A program made the position numbers and the translations under genes. 64,000 nucleotides of DNA from Ascidia mentula (Eukaryota > Chordata > Ascidiacea > Phlebobranchia > Ascidiidae): NCBI GenBank assembly GCA_947561715.1, contig OX387203.1, forward strand, positions 18,910,001 to 18,974,000, written 5' to 3'. Numbering within the stretch: position 1 is the first letter of the stretch; each line of letters starts with the position of its first letter. Shown one piece after another: positions 1 through 64,000 of this stretch. The notes under the pieces are model-generated. The model was not told where the DNA came from, ran no database searches, and worked only from the letters and a program-made list of their open reading frames with translations.

Positions 1-180
1 TGTTTGCCGAAAACGCATGTTTAAAACCATGGTGGCAAATGTTCGGCGAAATGAACTAAATTTGACAGTTGTCCGCCCGTGATTTCAACATTTTTACATC
101 AAGCGACTCGAAATTTTGCACACAAACATAAGATGCCAGTACAAAACGAGCAGTGAAAACCAAATTGGTGAAGGCTATGT
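1..180 (-). repeat. Inverted partial copy of the 190-bp satellite monomer
   Basis: Read on the minus strand, this stretch follows the 190-bp monomer of the array at 7.2-14.3 kb: the same order of blocks (AAATTTCGAGTCGCTTGA, GGCGGACAACT, ACATGCGTTTTCG) with about 15-20% differences by eye. The copy is cut by the window edge. It lies head-to-head with the array at the other side of the 32-bp array. Confidence 0.8.
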
Positions 181-3100
181 TACAGGTCCGTAACAAAATT
201 TTGCTCCTGACAACACTTTCCGTAACAAGATTTTGCTCCAACAAATACTTTTTCGTGACAAAATTGTATTACAGCTATCGCTTTTTGTGAGCTGAATTTA
301 TTTAATTCCGATGACTTTTGCAACTTAAAGTATGTTCCTAGCAAACATTTCGTGTCACAAAATTTTGTTCCAACTAACACTTTTCCGTAACAAAATTTTG
401 TTCGAGCTAACACTTTTCGTAACAAAATTTTGTTTATTTAACACTTTTCCGTAACCAAATTTTTTCATCTATCGTTTTATGTGAGCTAAATTTATTTAAA
501 ACCGATCATTTTGGCAACTTAAAGTATGCTCTTAGCCAACATTTCGAGTAACAAAATTTTGTACCAACTAACGCTTTTCGTAACAAAATTCTGTTCCAAC
601 TAACGCTTTTCGTAACGAAATTTTGTTCCAGCTAACGCTTTTCGTAACGAAATTTTGTTCCAGCTAACGCTTTTCGTAACGAAATTTTGTGCCAACTAAC
701 GGTTTTCGTAACGAAATTTTGTTCCAACTAACGGTTTTCGTAACGAAATTTTGTTCTAGCTAACACTTTTCGTAACGAAATTTTGTTCCAACTAACGCTT
801 TTCGTAACGAAATTTTGTTCCAATTAACACTTTTTGTAACAAAATTTTGTTCCAGCTACCAGTTTTCCGTAACAAAATTTTGTTACTGCTGTCGCTTTTT
901 GTCAGCTAAATTTATTTAAAACCGATCATTTTGGCAATTTAAAGTATACTCTTAGCCAACATTTCGCATAACAAAATTTTGTGCCAACTAACGCTTTTCG
1001 TAAGAAAATTCTGTTCCAACTAACGCTTTTCGTAACGAAATTTTGTTCCAGCTAACGCTTTTCGTAACGAAATTTTGTTCCAGCTAACGCTTTTCGTAAC
1101 GAAATTTTGTTCCAACTAACGGTTTTCGTAACGAAATTTTGTTCCAACTAACGGTTTTCGTAACGAAATTTTGTTCTAGCTAACACTTTTCGTAACGAAA
1201 TTTTGTTCCAACTAACGCTTTTCGTAACGAAATTTTGTTCCAATTAACACTTTTTGTAACAAAATTTTGTTCCAGCTAACAGTTTTCCGTAACAAAATTT
1301 TGTTACTGCTGTCGCTTTTTGTCAGCTAAATTTATTTAAAACCGATCATTTTGGCAACTTAAAGTATACTCTTAGCCAACATTTCGAGTAACAAAATTTT
1401 GTACCAACTAACGCTTTTCGTAACAAAATTTTGTACCAACTAACGCTTTTCGTAACGAAATTTTGTTCCAGCTAACGCTTTTCGTAACGAAATTTTATTC
1501 CAGCTAACAGTTTTTCGTAACAAAATTTTGTTACTGCTGTCGCTTTTTGTGAGCTAAATTTATTTAAAACCGATCATTTTGGCAACTTAAAGTATGCTCT
1601 TAGCCAACATTTCGAGTAACAAAATTTTGTACCAACTAACGCTTTTCGTAACAAAATTTTGTTCCAACTAACGCTTTTCGTAACGTAATTTTGTTCCAGC
1701 TAACGCTTTTCGTAACGAAATTTTGTTCCAGCTAACACTTTTCGTAACGAAATTTTGTTGCAACTATCGCTTTTCGTAACGAAATTTTGTTCCAATTAAC
1801 ACTTTTTGTAACAAAATTATGTTCCAGCTAACAGTTTTCCGTAAAAAAATTTTCTTACAGCTGTCGCTTTTTGTCAGCTAAATTTATTTAAAACCGATCA
1901 TTTTGGCAACGTAAAGTATGCTCTTAGCCAACATTTCGAGTAACAAAATTTTGTACCAACTAACGCTTTTCGTAACAAAATTTTGTTCCAATTAACACTT
2001 TTTGCAACAAAATTTTGTTCCAGCTAACAGTTTTCCGTAAAAAATTTTGTTCCAGCTAACACTTTTCGTAACGAAATTTTGTTCTAGCTAACACTTTTCG
2101 TAACGAAATTTTGTTCTTGCTAACACTTTTCGTAACGAAATTTTGTTGCAACTAACGCTTTTCGTAACGAAATTTTGTTCCAGCTAACACTTTTCGTAAC
2201 GAAATTTTGTTGCAACTAACGCTTTTCGTAACGAAATTTTGTTCCAGCTAACACTTTTCGTAACGAAATTTTGTTGCAGCTAACGCTTTTCGTAACGAAA
2301 TTTTGTTCCAATTAACGCTTTTCGTAACGAAATTTTGTTCTAGCTAACAATTTTCGTAACGAAATTTTGTTGCAACTAACGCTTTTCGTAACGAAATTTT
2401 GTTCTAGCTAACACTTTTCGTAACGAAATTTTGTTGCAACTAACGCTTTTCGTAACGAAATTTTGTTCCAGCTAACGGTTTTCGTAACGAAATTTTGTTC
2501 TAGCTAACACTTTTCGTAACGAAATTTTGTTGCAACTAACGCTTTTCGTAACGAAATTTTGTTCTAGCTAACACTTTTCGTAACGAAATTTTGTTCCAAC
2601 TAACGCTTTTCGTAACGAAATTTTGTTCCAGCTAACGCTTTTCGTAACGAAATTTTATTCCAGCTAACAGTTTTTCGTAACAAAATTTTGTTACTGCTGT
2701 CGCTTTTTGTGAGCTAAATTTATTTAAAACCGATCATTTTGGCAACTTAAAGTATGCTCTTAGCCAACATTTCGAGTAACAAAATTTTGTACCAACTAAC
2801 GCTTTTCGTAACAAAATTTTGTTCCAACTAACGCTTTTCGTAACGTAATTTTGTTCCAGCTAACGCTTTTCGTAACGAAATTTTGTTCCAGCTAACACTT
2901 TTCGTAACGAAATTTTGTTGCAACTATCGCTTTTCGTAACGAAATTTTGTTCCAATTAACACTTTTTGTAACAAAATTATGTTCCAGCTAACAGTTTTCC
3001 GTAAAAAAATTTTCTTACAGCTGTCGCTTTTTGTCAGCTAAATTTATTTAAAACCGATCATTTTGGCAACGTAAAGTATGCTCTTAGCCAACATTTCGAG

Positions 3101-6100
3101 TAACAAAATTTTGTACCAACTAACGCTTTTCGTAACAAAATTTTGTTCCAATTAACACTTTTTGCAACAAAATTTTGTTCCAGCTAACAGTTTTCCGTAA
3201 AAAATTTTGTTCCAGCTAACACTTTTCGTAACGAAATTTTGTTCTAGCTAACACTTTTCGTAACGAAATTTTGTTCTTGCTAACACTTTTCGTAACGAAA
3301 TTTTGTTGCAACTAACGCTTTTCGTAACGAAATTTTGTTCCAGCTAACACTTTTCGTAACGAAATTTTGTTGCAACTAACGCTTTTCGTAACGAAATTTT
3401 GTTCCAGCTAACACTTTTCGTAACGAAATTTTGTTGCAGCTAACGCTTTTCGTAACGAAATTTTGTTCCAATTAACGCTTTTCGTAACGAAATTTTGTTC
3501 TAGCTAACAATTTTCGTAACGAAATTTTGTTGCAACTAACGCTTTTCGTAACGAAATTTTGTTCTAGCTAACACTTTTCGTAACGAAATTTTGTTGCAAC
3601 TAACGCTTTTCGTAACGAAATTTTGTTCCAGCTAACGGTTTTCGTAACGAAATTTTGTTCTAGCTAACACTTTTCGTAACGAAATTTTGTTGCAACTAAC
3701 GCTTTTCGTAACGAAATTTTGTTCTAGCTAACACTTTTCGTAACGAAATTTTGTTCCAACTAACGCTTTTCGTAACGAGATTTTGTTCCAGCTAACGGTT
3801 TTCGTAACGAAATTTTGTTCCAGCTAACACTTTTCGTAACGAAATTTTGTTCCAACTAACGCTTTTCGTAACGAAATTTTGTTCTAGCTAACACTTTTCG
3901 TAACGAAATTTTGTTCCAACTAACGCTTTTCGTAACAAAATTTTGTACCAGCTAACGCTTTTCGTAACGAAATTTTGTTCCAGCTAACAGTTTTCCGTAA
4001 CAAAATTTTCTTACTGCTGTCGCTTTTTGTGAGCTAAATTTATTTAAAACCGATCATTTTGGCGATTTAAAGTATACTCTTAGCCAACATTTCGAGTAAC
4101 AAAATTTTGTACCAACTAACGCTTTTCGTAACAAAATTTTGTTCCAACTAACGGTTTTCGTAACGAAATTTTGTTCTAGCTAACACTTTTCGTAACGTAA
4201 TTTTGTTCCAACTAACGCTTTTCGTAACGAAATTTTGTTCCAATTAACACTTTTTGTAACAAAATTTTGTTCCAGCTAACAGTTTTCCGTAACAAAATTT
4301 CCTTACAGCTGTCGCTTTTTGTCAGCTAAATTTATTTAAAACCGATCATTTTGGCAACTTAAAGTATACTCTTAGCCAACATTTCGAGTAACAAAATTTT
4401 GTACCAACTAACGCTTTTCGTAACAAAATTTTGTACCAACTAACGCTTTTCGTAACGAAATTTTGTTCCAGCTAACGCTTTTCGTGACGAAATTTTGTTC
4501 CAGCTAACAGTTTTCCGTAACAAAATTTTGTTACTGCTGTCGCTTTTTGTGAGCTAAATTTATTGAAAACCGATCATTTTGGCAACTTAAAGTATGCTCT
4601 TAGCCAACATTTCGCGTAACAAAATTTTGTACCAACTAACGCTTTTCGTAACAAAATTTTGTTCCAACTAACGCTTTTCGTAACGTAATTTTGTTCCAGC
4701 TAACGCTTTTCGTAACGAAATTTTGTTCCAGCTAACACTTTTCGTAACGAAATTTTGTTCCAACTAACGCTTTTCGTAACGAAATTTTGTTCTAGCTAGA
4801 ACTTTTCGTAACGAAATTTTGTTGCAACTAACGCTTTTCGTAACGAAATTTTGTTCCAATTAACACTTTTTGTAACAAAATTATGTTCCAGCTAACAGTT
4901 TTTCGTAAAAAAATTTTCTTACAGCTGTCGCTTTTTGTCAGCTAAATTTATTTAAAACCGATCATTTTGGCAACTTAAAGTATGCTCTTAGCCAACATTT
5001 CGAGTAACAAAATTTTGTACCAATTAACACTTTTTACAACAAAAGTTTGTTCCAGCTAACAGTTTTCCGTAAAAAATTTTGTTCCAGCTAACACTTTTCG
5101 TAACGAAATTTTGTTGTAGCTAACACTTTTCGTAACGAAATTTTGTTCTTGCTAACACTTTTCGTAACGAAATTTTGTTGCAACTAACGCTTTTCGTAAC
5201 GAAATTTTGTTCCAGCTAACACTTTTCGTAACGAAATTTTGTTGCAACTAACGCTTTTCGTAACGAAATTTTGTTCCAATTAACACTTTTTGTAACAAAA
5301 TTATGTTCCAGCTAACAGTTTTCCGTAAAAAATTTTTCTTAAAGCTGTCGCTTTTTGTGAGCTAAATTTATTTAAAACCGATCATTTTGGCAACTTAAAG
5401 TATGCTCTTAGCCAACATTTCGAGTAACAAAATTATGTACCAACTAACGCTTTTCGTAACAAAATTTTGTACCAGCTAACGCTTTTCGTAACGAAATTTT
5501 GTTCCAGCTAACAGTTTTCCGTAACAAAATTTTCTTACTGCTGTCGCTTTTTGTCAGCTAAATTTATTTAAAACCGATCATTTTGGCAACTTAAAGTATG
5601 CTCTTAGCCAACATTTCGCGTAACAAAATTTTGTACCAACTAACGCTTTTCGTAACGAAATTTTGTTCCAACTAACGCTTTTCGTAACGAAATTTTGTTC
5701 CAGCTAACGGTTTTCGTAACGAAATTTTGTTCCAGCTAACACTTTTCGTAACGAAATTTTGTTCCAACTAACGCTTTTCGTAACGAAATTTTGTTCTAGC
5801 TAACATTTTTGTAACGAAATTTTGTTCCAACTAACGCTTTTGTAACAAAATTTTGTTCCAATTAACACTTTTTGTTACAGATTTTTGTTCCAGCTAACAG
5901 TTTTCCGTAACAAAATTTTCTTACAGCTGTCGCTTTTTGTGAGCTAAATTTATTTAAAACCGATCTTTTTGGCAACTTAAAGTATGCTCTTAGCCAACAT
6001 TTCGAGTAACAAAATTTTGTTCCAACTAATAGTTTTCCGTAACCAAACTTTGTTCCAACTAACGCTTTTCGTAACGAAATTTTGATCCAACTAACGCTTT

Positions 6101-6890
6101 TCGTAACGAAATTTTGTTCCACCCAACACTTTTCGTAACGAAATTTTGTTCCAACTAACGCATTTCGTAACGAAATTTTGTTCCAGCTAACACTTTTTGT
6201 AACGAAATTTTGTTCCAATTAACACTTTTCGTAACGAAATTTTGTTCCAGCTAACACTTGTAACAAAATTTTGTTCCAGCTAACAGTTTTCCGTAACCAA
6301 ATTTTCTTACAACCGCCGGTTTTTGTGAGCTAAATTTATTTAAAACCGATCATTTTGGCAACTTAAAGTATGCTCCTGGCCAACATTTCGAGTAACAAAA
6401 TTTTGTACCAACTGACGCTTTTCGTAACGAAATTTTGTACCAACTAACGCTTTTCGTAACGAAATTTTGTTCCAGCTAACACTTATTGTAACAAAATTTT
6501 GTTCCAGCTATTCCGTAACAAAATTTTCTTACAGCTGTCCCTTTCTGTGAGCTAAATTTATTTAAAACCGATGATTTTGGCAACTTAAAGTATGCTCCTA
6601 GCTTACACTTCGTGTAACAAAATTTTGTTCCAGCTAACACATTTCGTAACAAAGTTTTCTGACAACTATCGCTTTTTGTGAGCTAATATTGAAAACCGAT
6701 GATTGTTGCAACTTAAAGTAGCCTATGCTCCTAGCCAACATTTCGATTAACAAAATTTTGTTCCAGCTAACACTTTTCGTAACAAAATCTTGTTCCCAAT
6801 AATATTTTTGTGACGTATTTTCTTCCAATTAACAGTTTTGTATCAAAATTGTGTTACAGCTAACACTTTTGGTAACGAGATCTAATTGGT
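181..6890. repeat. 32-bp tandem repeat array with palindromic core
   Basis: A 32-bp unit (TAACGCTTTTCGTAACGAAA followed by TTTTGTTCCARC) is repeated head to tail over 6.7 kb, on the order of 170-200 times. Many units contain the perfect 14-bp palindrome AACAAAATTTTGTT; most others have the one-base variant AACGAAATTTTGTT. About 18 longer interrupters of roughly 100 bp, carrying ACCGATCATTTTGGCAACTT, punctuate the array (near 308, 501, 921, 1341, 1571, 1893, 2731, 3053, 4051, 4341, 4571, 4959, 5379, 5573, 5959, 6349, 6569 and 6693). Units degenerate towards 6.2-6.9 kb, as expected at an array edge. Minus-strand reading frames through it are by-products of the repeat. Confidence 0.95.
1437..3778. 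repeat. 1,160-bp near-identical duplication inside the 32-bp array
   Basis: Positions 1437-2618 recur at 2597-3778, an offset of 1,160 bp, with essentially no difference by eye, including the irregular pieces such as the variant AAATTATG and the order of interrupters. The match breaks at 3779 and before 1437. This is a recent unequal exchange or replication-slip event at a scale far above the 32-bp unit. Confidence 0.85.
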
Positions 6891-7179
6891 ATGTTTTCAG
6901 CATCTATGTACGAATTTAACATTCAAAATCTTGAAAATATATTAAAAAAATTCTCTCTGTCGCCATCTAATGAAAAAAAATTATGGTAACAAAATTTTTT
7001 GTTACAGCCAATTTAACGATATTTTTCTGTTCAAAAAATTTTGTTACGACATACCAGAAATTTTTGTAACTTGTAACAAAATTCGGAACAAAATTTTTGT
7101 TCCGAAACGAAATTGTTCAATTTGGAACGAAATTTTGTTACTCGGAACGGTTTTGCTAACGGTATTTCAGAGTTAATGG
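6891..7179. other. Transition between the two satellites
   Basis: Unique AT-rich sequence to about 6970, then a degenerate stretch of AACAAAATTT-like fragments in mixed orientation up to 7170, where the first 190-bp monomer begins. No gene is seen. Confidence 0.5.
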
Positions 7180-10100
7180 AAAATTGCATTATGAACCATT
7201 ACCACCATAGTGTCAAACATGCGTTTTCGTTCGCGAATAAAAAACTAAAAGACATAGGCCAATTTGGCTTTCACTGCTTGTTTTGTACTGGTATCTAGTA
7301 TTTGTGTGGAAAATTTCAAGTCGCCTGATATAAAAATGTTCAAATCAAAGGCGGACAACTCTCAAAATTACTTAATATCCGCCCAACAGTAGCCACCATA
7401 GTTTCAAACATGCGTTTTTGTTCGCGAATAAAAAACTAAAAGACATAGGCTAATTTGGTTTCCACTGCTTGTTTTGTACTGGTATCTAGTATTTGTGTGC
7501 AAAATTTCAAGTCGCCTGATATAAAAATGTTCAAATCAAAGGCGGACAACTCTCAAAATTACTTAATATCCGCCCAACAGTAGCCACCATAGTTTCAAAC
7601 ATGCGTTTTTGTTCGCAAATAAAAAACTAAAAGACATAGGCTAATTTGGTTTCCACTGTTTGTTTTGTACTGGTATCTAGTATTTGTGTGCAAAATTTCA
7701 AGTCGCCTGATATAAAAATGTTCAAATCAAAGGCGGACAACTCTCAAAATCACTTAATTACGCCCAACAGTAACCACCATAGTTTCAAACATGCGTTTTT
7801 GTTCGCGAATCAAAAACTAAAAGACATAGGCCAATTTGGTTTTTACTGCTCGTTTTCAACTGCCAACTAGTATTTGTGTGGAAAATTTCAAGTCGCTTGA
7901 TATAAAAATGTTTAAATCACAGGCGGACAACTTTCAAAATTATTTAATTCCGCCCAACCATAGCCACCATAGTGTCAAACATGCATTTCGTTTGCGAATA
8001 AAAAACTAAAAGACATAGGCCAATTTGGTTTTCACTGCTTGTTTTAAACTGCCATCTAGTATTTGTGTGCAAAATTTCAAGTCGCCTGATATAAAAATGT
8101 TCAAATCAAAGGCGGACAACTCTCAAAATTACCTAATATCCGCCCAACAGTCGCCACCATAGTTTCAAACATGCGTTTTTGTTCGCGAATAAAAAACTAA
8201 AAGACATAGGTTAATTTGGTTTTCACTGCTCGTTTTGTACTGCTATCTAGTATTTGTGTGGAATATTTCAAGTCGCTTGATATAAAAATGTTCCAATCAC
8301 AGGCGGACAACTTTCAAAATTACTTAATTCCGCCCAACTTTAGCCACCATAGTGTCAAACATGCGTTTTTGTTCGCGAATAAAAAACTAAAAGACATAGG
8401 CCAATTTGGGTTTCACTGCTTGTTTTGTACTGGTATCTAGTATTTGTGTGCAAACTATCAAGTCGCCTGATATAAAAATATTCAAATCAAAGGCGGACAA
8501 CTCTCAAAATTACTTAATTGCGCCCAACCTTAGCCACCATAGTTTCAAACATGCGTTTTTGTTCGCGAATGAAAAACTGAAACACATAGGCCAATTTGGT
8601 TTTCACTGCTCGTTTTCAACTGCCAACTAGTATTTGTGTGGAAAATTTCAAGTCGCTTGATATAAAAATGTTCAAATCACAGGCGGACATCTCCGAAATT
8701 GCTTAAATCCGCCCAACCTTAGCCACCATAGTGTCAAACATGCGTTTTCTTTCGCGAACAAAAAACTAAAAGACATAGGCCAATTTGGTTTTCACTGCTT
8801 GTTTTGTACTGGTATCTAGTATTTGTGTGCAAAATTTCAAGTCGCCTGATATAAAAATGTTCAAATCAAAGGCGGACAACTCTCAAAATTACTTAATATC
8901 CGCCCAACAGTAGCCACCATAGTTTCAAACATGCGTTTTTGTTCGCAAATAAAAAACTAAAAGACATAGGCTAATTTGGTTACCACTGTTTGTTTTGTAC
9001 TGGTAACTAGTATTTGTGTGCAAAATTTCAAGTCGCCTGATATAAAAATGTTCAAATCAAAGGCGGACAACTCTCAAAATCACTTAATTACGCCCAACCG
9101 TAACCACCATAGTTTCAAACATGCGTTTTTGTTCGCGAATCAAAAACTAAAAGACATAGGCCAATTTGGTTTTTACTGCTCGTTTTCAACTGCCAACTAG
9201 TATTTGTGTGGAAAATTTCAAGTCGCTTGATATAAAAATGTTTAAATCACAGGCGGACAACTTTCAAAATTATTTAATTCCGCCCAACCATAGCCACCAT
9301 AGTGTCAAACATGCATTTCGTTTGCGAATAAAAAACTAAAAGACATAGGCCAATTTGGTTTTCACTGCTTGTTTTAAACTGCCATCTAGTATTTGTGTGC
9401 AAAATTTCAAGTCGCCTGATATAAAAATGTTCAAATCAAAGGCGGACAACTCTCAAAATTACTTAATATCCGCCCAACAGTCGCCACCATAGTTTCAAAC
9501 ATGCGTTTTTGTTCGCGAATAAAAAACTAAAAGACATAGGCTAATTTGGTTTCCACTGCTTGTTTTGTACTGGTATCTAGTATTTGTGTGCAAAATTTCA
9601 AGTCGCCTGATATAAAAATGTTCAAATCAAAGGCGGACAACTCTCAAAATTACATAATTCCGCCCAACCTTAGGCACCATAGTGTCAAACATGCGTTTTC
9701 GTTCGCGAATAAAAAACTAAAACACATAGGCCAATTTGGTTTTCACTGCTCGTTTTGTACTGCCATCTAGTATTTGTGTGCAAAATTTCAAGTTGCTTGA
9801 TATAAAAATGTTCAAATCACAAGCGGACATCTCCAAAAATTGCTTAATTCCGCCCAACCTTAGCCACCATAGTGTCAAACATGCGTTTTCGTTCGCGAAT
9901 AAAAAACTAAAAGATATACGCCAATTTGGTTGTAACTGCTCGTTTTGTACTGCTATCTAGTATTTGTGTGGAAAATTTCAAGTCGCTTGATATAAAAATG
10001 TTTAAATCACAGGCGGACAACTCTCAAAATTACATAATTCCGCCCAACCTTAGGCACCATAGTGTCAAACATGCGTTTTCGTTCGCGAATAAAAAACTAA

Positions 10101-13100
10101 AACACATAGGCCAATTTGGTTTTCACTGCTCGTTTTGTACTGCCATCTAGTATTTTTGTGCAAAATTTCAAGTTGCTTGATATAAAAATGTTCAAATCAC
10201 AAGCGGACATCTCCAAAAATTGCTTAATTCCGCCCAACCTTAGCCACCATAGTGTCAAACATGCGTTTTCGTTCGCGAATAAAAAACAAAAAGAAATAGG
10301 CCAATTTGGTTTTCACTGATTGTTTTGTACTGGTATCTAGTATTTGTGTGCAAAATTTCAAGTCGCTTGATATAAAAATGTTCAAATCAAAGGCGGACAA
10401 CTCTCAAAATTGCTTAATTACGCCCAACCGTAACCACCATAGTTTCAAACATGCGTTTTTGTTCGCGAATAAAAAACTAAAAGACATAGGCCAATTTGGT
10501 TTTCACTGCTTGTTTTGTACTGCCATATAGTATTGGTGTGGAAAATTTCAAGTCGCCTCATAAAAAAAAAATCAAATCACAGGCGGACAACTCTCAAAAT
10601 TACTTAAATCCGCCCATCCTTAGCCACCATAGTGTCAAACATGCGTTTTCGTTCGCGAATAAAAAACAAAAAGAAATAGGCCAATTTGGTTCTCAATGCT
10701 CGTTTGTACTGGCATCTAGTATTTGTGTGCAAAGTTTCAAGTCGCTTGATATAAAAATGTTCAAATCAAAGGCGGACAACTCTCAAAATTGCTTAATTAC
10801 GCCCAACCGTAACCACCATAGTTTCAAACATGCGTTTTTGTTCGCGAATAAAAAACTAAAAGACATAGGCCAATTTGGTTTTCACTGCTTGTTTTGTACT
10901 GCCATCTAGTATTTGTGTGCAAAATTTCAAGTTGCTTGATATAAAAATGTTCAAATCACAAGCGGACATCTCCAAAAATTGCTTAATTCCGCCCAACCTT
11001 AGCCACCATAGTGTCAAACATGCGTTTTCGTTCGCGAATAAAAAACTAAAAGATATACGCCAATTTGGTTGTAACTGCTCGTTTTGTACTGCTATCTAGT
11101 ATTTGTGTGGAAAATTTCAAGTCGCTTGATATAAAAATGTTTAAATCACAGGCGGACAACTCTCAAAATTACATAATTCCGCCCAACCTTAGGCACCATA
11201 GTGTCAAACATGCGTTTTCGTTCGCGAATAAAAAACTAAAACACATACGCCAATTTGGTTTTCACTGCTCGTTTTGTACTGCCATCTAGTATTTGTGTGC
11301 AAAATTTCAAGTTGCTTGATATAAAAATGTTCAAATCACAAGCGGACATCTCCAAAAATTGCTTAATTCCGCCCAACCTTAGCCACCATAGTGTCAAACA
11401 TGCGTTTTCGTTCGCGAATAAAAAACAAAAAGAAATAGGCCAATTTGGTTTTCACTGATTGTTTTGTACTGGTATCTAGTATTTGTGTGCAAAATTTCAA
11501 GTCGCTTGATATAAAAATGTTCAAATCAAAGGCGGACAACTCTCAAAATTGCTTAATTACGCCCAACCGTAACCACCATAGTTTCAAACATGCGTTTTTG
11601 TTCGCGAATAAAAAACTAAAAGACATAGGCCAATTTGGTTTTCACTGCTTGTTTTGTACTGCCATATAGTATTGGTGTGGAAAATTTCAAGTCGCCTCAT
11701 AAAAAAAAAAATCAAATCACAGGCGGACAACTCTCAAAATTACTTAAATCCGCCCATCCTTAGCCACCATAGTGTCAAACATGCGTTTTCGTTCGCGAAT
11801 AAAAAACAAAAAGAAATAGGCCAATTTGGTTCTCAATGCTCGTTTGTACTGGCATCTAGTATTTGTGTGCAAAGTTTCAAGTCGCTTGATATAAAAATGT
11901 TCAATTCAAAGGCGGACAACTCTCAAAATTGCTTAATTACGCCCAACCGTAACCACCATAGTTTCAAACATGCGTTTTTGTTCGCGAATAAAAAACTAAA
12001 AGACATAGGCCAATTTGGTTTTCACTGCTTGTTTTGTACTGCCATCTAGTATTTGTGTGCAAAATTTCAAGTTGCTTGATATAAAAATGTTCAAATCACA
12101 AGCGGACATCTCCAAAAATTGCTTAATTCCGCCCAACCTTAGCCACCATAGTGTCAAACATGCGTTTTCGTTCGCGAATAAAAAACTAAAAGATATACGC
12201 CAATTTGGTTGTAACTGCTCGTTTTGTACTGCTATCTAGTATTTGTGTGGAAAATTTCAAGTCGCTTGATATAAAAATGTTTAAATCACAGGCGGACAAC
12301 TCTCAAAATTGCTTAATTACGCCCAACCGTAACCACCATAGTTTCAAACATGCGTTTTTGTTCGCGAATAAAAAACTAAAAGACATAGGCCAATTTGGTT
12401 TTCACTGCTTGTTTTGTACTGCCATATAGTATTGGTGTGGAAAATTTCAAGTCGCCTCATAAAAAAAAAAATCAAATCACAGGCGGACAACTCTCAAAAT
12501 TACTTAAATCCGCCCATCCTTAGCCACCATAGTGTCAAACATGCGTTTTCGTTCGCGAATAAAAAACAAAAAGAAATAGGCCAATTTGGTTCTCAATGCT
12601 CGTTTGTACTGGCATCTAGTATTTGTGTGCAAAGTTTCAAGTCGCTTGATATAAAAATGTTCAATTCAAAGGCGGACAACTCTCAAAATTGCTTAATTAC
12701 GCCCAACCGTAACCACCATAGTTTCAAACATGCGTTTTTGTTCGCGAATAAAAAACTAAAAGACATAGGCCAATTTGGTTTTCACTGCTTGTTTTGTACT
12801 GCCATCTAGTATTTGTGTGCAAAATTTCAAGTTGCTTGATATAAAAATGTTCAAATCACAAGCGGACATCTCCAAAAATTGCTTAATTCCGCCCAACCTT
12901 AGCCACCATAGTGTCAAACATGCGTTTTCGTTCGCGAATAAAAAACTAAAAGATATACGCCAATTTGGTTGTAACTGCTCGTTTTGTACTGCTATCTAGT
13001 ATTTGTGTGGAAAATTTCAAGTCGCTTGATATAAAAATGTTTAAATCACAGGCGGACAACTCTCAAAATTACATAATTCCGCCCAACCTTAGGCACCATA

Positions 13101-14350
13101 GTGTCAAACATGCGTTTTCGTTCGCGAATAGAAAACTAAAACACATAGGCCAATTTGGTTTTCACTGCTCGTTTTGTACTGCCATCTAGTATTTGTGTGC
13201 AAAATTTCAAGTTGCTTGATATAAAAATGTTCAAATCACAAGCGGACATCTCCAAAAATTGCTTAATTCCGCCCAACCTTAGCCACCATAGTGTCAAACA
13301 TGCGTTTTCGTTCGCGAATAAAAAACAAAAAGAAATAGGCCAATTTGGTTTTCACTGATTGTTTTGTACTGGTATCTAGTATTTGTGTGCAAAATTTCAA
13401 GTCGCTTGATATAAAAATGTTCAAATCAAAGGCGGACAACTCTCAAAATTGCTTAATTACGCCCAACCGTAACCACCATAGTTTCAAACATGCGTTTTTG
13501 TTCGCGAATAAAAAACTAAAAGACATAGGCCAATTTGGTTTTCACTGCTTGTTTTGTACTGCCATATAGTATTGGTGTGGAAAATTTCAAGTCGCCTCAT
13601 AAAAAAAAAAATCAAATCACAGGCGGACAACTCTCAAAATTACTTAAATCCGCCCATCCTTAGCCACCATAGTGTCAAACATGCGTTTTCGTTCGCGAAT
13701 AAAAAACAAAAAGAAATAGGCCAATTTGGTTCTCAATGCTCGTTTGTACTGGCATCTAGTAATTGTGTGCAAAATTTCAATTCGCTTGATATAAAAATGT
13801 TCAAATCACAGGCGGACAACTCTCAAAATTACTTAATTCCGCCCAAATGTAACCACCATATTGTCAAACACGCGTTTTCGTTCGTGAATGAAAAACTAAA
13901 GGACATAGGCCAATTTGGTTTTCACTGCTTGTTTTCAACTTCCATATAGTATTGGTGTGGAAAATTTCAAGTCGCCTCATAAAAAAAAAAATCAAATCAC
14001 AGGCGGACAACTCTCAAAATTACTTAAATCCGCCCAACCTTAGCCACCATAGTGTCAAACATGCGTTTTCGTTCGTGAATAAAAAATTAAAAGATATACG
14101 CCAATTTGGTTTTCACTGCTTGTTTTGTACTGCCATCTAGTATTTGTGTGGAAAATTTCAAGTCGCCTGATATAAAAATGTTCAAATCACAGGCGGACAA
14201 CTCTCAAAATTACTTGATTCCGTCAACCTTAGCTACCATAGTGTCAAACATGCGTTTTTGTCCGCGAATGAAAAACTAAAAGACATAGGCCAATTTGGTT
14301 TTCACTGCTCGTTTTGTACTGGCATCTAGTATTTGTGTGCAAAATTTCAG
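7180..14350 (+). repeat. 190-bp satellite array, about 38 monomers
   Basis: A 190-bp monomer repeats head to tail. Landmarks in each are TATTTGTGTG, AAATTTCAAGTCGC, GGCGGACAACT, CCACCATAGT, AAACATGCGTTTT and CCAATTTGGTTTTCACTGCT. Some units are 189 bp because of a poly-A length change. In the left half, 7.64-8.2 kb matches 8.97-9.53 kb at an offset of 1,330 bp (seven monomers). The open frames of about 74 codons recurring every 190 bp start at TTG and are fortuitous. Confidence 0.95.
9736..13914 (+). repeat. Six-monomer higher-order repeat, four copies
   Basis: Monomer types recur in a fixed order every 1,139-1,140 bp: copies at 9736-10874, 10875-12014 and 12775-13914 are nearly identical. 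The copy at 12015-12774 is only 760 bp because two monomers are missing; its monomer beginning at 12205 starts like the one at 11065 and ends like the one at 11445, so it is a recombinant monomer. Confidence 0.85.
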
Positions 14351-14359
14351 AATTAAGAA

Positions 14360-15121
14360 ATTAATGTTAATGGCTTATTTCGATTACGTGATTCTTGTAC
14401 TTACATAAGTTTGGTATACACGCTAAAATAACCCCAAAACATTTATAATCCTTACATGTTGTAATCTGCTATAATGGTACTTGTTTCGTAACAATGCAAC
14501 ATATGTTCGGTAACAATGCCACGTGTTCGGTAACAATACCCCATGTTTGGAAACAATGTTTAGTTTTAGGTTTAACGCGCTTATTCAGTGAACGTAAAAG
14601 CAAGTTTTCGCTGGTTTTGCATGAATTTTGTCCAAAAATTTATTGCGGTTGCGTTTATTAGCCATGTAAACAGACAAATTTATTTCAGGTGGGGAACCCA
14701 AACGATGATGCCATTAAGTTTTCAACACTACGTTCACTGTTCAGTTACAAGCTGCTGTTTCATAGTGAATAAAAATACAAATTTCTCCACAAAAAGTTGT
14801 TTGCGTTTTGAAATTTAACGTCTTATACTGGCACGAACATGTTCGAACCACTTTCCAACCAGCATGTACGGCAAAAAATTGACAAATAACTACATGTTTA
14901 CAAGAGAATCGTTGCCGTCCAATCTTCGAAAAAAGATAACTAGTAAGATCAATGTGAATGTTGCAAGATTGGCGATACGTTAATTTATGGACTTTTGTAG
15001 ATAACAATAGTGTTGGTCTCTTCATGTTACTGCATATCGGTAACTTAAAATTTATTCACGCCGAACAGTGGCGTCGCGTGTCGAACACTTAGATTGTCGA
15101 AAAAGGCATAAATCGACACCC
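14360..15121 (+). mobile_element. hAT-like non-autonomous element, copy 1, 5'-truncated
   Basis: About 760 bp related to copies at 37,459-38,110 and 45,857-46,615 (both inverted). Shared blocks include GGTAACAATGCCACGTGTTCGG, split here by mismatches in other copies, GTTTGGAAACAATG, and ATTGCGGTTGCGTTTATT. The right end AAATCGACACCCTG mirrors the hAT-like terminus beginning CAGGGTGTCG. The left end is missing at the junction with the satellite. No transposase frame is present. Confidence 0.65.
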
Positions 15122-15150
15122 TGATCATAAGCAACAACACACAGACTTAC

Positions 15151-15292
15151 ATATGTTTTGTACGCGACCAGAAGCAGATGATCCCAATGACAACAGCAGC
15201 AATAAGAACGGCATCAAGTGCCAAAGAGGATATGTTCATGATTGAAGGGTCGTGATTGTAAAGGATTGCAACTGACGAACCTGTGAGAATTG
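15151..15292 (-). pseudogene. Orphan membrane exon of the type I receptor (copy A)
   Basis: A 142-nt exon with an AACAG acceptor and a GTAAGT donor encodes 46 residues: an extracellular part followed by the membrane segment AVLIAAVVIGIICFW and the basic stop-transfer residues RTK. It is the duplicate of 49,628-49,769, with the same length and phases. Downstream exons seen in copy B are absent: the hAT-like element ends at 15121, only 30 bp away, followed by satellite. Upstream, similarity to B stops near 15339, before the Thr-rich exon. The open frame is intact but its partners are gone, so this is a remnant unless exons lie outside the window. Confidence 0.7.
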
Positions 15293-15339
15293 CTGTTCAA
15301 GGCAAACAAAAGCATTTGTTCGGGAAAGTGAAATTACTC

Positions 15340-17674
15340 TTTCTTAAGTGTTACGTTTACGTGTTCACGTAACATGGACATTGGACATTTACACATATCA
15401 TGAACATTGGTCACAAATAGCCAAATTACGTCATTTAAGTTCGGGACCTCTCAAATTCTGATTGTACCTCGGTAAAATAGGATGTGCATTCGTTGGTGAC
15501 CTCATATCTTGATTAATGGTAGAATTGTGCATTTGCAAACATCCCACGCTATTCTCACGCGATGTTCGTTGTTTTGTTTGATGAACATGTGGCCATTAAC
15601 TGACCAGTCTTTGTGCTCGCACGCGATCTCTTTTGCTGACCTTCAGTCTTTAGCAAAATAGTCACCATAATGTGGAAGTCTTCGCCTGGTTTTACGGGCA
15701 AGTTATTCATGAGACAGCAAGCTGAACGGGTGAGAATTAAATTGCTCGCAACAGTGGCGTAACCGCAGCTCACTCCAATCATAATTGGTTCCAAGACAAG
15801 CATGGGAACGTATTTTTGATTTAAAACCATTCAAATAGTTACTGACTGTGCTTTTCAAAGCGCAATATATTTGCCTTTATTAGAAAGCTGACTGAATTAA
15901 CATGTTGCAAAACGTTTTCATGTTTCTGTTATGATGAGACATAAGAGTTTATATTTATCATCTTGCTGCAATACAGAAGTAATGCCATGCGCTCGCATAG
16001 CAAGGCAGGATCGCCCCACTACGCAGGCCCTTTATATTTGGCGATCACAGCTCTAATATTCTTGGCGATCACAGCTCTTGCTGTAATATTTACGTTTTGT
16101 TGTTACATTTGTTACTATTCCACATAAACATTACGCCAAGAGATATTAACATTAATTGCTCAAAAATATTTTCAATGTTCGTCACAAAAATGTCTGACCA
16201 CAAAGAATGGACGCAGCCAGACACATTGGCTACCTGAACTACACATAGTTTCATTAAAAGGATTCCGCAGGTTAAACATTAGGTCTTAAACTCGCTGTTT
16301 TTGTTCTTTATAAGAGATATTGTAGATTATATTGTTATTTTTCACCACAACTGGTCCCAATAAGTTGTGGATTCCGATCCGGAAAAATTCTTTGGCGCCA
16401 ATTTCGGCGGTTATCTTGGCCAACAATTTCAATCAGGATATAGGTTGAGTTTTTAATAGATTTTAACAAGCTCATCAATTCCACAACGGAATTCAATCAA
16501 ATTTTATTTCTGCACAAAATGAACTGAACGCGTATAAACAATAATAATGCAAAACAAAATGGAATGAGGACCGATAACATGATGAGGGAATCGAGTTGAT
16601 ATTCATTCCTTCCTTACCCTGAGGAAGCCATGTTGGATAACAGACGAAACGTCGGTCAATAAAGTAACGTTTTTATTGTGTCGGAGGAACAGATATTAAA
16701 TTTGACAAAACGATTGCAATATGTCTGTGAAAGTTTAAATATTTTTTAACGAAAACATTTTGAAGGGATAAAACTAACCGCTAGTTTGTTCCAAACGGTA
16801 GTTGATGGCAAGAAGAATTAACTTCAAACAAAAAATCTTGTTGCTGCACGTTTGATGCCACGTTACGATAAACGCAATTCTTATTGGTGTTTACACTGAC
16901 AGTTTGTCCTGCCAAGAATTTTACAACATCTTTTTTGCATTAAATCATACTTATCCATGTTATCCATGATACACAGGTTTATGTACAAGCCATGTGAGAG
17001 GAGGGTTTTAGGGGGTGTTTTTAACTTTTTTCGGTGAAGTGTTGTAGTTGGCAGAATATATTTCCCTCTACCGATAGTTTGTATTGGTTTCATGGAACAT
17101 TTCTAAAATCAAAATATCATATTTACGAGTAAACGATCACCCAGCAACACGATAAGTTTATGTCCGTCGTTAAACACACTGATTTCATCCCCATTATGTT
17201 CCAACTTCATCATATTTCATCTCATACGATGGTTGGTACTTTGCACGCCACAAATGCACTCAAATGTTTCTCCAATTCGATAGAAAGCAAAATAAAGTGG
17301 GGAAGTCACTGGAAGCAAGGGGAATCCCCGCATCATTTTAATGTCCAAAATGATTCTACCCAAGTTGATGTCAAGCGTTCCAACACTCACACATAATAAG
17401 AGTGTTTATGTGTTGGATGACGAGTCGGACCAACTCATCACGTGAGTCATACCATGCTACATAAAATGATTACTCAAAAATACAACTAAAAATGACCGGG
17501 CATTAATAGAGACAAGGAAACCAAAAATGTAATTTGAAATATCAATTTTGTGTTGGAATTACTCTGCAATCACAAATAGAATTCTACACATGGAAGATAA
17601 GCGTATGGAGTCGGTTCTGTCAATTCGATGTCAGAAAAAAGCACTTCATATTTTGCACAAAACCAAACCCAAGG
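15340..17674. other. Intergenic part of duplicated segment A
   Basis: From about 15.63 kb this stretch matches 50.66-52.68 kb. The minus-strand frame at 15,555-15,830 and its partner at 50,664-50,858 stay open over about 55 codons (both contain VPMLVLEPIMIG and NNLPVKPGEDFHIM), so a conserved exon is possible; no family is recognised. About 16.31-16.58 kb is present only in A. At 16.61-16.69 kb there is a short block shared with B containing ACGAAACGTCGGTCAATAAA, which looks like dispersed-repeat sequence. Confidence 0.4.
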
Positions 17675-17680
17675 TTTATT
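17675..17680 (-). terminator. Poly(A) signal overlapping the stop codon of receptor gene A
   Basis: AATAAA on the minus strand begins with the last base of the TGA stop codon (17,680-17,682). A 3' untranslated region of only some tens of bases is implied. Confidence 0.6.
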
Positions 17681-17999
17681 CACAGAGCAGTTTCTGCTTC
17701 AACCACATGTAAGTTTTGTCGGTTAGCAACCACAACCACAATTTCCTGTCGCTCTTCCTGTGGTTGAGGTCTGAAAACGGCCTGTAGGACATCCCGGACT
17801 CTATCATAAAGCAGTTTCGGTGCGTTGGAGTAGATGAGGGGATTTAGAGAGCTGTTGATGGGGAGTAGGATGATTGCTGACACAGCGTACATCACTGGAG
17901 GCATAGGGACTCCACCGAAGTTTACAAATGCCATGATGGAAATTGGAACCCAGCAGAGAAAATCGGTAATTATCAGTCGGAGGATTTTCTTTTGCATTT
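17680..17999 (-). CDS. Receptor A exon 14: TM6, TM7 and C-tail
   Basis: Acceptor CGGCAG at 18,000-18,005. Encodes MQKKILRLIITDFLCWVP (TM6), the short third outer loop, TM7 ending NPLIY and a tail of about 50 residues with acidic and Gln-rich stretches, ending in TGA at 17,680. Confidence 0.9.
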
Positions 18000-20900
18000 C
18001 TGCCGAAACTAACAGCATTAATGGAATAATATGTTTGCAAATTCAAATGCGGTTACCTTTGTTTTGTCTTGCCGCCCTGCCATCTCTTGGTCTCTCGTTC
18101 ACTTGCCTGGCACTGGCAGTTGTTTTCTTGTATATCCAAAAATACGTAATTGCCACGAACATGAAGGCCAGGAAGTTAAGAGTAATGATGGCGATTGAAT
18201 ATCCCCATGCCTTGTCGTTGGTCGTTACATACAGTTTGCTAATGCAAACACTGCTGCTGCTGTAATATCTACACATAGATAATTTTGAGGTGATAAAATT
18301 GACGATTTTGCGAGTATAAAAACGAACCCCAAATATCCAGAAATATCAAATAGCTCAGTGTAATTGTAATCCTCAAGAATATCCATAAAATCCATCCAGG
18401 AATTAGCATCATTCACTCGCATGATGGTAGTGTTGAGTACTTGGGAATCGTTGCTTGTGAAGTTGTGTTGGAAAGTTACAAATCGATCCAAGAAGTTATT
18501 CATGTCTGGAAACGCAGCGCCAGTGTCATTCGAAACTGGTTTCACCACCAACATCTACGACAAAATCTTACTAGAAAAGTCGACTGCAACATTGTCAAAA
18601 AACGGATTCTCATTCATCCAAGCTTTGGTTTCAAACAAATGTTGAAGTTGAGTTGTGAGTGGAATAAAAGCAATTGTAAACGAGAATGCCCAGGATAGGA
18701 TAATGGAAAAGATGACAGTTTTCAATTCCGGTTTCAAGGATGCATCGAGTGGCTGAAACAAAAGAGAACATTCACGTGTTTTCATTAAAAACAATCAGTT
18801 TGCAAGCTTAGTGGTTATTTCAAATCGAGGGATAAGGAACATAGTTGTCAGTTCTAATTCTGTCGGACTGAATATTGCTCCTTCTTGCTCTACTCTGTAG
18901 TTCCCAAATTGGGCAAAACTGTGTCATTTTAACAATATTCGTTTTAATTTCGTTTCTCATGTCAGGCTTAGATTCTAGCGATATCTGTAAGAGTGATAAT
19001 AAATAGCTTTCCGAAGATGAAAGATTTCCAGAGAAAAAGTTGTCATAAAATTTTGGAAAGAGCAGTCAACGCTTCAACGAAGTTGGCAATAGCTGACTTA
19101 ACCAAATACAATTGTTTCACTTACGTTTTTCACAGCATACAGTCGGAATATGGTCAACAGAACCATTGTAAACACCGATGTTTCGCTTGAAAGCAAAACC
19201 AATAAACCCATTGTGGTGCAACTTCCGCTTGATCTCCAAATAAGGTCATGGGCACAATAATTTCCGGAGTATCTGACACCAGCGGCTCCCAGCATGATCA
19301 GATAAACTCCCATGAGTAGATCGGAAACGGATAGATTCAAAACGAGTAGATGGTTTGTGCGAAATGCAGCAGATTGTGATTCTGTCGTCGCTAACGTTTT
19401 ACCTTCCATCACCATGACAACCTTAAAACAAATTAAAGGAATATAACACGTGTTCTTATTGTGCAACCAAGACTAAACAAACTTAGTTTAATTTACCAAA
19501 TTTCCGGCAATGGCGAGCATCCCCATTATCCACACAATGGCTCGTAGAAATGGATTTGCAATTAACTCGTATCGTGATGAAAATATGTTTTCGTTGATCA
19601 CTTTTGTATTTGTTGGGCACTCGTCTGACCAATCAGAGCATTCGCCGACTCCATTGAATTTCTATATGGAGTAAATTAAAGAAAACTTTGTAGTTAAGTT
19701 GGTCATATTGGCGTCTGTAAACAGCACAATGCGAAATTAATGTTTTGTATGTAATTGGTGAACAACGGAACTATGGAAATTGGATAAAAAATGTGTACTG
19801 CAATATACATGTGTAGTTTTGTGTACGTGGAAGGCGTGTGACGCGCTAATTGGCCAGAAATCTGGCGACAAAAATTAAAAGTAATTGGTAAACTGGCAGT
19901 TCTCATCTGGTGGCAAACGTTGAGGTGTGCTTGTGTGGTTAAGTGCAAAGAACATGATTTGTGCAGTGGGTCGCACTTTATTTTTTGATATTCGTCCTTT
20001 TTACATTGGGCGCGTTTAAAGTTTCTTTCATATTGACGTCATTTTATTTAATTATGAAAGAAGCCGTCTCTGTAGTTCGACTCCCAACTTTTGTTTTGAT
20101 GGTGAGCCGTCAGTGCAGGGTGAACTGAGCGTTTACCATAGTTGGGGTTGGGAAATTAAGCGCTAAAAAACGGAGAAAAGGTCTTTCTTAATGGGTCCTA
20201 AAACTTCCATACCCGCCCTCCCAATAAGTTTAGTCCGAATTCGGGTTCGCTGAATTAATTTCGGTCACAATAATAACATGCACGGAATCAAAACATCTTT
20301 GCCATTTGACACAAAACTTAAATATTGTTCACATGTGTTTACCTTCTCTTTCTTAACGAACAATGGATCTTCGTTTTCGCAATAAAACCTCCCGTCCTCT
20401 GTGCAATTTATTTCGTCACTTTGATCATCGCAGTTAATTGTGAGGTCACAAACATCCGATTCGTTGACAGAAATCTATCACAAGAATTTAGAGAATACTT
20501 AAACCGTCTTTGTGGTTAACTGTGTTCGAAAGATTGTACAAAGGGCATTATGACAAACAATACTGAACAACAGACACCGATACCTATTTGTCTTTTATAT
20601 TTAAAATACAGCTTTGAAGTGATTTTACTCTAACTCTTGCAATAAGCTGTCATTAATTTTTTGTGGTTTTGTTTACAAGAAATAACTTTACTTTGGCTCC
20701 GTTTAACGTTGGACAGTAGAATCTTCCTTCCTTTGTGCAGTTTTGTTCTGGATATTCGTCACTTTCATCCTTGCAATCGATGAAACCGTCGCATACTTTG
20801 GACATAGGAATATTGAGAAGTCCGTCTTTTGTATCGCAGTGTTTCCGATGTTTGCAAAGTTGAGGATCTTCATCGTGGGCGGAGAATCGATATATGTCAA

Positions 20901-23900
20901 GATTGTAGATCTTATCACCACAATCCCGCCTCCCATCGCACAGTTGTTTGTTGTCGAGCCAACTCCACCCCCACGGCCCATACTATGTAAAACACATCAC
21001 GTGGTTTCTGGCATGTTTTTGAGCGAACAATTTGTTGCTCATGTTGGAAGGAATATTTTTGTTATGATTTTGAATGAATCTTTTATTAGTTATTGTAACG
21101 CTTGTCAGGATTTCGTGGCAGTTCAATGAGGTTTTATCATTAGTAAGTTTTGAAACAGATTTCTCTGCCACAAATCCGTAAATCCAGAGGCGACAATTCA
21201 GCAGTGACCTTAAACTTTTTGCTTGTGTGGCGTAAAAGACACATGACTCACAGCACTAATTCTTGTTTTTTTTCTTTTTTTGTTCACCTGCGTTGTTTAT
21301 TTAAATCGCTGATCATTACATATATGCGCAGATCACATCGCACTTTTGTTTATGTTTCCATCTTTTCTCACACTTTATTTTCACACTTTATTCGTTTTTC
21401 TATGTTTGCCACGTCGTCCCGTAACGCCCCATTAATTTCATGAAAAACCGTAGATTGGTTAATTTACAATTTGGTTTTTACTGAGTATATGCACGTTTTA
21501 CCGTCATTTTAGCCTGTTCATTAAAGAAAAGCCCATTTAGCGAGAGAGACTTTAGCTTCCATATTTAGCCATTAATTTCATGAAAAACCGTTGATTGGTT
21601 AATTTAACGGTGCGAGGAGGTGCTTTGAGTACGATCGAGTTAGTTTCGAAATGGGCGTGGTGCTGTACTGAGAGTGAGTGTGGAAAAACGAAAAGAGTAT
21701 CGATGGTATTGGTTTTTACTGAGTATATGCACGTTTTACCGTCGTTTTAGCCTGTTCATTGAAGAGAAGCCCATTTAACGAAGTTTATCGAACCAGCGTG
21801 AGAGACTTTGGATTCAGTGGTGATCCGTTACTGCAGGGTCCGGGCCGAGGTAGGAAATAAATCCGTGACAACTTGCAAACTCAATTTGTCAGGTAACAGT
21901 GCCCATGTGGGACATAAAAACGTCCAACAAAACACTAACAGCAACAAACGTCATGATAGCAAAGTTGTTCGAGATTTTTATACCTGGAAATGTGATCACT
22001 ATGTGATTGTCATGCATTACAAGATGTTTATTTCTCAAAAGTTTGGCTAAAGTTTTACATCAACCTGGTAAAAAACAAAGAAAATAGCAACATAAGCTTG
22101 ACGAACAAATACAATTTGTGACGAAAGCTAGAATTAAATCTTAAACGTTTGGAATGTGACAACGAAATTGACTTTTCACGCGACTTCTCTTTCAAACTCT
22201 CGCCGTGGTCGCAGTATTTTAAGTACCCACATAAGTCTGCCTCTTATTTTTGTGGCAATTGTTAAACATGTAGGTATCACAAATCAGTACTATATGCCGT
22301 TTGGTGCAACCCAAATACCACATAAATTCCACGCATGTCAACTTTGCACAATAATTGTCTGTGGAAACTCGGTACAAGCACGAGTTCTAACTGTTAACGA
22401 CCTTGAAGGTATTTCTTTAGTAAAGTAATAGGATTTTGTAAATAATTATTATCACGTATTGAAGTCTTGTTCGAATTTTTGCAAAATAAAACTTTGGAAT
22501 TATTTTTTCAATGTTTCAGATAAGCAATCTTGCATGCGAAGCTAGTTTTACTCCCCACTACATCTCATAGTTGGTTTTGAGCAATGGGATTGAATTCCAA
22601 ACTCTGAGGTTTTGAGATTAAGGTACATTACAAACAACAAAGAGAGCGAACAATTTTCCATGATGATACGGAATTTGGTTGTAAATATGTAAGATGTTTT
22701 AACTCGCGATAAAAGTATTCAAACTTATAACTCGCTTCATGTCTCTGATTGTTGGTTTGTTCCACTGTAGTTCAGAAAACTACAAGAACCAAACCATGAA
22801 GGTAAAAAATATTCATTGCGTTCGACTGCGTAAACATTGTTGCAAACGTTTGTTTAAACTGGAGATTGTCCAGCAAGTGAGTAAGTACAATGTGTTGGTA
22901 AGAACCTACAAATGTACGTAAACAACTAAACCATTTTCATTAAGTCTGGTGAACTGACTTCCTACTAAAAGGAAGTTATGTATTCTCACTTACCATACAA
23001 TACCACTCCCCCTGTATGTAGTTGGTTGTTGTTGTTGTTGAGCAGTCGTTCTTCACTTCCTCTTCAGCACTGAAAATATTTGAATGTTTCGCGTTTATTT
23101 TATAATTAAAAATTCAAATTGAATGCAGATGATATTTACTTGCGACCTCTGTAGTAATTAAACAAACGTCTTCAAAACCCATACATGGGAATACAGCTCA
23201 GAACTGACCTAAAATTACGAAAAGAAGTTTATCCTCCAAACACCTGCTGCACTCCACTGAAGCAAAAATGCCTCACACTGGATTTGTTCTCTTGTGATAA
23301 CATTAATAGTATGCCAAGAAATATAAACAATAACAAACATTCGCTTTATCCTAATTGGTTTTGAAACACGGTAGCTGAAGAACACAAACATATTGAAACC
23401 ACTTTAACCCAACAAATAAAACTGGCAACTTGGTACAAAGCAAATTTCCCATGCTTGGTTGTCCATTATTGAAACACTGTTACGTCACAAAGGTTGGTGA
23501 CATGTAGTGCCTAGATATGCGATGACTTGCATTTAAAGTCTTTTTCGACTACAATACTTTGTAATCAAGGCCCAAAACATCTTTATGATGTCATAACAGT
23601 AAAGGCCCGTTTACACTACAGACGATTCCGTGTTTGTTTTATTATGCGCGCGTGCTGAGTTGTGCTGGGATGGGATGTGCCGGTCTGTGCTAGGATGTGC
23701 TCGCTTTTGCTCGATGAGCATAAATTCGGGCACAGTTGGGAACTGCAACGTTTATGCTGTGACGTAATGAGAATGACTTGCAGTTTTGTACCGCCCAGGT
23801 AAATATCACAGTTCTTGGAACGACACAGGAAAATCGCTCGTAAGATGCAATTATCGATATCGTGGTCTCACGCGAACGCATAATTCAAGTGTGTATAAAT

Positions 23901-26900
23901 TCCGTAGTCTTGTGGTCTGAAATTATTCTGCATTGGGCTTTGGCCTAGTGTAGTTTCACTAATCTGTTCTACATTTTGGCGTGCTTGTGGGACCAAAAAC
24001 GTCTGATTCCCACATATCTGTGTTGTGTCTTGGTGTATTCTGAATAAAACAAACTAACCCAATTTTGGTTTTTCTGGAGTCTGGAGTCAGAAGTCGGGAA
24101 ACAAATTCATTTGCAGCTGAACACGTAATCAACAAACAAAACAAACCCCAATTTCTACAATTTGGTGACCCCGTAACTGCAAAGTTTCCTGCAAAATTCG
24201 AAGAAAGAAGATTGAAGATAATTCTTCCAAGAGGAACGACAATCTTGACCGTGAGTACCAAACCAGTTGTACTTTTGGTCGTAATTCTTTCATCATCTAA
24301 CTGCCACGAGGATTCTATTGATAATCTTTCATTAAAATTGCCATCTGGTTGAATATTTATCAAGCTATATTCGAGCAATAATCTCGGCGTTCATTTCGCT
24401 GTTTCTTGGATTGCGCACAGTTGCAAATTGACGCGCAAATCTCTCAAATCTTGCTGAGATTTTCAAGGTTTCTCGCTTTCCATTGTTGGACCGTTGCTAC
24501 TACCATCTCTCTTGTATTCATCAACCGTTCTTCCACATTTTTATCCTTGAATGCTTTCCTGAGGATTCGTCAACTCCAGCCCTGTGTTTTAATCGAGCTC
24601 ATTGGAGATTGTTTTTCGCGTACGCACGGATTTCATCGTTCCCCCCTACAACGTTGGATATTATTCGTGAATGTTCGTTTCACCCTGCACAATTTCCGTC
24701 TCGTTGTTTTGGCCAGGGCGGTCGTCGGGCGTTGGCGTGTCGCTGCGGGAAATCACACCGTCAATTCCGGCGGACCATCACACTGTGTTGGACCGATGCC
24801 AACAGGCAAGAATGAAACCCGACAAAGTCTGTTGCGCGATGGAAGGTGGATTTCATTTTCAAGAACTTTACAGTCGAACCTATGGAATGCTGTTGGTCTA
24901 TAGAATTTCGCTGTCAACACTCTTGGATTATTAAAGGCAATGAACTAAATTTTTACCTGCCATTGCAAACATCAAGGATACTTCAAGAAATCTTGGCTAC
25001 AAACGTCAGAACATTGTCGCAAATTACCCGGTAATGTGCATACTACTTTTGTTTCTACTCTTTTAAGCAATGCCTAGCCCTCAGTGGTTATGTAATACTA
25101 ATCCCCTTATGTTCACTTTCTGTAAAAGGGTTTTTAAACTTTGTTAAGTCTTATTGTCACCGAAACGTTAGTTAATTTTATTCCCTGCGTAATTGACGTC
25201 TGTTAAATGTGAAATGTGGATTCAACCCTTATAACGTGTCTGCATCAAAGTCAGCACGGGGCCTGACACCTTTATACTACATGGCGCGAAATTAAGCAAG
25301 GTCGCCGGATATGCCTCCTCACACATCATGTCTGAAGCGCCAATAGGAAAAATCCTTGGTCTAGTTTTGTTTTGGTTTGATGAAGCACGTAACTGCTGAT
25401 TGACATATTTTACCCATGGTTTTGTTGTTTGGCCATTGTTTTGTGACATGTACTTTGACAAAGCTAAAATATCACTTTTCTTCTTATTCTCTTTTTCTCT
25501 TTTATATCGTTCTTTTGCCTGTTATGGAAAACACTTTTTGGGGCGTGGCTATTGTAACGTTTATGCTGTGACGTAATGAGAATGACTTGCAGTTTTGTAC
25601 CGCCCAGGTAAATACCACAGTTCTTGGAACGACACAGGAGAATCGCTCGTAAGATGCAATTATCGATATCGTGGTCTCACTCGAACGCATAATTCAAGTG
25701 TGTATAAATTCCGTAGTCTTGTGGTCTGAAATTATTCTGCATTGGGCTTTGGCGTAGTGTAGTTTCACCAATCTGTTCTACATTTTGGCGTGCTTGTGGG
25801 ACCAAAAACGTCTGATTCCCACATATCTGTGTTGTGTCTTGGTGTATTCTGAATAAAACAAACTAACCCAAGTTTGGTTTATCTGGAGTCTGGAGTCAGA
25901 AGTCGGGAAACAAATTCAATTGCAGCTGAACACGTAATCAACAAACAAAACAAACCCCAATTTCTGCAGAACATTTCAGCACACATTGATGCGAAAGTGC
26001 AAGGCGACTGCTTCAAAGAAGAGGACGTATATTATTTTGGTTTGTGGTTGTGTGATGTGACCGCGTTTGACATGTGAGCGATTGTTTTGAGCGCACGAAA
26101 TGGCGAAATAACTGAATTACAAAGCAGTGTGTGGAACGGCGTCTCAGCGGGATGCTGCTGTGGAAAACCATTGTCCTGGTTCAATTATACCATCTTTGTT
26201 TTCATTATCTGTAGTGCTACCTTGCGTCGTAAAAAATATCTAAAACAGTAACTGCCTTAAGTATGTAACACAGTACATGCCTTAAGTATGTAACACAGTA
26301 CATGCCTTAAGTATGTAACACAGTACATGCCTTTTGTTGAAGAATATGTACAGCCAATAGCAACAACTTCAATTTGAACCTATAATATCGCTGGCGGGGC
26401 CGAGAAATGCAAGGCAATTATCAACGTAACTTGTAACTTGCACTTGTCGGTTTCGTGTTCGATTATTCCAGTAGTGTAAACACCGTGTGTGCCAGACTGT
26501 GCTGTGCCGTGCCAAACTGTGTTCGTGTGTAAACGGGCCTTTAAGGAATAGGTATTTTTCCTGCAGCGGCGAAACACATCCTTAACACCTGCATTAGTTT
26601 ATGAGTCGTGCCAAAGAAAACAAGTCATGTATTATTTACAGACACTTAACACATATTACACTATTGCAAGTCATAGATTCCTAGTTACGCAATGGATGTC
26701 AGTGATTTCAATCCAAAGAACAAACTAATGCTTTATCACTTACTAATGAAATTTGCCACAATCTTTGGTTTTCCCACTTTGACAAAAACATTCATCACTT
26801 TTATCGGGACAGTCGGTGACGTCATCACACACATTTGACCTTGAGATGATCATTGGGTCATTTGTACATTGAAAACATGAACGATGATTAAATGTCTGAG

Positions 26901-29900
26901 AACTTCGAATGTCTCTGCAAATGAAGTCCATTCTTTTTGAATAAGAACTAATGATGTTTTCAGTGAAAAATTTTTTCTTTACAATAAACTGCGTTTGACA
27001 CGAGGTTATTTATATTGTAACATTACAAGTTCATTCTGTCTTATCTTAACCGGAAGATACTTTCAACCAACCACAACGTTTCATCAGTACCTGGCATCTC
27101 CATTCTCCGAGGTGTAACACAAATCAGATTTATCATCGCAATCCGCAATGCCGTCCCATAGAAACATCTGCGGAAGATTGCAATTCCTGCCATTCCGAAC
27201 ACATTTGAATCCATGTCCATTATTCCAGTGTTGGAAAGCTGGGCAGTCGTTGCAAGGATCGCCATCACAAACAGTCGAACGTTTCCAACAAGAAGAATTC
27301 GGACACTGGAAGTGGGAGGTGCAGATGTCACACAGCGTTTTACCAACACAATTGATCATTCCTTTGCAAAACTCCATCACTCTTAGGGCGCATACTTTGT
27401 TTGCATTGAAGTCGTCCAACTTATTGTCGCAACTGTAACAAAAGCAATGTATTACGTCATATAACAATAGTTTCGGGAGATTTGTGTTTGTAAAGAATCG
27501 CCATGGCTGATTATCTGCAAATGTTAGGTTTTGTTTTAAATAAACTAAATTAATGCCAACTAATCATGCACGATTGTGTATGCAGATGTGTGAATAACAA
27601 TACACAATCTACGACTTCACAATAATTTCGCGTAACATCTGCTGAAAAAAAAATAACTGAAAGCAAATTGGAGCCAAAATTATAAATTTTGTGAGCTGTA
27701 AACAGTTGACCACTGTTTCGTACTATAAGGTCTCATCAGTGTAGCTTGGTGCGACTGTTGTAAACGATCATGCCGACCATCCGGTCAGGCAAATACTTCT
27801 ACATTGTGGTGACTATACGGCCACCGTCATCCGTTGGACTATAGGGCACCAAACTAGGTGCATCCATACGGAGAAAACAAGGTGGAAGAAAACAATTGGA
27901 ATCAGGTTATTATTCGTGTCTAGAACTCTGCCAAGCAATAGCAAATGTATCAAGTCTGCAACGGACGACAACCTTGACGTTCAAGCCCGCTTTATCCATG
28001 AGCTATAAAACGAACTTCTTGAGTTCATGAAAGTATCTCAGATGACCATAATGTGTACGGTGGCAAGAGATTGGTGATAATGCAAGCATAAGTACTCGCC
28101 CCAAACTCTATTCCCGAGCTCTTGCTTGTTGGAAAAAAACAATACAGTTGAGGTGATGCAAGAAGGGAAACGACAGACGCCCGACTCGTATCCCATCCTG
28201 GGTTCAAATCCCGGGGAGATATCGCCACAACTCCAGTGGTTCCTACTGAAGCATCAACGCAACCAGTTGCCACATCCCCCCCAAAGTCAACTGTGCGGGA
28301 CGACGGCATTACCGAAATGCGGTCATACAAACGGAAGAAAACATCGTACTGCCAAACTACATACGCAACATCAGGCAAGCATCCTATATGTCTATGTGGC
28401 AAAGCTCATTCAAAATATCGCTGTGACGACTGGGCTCCGGATGAAGCCCATCCCGTTGCAACAACACAAAGTGCCAGTGCTTATTGATTAGTTGAACATG
28501 TGGCACATGTTATATTCTAATGCCCGATGAGAAGGTTGTGTGTAATATATGAGGCAATAATACTAAATGAATTCAACACAACCCGTTTTTAATCAGCCAA
28601 TATCTTGCTCGTTTGTTATTGCTTTTGACAATGGCGCCTCCTTCGTAGATACGTGTGTGCATTTTGGACTTCCGGTTCCATCCTCTTAAACTCGGCGCCT
28701 CTGCACGGATTGGTTGTTACGACGCGGTCGACATCCCCCTCTTTGTTGACCTCTCACTTCTCTCTCCTTTAAAACATTATTGCAAACCCCGCATACTGGA
28801 AACCCCCAACTTTCCCTTATTGAATACAACCTTGGAATGCCCATAGCTAAAATACTTGACTTTGGGATCAGACCCTCACTGTCATTTCTGCACAACCACA
28901 CTTTAAATCTTTAAACATCTATTTCACGACTGCCCATCCATCCAGCTCTTACTAACTCTGGCAAACAAAAACCCCCAACGCACTTCTCCTTAACTTTCCC
29001 AAAACTCCCACAACCTATAACACAACCTACGCCACAACCCTTGTGGCCCTTCTGAACACCTCTATGTTGCTATATCATTAGGAAACCCTTAACTGAATCT
29101 GTTATGACCCCCGCCCTTTGAACAAGATCCCCAAAACCTAATCCAGTCACTTAAACATTCTATAAACTTTAAGCTCGTAATCCAGCGGAACAGAGACAAC
29201 ACATTTCCTGAATGTGTCCTGGCCGATATCAAACATTCCATAAATATAAATTAATCAACCTTCTCTTCACCCCATTCTTACATCCGCAAAACTTAATCCT
29301 GTATCATTACTTAATAAGTTCTTAAATTTAATTATTGTTTTTTTCCTTTTTACGTTTAACATAACTTCCTCTTTCTGGCGTTACCGTTTCTACCCTCTTT
29401 AATCTTCTCCCACATTTTTCTTTCTCTGTAATATTATGTAACATGTGTTTTCCGCATTTTGCCATCGTTTATATGATTTCTGTTTAGATTGCTTTGTCTA
29501 AGTTTTTGTGATATTCGTGGTGGCGGATTAGTTTTCCCGTACATAAAAAGAAAAGAAACAGTGGCTATCTGTCTGCTATCACATAATTCATATTATTGTA
29601 TCCACTTAGCTTGCATGCAAGATAAGCCAATCCTGCCAAAATTATCGACAAGAAACTTTTTCAAATTTGCTATCAATCCAAGCAACCATTTCACGTTTCT
29701 GGTTTTACTCCCGCCATTAAAAACTCTTTTTTTACCACGACGGGATTCGAACCCAGGATATCCCGGCCACGATCAGACCTACTTCTTGGTATGGAGGAAT
29801 GGCCAACTTGTCAGCGAATGCAATCGAGCTTCTGAATAATCGACTTACAGGCAACGGGAATATTCAAAAAGGTATGGGTCAAATTTTTGGGGAAGTTTCC

Positions 29901-31777
29901 TGTATATTTTCGCAGAACCATGTTTGCTGCTTGAGTTCGAGTCAATCAGAAAATCTACGTGGGTTTCTGCGACGTCGCATTTAAGGTAGTTTGCGTAGTT
30001 GTGTTGGATTACCGAAGAATTAAAGTGCGCATTTCACAAACAAAAGCTTTTACGTCGGTACGTGCGCCAGGTACTGAATTTATAAGAAAGTAAATCAGAA
30101 TAACATTAAATACGTGCCTGTTGTAAGTGGGTACACACTTTTCGTGCGCTATAATAGTCAATTACTTAACACAAAGTTTTGGAAGTAAATGCATTATGAT
30201 TGTAACGTATTTTTACCACCTACAATATCCAAAATATTTTAACTTTCGTTCAGCGCCAAAAATGTTTCACTGAGGAAACTAATAATAAAGGCACAGAATT
30301 TGACTTCTTCGTATTGCCGGATAATACCACATGTGTAGTAATAATGCCACGTGTTACGTAACAATGTGCTACGTGTTTGGTAACAATGCTCAATTTAAAA
30401 ACAATGTGTTAAACAGGCGAACATGAAACTTTTAGTTTTCTCGGTAAATTATGCAAAACGATTGACGATTACGTTTATTTAAAATTTTGTAAAGTCAACG
30501 CAAACGGCGTGTTGGCCACCCCTGATATAAACCTTTACTTATCTTAGATTAACTCTTTGCGCCACCCACTGGCCACTTCATACCTCAACAACATTATTGT
30601 TACGTGGGAGTGTTTCGCAATCAATAATTTCATTTCAATATTGAAGTAAAATCACTTCTGAATGCATGGGGTTTGAAACTGTCTCCGAACTTAATACAAA
30701 CTATTCAAAATTGGTTATTTCAAGTAAGTCAAACCCTGATAACATCGTCTATTGGTTGGTCAACACAAATACAACGAATGTAGGGAACATATTCAAGTGC
30801 TTTCACCTCATGTAAGGACTGGTGAGGTTTTCAGGATAAGTGGGAAAGTTGGCCGGTTTCTCATCACTTCTGTCACTGCAACCGGGGTAACGAGAACCAT
30901 CACAAAACCACTCAGCCCACACCTTCCTCCCATCATCGCAAGTGAACTCTGCACAAAACACATGAACGTAAATCGATTTGAAATCCATCAAAATTTGTAA
31001 AACTAACCAATATATCAAATTAATTGAGAGTTTATGATTTGTAACAAAATACTTACGTTCGCCATATTTATACCGTGCTGAAGCAATTGTGATGAAGGAG
31101 AGCAGGATTCCAACCACCTTCAACCAATACCTGATAAAAACACAAAGAGTTTATATCTTGCAATGATATATTTCTCTAATTCAGGGGAATGACGTCATCA
31201 TTGATTTTAGTGGACTTTTACAAACTTTATGTCAAGAAAAACTGCAAGGTTATTTAAGTTAACTGGTAACCTCCAAAATGGCTTTTATATAAACTGTCGT
31301 CACTTTTTCAACTATATGTCTGATATAAATACTTTAAACCACGTTTAGTTTACTCCAGCACATAAAAAGGCCCGGCAAATATTGTAAGCAACCGTTTATA
31401 ACCAGATGTCAGATTGTACCTGGTATAATTTTTTGCGCGATATAAACGGACCAAAATTTCGTCCCGTACTCACAGTGCGACAAGCGAAGCCTGAGACACC
31501 GGGCAAGTTTGTGAGACAAATTGATTATTCACTTTGATTCACATGCTAGGCCGAGTTAAACCTAATTCAACAAACCCTAGTCCCAGCCATGATAAGACTT
31601 TGCAGAGAAATAACAACATTAAATAGTTAAAAATGTCCGCGCTTGGTTTGACCCAGGAGAATAATTATTTTCATTATTATCGCGCAAAATGTAGGCTTAT
31701 TTATGATTTTTCCGAGAAAAATACGGTTATTTATTAACTTGAATATAATTTAAATAGCTCACAAACCTTGCTCCCAT
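17680..31777 (-). CDS. LDLa-repeat 7TM receptor, gene A (14 exons, 870 aa)
   Basis: Join, in reading order: 31777-31767, 31130-31057, 30948-30807, 27432-27091, 26914-26744, 23069-22994, 20982-20692, 20474-20343, 19661-19497, 19421-19125, 18752-18572, 18535-18328, 18259-18057, 17999-17680. All junctions are GT/AG and in phase; the total is 2,613 nt with no internal stop. Residues 1-22 form a signal peptide. About 28-450 hold some eight LDLa or LDLa-like modules (Cys pairs with CDG and DxSDE calcium-site motifs). Seven helices lie at about 453-475, 493-515, 534-560, 577-600, 715-740, 770-793 and 800-822. TM6 has FLCWVP and TM7 NPLIY; the DRY position reads RLY. The 7TM core resembles the relaxin-receptor/LGR and molluscan GRL101 group (established family: LDLa plus leucine-rich repeats plus 7TM), but no leucine-rich repeats are present. 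The ligand is unknown. By family it should be a plasma-membrane, G-protein-coupled receptor. Confidence 0.85.
18000..18056 (-). other. 57-bp intron of receptor A with an in-frame TGA
   Basis: The length is a multiple of three, so copy B reads straight through it. Copy A carries TGA at 18,043-18,045. GT/AG ends, phase-1 edges and higher A/B divergence than the flanks (about 6 of 57 sites by eye) support an intron. Confidence 0.7.
18057..18259 (-). CDS. Receptor A exon 13: end of ECL2, TM5, third inner loop
   Basis: 203 nt, acceptor ATTACAG, donor GTAACC. The Cys in SSSVCISKLY is the likely ECL2 partner of the TM3 cysteine. TM5 runs WGYSIAIITLNFLAFMFVA. The inner loop is basic. The next 57 bp are taken as intron, as explained in the findings. 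Confidence 0.85.
18328..18535 (-). CDS. Receptor A exon 12: long second extracellular loop
   Basis: 208 nt; acceptor AACCAG, donor GTTCGT (GTACGT in copy B). It encodes only loop sequence, with five N-glycosylation sequons (NDT, NFT, NDS, NTT, NYT) and an acidic stretch DFMDILEDYNYTELFD. Confidence 0.8.
18536..18571 (-). other. 36-bp intron of receptor A
   Basis: Bounded by GTAAGA and ACCAG. The counterpart in B (53,562-53,598) is 37 bp. A one-base length difference with intact frames on both sides is hard to explain unless it is removed by splicing. Confidence 0.65.
18572..18752 (-). CDS. Receptor A exon 11: second inner loop and TM4
   Basis: 181 nt; acceptor TTTCAG, donor GTAAGA. Starts PLDASLKPELKTVIFS, the counterpart of the proline-containing second inner loop, then TM4 and the start of ECL2. 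Confidence 0.88.
19125..19421 (-). CDS. Receptor A exon 10: TM2 and TM3
   Basis: 297 nt (99 codons), phase 0 on both sides, donor GTAAGT. NLSVSDLLMGVYL is a typical TM2 with the conserved Asp; the Cys in SSGSCTTMG is the TM3 disulfide residue. The helix ends FRLYAV where most class A receptors have DRY. Confidence 0.92.
19497..19661 (-). CDS. Receptor A exon 9: last LDLa half joined to TM1
   Basis: 165 nt (55 codons). GECSDWSDEC closes the last LDLa module, and about 25 residues later TM1 starts (AIVWIMGMLAIAGNL). This shows directly that the LDLa array abuts the 7TM domain. Confidence 0.9.
20343..20474 (-). CDS. Receptor A exon 8: LDLa half-modules
   Basis: 132 nt (44 codons), phase 0 both sides. 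It holds the second half of one LDLa module (VCDLTINCDDQSDEINC) and the first half of the next (GRFYCENEDPLF), so module and exon boundaries are offset. Confidence 0.9.
20692..20982 (-). CDS. Receptor A exon 7: two LDLa modules
   Basis: 291 nt (97 codons), phase 0. Contains QLCDGRRDCGD, then a complete module with SKVCDGFIDCKDESDE, then the first half of a third module (GRFYC). Copy B has 288 nt here, an in-frame one-codon difference. Confidence 0.9.
21130..22993. other. Intron 6 of receptor A, copy-specific repeats
   Basis: About 21.17-22.54 kb has no counterpart in B. It contains two direct repeats: 21,433-21,465 with 21,573-21,606, and 21,473-21,540 with 21,710-21,779 (both with GCACGTTTTACCGTC and AGCCTGTTCATT). 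From 22.54 kb the sequence again matches B (56.16 kb on). No gene is seen. Confidence 0.5.
22994..23069 (-). CDS. Receptor A exon 6: Thr-rich linker
   Basis: 76 nt. A CAACAACAACAACAACC run encodes five to six Thr, followed by the first half of an LDLa module (GEWYCM). Acceptor TTTTCAG, donor GTAAGTG; phases fit exons 5 and 7. Confidence 0.85.
23744..24159 (+). repeat. 5' LTR
   Basis: 416 bp, TGCAACG to TTTCTACA. Contains TGTGTATAAATT (TATA-like) and a later GAATAAAACA (poly(A) signal). Confidence 0.85.
25553..25968 (+). repeat. 3' LTR
   Basis: 416 bp, same length as the left copy, starting TGTAACG and ending TTTCTGCA, followed by the target duplication GAAC. A G-rich tract (TTTTTGGGGCGTGG) just upstream may be the polypurine-like tract. 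Confidence 0.85.
26254..26330 (+). repeat. 25-bp tandem repeat, three copies
   Basis: GCCTTAAGTATGTAACACAG plus TACAT, three times in a row, inside the terminal-inverted-repeat element. A triplet is also present in B at about 58.1 kb. Confidence 0.85.
26744..26914 (-). CDS. Receptor A exon 5: LDLa module
   Basis: 171 nt, acceptor TTTGCAG, donor GTAAGTG. Contains NVCDDVTDCPDKSDECFC. A second in-phase acceptor lies 15 nt upstream (AAAAAG), which would add five residues. Confidence 0.85.
27091..27432 (-). CDS. Receptor A exon 4: Cys-rich part and two LDLa modules
   Basis: 342 nt (113 full codons), acceptor TGTTACAG, donor GTACTG. Cys-rich N-terminal part, then STVCDGDPCNDCP and FLWDGIADCDDKSDLC. 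Duplicated in B at 59,828-60,169 and, in part, at 58,945-59,319. Confidence 0.85.
29737..29790 (-). repeat. tRNA-like 3' half, possible SINE head
   Basis: The minus strand contains CCTGGGTTCGAATCCCG, a good T-arm and B-box, followed by TCGTGGT and a T-rich tail. No matching 5' half with an acceptor stem was found upstream, so this is not an intact tRNA. Confidence 0.35.
30290..30480 (+). mobile_element. Partial hAT-like repeat
   Basis: Contains the block of the family at 14.4 kb with CCACGTGTTACGTAACAATG and TTTGGTAACAATGC, then ACGATTACGTTTATT. Both ends are lost. Confidence 0.45.
30807..30948 (-). CDS. Receptor A exon 3: N-terminal LDLa-like module
   Basis: 142 nt, acceptor TTGTGCAG, donor GTGAAAG. 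Contains FTCDDGRKVWAEWFCDG and CSDRSDE but lacks the last cysteine of a standard module. Phases fit exons 2 and 4. No copy B counterpart lies in the window. Confidence 0.75.
31057..31130 (-). CDS. Receptor A exon 2: signal peptide core
   Basis: 74 nt. The hydrophobic stretch LKVVGILLSFITIASA is a clear signal-peptide core with a likely cleavage after SA. There is no in-frame ATG inside, so the start must come from exon 1. Confidence 0.78.
31767..31777 (-). CDS. Receptor A exon 1: 11-nt coding start
   Basis: The ATG (31,775-31,777) in the context ACCAAAAATGG is followed after eight bases by a GTTTGT donor. The reading MGAR joins exon 2 in phase and completes the signal peptide. It is kept in the duplicate at 40,277-40,287, which supports its function. 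Confidence 0.65.
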
Positions 31778-31804
31778 TTTTGGTCTGCGGTCAACACGAC
31801 TGAT

Positions 31805-31862
31805 CCCGCCCCGATCCGTCTTAAATCCACTCTTTGACCATCCAACGACTTTATGATATAAG
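31805..31862 (-). promoter_or_regulatory. Possible core promoter of receptor A
   Basis: On the minus strand TTATATCATAAAG (31,851-31,862) resembles a TATA box about 75 bp before the ATG, followed by GGGGCGGGATC (31,803-31,812), a GC-box-like site. Weak evidence: motif and position only. Confidence 0.3.
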
Positions 31863-32247
31863 GTTTGTTGACATAGATTTATTGCAGCCAAACTACCCAT
31901 ACCTGTATGAGATTGAAAAGTTTGTTTGCAAATAAGCTGACCTAAATCACAGTAAACTCTGCAACAAAAATATTTGCAGACGTTTTATAGAAACGGAAAT
32001 CAAAATGAATATATTTATTTTACTGAAAAGATAAGCCTAGTTTCCATTTAAGCAACCTTTCTACTTCCTATACGTTTCAAATCGCACCCTATAGCCGGCA
32101 ATTAAACACATCCACATATTGCCGCACTAATATATGGATTTTACGCATTCTTCCTTTATATTTTGATATTTAAATATGACAGTTTTTAATCCACTGCCTT
32201 TCACACGTCTCAAAGACATCCTGTGAAACAAACGTCATTGTGTGAAA

Positions 32248-32445
32248 TTAAAAAATCCAAATTATGACAAACGTTGAAAAGGATTTCCTCGATTCATGCA
32301 GTCTACCATTGCACTCGCTTGTTCCGGGGTCGTAATACTGATGTGTTGAGACGCACGCAAGCACCATTTGTGTTCCTACAAACACTTCGTGAAGATTAGT
32401 AATAAGAACAATACCTATCATAATTAACTGGCTCGTATACGCCAA
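32248..32445 (-). CDS. Possible Cys-containing exon of unknown gene
   Basis: Open frame with CVSTHQYYDPGTSEC and a basic tail. The frame stays open in the duplicate near 40.8-40.95 kb with conservative changes (H to L, D to N, T to S). No family is recognised; YxDPGTxEC recalls small cysteine-rich receptor modules only loosely. Exon limits are not known. Confidence 0.25.
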   Translation of the reverse strand: MAYTSQLIMIGIVLITNLHEVFVGTQMVLACVSTHQYYDPGTSECNGRLHESRKSFSTFVIIWIF

Positions 32446-32922
32446 TTCCTTGCAGAAAAACCTGCACTTCTTCTAGAAAAACCTGCACCGCTTCTAATGA
32501 AATTCAAACTTAAATATCCTTGAGGTTGGCTGTCAAACTAACCGTTGGCTGTTCAATGAAACACGTGTACCAAGGTGGCCTAACAGGAATTTCTTACGTT
32601 TAGCGAACGATGCAAAAGTACTGCTCGGAAAGACAATTTAACTTATCCTATGTGCATTTGGCCTGACAGCGTTGTGTGTTAAGCTTTGTTCCATTACCCA
32701 CCCATTGAACAGGATTGACTAATAGAAGGTATGCATTCATTTTGTTCTTAGTGGGTCTGAATTCGGTATCATTACATATATTTATTACCCGTTATCAACT
32801 TGGATTTTGCAGTGACAACGTGTAATTATATTGTTCATATTTGTTGATACAACAGCTCTCATTGATCAGTTAAGATGTAATCGTACAAGATATTGTGTAT
32901 ATTTGATTGAATTAATCTCTTT

Positions 32923-33012
32923 TACAATCAACGGACATCTGTTTAAATCAGCACAGGCTGAACACGAGCCAATGCAAACTATTTGACATCTACAGAATTC
33001 CTCCCGTCCCTG
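32923..33012 (-). CDS. Possible short Cys-rich exon
   Basis: A good acceptor (TTTTCCCAG) precedes GREEFCRCQIVCIGSCSACA, with six cysteines in about 30 residues. The duplicate near 41.5 kb has a TGA in this frame after about ten residues and has lost two cysteines, so coding use is doubtful. It could instead be a 5' untranslated exon of the receptor. Confidence 0.2.
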
Positions 33013-34005
33013 GGAAAACAAAACGTGGATGTGTAAAATGAATATATTTATACAATAAAACATCCCAACCGATACAAACCTCACCCTTATATGCTCCAGT
33101 GTTATAATATTTAATATACTAAGACGCAACAAGCAATAACTTAAAACACATGTGTTTTTTCCAACTAATTTTAAAAGAAATGCAATGATAATTATGCGTG
33201 GGGATTTCTATAGTCAATTCACCATCAAATTTCCTCGGTTTTGACGAAATAAAATCCTTTCACCACCCTGCGATAATTTCGGTTTAAAAGTCAAAATAGC
33301 AGATAATATTATAAAAGTTAATAAAGAATATTCACAGGGTAGGCAAATTGTTTTGTGGTGGCGTGGATTAAAAGTGAATGTTGTAAAATAACTGTGTTGA
33401 CTTCTTCTGTTTCGAAAGATGCATCGTATAAAGTTAAAGAATATGGGCAGTGTATAATTTCAACCTAGGGGAAGATCTTACCTTGGTTCCCGCAGATTTT
33501 TATTTTAACGCTCAGTGTTCCCATTCAACAACGTGACAATGACTTCCTGCTCAGCATTTAAATATTTCCATAATCCTGACGTTGCAACCATGGTTGCAAG
33601 TTGATTGACAGCTTCTTGCTCTGCGCTTCTCGTGTGTCGATAAATTATTGACACGTTGTCTTGGAATTTTTTGTTTATTCGCATACACCGAACGGGAAAA
33701 CATAGTCATATTACCGTCCATTCATCGACATTTTGTGTGTATATTGCCCATAACCTAACAAAAGAACAGAAGGTAATTAACAAAGATATATATGCATTTT
33801 TTGGCCCTTGTGGGACTGAACTTGGGGTTAGAATTCAAGTTTATTTCCCTAAAATTAGACTTATTCCCTAAATGGTTTCATGGCCCCATGACATTTTATG
33901 TTTCGTATTTGTTGTTCATTGGCGTAGTTGGAGTGAAAAATATAAATGATTTCATTTGTAAGCATTTCGTGACGATTCCATGATTCAATTAAAATGTAAT
34001 CGTGC

Positions 34006-34894
34006 AGAATCAAACCGACAAAATGTTTTGCTGCGCAGATAAAAGAGCTGTGTGTGCAAGAAGAGGTAATGGTTTCATTCGATGTGTTTTCCTGTTCACC
34101 AACCGGTAATGTTGGCCGCGAACGTAGCAGCAGAAAGATTACGAAACGACGGAACATTGGAACAATGTTGCTCGTCGTTGTCACATACTGTCAAAAAAAA
34201 TTACTGAAAAAAGTCTGGAAGCAGTTTTTACATATGGTACGTAAATTGATTTACGGCAAGCATTTCAGTAAACTGTTTACGTTTACATCCGTACAAAGAA
34301 AATACGGACATAATTTCAGTAATCTTTTTACGATTATATTGGTGTAAAACGCCTTTACTAAATTCAGGTCTGGCAGCAGTTTTTACATTTAATCAGTAAA
34401 TTTTACTGTCCTGATTTATTCTACGCTGTAAAAACATCACACGAAATCAACCCTTTGTTTGCAACAAATTTATTGTTCACTCAATTTAATGAGTTGTGCA
34501 AGGTGCACAATTTTTGGGTTTGCTGATTTTTTTTTATCTTCTTTAAGTTTTTGCTTCCAGGATTGTTGATTCCTGCGAAGTACCTATGAAGCCAAACAAA
34601 CCTTGTTAATAGTTTATGCATTACTCCGTTTGTTAGGAAATCCAATGAATTATAATTTTTCTTGTTAATGGCACAATATGACATACTTAAAACCCCATTT
34701 CCCAGTAACATCATCGTTTCATTAAAACGTGAACTGCTTCTGTTTCAATCGGTCAGTTGTTAAACATGGAACTTAAATTTTTGGTGGTAGTAAACTTTTT
34801 AAAAGCCTGATGCAGTGTGAAATGTGTTGACATTTGCCCAAAATTATGAAAGCAGTTCAAACAAATACCAAATAGCAGTTTTTAATTAAACGTG
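34006..34894. other. AT-rich intergenic stretch
   Basis: 34.19-34.43 kb contains imperfect copies of CAGTAAACTGTTTACG-type sequence and two copies of GGAAGCAGTTTTTACAT-like sequence. No gene is seen. Confidence 0.4.
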
Positions 34895-35730
34895 CTATAG
34901 GGCAAGTAAATCTTTGGTGACCTGGGACTGACCAACAAAAAATCTACATCCAAAAACACACCTTTGAATGAATTCCAGGGTGGCAACAACCTGCGCAGGA
35001 TACAGTATGTTGAACACATAATAACAACAAAAACAGTAGGCAAGTGCCTCGAAGAAGTTATCAGTGGACATCAGTTTTAAACCCTCACACAGCACTACGA
35101 TATCTGTTCCCAGGCCATAAGAATCTCCTGCACACAAAAAAAAATGTTTCTGATTTTTCAAGACAATAAAATGTGTGTGTTTTAACATATTAGAAACATC
35201 GACCAATAACAAAATCTGTGTGTTTACAACAAATATAAAATATATCACCTAGGACTGCAATAAAAGGAGCTGCAGGCAGGTCCGCCAAACTCTCTTCAAA
35301 GGTAGCAGCATTCTAAAAAAAGATTTTGGTTTAACACATGAGGCGCTTAATTAAACCAAACAGAATTAGAAAAGAAAATTCTGTTACAACTGAATAGTTT
35401 ATGCACCCTATTTATTCTTACATGCATTTACATATTATCACACATATAATATAAACAATTATAGTTTGTTCTAAAAAAATATGCATTTTCTAAAAGTTGT
35501 TGGTTAGCAAGGTTTTAATTTGTTAGGCTTTGGTTTAAAGAGGTAGAGGTAGGAAAACAAAACTTACACCAAATCATTTCGTAAACACTTCAATATTTTC
35601 AGCAAAATGTGCAGCCAACAAGTTGAGAATATTGATGATTTTGGGGAGGATGCTTTCCATAATCTTGTTTTTCAAAAAAATTTGCTTGTAGATGCTCCTT
35701 ACAGATGGTTTGGAGCATGACTTTAATGCT
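34895..35730 (-). CDS. 3' end of a gene of uncharacterised family
   Basis: Two exons join in phase: 35312-35249 (NAATFEESLADLPAAPFIAV) and 35127-34895, which contains FFEALAYCFCCYYVFNILYP and ATLEFIQR. The second exon ends at a stop at 34,895 or splices earlier at a GTGTGT after FIQR. The pattern 'predicted beta core, then YVFNxxYP and LxFIQ' is one I know from a widespread uncharacterised multi-copy family of fish and invertebrate proteins; this is recall, not a search. A further possible exon ends upstream at 35,730 (KIMESILPKIINILNLLAAH), but its donor is unclear. A Gypsy LTR starts 65 bp further on, so the gene may be broken. Confidence 0.4.
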
Positions 35731-35794
35731 CTGCAGGAAACATTGTAATTTATAATTTGGGCAATTTTATGGGTGTTTAATGACCACAAATCTG

Positions 35795-35936
35795 TGTGGT
35801 ACCTGTAAATTAGTTGAGAGTTGTAGCGTTTATTCGCCAAGCCAAGCAGTTTCAAAGCGAAGGTCACACTGCATCGATCGTGAATATATATGCGTGTGCG
35901 ACACCTAGTGGATTTGTACATAGAAATAATACCACA
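35795..35936 (-). repeat. 3' LTR of the Gypsy element, 142 bp
   Basis: On the minus strand it starts TGTGGTATTATT and ends GGTACCACA, giving the inverted ends TGTGGTA and TACCACA. A polypurine tract (AAAAGGGGAGA) lies directly before it. It contains GAATAAACG, a possible poly(A) signal. 142 bp is very short for an LTR. Confidence 0.8.
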
Positions 35937-35996
35937 TCTCCCCTTTTGCAAAGGCAACATAATCAAACACAATTAGCGCAACAAAACACAATTGCA

Positions 35997-36510
35997 CTAC
36001 AAATCCAGTCGTTGCGGTTTTTTAACTAATCTACCAGAGCGTGTAGTATAGGGCTGTTCCTGAGTGGGCACTGGGTGAATGTGCCTTCTGTTACGCCTCA
36101 GTTCACCACTTTCCCCACGGACAATGTATGACCGCGGTGCAGCGTGAGGTGATATCACTTGCAGTGACGAAAATCACCGTCCTTGTTAATCCAGGCATAC
36201 GTTTCCGGACATAGGTTAGGTAACCGATGTGCGCGATGTCGTGCATCATATTGTCTTTTTGGGTCAGCTTTAATTCTTTGATCACGTCGCCGAAAATCTT
36301 TAAGGAAGTTCCAATTAGGCACAAGGAGGTTCTTCCTGATGGGGACGGTTGTTCGCACTCTTCTGCCCATTGACAATTCTGCCGGAGACCAACCAGACTT
36401 CACAGGGGTTGATCGGTATGCCAGCAACGCTGTGGGAATGTCTTCTGCTTTTCGGAGTAGCCCTTTGATCGTTTGACCAGCACGCTCTGCCTCGCCATTG
36501 CTCGTTCTTT
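35997..36510 (-). pseudogene. Gypsy integrase C-terminal part and pol tail
   Basis: Starts at SNGEAERAGQTIKG, the segment after the integrase catalytic core, then LLAYRSTPVKSGWSPAEL, typical of Gypsy integrase. The frame stops near 36,155; the tail (PRSYIVRGE, LRRNRRH) continues in another frame to a stop at 35,997. So there is a frameshift as well as the upstream deletion. Confidence 0.8.
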
Positions 36511-36516
36511 AATGAT

Positions 36517-37458
36517 CTAAATATTTTTGAATGCAATTAGTTTTTCGGCATCAGGTTTAATGCCGTTTTGGTCTATAACGTGGCCCAAGAACTTTATACT
36601 CTGCTTGGAAAACTCACATTTATCATTTAACGTCACACCAGCTCCCCGCAGTCTATTTAGAACACTTACTAGACGTTCATCATGCTCCTGTTTGGTGTTT
36701 CCAAACACTAAAACGTCGTCCATGTGACAAACAACAGCGTCCAGATCAACAAGAATGGACGACATCTGACGCTGGAAGTGCTCCGGCGCTAGCGATATGC
36801 CAAAGGGAAGTCTATTGAGGCAAAAACGGCCACTGGGAGAGATAAATGTCGTTAGTAGTTTTGAACTATCGTCCAAAGGAATTTGCCAAAAACCCGAATT
36901 AGCGTCAAGTTTAGTAAACAATTTTGCTTTCGACAATTTTGACAATGTTTCATCTACAGTGGGGAGCATTAATCTCTCGCGGAGTACACTTCTGTTTAAA
37001 TTTGTGTAATCCACACATATTCTAACCTTTCCACTTTTCTTCCGAACCACCACCATACCTGAACACCACGCTGTCGGCTGGGTTACTCTAGATATAACAC
37101 CAGACCGTTCCATTTCCTGCAATTCTTTGCGGACAGCTTCTTGAAGTGGAAGTGGCACTCTTCTGGGCGTAATCAGACAAAACGGGTTTGCATCTGGTTG
37201 TAGGCGAATTTTACAAGTCTCTGTATATTTTCCTAATCCCGTGAACACAGTGGGAAACAACTTACGATAATGCTCAGCGGAATCAAGGTGATTTATTTCA
37301 GAAAACAAACACAGTTCCTTAATTGCAGGCCACCCAAGCAATGGCTTACTGACGGTATTAATTACGAAAATGTCATGAAATATTTCACGGTGGTCACTTT
37401 TCAAACAAGCACGAAATTTCCACAGACTGCTAATTGCTCTTTCTGTGCACCTAGCAGT
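36517..37458 (-). pseudogene. Gypsy reverse transcriptase, truncated
   Basis: An open frame of about 310 codons including the sequence upstream of the first Met. It has LLGWPAIKE (end of the protease-RT linker), KKSGKVRICVDYTNLN, TKLDANSGFWQIPL, FCLNRLPFGISLAPE and the active-site box HMDDVLVFG (Y/F to H at the first position). It ends at a stop just after AEKLIAFKNI, where the deletion junction lies. Confidence 0.9.
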
Positions 37459-38110
37459 ATAAACTTAATTAAGCCTAACGTATCGGTTACGCCAAACGAT
37501 TTTCCTATTTACATGCAGTTTTTTTGCCCACATGGTGGTGGCAAAAGTGGTTCGAAGACGTTGGTACCAATATAAGTCGTTCAATTTTAAACCGCAAACA
37601 AATATTTGGGAAGAAATTTGTATTTCGAGCCACTATTAAACAACAGCATTTAACTGAACCGGTTATGTAATGTTGAAAACTTAACGGCATCATCGCTTGG
37701 AATCTCCACCCAACATAAATAAACGCAACCGCAATAAATTTTTGGACAAAATCCATGCAAAAACCAGCCAGCACTTGCTGAACGCGTTAAACTAACCATT
37801 GTTTCCAAACATGGAGCATTGTTACCAAACACGTGGCATTTGTTAGCAAACATGTTGCATTGTTACAAAACAAGTACCACTTTTCGTTCAATCGGATTTT
37901 AAGAGACATAGCATCCTACAGCATGCAAGGTTATTAATTGCTTTGTCGTTACTTTAACGTGTATACCAAACTTATGCAAGTACAAGAATCCTGTAATCGA
38001 AATAAGCCTGGTCGTTATCATGCGTTAATCACCAGATACGACATTTTTACTATTCGACACGCACAACAATTTTTCTCAAGATGTTCGACACGCGGAAAAA
38101 AATCGACGCC
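37459..38110 (-). mobile_element. hAT-like non-autonomous element, copy 2
   Basis: Inverted relative to 14.4 kb. Its right end AAATCGACGCCCTG is the terminus missing from copy 1. Its left end is truncated inside a block shared with copy 3 (ACTTAATTAAGCCTAAC), exactly where Gypsy sequence begins. Confidence 0.65.
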
Positions 38111-38165
38111 CTGAGTAGAGCGCAGGATTCCAGCACAAGTTGATTGACAGCTTTGAGCTGTTCAT

Positions 38166-38521
38166 TATTGAGGCATGTGGTGAATGCATAAACCATTGAA
38201 CTCGTGGCTTTCCCAATACATCACATAGTGGAGTTGATAACAATCTGACACAACAGTAAACTTCAAACAGTGAAAACGAGAAACAAAAACGAAATTGTGG
38301 CGAATCCATCGCACAAGGTCGACTTTAAGAATCCAACAATCCTTGGACAGATTGAAGGAAAACGGCGCCTCCCTTTTTTGGAAACAATTTACTAATTGCT
38401 GCAGACCTATCGACAATCTTTGCCACAACACGCAAAACGTCATGCCAATGAATGGAATAATTTGTTCGTGTGTGTCGTGGACGTGAAGTAACAGAGTATC
38501 GCGTTTTGTCATGTACGCCTT
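38166..38521 (-). CDS. Possible terminal exon of unknown gene
   Basis: A strong acceptor (TTCTTTTCACTTTACAG) is followed by an open frame of about 118 codons (KAYMTKRDTLLLHVHD, then IIPFIGMTFCVLWQRL and FNLSKDCWILKVDLVRWI) to a TAA at 38,165-38,167. No family is recognised. No upstream partner exon could be assigned between 38.6 and 40 kb. Confidence 0.3.
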
Positions 38522-38599
38522 CTGTAAAGTGAAAAGAAAAAAATTTAGATGAGGATCTAAGGTTCCATGCAGTAGTTGCTGCCGTCCGTGCAAAAATTA

Positions 38600-40002
<1,403 letters not shown>

Positions 40003-42450
40003 AGCAACCGTTTATAACCAGATGTCAGATTGTGACCTGGCATAATTTTTGCGCGATATTGACGAACCAAAATTTCTCAACAAACCCTAGTCCCAGCCAT
40101 GATAAGACTTTGCAGAGAAATAACAACATTAAATAGTCAAAAATGTCCGCGCTTGGTTTGACCCGGGAGAATATTTATTTTCATTATTATCGCGCAAGAT
40201 GTAGGCTTATTTATGGTTTTTCCGAGAAAAATGTGGCTATTTATTAACTTGGAGATAAATTAAATAGCTTACAAACCTTGGTCCCATTTTTGGTCTGGGG
40301 TCAACACGACGGATCCCGCCCTGATCCGTCTTAAATCCACCCTCTGATCAACCAACGACTTCTACAAAGCCAACGACTTTATGATATAATGTTTGTTGAC
40401 ATAGATTTATTGCAGCCAATCTACCCATACCTGTATAAGATTGAAAAGTTTGTTTGCAAATAAGCTGGCCTAAATCACAGCAAAAAATACCAACTCTGCA
40501 ACAAAAATATTTGCAGACGTTTTATAGAAACGGAAATCAAAATGAATATATTTATTTCACTGAAGAGAGAAGCCTGGTTTCTATTTAAGCAACCTTTCTA
40601 CTTCCTATAGGTTTAAATCCGCACCCTATAGGCGGCAATTAAACATATCCACATATTACCGCACTAATATATGGATTTTAAGCATTCTCCCTTTAAATTC
40701 TGACATTTAAAACTGACAGTTTCTAATCCACTGTCTTTAACACGTCTCAAAGACATCCAGTGAAACAAACGTCATTGTGTGAAATTAAAAAATCTAAATT
40801 ATGACAAACGTTGAAAAGGATTTCCTCGATTCATGCAGTCTACCATTGCACTCGCTTGAACCGGGGTTGTAATACTGAAGTGTTGAGACGCACGCAACCA
40901 CCATTGACTCAAACATTTGTGTTCCTAGTTATAAGAACAATACTTATCATAATTAACTGGCTCGTACACGCCAAGTCCTTACAGAAAAAACTGCACTGCT
41001 TCTGCTTTCTAACGAAATTCAAACTCAGCTTAAATATCCTTGAGGTTGGCTGTCAAACTAACCGTTGGCTGTTCGGTGAAACACGTGTACCAAGGTGGTC
41101 TAACAGGAATTTCGTACGTTTAGCGAACGATGCAAAAGTACTGCTCGGAAGGGCAATTTAACTTAGCCTATGTACATTTCGCCCGACAGCGTTGTGTGTT
41201 AAGCTTCGGCCCATTACCCACCCATTGAACAGGGTTGACTAATAGAAGGTATGCATTCATTTTGGTCTTTGTGTGACTGAATTCTGTATTATTACATATA
41301 TTTATTCTATGTTATAAACTTGGATTTTGCAGTGACAACGTTTAATTATATTGTTGATATTTGTTGGTACAGCAGCTCTCATTAATGAGTTAAGTTGTAA
41401 TCGCACAAGATATTGTGTGTATATAATTGAATAAATCTCTTTTACAGTCAACGGGCATCTGTTTAAATCAACGCAGGCTGATCACGAGCCAATGCAAATT
41501 ATTTGACATCTGAAGAATTCCTCCCGTCCCTGGGAAAACAAAACGTGGATGTGCAAAATGAATATATTTATACACTAAAATATCCCAACCGCTACAAACC
41601 TCACTCCTTTTTGCTCCGGTGTTATGACATTTAATATACTAAGACGAAACAAGCAATAACTTAAAACATGTGTGTTTTTTCCAACTTTGATTTTTCCAAC
41701 CAAGATAATATTACAAAAGTTAATAAAGAATATTCACTGGATAGGCGAATTGGTTTGTGGTGGCGCGGATCAAAAATGAATGTTGTGAAATAACTGTGTT
41801 GACTTCGAAACATGCATCGTATAAAGTTAAAGAATATGGTGTGTATAATTTCAACGTTGGGGAAGATCTTACCTTGCTTCCAGCAGATTTTTATTTTAAC
41901 GCTCAGTGTTCCTCTTCAACAGCGTGACAATGACTTCCTGCTCAGCATTGAAATATTTCCACAATCATTACGTTGCAACCATGGTTGCAAGTAGATTGTC
42001 AGCTTCTTGCTCTGCGCTTCTCGCGTGTCAATAAATTATTGACACGTTGTCTTGGAATTGTTATTTATTCGCATAAATCGAACGGGTAAACACAGCCTTA
42101 TTACCGCCCAGTCATCGACATGTTGGATGTATATTGCCCACATCCTAACAAACGAACAGAAGCTAATCAACAAAGATATGCATGCATTTTTGGCTCTTGT
42201 GGGACTGAACTTGGGGTTAGAATTCATGTTTAATTCCCTACGGTTTAAACTTGGATTTTGCAGCGACAATCAGATTTATTCCGTAAATGGTTTCATGGAT
42301 CCATGATATTTTATGTTTCGTATTTGTTGTTCATTGGCGTAGTTAACGTGCAAAATAAAAATGATTTCATTTGTAAGCATTTCGTGATGATTTCATGATT
42401 CAGTTACATGACTTGATTTACTCACATGATTCTGTTAAAATGTAATCGTG
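40003..42450. repeat. Duplicated 5' region of the receptor, copy 2
   Basis: Same orientation and order as 31,383-34,005. It includes a second receptor exon 1. Several small insertions differ, for example a doubled AACGACTTTATGATATA area at 40.36-40.39 kb. Confidence 0.8.
40277..40287 (-). CDS. Second copy of receptor exon 1 (MGPR)
   Basis: ATG GGA CCA AG followed by a GTTTGT donor, with the same upstream ACCAAAA. Spliced to exon 2 at 31,130 it would give the same signal peptide with one changed residue. It could be an alternative first exon or a relic. Confidence 0.35.
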
Positions 42451-43933
42451 CAGGATATTGTGTATATTTGACCAAATAAATCGCTTTCAATATTAATGGA
42501 CATATGTTTAACTCAATGCACGCTAATAAACAGCATCCAAATTATTTGACGGCGATCGAATGTATGCCATATTTTGCACCCATTTTACTGGTCACGCTTG
42601 AAAAACGTCCTGGCATAAAAACGTCGTTGTGTCAAACGAATGCATATATGTGGAAGCGACATAGGAGTTAACTGTGCTGGTGAACGAACAAGAATATTGA
42701 ACACGCCCGGTTTCTGACTACAAATACTAAGTTGATTTTTACTTTGCAGATGGAAGCAAAGTCTGACAAATCAGCCATTGCAAAAAAGGTGCAGACCTTA
42801 CAGGTCGTAACAGTGTGTACACCTGTCTGCAGCTCTCAAAACAGTGTAATTCGATAGCATTGGCCTATACGCTATTTCACTCACAGTTCGCCAAGTATCA
42901 ACACAAATTACACTGAGCAGCACTATGTCTGGGTGCAAATTGACTTGCTCAAATGCATTTACAAATGCAAATGCGTTTATAATGTTATTATTCAGATAAA
43001 TAATACGTGGGGTGGATAGACGAATAGACGAATATATGTATTGATATTTATACTTTCATTACAAACACGGCAACGTAACGTTGGGTTGTTTTCGTTTTTC
43101 CATGGTTTCCTTCAATTTATTCTAAAGCGCAGGATGGTTATACAAATTTTTTTATGTAAACATTGCGTTTGTTGAAGGAGGACGTGATAGAAATTTGTAC
43201 AGAACTTATTAATGTAGAGCAAATATTTCCGTGCATTTTGCCATTTATGTTTTGTGATCGAACAACTCCTGGGTTTCCATCAAAAAACAGCAATCTGTGA
43301 AGCAAACTTCGGTAAAAACTGACATACAGTGATCTCTAAATTTTTCATAATATATTAACAGACGATCATTTTTAAAATATTTAACAACAACTGCCGCCAA
43401 ACCGCGGCAAAATGTCGAATCTGACAAAGAATCCAGACGTCATAATTAGTCTTGTTTCATTCACGCTTGTACTCCAATACATACTGTAACCACGTACACT
43501 GCGCGGGAACAAACAAAGACCCCCCGTCATGAGGGTTTCGCACTTCACCAAAACTCACACTTTGAACGGACATTCAAAGATTTGGGAGGCGCAGGGGTCA
43601 AATTGGTCTAAAGTCAGTGGTTCCCTGCCTATGATACGCGAAAGACATCCAGGTGGAACAGGAAAATATTTAACGAATATTGTTTGGCACTAACAATTTA
43701 GCTTGTACATTTAACGGTTGATATTATTGAGAAATCATGAACTCTTACACGACAACATGGTTTAAAGATGACAATTCCCTTAATTGTGCCAGAAATTATT
43801 TTTCTTTGTTTAAATGTAGAGCGACTATGCAGGATTTTAAAATGGTACGCGATGTAACTCAGGTTGGAACCACTGGTCTAAGCGATCGAATATGCAAAGG
43901 ACCTGTCGGCTTACATTGCTATGAACAAACAAC
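42451..43933. other. Intergenic, no gene supported
   Basis: AT-rich sequence without recognisable genes. Only short frames without family features on either strand. Confidence 0.4.
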
Positions 43934-45219
43934 CAGTAACCCCGTTTACATGACGGTTTAAGACGGCTTCGAAGCTGACTCGCCGATCCGACTCTCTCGT
44001 TTTCGGCGAAGAGAAAAAGGCAAGCGTCTTAAGCCGTCTCGGCCTTCGATCTAACGCGGAGAGTGGTTTACGGGACAGCTTAAGCGATTAAGTCAGCTTA
44101 AACCCAGTTGCGACAAGTGCCGCGAAGAAGTTAGGATTAGGTAATTTGTTTATGAGGTTGTGCGTTGAGGGTTTGCTGTTTACAATAAACCTTAAAAGTA
44201 ATAAACTAGTTCTAGTACAACTATGCTCTATGCTGCAGGGGCGAGAAGGATGTGCTTACTCGAGTTAATTTTGATAAATACTGCGCAAGTGTTAAATGAA
44301 TTGTACAAGCATCAAGATACAAACAAGCAGCATTCGTTTTGAGGACTTAAGTTGCATTTTGGAGACCTGAAGGAAACAAATGCATTGCAGGAATGCTGAC
44401 ACTTGTTTGAAAGAAGAATGCACTTGTGTTAACTGTTTTCATTTGCTGCTGGATGTGCTATAATATAACAAGTCAATGCAAACTGGTTGTTTATTCATAT
44501 TTAGGCTACTGCATCTTATTTATGCAAGGATTATGTGAACAACAATCAACCATAAAATACAAAAGCAGGCTTTTCTGTTTGCCAAAAAAAAAAACATGAC
44601 AAGAATGCCATGACACAAGTTTATGTTATGTAACTATCACATCTTCAGTATGTTTGTTTCAAATTAATTAACATTGGGCTGGTATGAAACATTCCATTCA
44701 GTGTTTTCGGACACTCAATTGTACATGGGATTACGGGATTAGGCAGCTTCTGAAAAGGATCCTGTGAAGAAGGACAGAGATAATTAATACTACTAAACAT
44801 GAAATTTTCATTTGAATACTCTTACCATGGTGTTGTTGTGAACACATTCCAGGAAAATGCAGCCTCTTAATTTAATCAGAAATTAAAAAGATATGGGTTG
44901 CAGCAGGCTTTCTAGTTAAATCATCTATTATATCTGGCAAAGTAAACTCACATTATAATCAAGGACCAATTTGCAGCAAGCATTTGCGTAAACTATCTGC
45001 CAATAACTTTTCTCTGCATGCTTAGATTAGAAATATTGATAATTTATTTAGTACAGAGTCTGAATTTACAGCCTGTCAGCCCGAGACAGCTTAACTTAAG
45101 CTGACTTAAAAGCCCCATGTAAATTCGTCGTTTTCGCGCGTCGAATTTGAAAATCACGTGACCCGGTCACGAGTCGACTTGATGCTCAAGTCGACTTGGC
45201 CATGTAAACAGGGTTACTG
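43934..45219. mobile_element. 1.3-kb terminal-inverted-repeat element, hAT-like ends
   Basis: Inverted ends CAGTAACCCCGTTTACATG (left) and CATGTAAACAGGGTTACTG (right), one mismatch over 19 bp. The CAG...CTG ends suit hAT elements. The GC-richer subterminal parts contain many TAAGC/GCTTA words in both orientations. There is no transposase frame. Flanks ACAAACAA and ACACAAAC are similar but not a clean 8-bp duplication. Confidence 0.7.
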
Positions 45220-45431
45220 ACACAAACTAATGCACCTTTGCCAGTTTTCGTTTCGAACGACAAGAACGATACAAAAAATTACAAATTTTAAACCGAGTCA
45301 AAAGTTAAAGCATGGAAATCAAACATTAAATAGATTCGCTAAACCCAAACTCTGTGCCTACCCACAGCTGACTTCAAATTTATTGGAGAGTTTTAGAAAC
45401 AAAACAAAAATCTGAGGACAATTTACATGGT

Positions 45432-45437
45432 TTTATT
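45432..45437 (-). terminator. Poly(A) signal overlapping a stop codon
   Basis: AATAAA on the minus strand contains the TAA stop codon (45,433-45,435) of the exon next to it. Confidence 0.5.
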
Positions 45438-45815
45438 CAACAAAGCGAGTTTCTTCATCAAAAGAGATTTTTTTCGCTGGTTTCTTGCAAGTTTGAGCAG
45501 AAATTTCGCGTTTTCTCTTTAGTTTGGGTGTGACAAGGTCCGTCTTTTGATTGGCTGCTTTACCGCCCGCACCTCCCTGATTGGTTGAACTGGGGTCGTT
45601 TAGCGCCGCCTCTTTTTGACTGTTGTTGGTGGGCGATTTCCCTCGGCCTTTCTCATTGGATGGTTCGTCACGGTCTGATAAGCGCACTGACCGCTTCTTG
45701 ACCTTTGCCGACTTGGGCGGAGTTTTAAATTGAATTTCATCATCGTCCAAATCCACCACCATCTCTGTACTGACATCTAGCGGTTTGGAATCGTGTTTGG
45801 TGATAGTTGATTCCG
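45433..45815 (-). CDS. Terminal exon of a basic, low-complexity, probably nuclear protein
   Basis: Acceptor TTATTTTGCAG at the right edge, then about 127 residues: acidic VVDLDDDEI, FKTPPKSAKVKKRSVRLS, a Ser/Asn/Gly-rich middle, TPKLKRKREI and KKPAKKISFDEETRFVE. The basic clusters look like nuclear-localisation signals, and SP/TP sites suggest phosphorylation. The codon-rich, GC-richer sequence differs from its neighbours and supports coding. No family is recognised. Upstream exons should lie to the right, but an hAT-like element starts 42 bp away and none was found. Confidence 0.6.
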
Positions 45816-45856
45816 CTGCAAAATAAATACAACCATCCATTGCTTTAGTTATTAGT

Positions 45857-46615
45857 AGGGTGTCGATTTATGCCTTTTTCGCCATTGTAAGTGTTCGAAA
45901 CGCGACTTCACTGTTCGATACGGGCAGCGCAAGTGTAATGTTAGTTAACGGAATGCAGTACCACGAAGAGACCAACGCTATTGTTATCTACAAAAGTCCA
46001 TAAATTGAATTGCTATAATAACTTAATTAAGCCTAACAAATTAGCCATTTATTTTTTAGAAGATTGGACGCTAACGATTCTCCTATAACATGTAGGCTAG
46101 TTGTCATACATGCTGGTGGTAAAATTGGTTCGAAGGCGTTGGTGCCAGTATAAGTCGTTTTATTTCAACCGCAAACTATTGGGGAGAAATTTGTGTTTCG
46201 AGTCTCTATCCAACAACAACATTTAACTGGGACGGTTACGTAGCGTTGAAAACTTAATGACATCATCGTTCGGGATCCCCACCCCAAATAAATTAAACAA
46301 CTAAATAAACGCAACCGCAATAAATTGTTGGACAAAATCCATGCAAAAACCAGCCAGCACTTGCTTTGACCTTTAGCGAATAAGCGAGTTAAATTAACCA
46401 TTGTTTCCAAACATGGACTATTGTTACCGAACACGTGCCATTATTACGCAACATGTTGCATTGTTACGAAACAAGTACCATTTCTCGCTCAATCGGATCT
46501 CAAAAGAGACATAGCAGCCTACAACTTGCAAGGTTTTAAATTGTTTTGTCGTTATTTTAACGTGTTTTCTAAACTTATGTAACGTGTTTTCTAAACTTAC
46601 GACACGCAATAAAAA
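45857..46615 (-). mobile_element. hAT-like non-autonomous element, copy 3
   Basis: Left end TAGGGTGTCGATTTATGCC mirrors the right end of copy 1. Blocks in the same order as copies 1 and 2. The right side ends in a short duplication of AACGTGTTTTCTAAACTTA and lacks the terminus. Confidence 0.65.
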
Positions 46616-46827
46616 ATAAAAAAAAAATTAAACATTGGTCCGACGTTTTATTTAGGGCAATATAGAGTCCAATCATTTGTATTGTCCTGTAGGGATACGG
46701 GGGTCTCTAATTAGACAAAAGTTAATCAGTTGTCTAATAATCATAGTTTTGTTACGTATTTAAATTTCAGATTGAATACAATCCGTTGGTTCAACGGTTC
46801 CTAATAGTGAACGGTCCCGAAACAGCA

Positions 46828-46861
<34 letters not shown>

Positions 46862-48671
46862 TTTTAAGTTTCCGAATAAATTCGATCGAATAAACCGAAA
46901 CTAACTTTGGTATCCATCTCTTTTAAACGCAATAAATTTAAACAAAACATGTGCTGGATTGGATCTAAATCCTATCATACAGCCTTTTATTGGCACAGAA
47001 TAACCTCGATTACTGTACCAAATGCTTAAAGTTGATTTTCATCATTTCGGTGACAAAAAAATAAAACGAACAAACATTCGTGCAGTTTGAACAATGATTC
47101 TAATCTAAACTGAACTTTGCGTATTAGAGTTGGATGCAGTAAAATGTTTCGGTTTCGGCCAAACATTTTTGCAAAATTCGGAATATTTATAAAAACCTTA
47201 ATTTTCGGCCGAATAAATTCGGCAAACCGAACTTTCGATGCATCCCTAATTCCTAATCTTTTACTCAAGTGAATTTAAAAATTCTTCTTTGTTTTATTTC
47301 GTGATCCAAGAGGCTTTTGTCGACACCAAAATAAAAGTAGTGAAATATATGCCATACTGGTCCCATGTCGGTGTCACGTATGTGTGTCATTCTGGTGCTA
47401 CGTAGCCCACGTCACTGGTGTCATGTGGCCCAAAAACATACCGGAGACAAGTAGGAATGCCTGACACCATGTGTGTCATGCTGGTGCCACGCGGCCGAAA
47501 ATTCGGTGACAATTGTGCTACGCTGGTGCCATGTGGCCAAAAATTTGTTCTATGTTTGCCATTCTGGTGCTACGTGGCCCATGTCACTTTTTCTTAGACC
47601 AGGTTGATCCCAATGAAATTTGCAAAGGAAAATCCAAGCGAATGAATGAAGCACATGGGGGTGTTGATTCCTTTTAACTTTGGCGACGAAAACGAGAAAA
47701 ATCTGTAAACTTCGCCGATTTAATTCGTGCCATAGCATCGACCCCCAGCATACCTAGTGTAAAACCATGTTTGCTGTTAAGTGCAACATTAAACTCATCA
47801 GTTTACAGAAGGATACATAAATATTTACGCCGACCTTTTTGCGTCATAGATTATTGCATTGCTTTAGCTGAGCGAAAAATATGATGACGCTCATAAAACG
47901 TCAAATAACAGCGATTGAGCAGCAAGGTTTGCAGGAAGGGAAAAGATTGGAGATGTTTAAAACAAATCAAATTGATCCCTCGATTTGTATGAGGGGAAGA
48001 GAATATGGAGTTTGCCACGTATTTAAGCAGGAGATGCCGCCGAAAACCAAAAATTTGAACGCCCCAAACGAGTTCATGTTGGTGCGTAGTGTTTACAAAT
48101 GTAACGTAAATCGTCCCTATATGTAACGCCACTAGGTGTCACAATATACCAATATTGCTGTAGCTTTTGCATGCCCATTGTATAAATGTTCCCGCCTTGT
48201 TTCTCCGTGTTGATGCCCAACGAATGACAAAGAAAATTACCAGAAAGTGAAGTCTTTTCCTGGCCGTTTTGCCAGGAAATTCAAGTTTACTGACTCCATG
48301 CTTATCTCTGCATAAACCTATGTAAAATGCCGCTTTGATCCATATTTTTTCACAACGAAGTACATATTAAGCCAAGCCCATAAATGCCCACAATCACCAT
48401 TGTTTGCTTAAAATGTAAGGGTTGTCTGTGTGATTCCAGGTTCTTTCCGCCGCAAAAACAAAAATTTTGTTCGTGCGTCATAGAGAAATTTGGCCAAAGC
48501 TGCTACGCGTTGATTTTTTAAATTTTTACGAAAAGTTCTGGTTTATTAAATTACTTAGTGTTCAAAAGGCGTGCAAAACATATAATTGTCCTCTATAACT
48601 GTTCCTTTGAAACTTATCACCTCACCGGTTATCTAATTAATCACGTGCTACGTTTTGAAACACTTTTCTGC
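46616..48671. other. Intergenic with simple repeats
   Basis: A (ATT)n microsatellite at about 46,829-46,862. 47,345-47,590 is a decayed repeat of a roughly 25-bp word (GTCATGCTGGTGCCACGTGGCC and variants). A plus-strand frame at 47,881-48,126 (81 codons from ATG) is open but has no recognised family; it could be a first exon. Confidence 0.45.
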
Positions 48672-49155
48672 CCTGGTGATCCCAGTGACGTTATCGTTAC
48701 TGACTATGTTTTTGTCAGTCAGTCATAAATGGATGAAAGTTAAATTGAAGCTCAATTGTATTATATAAATTAGAAGAACATTACAATTATCCTCATAATG
48801 CTCTGATTAGAAAATAAAACAACTGTTCTCAAGCACAATCTGTCTGGTGACACAGAAATAGTTTTTTTGTTCTAAATCATCACGTCACTCTTTTCTTCAT
48901 TATTTAAACTTAACCTGGTGATCCCAGTGACGTTATCGTTACTGACTATGTTTTTGTCAGTCAGTCATAAATGGATGAATGTTAAATTGAAGCTCAATTG
49001 TATTATATAAATTAGAAGAACATTACAATTATCCTCATAATGCTCTGATTAGAAAATAAAACAACTGTTCTCAAGCACAATCTGTCTGGTGACACAGAAA
49101 TAGTTTTTTTGTTCTAAATCATCACGTCACTCTTTTCTTTATTGTTGAAACTTAA
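48672..49155 (+). repeat. 242-bp tandem duplication
   Basis: 48,672-48,913 is repeated at 48,914-49,155 with only a few differences (for example GATGAAAGTT against GATGAATGTT). It lies just beyond the 3' end of the type I receptor gene. Confidence 0.9.
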
Positions 49156-49268
49156 CGTTCACAAAATTCTACGACAAAAATGGATGGATCCAATAACTCT
49201 GGCACAGTTACAATTCAATATATTGTTTTAACATAAATCGATTATATTATTAAGAGGTGTGATTAAAA

Positions 49269-49405
49269 CTAAACACATTTCATGTAAGCTTCCTCAGGGT
49301 TGTTTTTCACACTCGTATTTACGTAATCCGGTTGATTGATGACGTCATAGTTGTGGACAACTTTGTTTCTTTCATCTCGACTTCCAACCAATACATATTT
49401 CTCAA
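49269..49405 (-). CDS. Type I receptor B, last exon: cytoplasmic tail
   Basis: 137 nt. EKYVLVGSRDERNK, then NYDVINQPDYVNTSV and PEEAYMKCV before the stop. Confidence 0.65.
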
Positions 49406-50003
49406 CTCCGACGTTTTTTGTGAAATATTTGGAAAGGTTTTATTTATACTGAAGGTTCTGAGGTAAGTTTGGTTACCTGAGGAAATGTGTTTACTCACCT
49501 ATAGAAGCAATATTCTCCATTCTAAGGTTGATTTGATCAACTCTAAAAATAAATATGTTACATTATTACACACCCTACTAGTTGAAAACAAGTAACGTTA
49601 ATCATAAGCAACAGCACACAGACTTACATATGTTTTGTACGCGACCAGAAGCAGATGATCCCAATGACAACAGCAGCAATAAGAATACCATCAAGTGCCA
49701 AAGAGGCTATGTTCATGATTGTAGGGTCGTGACTGTATTGGATTGCATCTGACGAACCTGTGAGAATTGCTGCTGAAGGGAAACAAAAGCATTTGTTCGG
49801 GAAAGTGAAATTACTCTTTCTTAAGTTAATAAAAATGAACTTACGAATGGAGGTTGCAGAATTTGGTTTTGAATTCTTTGTAGCAGAAGTTTGGAGATCA
49901 ATAGCTGCGGTTGTAGATGGGTTTGGTTTGTAGGAGGCTGCGTGGGTTGTGGCGTGACTCGTTGCTATTGTCCTCGTTGTTGCTGCAGCTGTCTGCATGA
50001 CCA
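49269..50003 (-). CDS. Type I membrane receptor, last four exons (copy B)
   Basis: Join in reading order: 50003-49845, 49769-49628, 49542-49499, 49405-49269; all GT/AG and in phase, stop TAG at 49,269. First comes a Thr/Ala/Ser-rich stalk (TAAATTRTIATSHATTHAAS), mucin-like and probably O-glycosylated; then a short outer part; one membrane helix GILIAAVVIGIICFW with RTK after it; and a cytoplasmic tail of about 60 residues with YVLV, YDVI and YVNT tyrosine sites. The N-terminal exons are not identified. The acceptor of the last exon (GTCGGAG) is weak but is the only one that keeps the frame. It lies 2.7 kb downstream of receptor gene B on the same strand. Function unknown; the tail suggests phosphotyrosine signalling or endocytosis. 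Confidence 0.7.
49499..49542 (-). CDS. Type I receptor B, 44-nt exon
   Basis: Acceptor TTTTTAG, donor GTGAGT. Encodes VDQINLRMENIASI. Confidence 0.6.
49628..49769 (-). CDS. Type I receptor B, membrane exon
   Basis: 142 nt, same length and phases as 15,151-15,292. A CAGCAG acceptor allows a one-codon alternative start. Confidence 0.75.
49845..50003 (-). CDS. Type I receptor B, Thr-rich exon
   Basis: 159 nt, acceptor CAACACAG, donor GTAAGT. About one third of residues are Thr or Ser. Absent from copy A. Confidence 0.65.
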
Positions 50004-50019
50004 CTGTGTTGGAATTTAA

Positions 50020-50545
50020 ATAGAAATACATAATGGGTTTTCATGTCAACATATTGTTGTGTTCTTTAGTTGTGAAGTTTGATTCTATTGATTTGTGATC
50101 AACGCCTTGTATGCCATTGCATGATTTTCGAGTATAAATTTAATGCTGGTATCAGTTGACAAATATATCTCGAGGCATCATTGTATTCTGTACTTCTCCA
50201 CCTGTATGTTGAATCAAGTAAAGTTAAAAAAAATCAAATAAAGGTTGAATGTATCTGAGCTGTCTGTACGTCCGGTGTGTCGGAATTTGCATAGAAATAC
50301 ATAACAACTTAATAGTCAATTATTTTTAAAAATAGGTTTTTATAAAAACTTATTGTTAGATTCTTCAGTTGTAAAGTTAGATTTTATTGATTTACGATCC
50401 AAGCGTTGTTTGCCAGTGCATATTTTCAGAATATTATTTTTAATGCATTTGGGTAATTACCTACTGGTATTCTTTTGACAAATATATCTAGAAGTAACAT
50501 TGCATTCCGCACTTCTCTACTTGTATGTTGAATCAATTGAAGTTA
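50020..50545 (+). repeat. Diverged tandem duplication of about 250 bp
   Basis: About 50,020-50,270 and 50,280-50,545 share AGAAATACATAA, TTGACAAATATATCT and ACTTCTCCACCTGTATGTTG in the same order, with many differences, so this is an old event. Confidence 0.7.
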
Positions 50546-52700
50546 ATGAACCCATTATCACACAATACTTTTCTCTGGTTGCGATCGGTCCCCAGCGCCC
50601 ACTGTCCATTGACAATATTTGAAAAACGATGCCCACTAATAGTTGCTTGTTGCTGCATCCCGTTTAACGACCTCTCTTTAGCAAAATAATCACCATAATG
50701 TGGAAGTCTTCGCCTGGTTTTACGGGCAAGTTATTCATCAGGCAGCAAGCTGAACGGATGAGAATTAAATTGCTTGCAACAATGTCGTTACCGCATCTCA
50801 CTCCAATCATTATTGGTTCCAAGACAAGCATGGGAACGTATATTTGATTTAAATCCATTCAAATAGTTTACTGACTGTGCTTTTCAAAGCGCAATATATT
50901 TGCCTTTATTAGAAAGCTGACTGAATTAAAATGTTGCAAAACGTTTCCATGCTTCTGTTATGATGAGTGTTATGATGTTAATTGTTTATTTCATACATGA
51001 GGGTTTAAGTCACTGTAACTAAGGAACAACTGCAAAACACATAGATCAAAAGAAAACAGTACATACGCCTGGGCGAGAGCGAAAAACCACGCTAACAGAA
51101 CACGCGCGCGACAACACACAGTCTAATACTCACGCAAACGTAGAGCGCGCAAGCCTCAGGGCAACTTGCGTACCGCCATTGGCTCATGCATATTAAGACA
51201 AGTCTTGTCTTAATTTCACAACAATGAGGTATAAGAGTTTATATTTATCATCTTGCTGCAATACAGAAGTAATACCATGCTTTCGCATAGCAAGACAGGA
51301 TCGCCCCACTGCGCAGGCCCTTTATATTTGACGATCAAAGCTCTAATATTCTTGGCGATCACAGCTCTTGCTGCAATATTTACGTTTTGTTGTTACATTT
51401 GTTACTATTCCACATTAACATTACGCCAAGAGATGTTAACCTTAATTACTCAAAAATATTTTCAATGTTTTTCGCAAAAATGTCTGACCACAAAGAATGG
51501 ACGCAGCCAGACACATTGGCTACCTTAACCACACATAGTTTCATTAAAAGGATTCCGCAGGTTAAACATTAGGTCTTAAACTCGCTGTTTTTGTTCTTTA
51601 TAAGACAACAACATGAGGGAATCGAGTTAATATTCATTCCTTCCTTACCCTGAGGAAGCCATGTTGGATAACAGGCGAAACGTCGGTCAATAAAGTAACG
51701 TTTTTATTGTGTCAGAAGAACAGATATTAAATTTGACAAAACGATTGTGACATGGTGTGTACACGCACTGTTTCGACCTGTAAGGTCTCATTGTGACATG
51801 TTTGTGAAAGTTTAAATATTTTTTAACGAAAACATTTTGAAGAGAAAAAACTAACCGCTAGTTTGTACCAAACGGTAGTTGATGGCAAAAAGAATTAACT
51901 TCAAACAAAAAATCTTGTTGCTGCTCGTTGGAAGCCACGTTACGATAAACGCAATTCTTATTGGTATTTACACTGACAGTTCGTCCTGCCAAGAATTTTA
52001 CAACATCTTGTTTGCATTAAATTATACTCATCCATGTTATCCATGATACACAGGTTTATGTACAAGTCATGTGAGAGGGGGTTTTTAGGGGGGGGGGGGG
52101 GTAACTTTTTTCGGTGACGTTTTGTAGTTGGCAGAATATATTTCCCTCAACCAGTAGTTTGTCTTGGTTTCATGGAACATTTCTAACATCAAAATATCAT
52201 ATTTACAAGTAAACGATCACCCAGCAACACGATAAGTTCATATCCGTCGTCAAACACATAATATTTCATCTCATACGGTGGATGGTACTTTGCACGCCAC
52301 AAATGCACTCAAATGTGTCTCCAATTCGATAGAAAACAAAATAAAGTGGTGAAGTCCCTCGAAGCAAGGGGAATCACCGCATCATTTTAATGTCCAAATG
52401 ATTCTACCCAAGTTGATGTCAAGCGTTCCAACACTCACACATAATAAGAGTGACCATGTGTTGGATGACGAGTCGGACCAACTCATCACGTGAGTCATAC
52501 CATGGTACAAAAAATGATTACTCAAAAATACAACTAAAAATGACCGGGCATTAATAGAGACATGGAAACAAAAAATGTCATTAGAAATATCAATTTTGTG
52601 TTGGAATTACTCTGCCATCACAAATAGAATTCTACACATAAGCGTATGGATTCGATGTCAGAAAAATTACTTCATATTTTGCACAAAACCAAACCCAAGG
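50546..52700. other. Intergenic part of duplicated segment B
   Basis: Matches 15.63-17.67 kb. A block of about 260 bp (50,968-51,228) is present only here and contains a perfect 11-bp-arm inverted repeat centred at 51,203 (ATTAAGACAAG, one base, then its complement). A run of 12 G lies near 52,090. The conserved open frame at 50,664-50,858 is described at 15.55 kb. Confidence 0.5.
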
Positions 52701-52706
52701 TTTATT
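52701..52706 (-). terminator. Poly(A) signal overlapping the stop codon of receptor gene B
   Basis: AATAAA on the minus strand starts with the last base of the TAA stop codon (52,706-52,708). Confidence 0.6.
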
Positions 52707-53025
52707 TACAGAGCAGTTTCTGCTTCAACCACATGTAAGTTTTGTCGGTTAGCAACCACAAACACATTTTCCTGTTGCTCTTCCTGTGGTTGAGGCCTGA
52801 AAACGGCACGTAGGACATCCCGGACTCTATCATACAGGAGTTTCGGTGCGTTGGAGTAGATGAGGGGATTTAGAGAGCTGTTGATGGGGAGTAGGATGAT
52901 TGCTGACACAGCGTACATCACTGGAGGCATGGGGACTCCACCAAAGTTTACAAATGCCATGATTGAAATTGGAACCCAGCAGAGAAAATCGGTAATTATC
53001 AGTCGGAGGATTTTCTTTTGCATTT
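52706..53025 (-). CDS. Receptor B: TM6, TM7 and C-tail exon
   Basis: 320 nt, same length as A, with FLCWVP and NPLIY. Ends in TAA. Confidence 0.9.
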
Positions 53026-56000
53026 CTGCCGAAACAAACAGCATTTCTGGAATAATATGTTTGCAAATACGAATGCGATTACCTTTGTTTTGTCTTGCCA
53101 CCCTGCCATCTCTTGATCTCTCGTTCACTTTCCTGGCACTGGCAGTTGTCTTCTTGTAAATCCACAAATACGTAAATGCCACGAACATGAAGGCCAGGAA
53201 ATTAAGAGTAATAATGGCGATTGAAAATCCCCATGCCTTGTCGTTGGTTGTTACATAAAGTTTGCTGATGCAAACGCTGCTGCTGCTGTAATATCTACAC
53301 ACAGATAATTTTGGGGCGATAAAATTGAACATTTTGCGATTATATAAACGTACCCCAAATATCCAGAAATATCAAATAACTCAGTGTAATTGTAATCCTC
53401 AAGAATATCCAGAAAATCCATCCAGGAATTAGCATCATTCACTCGCATTATGGCAGTGTTGAGTTCTTGGGAATCGTTGCTTGTGAAGTTGTGTTGGAAA
53501 GTTACAAATCGATCCATGAAGTTATTCATGCCTGTATACGCAGCGCTAGTGTCATTCGAAACTGGTTTCACCACCAAAAAAACGACAAAATATCTTACTA
53601 GAGAAGTCGACTGCAACATTTTCAAAAAACGGATTCTCATTCATCCAAGCTTTGGTTTCGAACAAATGTTGAAGTTGAGTTGTGAGTGGAATAAAAGCAA
53701 TTGTAAACGAGAATGCCCAGGAGAGGATAATGGAAAGGATGACTGTTTTCAATTCCGGTTTCAAGGATGCATCGAGCGGCTGAAACAAAAGAGAACATTG
53801 ACGTGTTTTCATTAAAAGTAATAAGTTTGCTAGCTCGGCGTTCGTTTCAAATCGTGGGATGTTGAACATAGTTGTCAGTTCGAATCCCATCGGACTGGAA
53901 ATTGCTCCTTCTTTCTATACCCTGTAGTTCCCAAATTGGGCAAAACTGCGTCATTTTAACAACATTCGTTTTAGTTTCGTTTCTCATGTCAGGCTCAGAT
54001 TCTAGCGATATCTGTGAGTGTGAAAATAAATAGGTTTCTGGAGATAAAAGATTTCCAGAGAGAAAGTTGTCGTAAAATTTTGGTAAGGGCCGTCACCGGT
54101 TTAACGAAGTTGGCAATAGCTGACTTAATCAAATACAATTGTTTCACTTACGTTTGTCACAGCATACAGTCGGAATATGGTCAATAGAACCATTGTAAAC
54201 ACCGATGTTTCGCTTGAAAGCAAAACCAATACCCCCATTGTGGTGCAACTTCCGCTTGATCTCCATATAAGGTCATTGGCACAATAATTTCCGGAGTATC
54301 TGACACCAGCGGCGCCCAGCATGATCAGATAAACTCCCATGAGTAGATCGGAAACGGATAGATTCAAAACAAGCAGATGGTTTGTGCGAAATGCAGCAGA
54401 TTGTGATTCTGTCGTCGCCAACGTTTTACCTTCCATCACCATGACAACCTTAAAACAAATTAAAGGAATATAACACGTGTTCTTATTGTGCAACCAAGAC
54501 TAAACAAACTTTGTTTATTTTACCAAATTTCCGGCAATGGCGAGCATCCCCATTATCCACACAATGGCTCGTAGAAATGGGCTTGCAATCAACTCGTATC
54601 GTGATGAAAATATGTTTTCGTCAATTACTTTTGTATTTGTTGGACATTCGTCTGACCAATCAGAGCAGTCGCCGACTCCATTGAATTTCTATGTGGAGTA
54701 AATTAAAGAAAACTTTGTAGTTAAGTTGGTCATATTGGCGTCTGTAAACAGCACAATGCGAAATTACTGTTTTGTATGTAATTGGTGAACAACGGAACTA
54801 TGGAAATTGGATAAGAAATGTGTACTGCAATATACACGTGTAGTTTTATATACGTTAATTGGCCAGAAAAGTGGCGAGAAAAATAAGAACTAATTGGTAG
54901 ACTGACAGTTCTCATCTGGTAGCAAACGTTGAGGTGTGCTTGTGTGGTTAAGTGTAAAAAACATGACTTTTGCAGTGGGTCGCACTTTATTCTTTGATAT
55001 TCGTCCTTTTAACATTGGGCGCTTCTAAATTTGTGTTCTTATTGACGTCATTTTGTTTAATTATGAAAGTAGTCGCCTCTGTAGTTCGGTTCCAAACTTT
55101 TGTTTTGATGGTGAGTCGTTAGTACAGGGTGAACTGAGCGTTTACCATGGTTGAGGTAGGCAAATTAAGCGTTAAAAACGGAGAAAAGATCTTTCTAAAT
55201 CGGTCCTAAAACTTCCATACCCGCCCTCCCAATAACTTTATTGCGAATTCGGGTTCGCTGAATTAATTTCGGTCACAATAGTAACACGCACGGAATCAAA
55301 ACATCTTTGCCACAGGACACAAAACTTTAAATATTGTTAACATGTGTTTACCTTCTCCTTCTTAACGAACAATGGATCTTTGTTTTCGCAATAAAACCTC
55401 CCGTCCTTTGTGCAGTGTATTTCGTCACTTTGATTATCGCAGTTAATTGTGAGGTCACAAACATCCGATTCGTTGATAGAAATCTGTCACAGAAATCTGG
55501 GAAATACTTAAACCGTCTTTGTGGTTAACTGTGTGCGAAAGATTCAACAAAGGGCATTATGACAAACAATACTGAACAACAGACAACGATACCTATTTGA
55601 CTTTTATAGTTAAAATACAGTTTTGAAGCAATTTTACTCTAATTCTTGCAATTAAGGAGTCTTGCATTTTTTGTTGACAAGAAATAACTTTACTTTGGCT
55701 CCATTTAACGTTGGACAGTAGAATCTTCCTTCCTTTGTGCACAATTCTTCTGGATATTCGTCACTTTCATCCTTGCAATCGATGAAACCGTCGCATACTT
55801 TGGACATAGGAATATTGAGAAGTCCGTCTTTTGTGTCACAGTGTTTCCGATGTTTGCAAAGTTGAGGATCTTCATCGTGGTTGAAGTATCGAGGTATGTC
55901 ATAATTGCGGATGTGACCATCGCAATCCCGCTTCCCATCGCACAGTTGTTTGTTGTCGAACCTCCTCCCCCACAGCCCATACTATGTAAAACACATCACG

Positions 56001-59000
56001 TGGTTTCTGGTATGTTTTTGAGCGAACAATTTGTTGCTCATGCTGGAAGGAATATTTTTGTTATTATTTTGAACGAAAGGCTTGTCAGGATTTCGTGGCT
56101 GTTACATGAGGTTTTATCATTAGTAAATTTTGATGGAAAACCGTTGATTGGTTAATTTATCAAAAGTTTTACTCCCCACTACATCTCACAGTTGGTTTTG
56201 GGCAATAGGATGGTATTCCAAACTCTGAGCTTTTGAAATTTAAGTACATTACAAACAGTTAACAAATGTACAAAGTGTCAAAGAGCGCGAACAATTTTCC
56301 ATGATGACACGGAATTTGGTTGTAAATATTTAAGATGTTTTAACTCGCGATAAAAGTATTCAAACTTATCCGTAACGATATTACTGGGATGTTTGTTGGC
56401 TACGACGGTGAAGTTCGGTATTACGATGGCTCAACCTCATCAGACACCGGGTTCGTACATCATCCGTAAAGATTATGGCGAAGCGAGATGCGACGAAAGT
56501 GATATCCACCCTAGAGCAGCCGAATACAACGCGCTTTGGTGGAATTAGCTACACCCTGTGTTTTATAGCAACGAAGTAGGTGTAGAGCGGTTATTGTGAT
56601 GATGTCATTGAATGTTGCCCAATAGTATATAACAGCATATGTACAACGTAATCTTTTTACATGCAACAGTGTTTGAAGTGATCGCGATGGCGCCACAGAC
56701 AGGAACATTTTGAATTGAAATAAATGCATGATCTCGGTACTGTGACGTTGTCGTATCTAACACAAACATCTTCGAGACACAGGTATCCATGTAATTGCGC
56801 AGTGTGACTTTCTTTGATCATATAAGAATGAATCAATGTATTAAAAAATCATATCATTGTGCTTCGTGGATTAGTTCGCTTTGAAACGAACAATTTTAAT
56901 TGCAAAACCACAACATTGGTTGTAACTCGCTTCATGTCTCTGATTGTTGGTTTGTTCCACTGTAGTTTAGAAAACTACAGGAACCAAACCATAAAGGTAA
57001 CAAATATTCATTGCGTTCGACTGCGTAAACATTGTTGCAAACGTTTGTTTAAACTGAAGTTTGTCCAGCAAGTAAGTAAGTATATTGTGTTGGTAAGAAC
57101 CTACAAATCTACGTAAACATCTAAACCATTTTCATTATTTCTGGTAAACTTATTTCCGACTAAAAATAAGTTATGCATTCTCACTTACCCTACACCACAA
57201 CTCCCCCTGTATGTAGTTGGTTGTTGTTGTTGTTGAGCAGTCGTTCTTCACTTCCTCATCAACACTGAAAATATTTGACTGTTTCGGGTTTATTTTATAA
57301 TTAAAAACTCAAATTGAATGCAGATGATATTTACTTGCGACTCCTGTAGTAATTAAACAAACATTTTTGAAACCCATACATGGGAATTCAGCTCAGAACT
57401 GACCCAAAATTACGAAAGGAAGTTTAACCTCAAAATACCTGCCGCACTCCACTGAAGCACAAATGCCTCACACTGAATTTGTTCTCTTGTTATCACATCA
57501 ATAGTATGTCAAGAAATATAAACAATACCAAACATTCGCTTTATCCTAATTGGTTTTGAAACACGGCAGCTGAAGAACACAAAGATATTGAAATCACCAA
57601 AGTCTTTTTCGACTACAATACTTTGTAATCAAGGCCCAAAACATCTTTATGATGTCATAACAGTAAAGGCCCGTTTACACTACAGACGATTCTGTGTTTG
57701 TTTTATTGTGCGCGCGTGCTGAGTTCTGCTGGGATGGTATGTGCCGGTCTGTGCTTGGATGTGCTCGCTTTTGCTCGACGAGCATAAATTCGGGCATAGT
57801 TGGGCACATTTCAGCACACATTGATGCGAAAGTGCAGCGCGACTGCCTAAAAATGTAGGACGTATATTATTTTGGTTTGTGGTTGTGTGATGTGACCGCG
57901 TTTGACATGTGAGCGATTGTTTTGAGCGCACGAAATGGTGCCGTAACTAAATTACAAAGTGGTGTGTGGAACGGCATCTCAGCGGGATGCTGCTGTGCTG
58001 GAAAACCATTGTCCTGTTTCAATTATACCATCTTTGTTTTGATTATCTGTAGTGCTACCTTGCGTCGTAAAAAAATATCTAAAACAGTAACTTCCTTAAA
58101 TATGTAACACAGTAAATGCCTTAAGTATGTAACACAGTACATGCCTTAAGTATGTAACACAGTACATGCCTTCTGTTGAAGAATACGTACAGCCAATAGC
58201 AACAACTTCAATTTGTACCTATGATAACGCTGGCGGGGCCGAGAAATGCAAGGCAAGAGTCCTTAAAAATTATCAACTTAACTTGTCACTTGCACTTGTC
58301 GGTTTCGTGTTCGATTATTCCAGTAGTGTAAACACCGTGTGTGCCAGACTGTGCTGTGCGGTGCCAAACTATGTTCGTGTGTAAACGGGCCTTTAAGAAA
58401 TGGGTATTTTTCCTGCAGCGGCGAAACACATCCTTAACACCTGCATTAGTTTACGAGTCGTGCCAATGAAAACAAGTCATGTAGTATTTACAGACACTTA
58501 ACACACCTTACACTATTGCAAGTCATAGATTTCTGGTGACGCAATGGATGTCAGTGGTTTTAATCCAAAGAATAAACTAATGCTTTATCACTTACTAATG
58601 AAACTTGCCACAATCTTTGGTTTTCCCAGGTTGACAAAAACATTCATCACTTTTATCGGGACAGTCGGTGACGTCATCACACACATTTGACCTTGAGATG
58701 ATCATTGGGTCATTTGTACATTGAAAACATGAACGATGATTAAATGTCTGAGAACTTCGAATGTCTCTGCAAATGAAGTCCATTCTATTTGAATAAGAAG
58801 TGATGATGCTTTTAGCGAAACATGTTTTCTTTACAATAAACTGCGTTTGACACGAGGTTATTTATATTGTAACATTACATAAGTCCATTCTGTCTTATCT
58901 TAACTGAAAGATACTTTCAACAAACCACAACGTTTCATCAGTACCTGGCGTCTCCATTCTCCGAGGTGTAACACAAATCAGATTTATCATCACAATCGGC

Positions 59001-60169
59001 AATGCCGTCCCATAGAAACATTTGCGGAAGATTGCAATTCCTGCCATTCAGAACGCATTTGAATCCATGTCCATTATTCCAGTGTTGGAAAGCTGGACAG
59101 TCATTGCAAGGATCGCCATCACAAACAGTCGAACGTTTCCAACAAGCTGAATTCGAACACTGGAAGTGGGAGGGGCAGAGGTACTCACATGGGGAATTCC
59201 CCAAACAATGAGCGAGCTTGTCGCAGATTTCATTTTTTGAGTTACAGGAAATGTTGGCTTGATAAATTTTGTTGTAACAGACTCCATTATTGTCGAAACA
59301 ATTACAACGTGGTTTAGAACTAAACAAAATTGATAGTTTATTTGCATCAACGAAATAAAGGTCTTTTCAAACCTACCCGAAATACACTTCCTTGTTCTTG
59401 ATGTATTGCTCATGGAATTTTCCATTACAACCGCATTCATCACTCATATCAGGGCAATCTATGACGTCATCACAAACACTTGACCTTGAGATGATCATTG
59501 AGTCATTTTTACATTGGAAACACAATCCTTCTTTCATGGATGAAAAGGTACGAATATCTCTGCAATCACAAATTTGTTTACAGATGCAATATTTCACCAC
59601 AAGCAAGCAGTTATCGCTGTTCTTTGTTAACATTTATAACCATAAAACCACTAAGCTCATTTGACTAAAACTATATTCATATTTGCAAATGTTTCAGTTT
59701 TTTCGTTTTCACTGCAATAGGAAGAGTGACGCCGAATAATGGTAAGATAAGGAGCACAGAGGTAGAGGTTAGTCTGGAGCAGTGCTGGCAAGTACGCATA
59801 TACAAAATGCAATCAAAAACGAAAAACCTGGCATCTCCATTCTCGGAGGTGTAACACAAATCAGATTTATCATCACAATCGGCAATGCCATCCCATAGAA
59901 ACATCTGCGGAAGATTGCAATTCCTGCCATTCCGAACACATTTGAATCCATGTCCATTATTCCAGTGTTGGAAAGCTGGGCAGTCATTGCAAGGATCGCC
60001 ATCACAAACAGTCGAACGTTTCCAACAAGCTGAATTCGGACACTGGAAGAGGGAGGGACAGATTTCACACAGCGTTTTTCCAACACATTTGATCATTCCT
60101 TTGCAAAACTCCTTCACTCTTAGGGCGCATACTTTGTTTGAATCGGGGTAGTCGAACTTATTGTCGCAA
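52706..60169 (-). CDS. LDLa-repeat 7TM receptor, gene B (13 exons in window, 5' end missing)
   Basis: Join in reading order: 60169-59828, 59559-59377, 59319-58945, 58766-58596, 57264-57189, 55981-55694, 55483-55352, 54688-54524, 54448-54152, 53779-53599, 53561-53354, 53285-53083, 53025-52706; 2,941 nt, in phase, no stop before TAA. It is the duplicate of gene A with the same 7TM exon lengths. Differences: two extra LDLa exons (59559-59377, 59319-58945), one codon less in exon 7, and four rather than five loop sequons in exon 12. The counterparts of exons 1-3 (signal peptide) are not found up to 64,000, so the gene either starts outside the window or has lost its start. The donor of the first exon here is GTTTTT, weaker than GTACTG in A. 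Confidence 0.82.
53083..53285 (-). CDS. Receptor B: TM5 exon
   Basis: 203 nt as in A. The following 57 bp are open in frame here, so an unspliced product could also be translated. Confidence 0.85.
53354..53561 (-). CDS. Receptor B: long ECL2 exon
   Basis: 208 nt, donor GTACGT. Four sequons (NDT, NFT, NDS, NYT). Confidence 0.8.
53599..53779 (-). CDS. Receptor B: TM4 exon
   Basis: 181 nt; donor GTAAGA opens a 37-bp intron with a T-run before the acceptor. Confidence 0.88.
54152..54448 (-). CDS. Receptor B: TM2-TM3 exon
   Basis: 297 nt as in A, with only a few residue changes. Confidence 0.92.
54524..54688 (-). CDS. Receptor B: LDLa end and TM1 exon
   Basis: 165 nt. Contains GDCSDWSDEC before TM1. 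Confidence 0.9.
55352..55483 (-). CDS. Receptor B: LDLa half-modules exon
   Basis: 132 nt, phase 0 on both sides, with VCDLTINCDNQSDEIHC. Confidence 0.9.
55694..55981 (-). CDS. Receptor B: two-LDLa exon
   Basis: 288 nt, one codon shorter than A, in frame. QLCDGKRDCDG and VCDGFIDCKDESDE. Confidence 0.9.
57189..57264 (-). CDS. Receptor B: Thr-rich linker exon
   Basis: 76 nt, with the same CAA run as A. Confidence 0.85.
57664..58395. mobile_element. Terminal-inverted-repeat element without insert
   Basis: 732 bp with TAAAGGCCCGTTTACAC ends. It is the empty-site counterpart of 23,600-26,543 and lies in the same receptor intron. Confidence 0.8.
58596..58766 (-). CDS. Receptor B: LDLa exon
   Basis: 171 nt, close copy of 26,744-26,914. 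Confidence 0.87.
58945..59319 (-). CDS. Receptor B: extra exon, duplicate of exon 4
   Basis: 375 nt; acceptor TTTGTTTAG, donor GTACTG. The 3' two thirds match exon 4 closely (STVCDGDPCNDCP, FLWDGIADCDDKSDLC). The 5' third is different and Cys-rich (RCNCFDNNGVCYN). Confidence 0.82.
59377..59559 (-). CDS. Receptor B: extra exon, duplicate of exon 5
   Basis: 183 nt; acceptor GATTGCAG, donor GTAGGT. LDLa SVCDDVIDCPDMSDECGC with a new tail (EQYIKNKEVYFG). Confidence 0.8.
59828..60169 (-). CDS. Receptor B: exon 4 counterpart
   Basis: 342 nt, same length and phases as 27,091-27,432. Confidence 0.85.
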
Positions 60170-63100
60170 CTGTAACAAAAGTAATGTATTACGTCATATA
60201 ACAATAGTTTCGGGAGATTTTGTTTGTAAATGTTGAAACATGAGTCGTCATGGCGGATAATATGTAAATGTTAAGTTTGGTTTGAAATAAACTAAATTAA
60301 TGCCAACTAGTCATGCACGATTGCGTATGCAAATGTGTGAACAACAATACCCAATCTACGACTTCACAATAATTTCGCGTAACATCTGTTGAAAAAAAAA
60401 CTAATAGAAAGCAAATTGGCGCCAATATTATAAATTCTGTGAGCTGTAAACAGTTGACCACTGTTTCGTACTATAAGGTCTCATCAGTGCAGCTTGGTGC
60501 GACTGTTGTAAACGATCATGCCGACCATCGGGCAGGCAAATACTTCTACTTTGTGGTGACTATACAGCCACCGTCAACCGTTGGTCACCAAATTAGGTGC
60601 ATCCATACGGAGGAAACAAGGTGGAAGAAAACAATTGAAATCAGGTAATTATTCGTGTCTAGAACTCTGCCAAGCAATAGCAAATTTATCAAGTCTCTCG
60701 TGAAGTAGTGAAGTTTTGTATTTTTCGTGTAACTTTCCGATTTCTCGTTTGATCTGTTCTGATACTCTTACTGAAGCCACTCTGGGCAAAGCCAGTACAG
60801 CCCTTGTCTGTGTTGCTGTTGTTTTGAGAGGAGAGTTGAGATGCCAGTGGCCAGTCCGTGCGCTATTTGAGTCGTACAAGAAACCACGAAATCAACTACA
60901 TAAAGGCATTTTTTCATCTTAGTGCTTTGGTCGGTGGTGTGAAAGAGGTTGATTATCCGTTTGCAACGGACGACAACCTTGACGTTGAAGCTTGCTTTAA
61001 CCCTGAGCTATGAAAACGAAATTTTTAAATTCATGAAAATATCTCAGATAACCACAATGTATACGGTGGCAAGAGATTGGTGATAATGCAAGCATCAGTA
61101 CTCGCCCTAAACTCTATTCCCGAGCGCTTGCTTGTTGAATAAAAAACAATACAGTTGAGGTGTTGCAAGAAGGGAAACGACAGACGCCCGACTCGTATCC
61201 CATCCTGGGTTCAAATCCCGTGGAGATATCGCCACAACTCCAGTGGTTCCTACTGAAGCACCCACGCAACCAGTTGCCACATCCACCCCAAAGTCAACCA
61301 TGCGGGACGACGGCATTACCGAAATGCGGTCTCGCAAACGGAAGAAAACATCGTACTGCCGCACTACATACGCAACATCAGGCAAGCATCTTAAATGTCT
61401 ATGTAGCAAAGTACATTCAAAATACCGCTCTGTCGACTGAGCTTCGGATGAAACCCATCCCGTTGTTACAACACAGACTACCAGTGTTTATTGATTAGTT
61501 GTACATGTGGCATATGTTATATTCTAATGCCCGATGAGAAGGTTGTGTGTAATATATAAGGCAGTAATACCAAATGAATTCAACACAACCTGCTTTTAAT
61601 CAGCCAATGTCTTGTTCTTTTGTTATAGTTTTTTGACAATGGCGCCTACTTCGTAGATACGTGTGTGCATTGAGGACTTCCGGCGCCAACCTTTTTAACT
61701 CGGCGCCCCTGCTGGGATTGGTTGTTACGAGGCGCCCCCTTTGCTGACCTCTCAATTCTCTCCCCAACTTTCCCTTATTGAATACAGCCTTGGAATGCCC
61801 ATAGCTAAATTACTCGACCTTGGAATCAGACCCTCACTGTCATTTCTATGCAACCACCCTTGAAATATTTAAACATCTATTTCACGACTGCCGTTCATCC
61901 AGCTCTTACTAACTCTGGTAAAAAACACCCTCAACGCACTTCCCCTTAACTTTCCCAAACTCCCACCACCCAACACACTCTACGCCACAACCCTTACAGC
62001 CTTTCTGAACAACTCTTTGTTGCCATACCATTAGGAAACCCGTAACTGGATCCGCAATGACCTCTGCCCTTTGAACAAGATCCCCAACACCTAATCCAGT
62101 CCTTAAACAGTCTATAAACTTTAAGCTCGTAATCCAGCGGAACTGAAACAACATCTTTCCTGAATGCGTCCTGGCCGATGTCAAACACTCTATACATATA
62201 AACTAATCAACCTTCTCTCCAACCCATTCTTACATCCGCAAAACGTAATCCTGTACCATTACTTAATTTGTTTTTTTGCTCTTCACGTTTAACATAACTT
62301 CATCTTTCTGAAGTTTCGTCTTATCCTCTTTACTCGTGGTGGTTTTCCAGTACAAAAAAAGAAAAGAACAGTGGCCATCTGTCTGCAGCTCACAGAATTC
62401 ATATTATTGGCTCCACTTTGCTTGTATGCAAGATAAGCAAATCCTGCCAAAATTATCAACAAAAAACGTTTTACAAATTTGCCATCAATCCAAGCAACCA
62501 TTTCACGTTTCTGGTTTTACTCTCACCAATACATGATTTGCACCAACGCCAATGCGCATGCGCGAGAATCGGGGTCAAGGGTTTAGTTGTGCTATGCGCG
62601 TTTTGTTTTTCACATCCAAGTGTACACCAACCCAAAAGATTCTCCTTGTGTTAGACCATCTGGAGAAATTTTGCGGGCATACTGCACCTGTACAGGTAAG
62701 TTGTTTGGGTAGTCCTATTAATTGTGAAGTAGCCTAAAATAGGAAATCAGTCTGCCTCCAAACCATGGCATTTTTTAGATTAAATCAGAACTGCAATCAC
62801 ATTGCAGCATCGAGCTGAAACTACAGTAACTAAATTAAGAGAAATCGTGCACTTCACTTTTCTTTCAGAGGAATGTGTCAAACTCAAATTTTATAGGTTC
62901 ATTGAAAGCTAAAGAAAAAGATTTCTAGCAATCTGGTTTAGACAAAACAAGTGATTATTTTTATATCTTTAAATGCACATTGTTAAACTGCCCTTCTTAT
63001 GTTGTACTTTGTTTGTTCCTTTCAGTTTACTGTCATATTACCTCGTGTAATTGAAAATTCTTGTGTTCACACAGTGCTGGTTGATTTATTAATGTTATGT

Positions 63101-63236
63101 GCAAACATTTGTATTAACACTACAGTACGCATCTCTGTGACAAAAACTTTCAAGAGAGCAACAATTTAAAATAAACCATGTGAACAATATTTCTTCTGAC
63201 TAAGTAGTTCCATTAGATTACACAGAGCAGCACATA
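60170..63236. other. Upstream intron or flank of receptor B
   Basis: 60.2-62.52 kb repeats 27.5-29.73 kb, including the B-box-like block at 61.2 kb. Beyond 62.52 kb the sequence is unrelated to copy A. No exon with a signal peptide is seen. Confidence 0.45.
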
Positions 63237-63800
63237 TCATGACAATATCAACAAAATACAAAACATTTTCAACATATATACGATGATTGGCAAATTGTTT
63301 AGTTTTCTGGACCTCCTACCAGGTGGCTTCAATAAATCACAACATCTTACAAGCAACTCCTCCCAAATGTGAAAAATCCTGTCAGCCATCACAAAGTCGC
63401 CAAACAGTGGTGTGTAGACTGCCTCTTCCATAAGAAACAAAATGAAACTGTCTTGATTTGCAATTACATTTTTAGGAGCAGTCAATAATATATTAACTTT
63501 GTTGTAAGGAGGTTTTTGAAAAGGCTCGGATAGGTCAACATTCAAGTCAACACTATGACTATTTAGTTGCCATGAAAGAAATTTGGTTAATGTTGTTATG
63601 ATTCTTGAAACCGATGAGCAAGAAATGCCAAATCTCAGTGCTAAATCTTTTTCCAACAGTTCAAATCAAAATCTCATCAATGTCATCACTAACTCATCAT
63701 CAAATAACAGACATATACAGAATTGTTTGCTTCTTGTTGCATTGCAACTTAATCTTTCCAGTAATTCATCCCAACAGATCTCTTGTCTAGTAACTTGAAA
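63237..63800 (-). pseudogene. Decayed Harbinger/ISL2EU-type DDE transposase
   Basis: Contains LEKDLALRFGISCSSVSRII, the helix-turn-helix typical of the DDE_4/Harbinger-related transposases that I recall with the pattern LxxDLAxRFGISxSTVSRI, and later YTPLFGDFVMADRIFHIWEE, the segment around a catalytic Asp. Most of the catalytic domain between them is missing. An in-frame TGA occurs just upstream (LMRF, stop, FELLEK). A fossil, not active. Confidence 0.75.
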
Positions 63801-64000
63801 ACTGATTTTTTGTTTTACCGGTTCAAAAGTTGTCAGAAAGTTAAATCCACATCGGCATTATTGCAATACATTTTGTTTTCGGTTTAAAGAGTTCACTTGC
63901 ATCTGCAACTACCACCTGCATCCAATATAGAACTTGGTTCAATTGTTTCCTGACATGTACTTATGTTGGGACTATTTAAAGTTGTTAGGGCTCTTTACTT

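Follow-up and report, generated by a model that had tools for sequence, protein, structure and literature searches.

The 64,000-nucleotide stretch of Ascidia mentula DNA analysed here (the window) contains two predicted genes, copies A and B, for receptors in which tandem LDLa modules precede a relaxin-receptor-like 7TM region. Codon models of the predicted exon-d LDLa module showed fast, positively selected change in one loop, and weaker evidence points to positive selection in a loop of the exon-a module. These hypervariable loops in two LDLa modules are the most unusual feature of the genes and were absent from the earlier, sequence-only reading of this DNA. We give about an even chance to A and B being members of a strongly expanded family of the LDLRR type, a repertoire of recognition receptors built on a conserved scaffold.

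Predicted structure of copies A and B

For copy A, on the minus strand at 31777-17680, a script joined 14 predicted exons in phase into 2622 nt encoding 873 aa, with no internal stops and with GT and AG present at 13/13 introns. The product begins with a Met and a hydrophobic stretch (signal peptide), and its predicted layout is a signal peptide, about eight LDLa motifs and a relaxin-receptor-like 7TM region, with LRR not found. An ad hoc motif list gave eight LDLa acidic motifs, those at residues 132 and 288 being atypical, and the last of them ends ~23 residues ahead of TM1. A stricter LDLa regex had 9 matches in the window (7 within LDLa exons), as compared to 0-2 in 20 shuffled windows. 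In Pfam at E<=1, the domain search with the joined protein that the sequence-only reading had asked for returned 7tm_1 (3.1e-18), 5 stretches of Ldl_recept_a (6.1e-16) and nothing else. The eight acidic motifs bear out that reading's about eight LDLa modules, and LDLa motifs and 7TM lie at the coordinates it gave, 17680..31777, on the minus strand. The exon a ORF matched Pfam LDLa at 1.9e-4, below the curated cut-off. The Met exon sequence of copy A recurs upstream of B, in L009, and upstream of a further copy, C, in L043. An Rfam scan of the window gave 0 matches.

Copy B has the same layout at 60169-52706 (minus strand), its first exons lying outside the window, and is 91.8% identical to A over 17208-21078 / 52257-56077. 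The presence of the LDLa cassette c1-b2 (phase 2-2) varies between copies.

Table 1. Predicted exons and variable loops of copies A and B, in window positions
Feature	Position	Strand	Evidence or remark
A exon 1	31767..31777	-	ATG GGA GCA AG, start codon; in phase with signal-peptide exon
A signal-peptide exon	31057..31130	-	joined model; relatives across genome
A exon a, first LDLa module	30807..30948	-	joined model; LDLa motif
Variable loop, exon a, between fourth and fifth Cys	30881..30901	-	pN/pS, omega of exon-a module
A exon b, two LDLa-type motifs	27091..27432	-	aligns colinearly with residues 917-1021 of L044
A exon c, LDLa module	26744..26914	-	little change between copies (omega 0.205)
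A exon x, 76 nt, likely c-d link	22994..23069	-	joined model; rivals rejected
A exon d, variable LDLa half-module and more conserved LDLa module	20692..20982	-	
Hypervariable loop, exon d, 15 residues in A	20875..20919	-	pN/pS, omega
A exon e, LDLa module and start of membrane-proximal module	20343..20474	-	omega 0.45
A TM1 exon, rest of last LDLa module, then linker and TM1	19497..19661	-	
A TM2-TM3 exon	19125..19421	-	
A TM4 exon	18572..18752	-	36-nt intron next
A long ECL2 exon	18328..18535	-	
A TM5 exon	18057..18268	-	
A TM6-TM7 and tail exon	17680..17999	-	stop codon included
B exon b1	59828..60169	-	
B exon c1	59377..59559	-	cassette not found in A
B exon b2	58945..59319	-	cassette not found in A
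B exon c	58596..58766	-	
B exon x	57189..57264	-	
B exon d	55694..55981	-	variable loop 55921-55877
B exons e to TM6-7	52706..55483	-	no stop, GT/AG introns
B exon e	55483-55352	-	
B TM1 exon	54688-54524	-	
B TM2-3 exon	54448-54152	-	
B TM4 exon	53779-53599	-	
B ECL2 exon	53561-53354	-	
B TM5 exon	53294-53083	-	
B TM6-7 exon	53025-52706	-	

Exons 4-9 had been read as joining in phase. The 14-exon model of copy A is in phase throughout, but exon c does not join exon d directly, since exon c ends in phase 2 and exon d starts in phase 0. An alternative acceptor within exon d was also rejected because it would bring a stop into copy B (read by eye). The search that followed from this mismatch and the failed acceptor led to the 76-nt exon x (23069-22994, tttcag/gtaagt) as the likely c-d link. 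Exon x is conserved in A, B and C and has 70 genome matches, 0 with a stop, located at receptor copies by coordinates where checked. From a longer candidate set it was compared with two other phase-fitting candidates, both rejected as dispersed repeats on many chromosomes (one with 94 matches, 6 of them with stops, the other with 104 matches, 2 of them with stops). As these repeats are nearly stop-free too, the absence of stops alone is weak evidence for exon x.

Leucine-rich repeats and known receptors

The LRR-less LDLa-7TM layout of the sequence-only reading is borne out by the predicted genes. Pfam found no LRR in the joined copy A protein or in L044, an unspliced sister gene elsewhere in the genome that carries 21 LDLa stretches and a 7TM region in a single unbroken frame, so that the layout is not due to missed LRR exons. 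The membrane-proximal LDLa module is split over the junction of exon e and the TM1 exon, and an LRR block inserted there would break the module. Copy A does have two large introns, one running from 30.8 to 27.4 kb and one from 26.7 to 23.1 kb, from which LRR exons might be spliced in, the layout then being an artefact of reading DNA. We rejected such hidden exons because LRR-like motifs numbered 4 in the copy A introns (50 shuffles: mean 5.9, maximum 13) and 6 in the part of copy B inside the window (50 shuffles: mean 3.4, maximum 9), both within the shuffle range, with 0 matches to a strict motif in either; together with the sister gene and the split module, this makes them extremely improbable.

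Among PDB structures the 7TM region matched RXFP1 best (7tmw, 7.7e-29), then 8w1z, which we take to be a Trichoplax receptor, FSHR, LHCGR and TSHR. The likeness to the glycoprotein hormone receptors (FSHR, LHCGR, TSHR) and to 8w1z lies in a related 7TM; glycoprotein hormone receptors have an LRR ectodomain and no LDLa. RXFP1 and RXFP2 (type C1 LGRs) have the closest 7TM among solved structures and an LDLa module, but this module is single and is accompanied by an LRR domain, whereas the Ascidia family has many copies and no LRR domain was found between LDLa and TM1. According to abstracts, the single LDLa of RXFP1 is required for activation and its LRR domain is thought to bind the hormone. 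GRL101 and other type C2 LGRs (Lymnaea, arthropods, echinoderms) share several LDLa modules and a related 7TM but also carry LRRs, six in Lymnaea according to the accessible text of PMC8286064, and none were found in the family of copies A and B.

The layout had been thought to match no named receptor; this does not hold, as the available portion of Kamesh et al. 2008 (PMC2396169) describes 14 confirmed Ciona receptors, the LDLRR-GPCRs, that carry LDL-A repeats but lack LRR. These are characterised there by one to ten N-terminal LDL-A modules and a relaxin/INSL3-receptor-like TM region; the majority of their EST matches came from blood tissue and haemocytes, and they were still awaiting de-orphanisation in 2008. 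Copy A agrees with this description in its LDLa modules (eight motifs, 5 Pfam stretches), in the absence of LRR (Pfam in copy A and L044, motif scan in the introns) and in its RXFP1-like TM region. Likened by described layout, both families would be lineage-specific tunicate expansions, with 14 confirmed members in Ciona as compared to about a hundred close copies in Ascidia mentula. The Ascidia mentula copies differ from the Ciona receptors, as described in that portion, by their hypervariable loops and by positive selection. The LDLa-7TM layout is thus already known from Ciona, and hypervariability is the new part. A search covering part of the literature found no paper on hypervariable LDLa GPCRs, and PMC12065747 (Botryllus histocompatibility) mentions neither GPCR nor LDL.

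Selection on the loops and size of the family

Codon models used a single tree per segment, and gene conversion between copies, which is likely, can inflate such tests; the null had kappa fixed at its free estimate. Copies are not a random sample, having been picked from match lists for the quality of the match, and the exon-d query started past the variable loop, while the exon-a query contained its loop. For the exon-d loop, 55/57 sequences were kept (L040 partial, L096 no match), 54 of them unique, with 0 lost to frameshifts or stops. The loop has an omega of 3.5 (LR 43, p 6e-11), and values of 7.6 (p 2e-8) for C71 copies alone, 2.3 (p 3e-4) for C52 copies alone and 5.1 for an equal-length subset. 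Between A and B there are 14 nonsynonymous and 0 synonymous differences; among A, B and C there are 9.5-14 and 0-0.5 (pN 0.26-0.38, pS 0-0.04; intron divergence 0.083-0.094). Over all copies pN is 0.31 and pS 0.155, as compared to a downstream pS of 0.058. Whole-codon gaps are tolerated and the flanking Cys are retained in all or all but one of the 54 sequences. Outside the loop, constraint on exon d is not clear (omega 0.87, p 0.34; C52 alone 1.1). The matching loop of a second subfamily on C2 (11/12 sequences, L148 left out, 10 unique) leans the same way (omega 1.45) but not significantly (p 0.49). The exon-a LDLa module, in frame in 23/23 sequences, has a pN/pS of 1.59 and an omega of 1.65, a marginal result with a p of 0.045 before any correction for several tests; its linker has an omega of 0.85.

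Purifying selection (omega 0.2-0.45) acts on the 7TM region as well as on exons b2, c and e: the same codon method gave 0.205 for exon c (18 unique sequences), 0.36 for b2, 0.45 for e and 0.33 for the 7TM. Several LDLa modules are conserved and acidic. The LDLa half and linker of the TM1 exon have a pN/pS of 0.07 in 16/30 distinct copies; 3 duplicate loci were taken out beforehand, 6 copies were left out for stops or missing exons and 8 for unequal exon lengths. The per-exon pN/pS sets kept 23/23 (exon a), 22/23 (exon c), 15/17 (exon d) and 15/17 (exon e) sequences, and omega was run without identical sequences on 22 exon-a modules, 18 exon-c, 16 exon-e and 16 cores. The b-type set kept 19/25 (six C52 partial), and its omega comes from 16 b2-type sequences.

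The claim of two copies is right for the window but falls short for the genome, where the TM6-7 exon has at least 96 matches with at least 80% identity over at least 98/106 residues among the 150 listed, A and B included. Close matches to this last exon lie mainly on two chromosomes. The genome appears to hold roughly a hundred close paralogues and more distant LDLa-7TM groups; counts taken from 150 listed matches are lower bounds, and they may include duplicated assembly stretches, as several C52 matches recur at exactly 137,477-base spacing. A family of pseudogenes was rejected, as 24/30 distinct 7TM cores are stop-free with their six exons complete (1 lacks two exons and 5 have stops). Stops occur in 3/150 listed exon-d matches and 13/150 listed TM6-7 matches. 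AG/GT are kept at alignment-extrapolated ends, duplicate loci included, in 30/32 (TM1), 30/32 (TM2-3), 32/33 (TM4), 26/33 (ECL2) and 31/33 (TM5) loci. For the unspliced paralogue L045, NCBIfam gave 0 matches, and AlphaFold2 with a two-row alignment to L044 gave no usable model (mean pLDDT 38).

Possible function of the proposed repertoire

In a recognition repertoire, the LDLa array would bind proteins or peptides outside the cell. Each paralogue would owe its specificity to the two variable loops, and the half-LDLa and linker fused to TM1, which are conserved, might relay binding to the 7TM, by analogy with the LDLa of RXFP1. The likeliest use would be to recognise many different molecules, be it in immunity, in self/non-self distinction or in chemosensation, and not one hormone. 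A narrower version, which we hold only tentatively, is a large, chromosome-clustered repertoire of hypervariable GPCRs for self/non-self or pathogen recognition in tunicate blood cells, in which the two LDLa loops would be specificity-determining regions on a constant scaffold with direct G-protein coupling.

Perhaps instead the receptors bind lipoproteins or other large conserved protein complexes and the copies differ mainly in place and time of expression, as the conserved, acidic LDLa modules might suggest and as the available portion of Kamesh et al. (PMC2396169) proposed for Ciona. This is unlikely, since a shared conserved ligand leaves both the omega of 3.5 in one loop and some hundred close copies unexplained. 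Rather unlikely, too, is that the loops are unconstrained spacers, or products of local hypermutation and gene conversion, and confer no specificity. Tolerance of whole-codon gaps in the exon-d loop and its raised pS over all copies would fit; however, relaxed constraint predicts an omega near 1 and not 3.5 (LR 43), the C71 and C52 copies are each significant on their own, the flanking Cys are retained, and hypermutation should raise pS like pN, at odds with the counts among A, B and C. It is improbable that the family descends from receptors for relaxin/insulin-like peptides by loss of the LRR domain and still has one peptide hormone as ligand: the 7TM is nearest RXFP1 in PDB, but the LRR domain, the putative hormone binder of RXFP1 according to an abstract, was not found here, copy number and hypervariability are at odds with a single hormone, and urochordates are reported, in the accessible text of PMC11863921, to have lost RXFP/LGR3-type receptors.

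In large recognition GPCR families such as the odorant and chemokine receptors, most of the variation lies in the 7TM and its loops. If the recognition-repertoire reading is true, a fixed 7TM and a largely fixed ectodomain with two diversified LDLa loops would be a different repertoire design, occurring in the sister group of vertebrates, and would give LDLRR-GPCRs a testable handle, in that exchange of loops should change the ligand.

In the genome, Glyco_hydro_6 lies above the Pfam cut-off at two places, one scoring 32 bits and the other, which contains a stop, 27.8 bits; among animals, GH6 marks tunicates.

Receptor gene anatomy and domain layout

Two receptor genes, copies A and B, were identified in the window (C71:18910001-18974000 of a 195.8 Mb genome). 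The joined predicted exons of copy A (Met exon, signal peptide, a, b, c, x, d, e, TM1, TM2-3, TM4, ECL2, TM5, and TM6-7) encode 873 residues with no internal stops, and GT/AG is present at every intron. Copy A has about eight LDLa acidic motifs, including two atypical ones, in agreement with the module number of the sequence-only reading, and its last LDLa spans the junction of exon e and the TM1 exon, ~23 residues ahead of TM1. Fitting signal-peptide and first-LDLa exons for copy B lie just outside the window. Exons c1 and b2 are both in phase 2 at either end, which would let this cassette come and go without disturbing the frame; it is present in B and in C, a further copy, and missing from A. 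A b2-type exon lies beside exon c in 14 of the 14 C71 copies sampled; six sampled C52 copies matched only partially and were left out of this count. At two places the genome matches Glyco_hydro_6 above Pfam's cut-off, one of them containing a stop; this hints at a tunicate, as GH6 in an animal generally marks that group.

Predicted receptor genes and neighbouring features, in window positions
Feature	Position	Strand	Remark
Copy A receptor gene	31777-17680	minus	14 predicted exons joined in phase
Copy B receptor gene	60169-52706	minus	organised like A, plus cassette c1-b2
TM4/ECL2 introns of A; B	18536-18571; 53562-53598		36/37 nt; one base difference
Dispersed-repeat stretches in copy A, intron following exon c	26444-26516; 23617-23689		94 and 104 matches, spread over many chromosomes
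5' block of copy A	31377-33991
Repeat of this block, between A and B	39993-42406		about 86-92% identity
ORFs	36155-37464	minus	resemble retroelement reverse transcriptase and integrase fragment (presumed, judged by eye)
Tandem array near copy A	360-6510		32-bp unit, about 190 copies
Tandem array near copy A	7194-14349		190-bp unit, about 38 copies

Pfam identified only LDLa and 7tm_1 domains in the predicted protein of copy A, and a scan for LRR-like motifs, covering the introns and the stretch upstream, stayed within the range of shuffles. More decisive against a hidden LRR than this motif scan is the unspliced paralogue L044 (C69:876800-882200). Its single frame runs uninterrupted for at least 1646 codons, with 21 LDLa stretches ahead of the 7TM, and is colinear with copy A's exons b, c, d, e, and TM1. 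Pfam found no LRR in this frame; the layout thus requires no splicing and conceals no LRR, in line with the lack of a fitting LRR exon in the sequence-only reading.

That reading had exons 4-9 joining in phase. The phases of exons c and d are unequal, so something must sit between them; with candidate exon x included, the whole of copy A joins in phase. Copies A, B, and C all conserve this 76-nt candidate, which in A and B is flanked by strong splice sites. It has 70 matches genome-wide, none with a stop, and those checked by coordinates reside at receptor copies on C71, C52, C1, C2, and C70. Two same-phase rivals were rejected as dispersed repeats; they also rarely carry stops (6/94 and 2/104), so stop-free matches alone prove little for exon x. 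The L044 interval matching the c-d gap, derived from exon matches, is 118 residues (1055-1172).

Earlier descriptions and family size

The sequence-only reading could match the layout to no named receptor; Kamesh et al. 2008 describe, in Ciona, 14 LDLRR-GPCRs that have 1-10 LDL-A repeats and relaxin-receptor-like TMs without LRR, so the architecture already has a name, and the majority of their EST matches are from blood tissue and haemocytes (PMC2396169). Veenstra 2021 (PMC8286064) and Roch and Sherwood 2014 (PMC4079206) place GRL101 as an LDLa-rich member among LRR-bearing receptors, and RXFP/LGR3-type receptors are reported as lost in urochordates (PMC11863921).

The "two copies" of the sequence-only reading are A and B, but of the 150 genome matches listed for the TM6-7 exon, 96 have ≥80% identity over at least 98 of its 106 residues. 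The close matches listed are mostly on C71 at 15.8-19.5 Mb (of 19.9) and on C52 at 14.6-23 Mb (of 23.2); several on C52 repeat exactly 137,477 bases apart, reflecting either recent duplication or an assembly artefact. Twenty-four of 30 distinct 7TM cores are complete without a stop, and stops occur in 3/150 exon-d and 13/150 TM6-7 matches listed. Extrapolated exon ends are partly non-canonical, chiefly at the ECL2 exon (AG/GT at 26 of 33 loci). Among solved structures the 7TM is nearest RXFP1, then 8w1z, presumably from Trichoplax, then glycoprotein hormone receptors; a predicted structure of the unspliced paralogue L045 is unreliable (pLDDT 38).

A more distant LDLa-7TM group has many single-frame members, some with frames >1100 codons. 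Single-long-frame groups (L044, L045, and others) have no intron in the 7TM, and many are clustered on C2, C69, and C70.

Hypervariable loops

With the architecture already named, the hypervariable loops are the new part. In exon d the strongly variable stretch is bounded by the Cys of '..DC' and that of 'DEDPQLC'. The exon-d part is 89 residues long in 42 of 55 copies (range 83-97), no copies were dropped for frameshift, and 53 or 54 of 54 sequences retain the Cys on either side. The loop has pN 0.31 and pS 0.155 (downstream 0.053 and 0.058), and a codon model yields omega 3.5 versus 1 (LR 43, p 6e-11), 7.6 for C71 alone (p 2e-8), 2.3 for C52 alone (p 3e-4), and 5.1 in the equal-length subset. 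Among A, B, and C, loop pN is 0.26-0.38 and pS 0-0.04, as compared to an intron divergence of 0.083-0.094; A and B differ by 14 nonsynonymous and 0 synonymous changes. Gene conversion between copies may inflate the codon test, and recombination-aware models are required. For a second subfamily on C2, the matching loop has omega 1.45 (not significant), and 0.28 elsewhere.

The exon-a LDLa module has omega 1.65 (codon model, p 0.045, 22 unique sequences), with variation located between the fourth and fifth Cys. The same codon method yields 0.21 for exon c, 0.45 for exon e, 0.33 for the 7TM core, 0.36 for exon b2, 0.85 for the linker after exon a, and 0.87 for the rest of exon d. The half-LDLa and linker adjoining TM1 have pN/pS 0.07, the lowest among core segments (16 copies).

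Gene anatomy, the LRR result, family size, and selection pattern are read from the DNA. We infer that the variable loops may contact ligands, while the TM1-proximal LDLa module would couple binding to the 7TM; the family might then recognise many ligands in an immune, self/non-self, or chemosensory role.

Upstream of copy B (L009 1496-5874), the signal-peptide/exon-a pair occurs twice, ~4 kb apart, with identical translations. No receptor body was seen in the ORF list at 34-40 kb of the window, so the repeated 5' block between A and B would be an orphan first-exon block.
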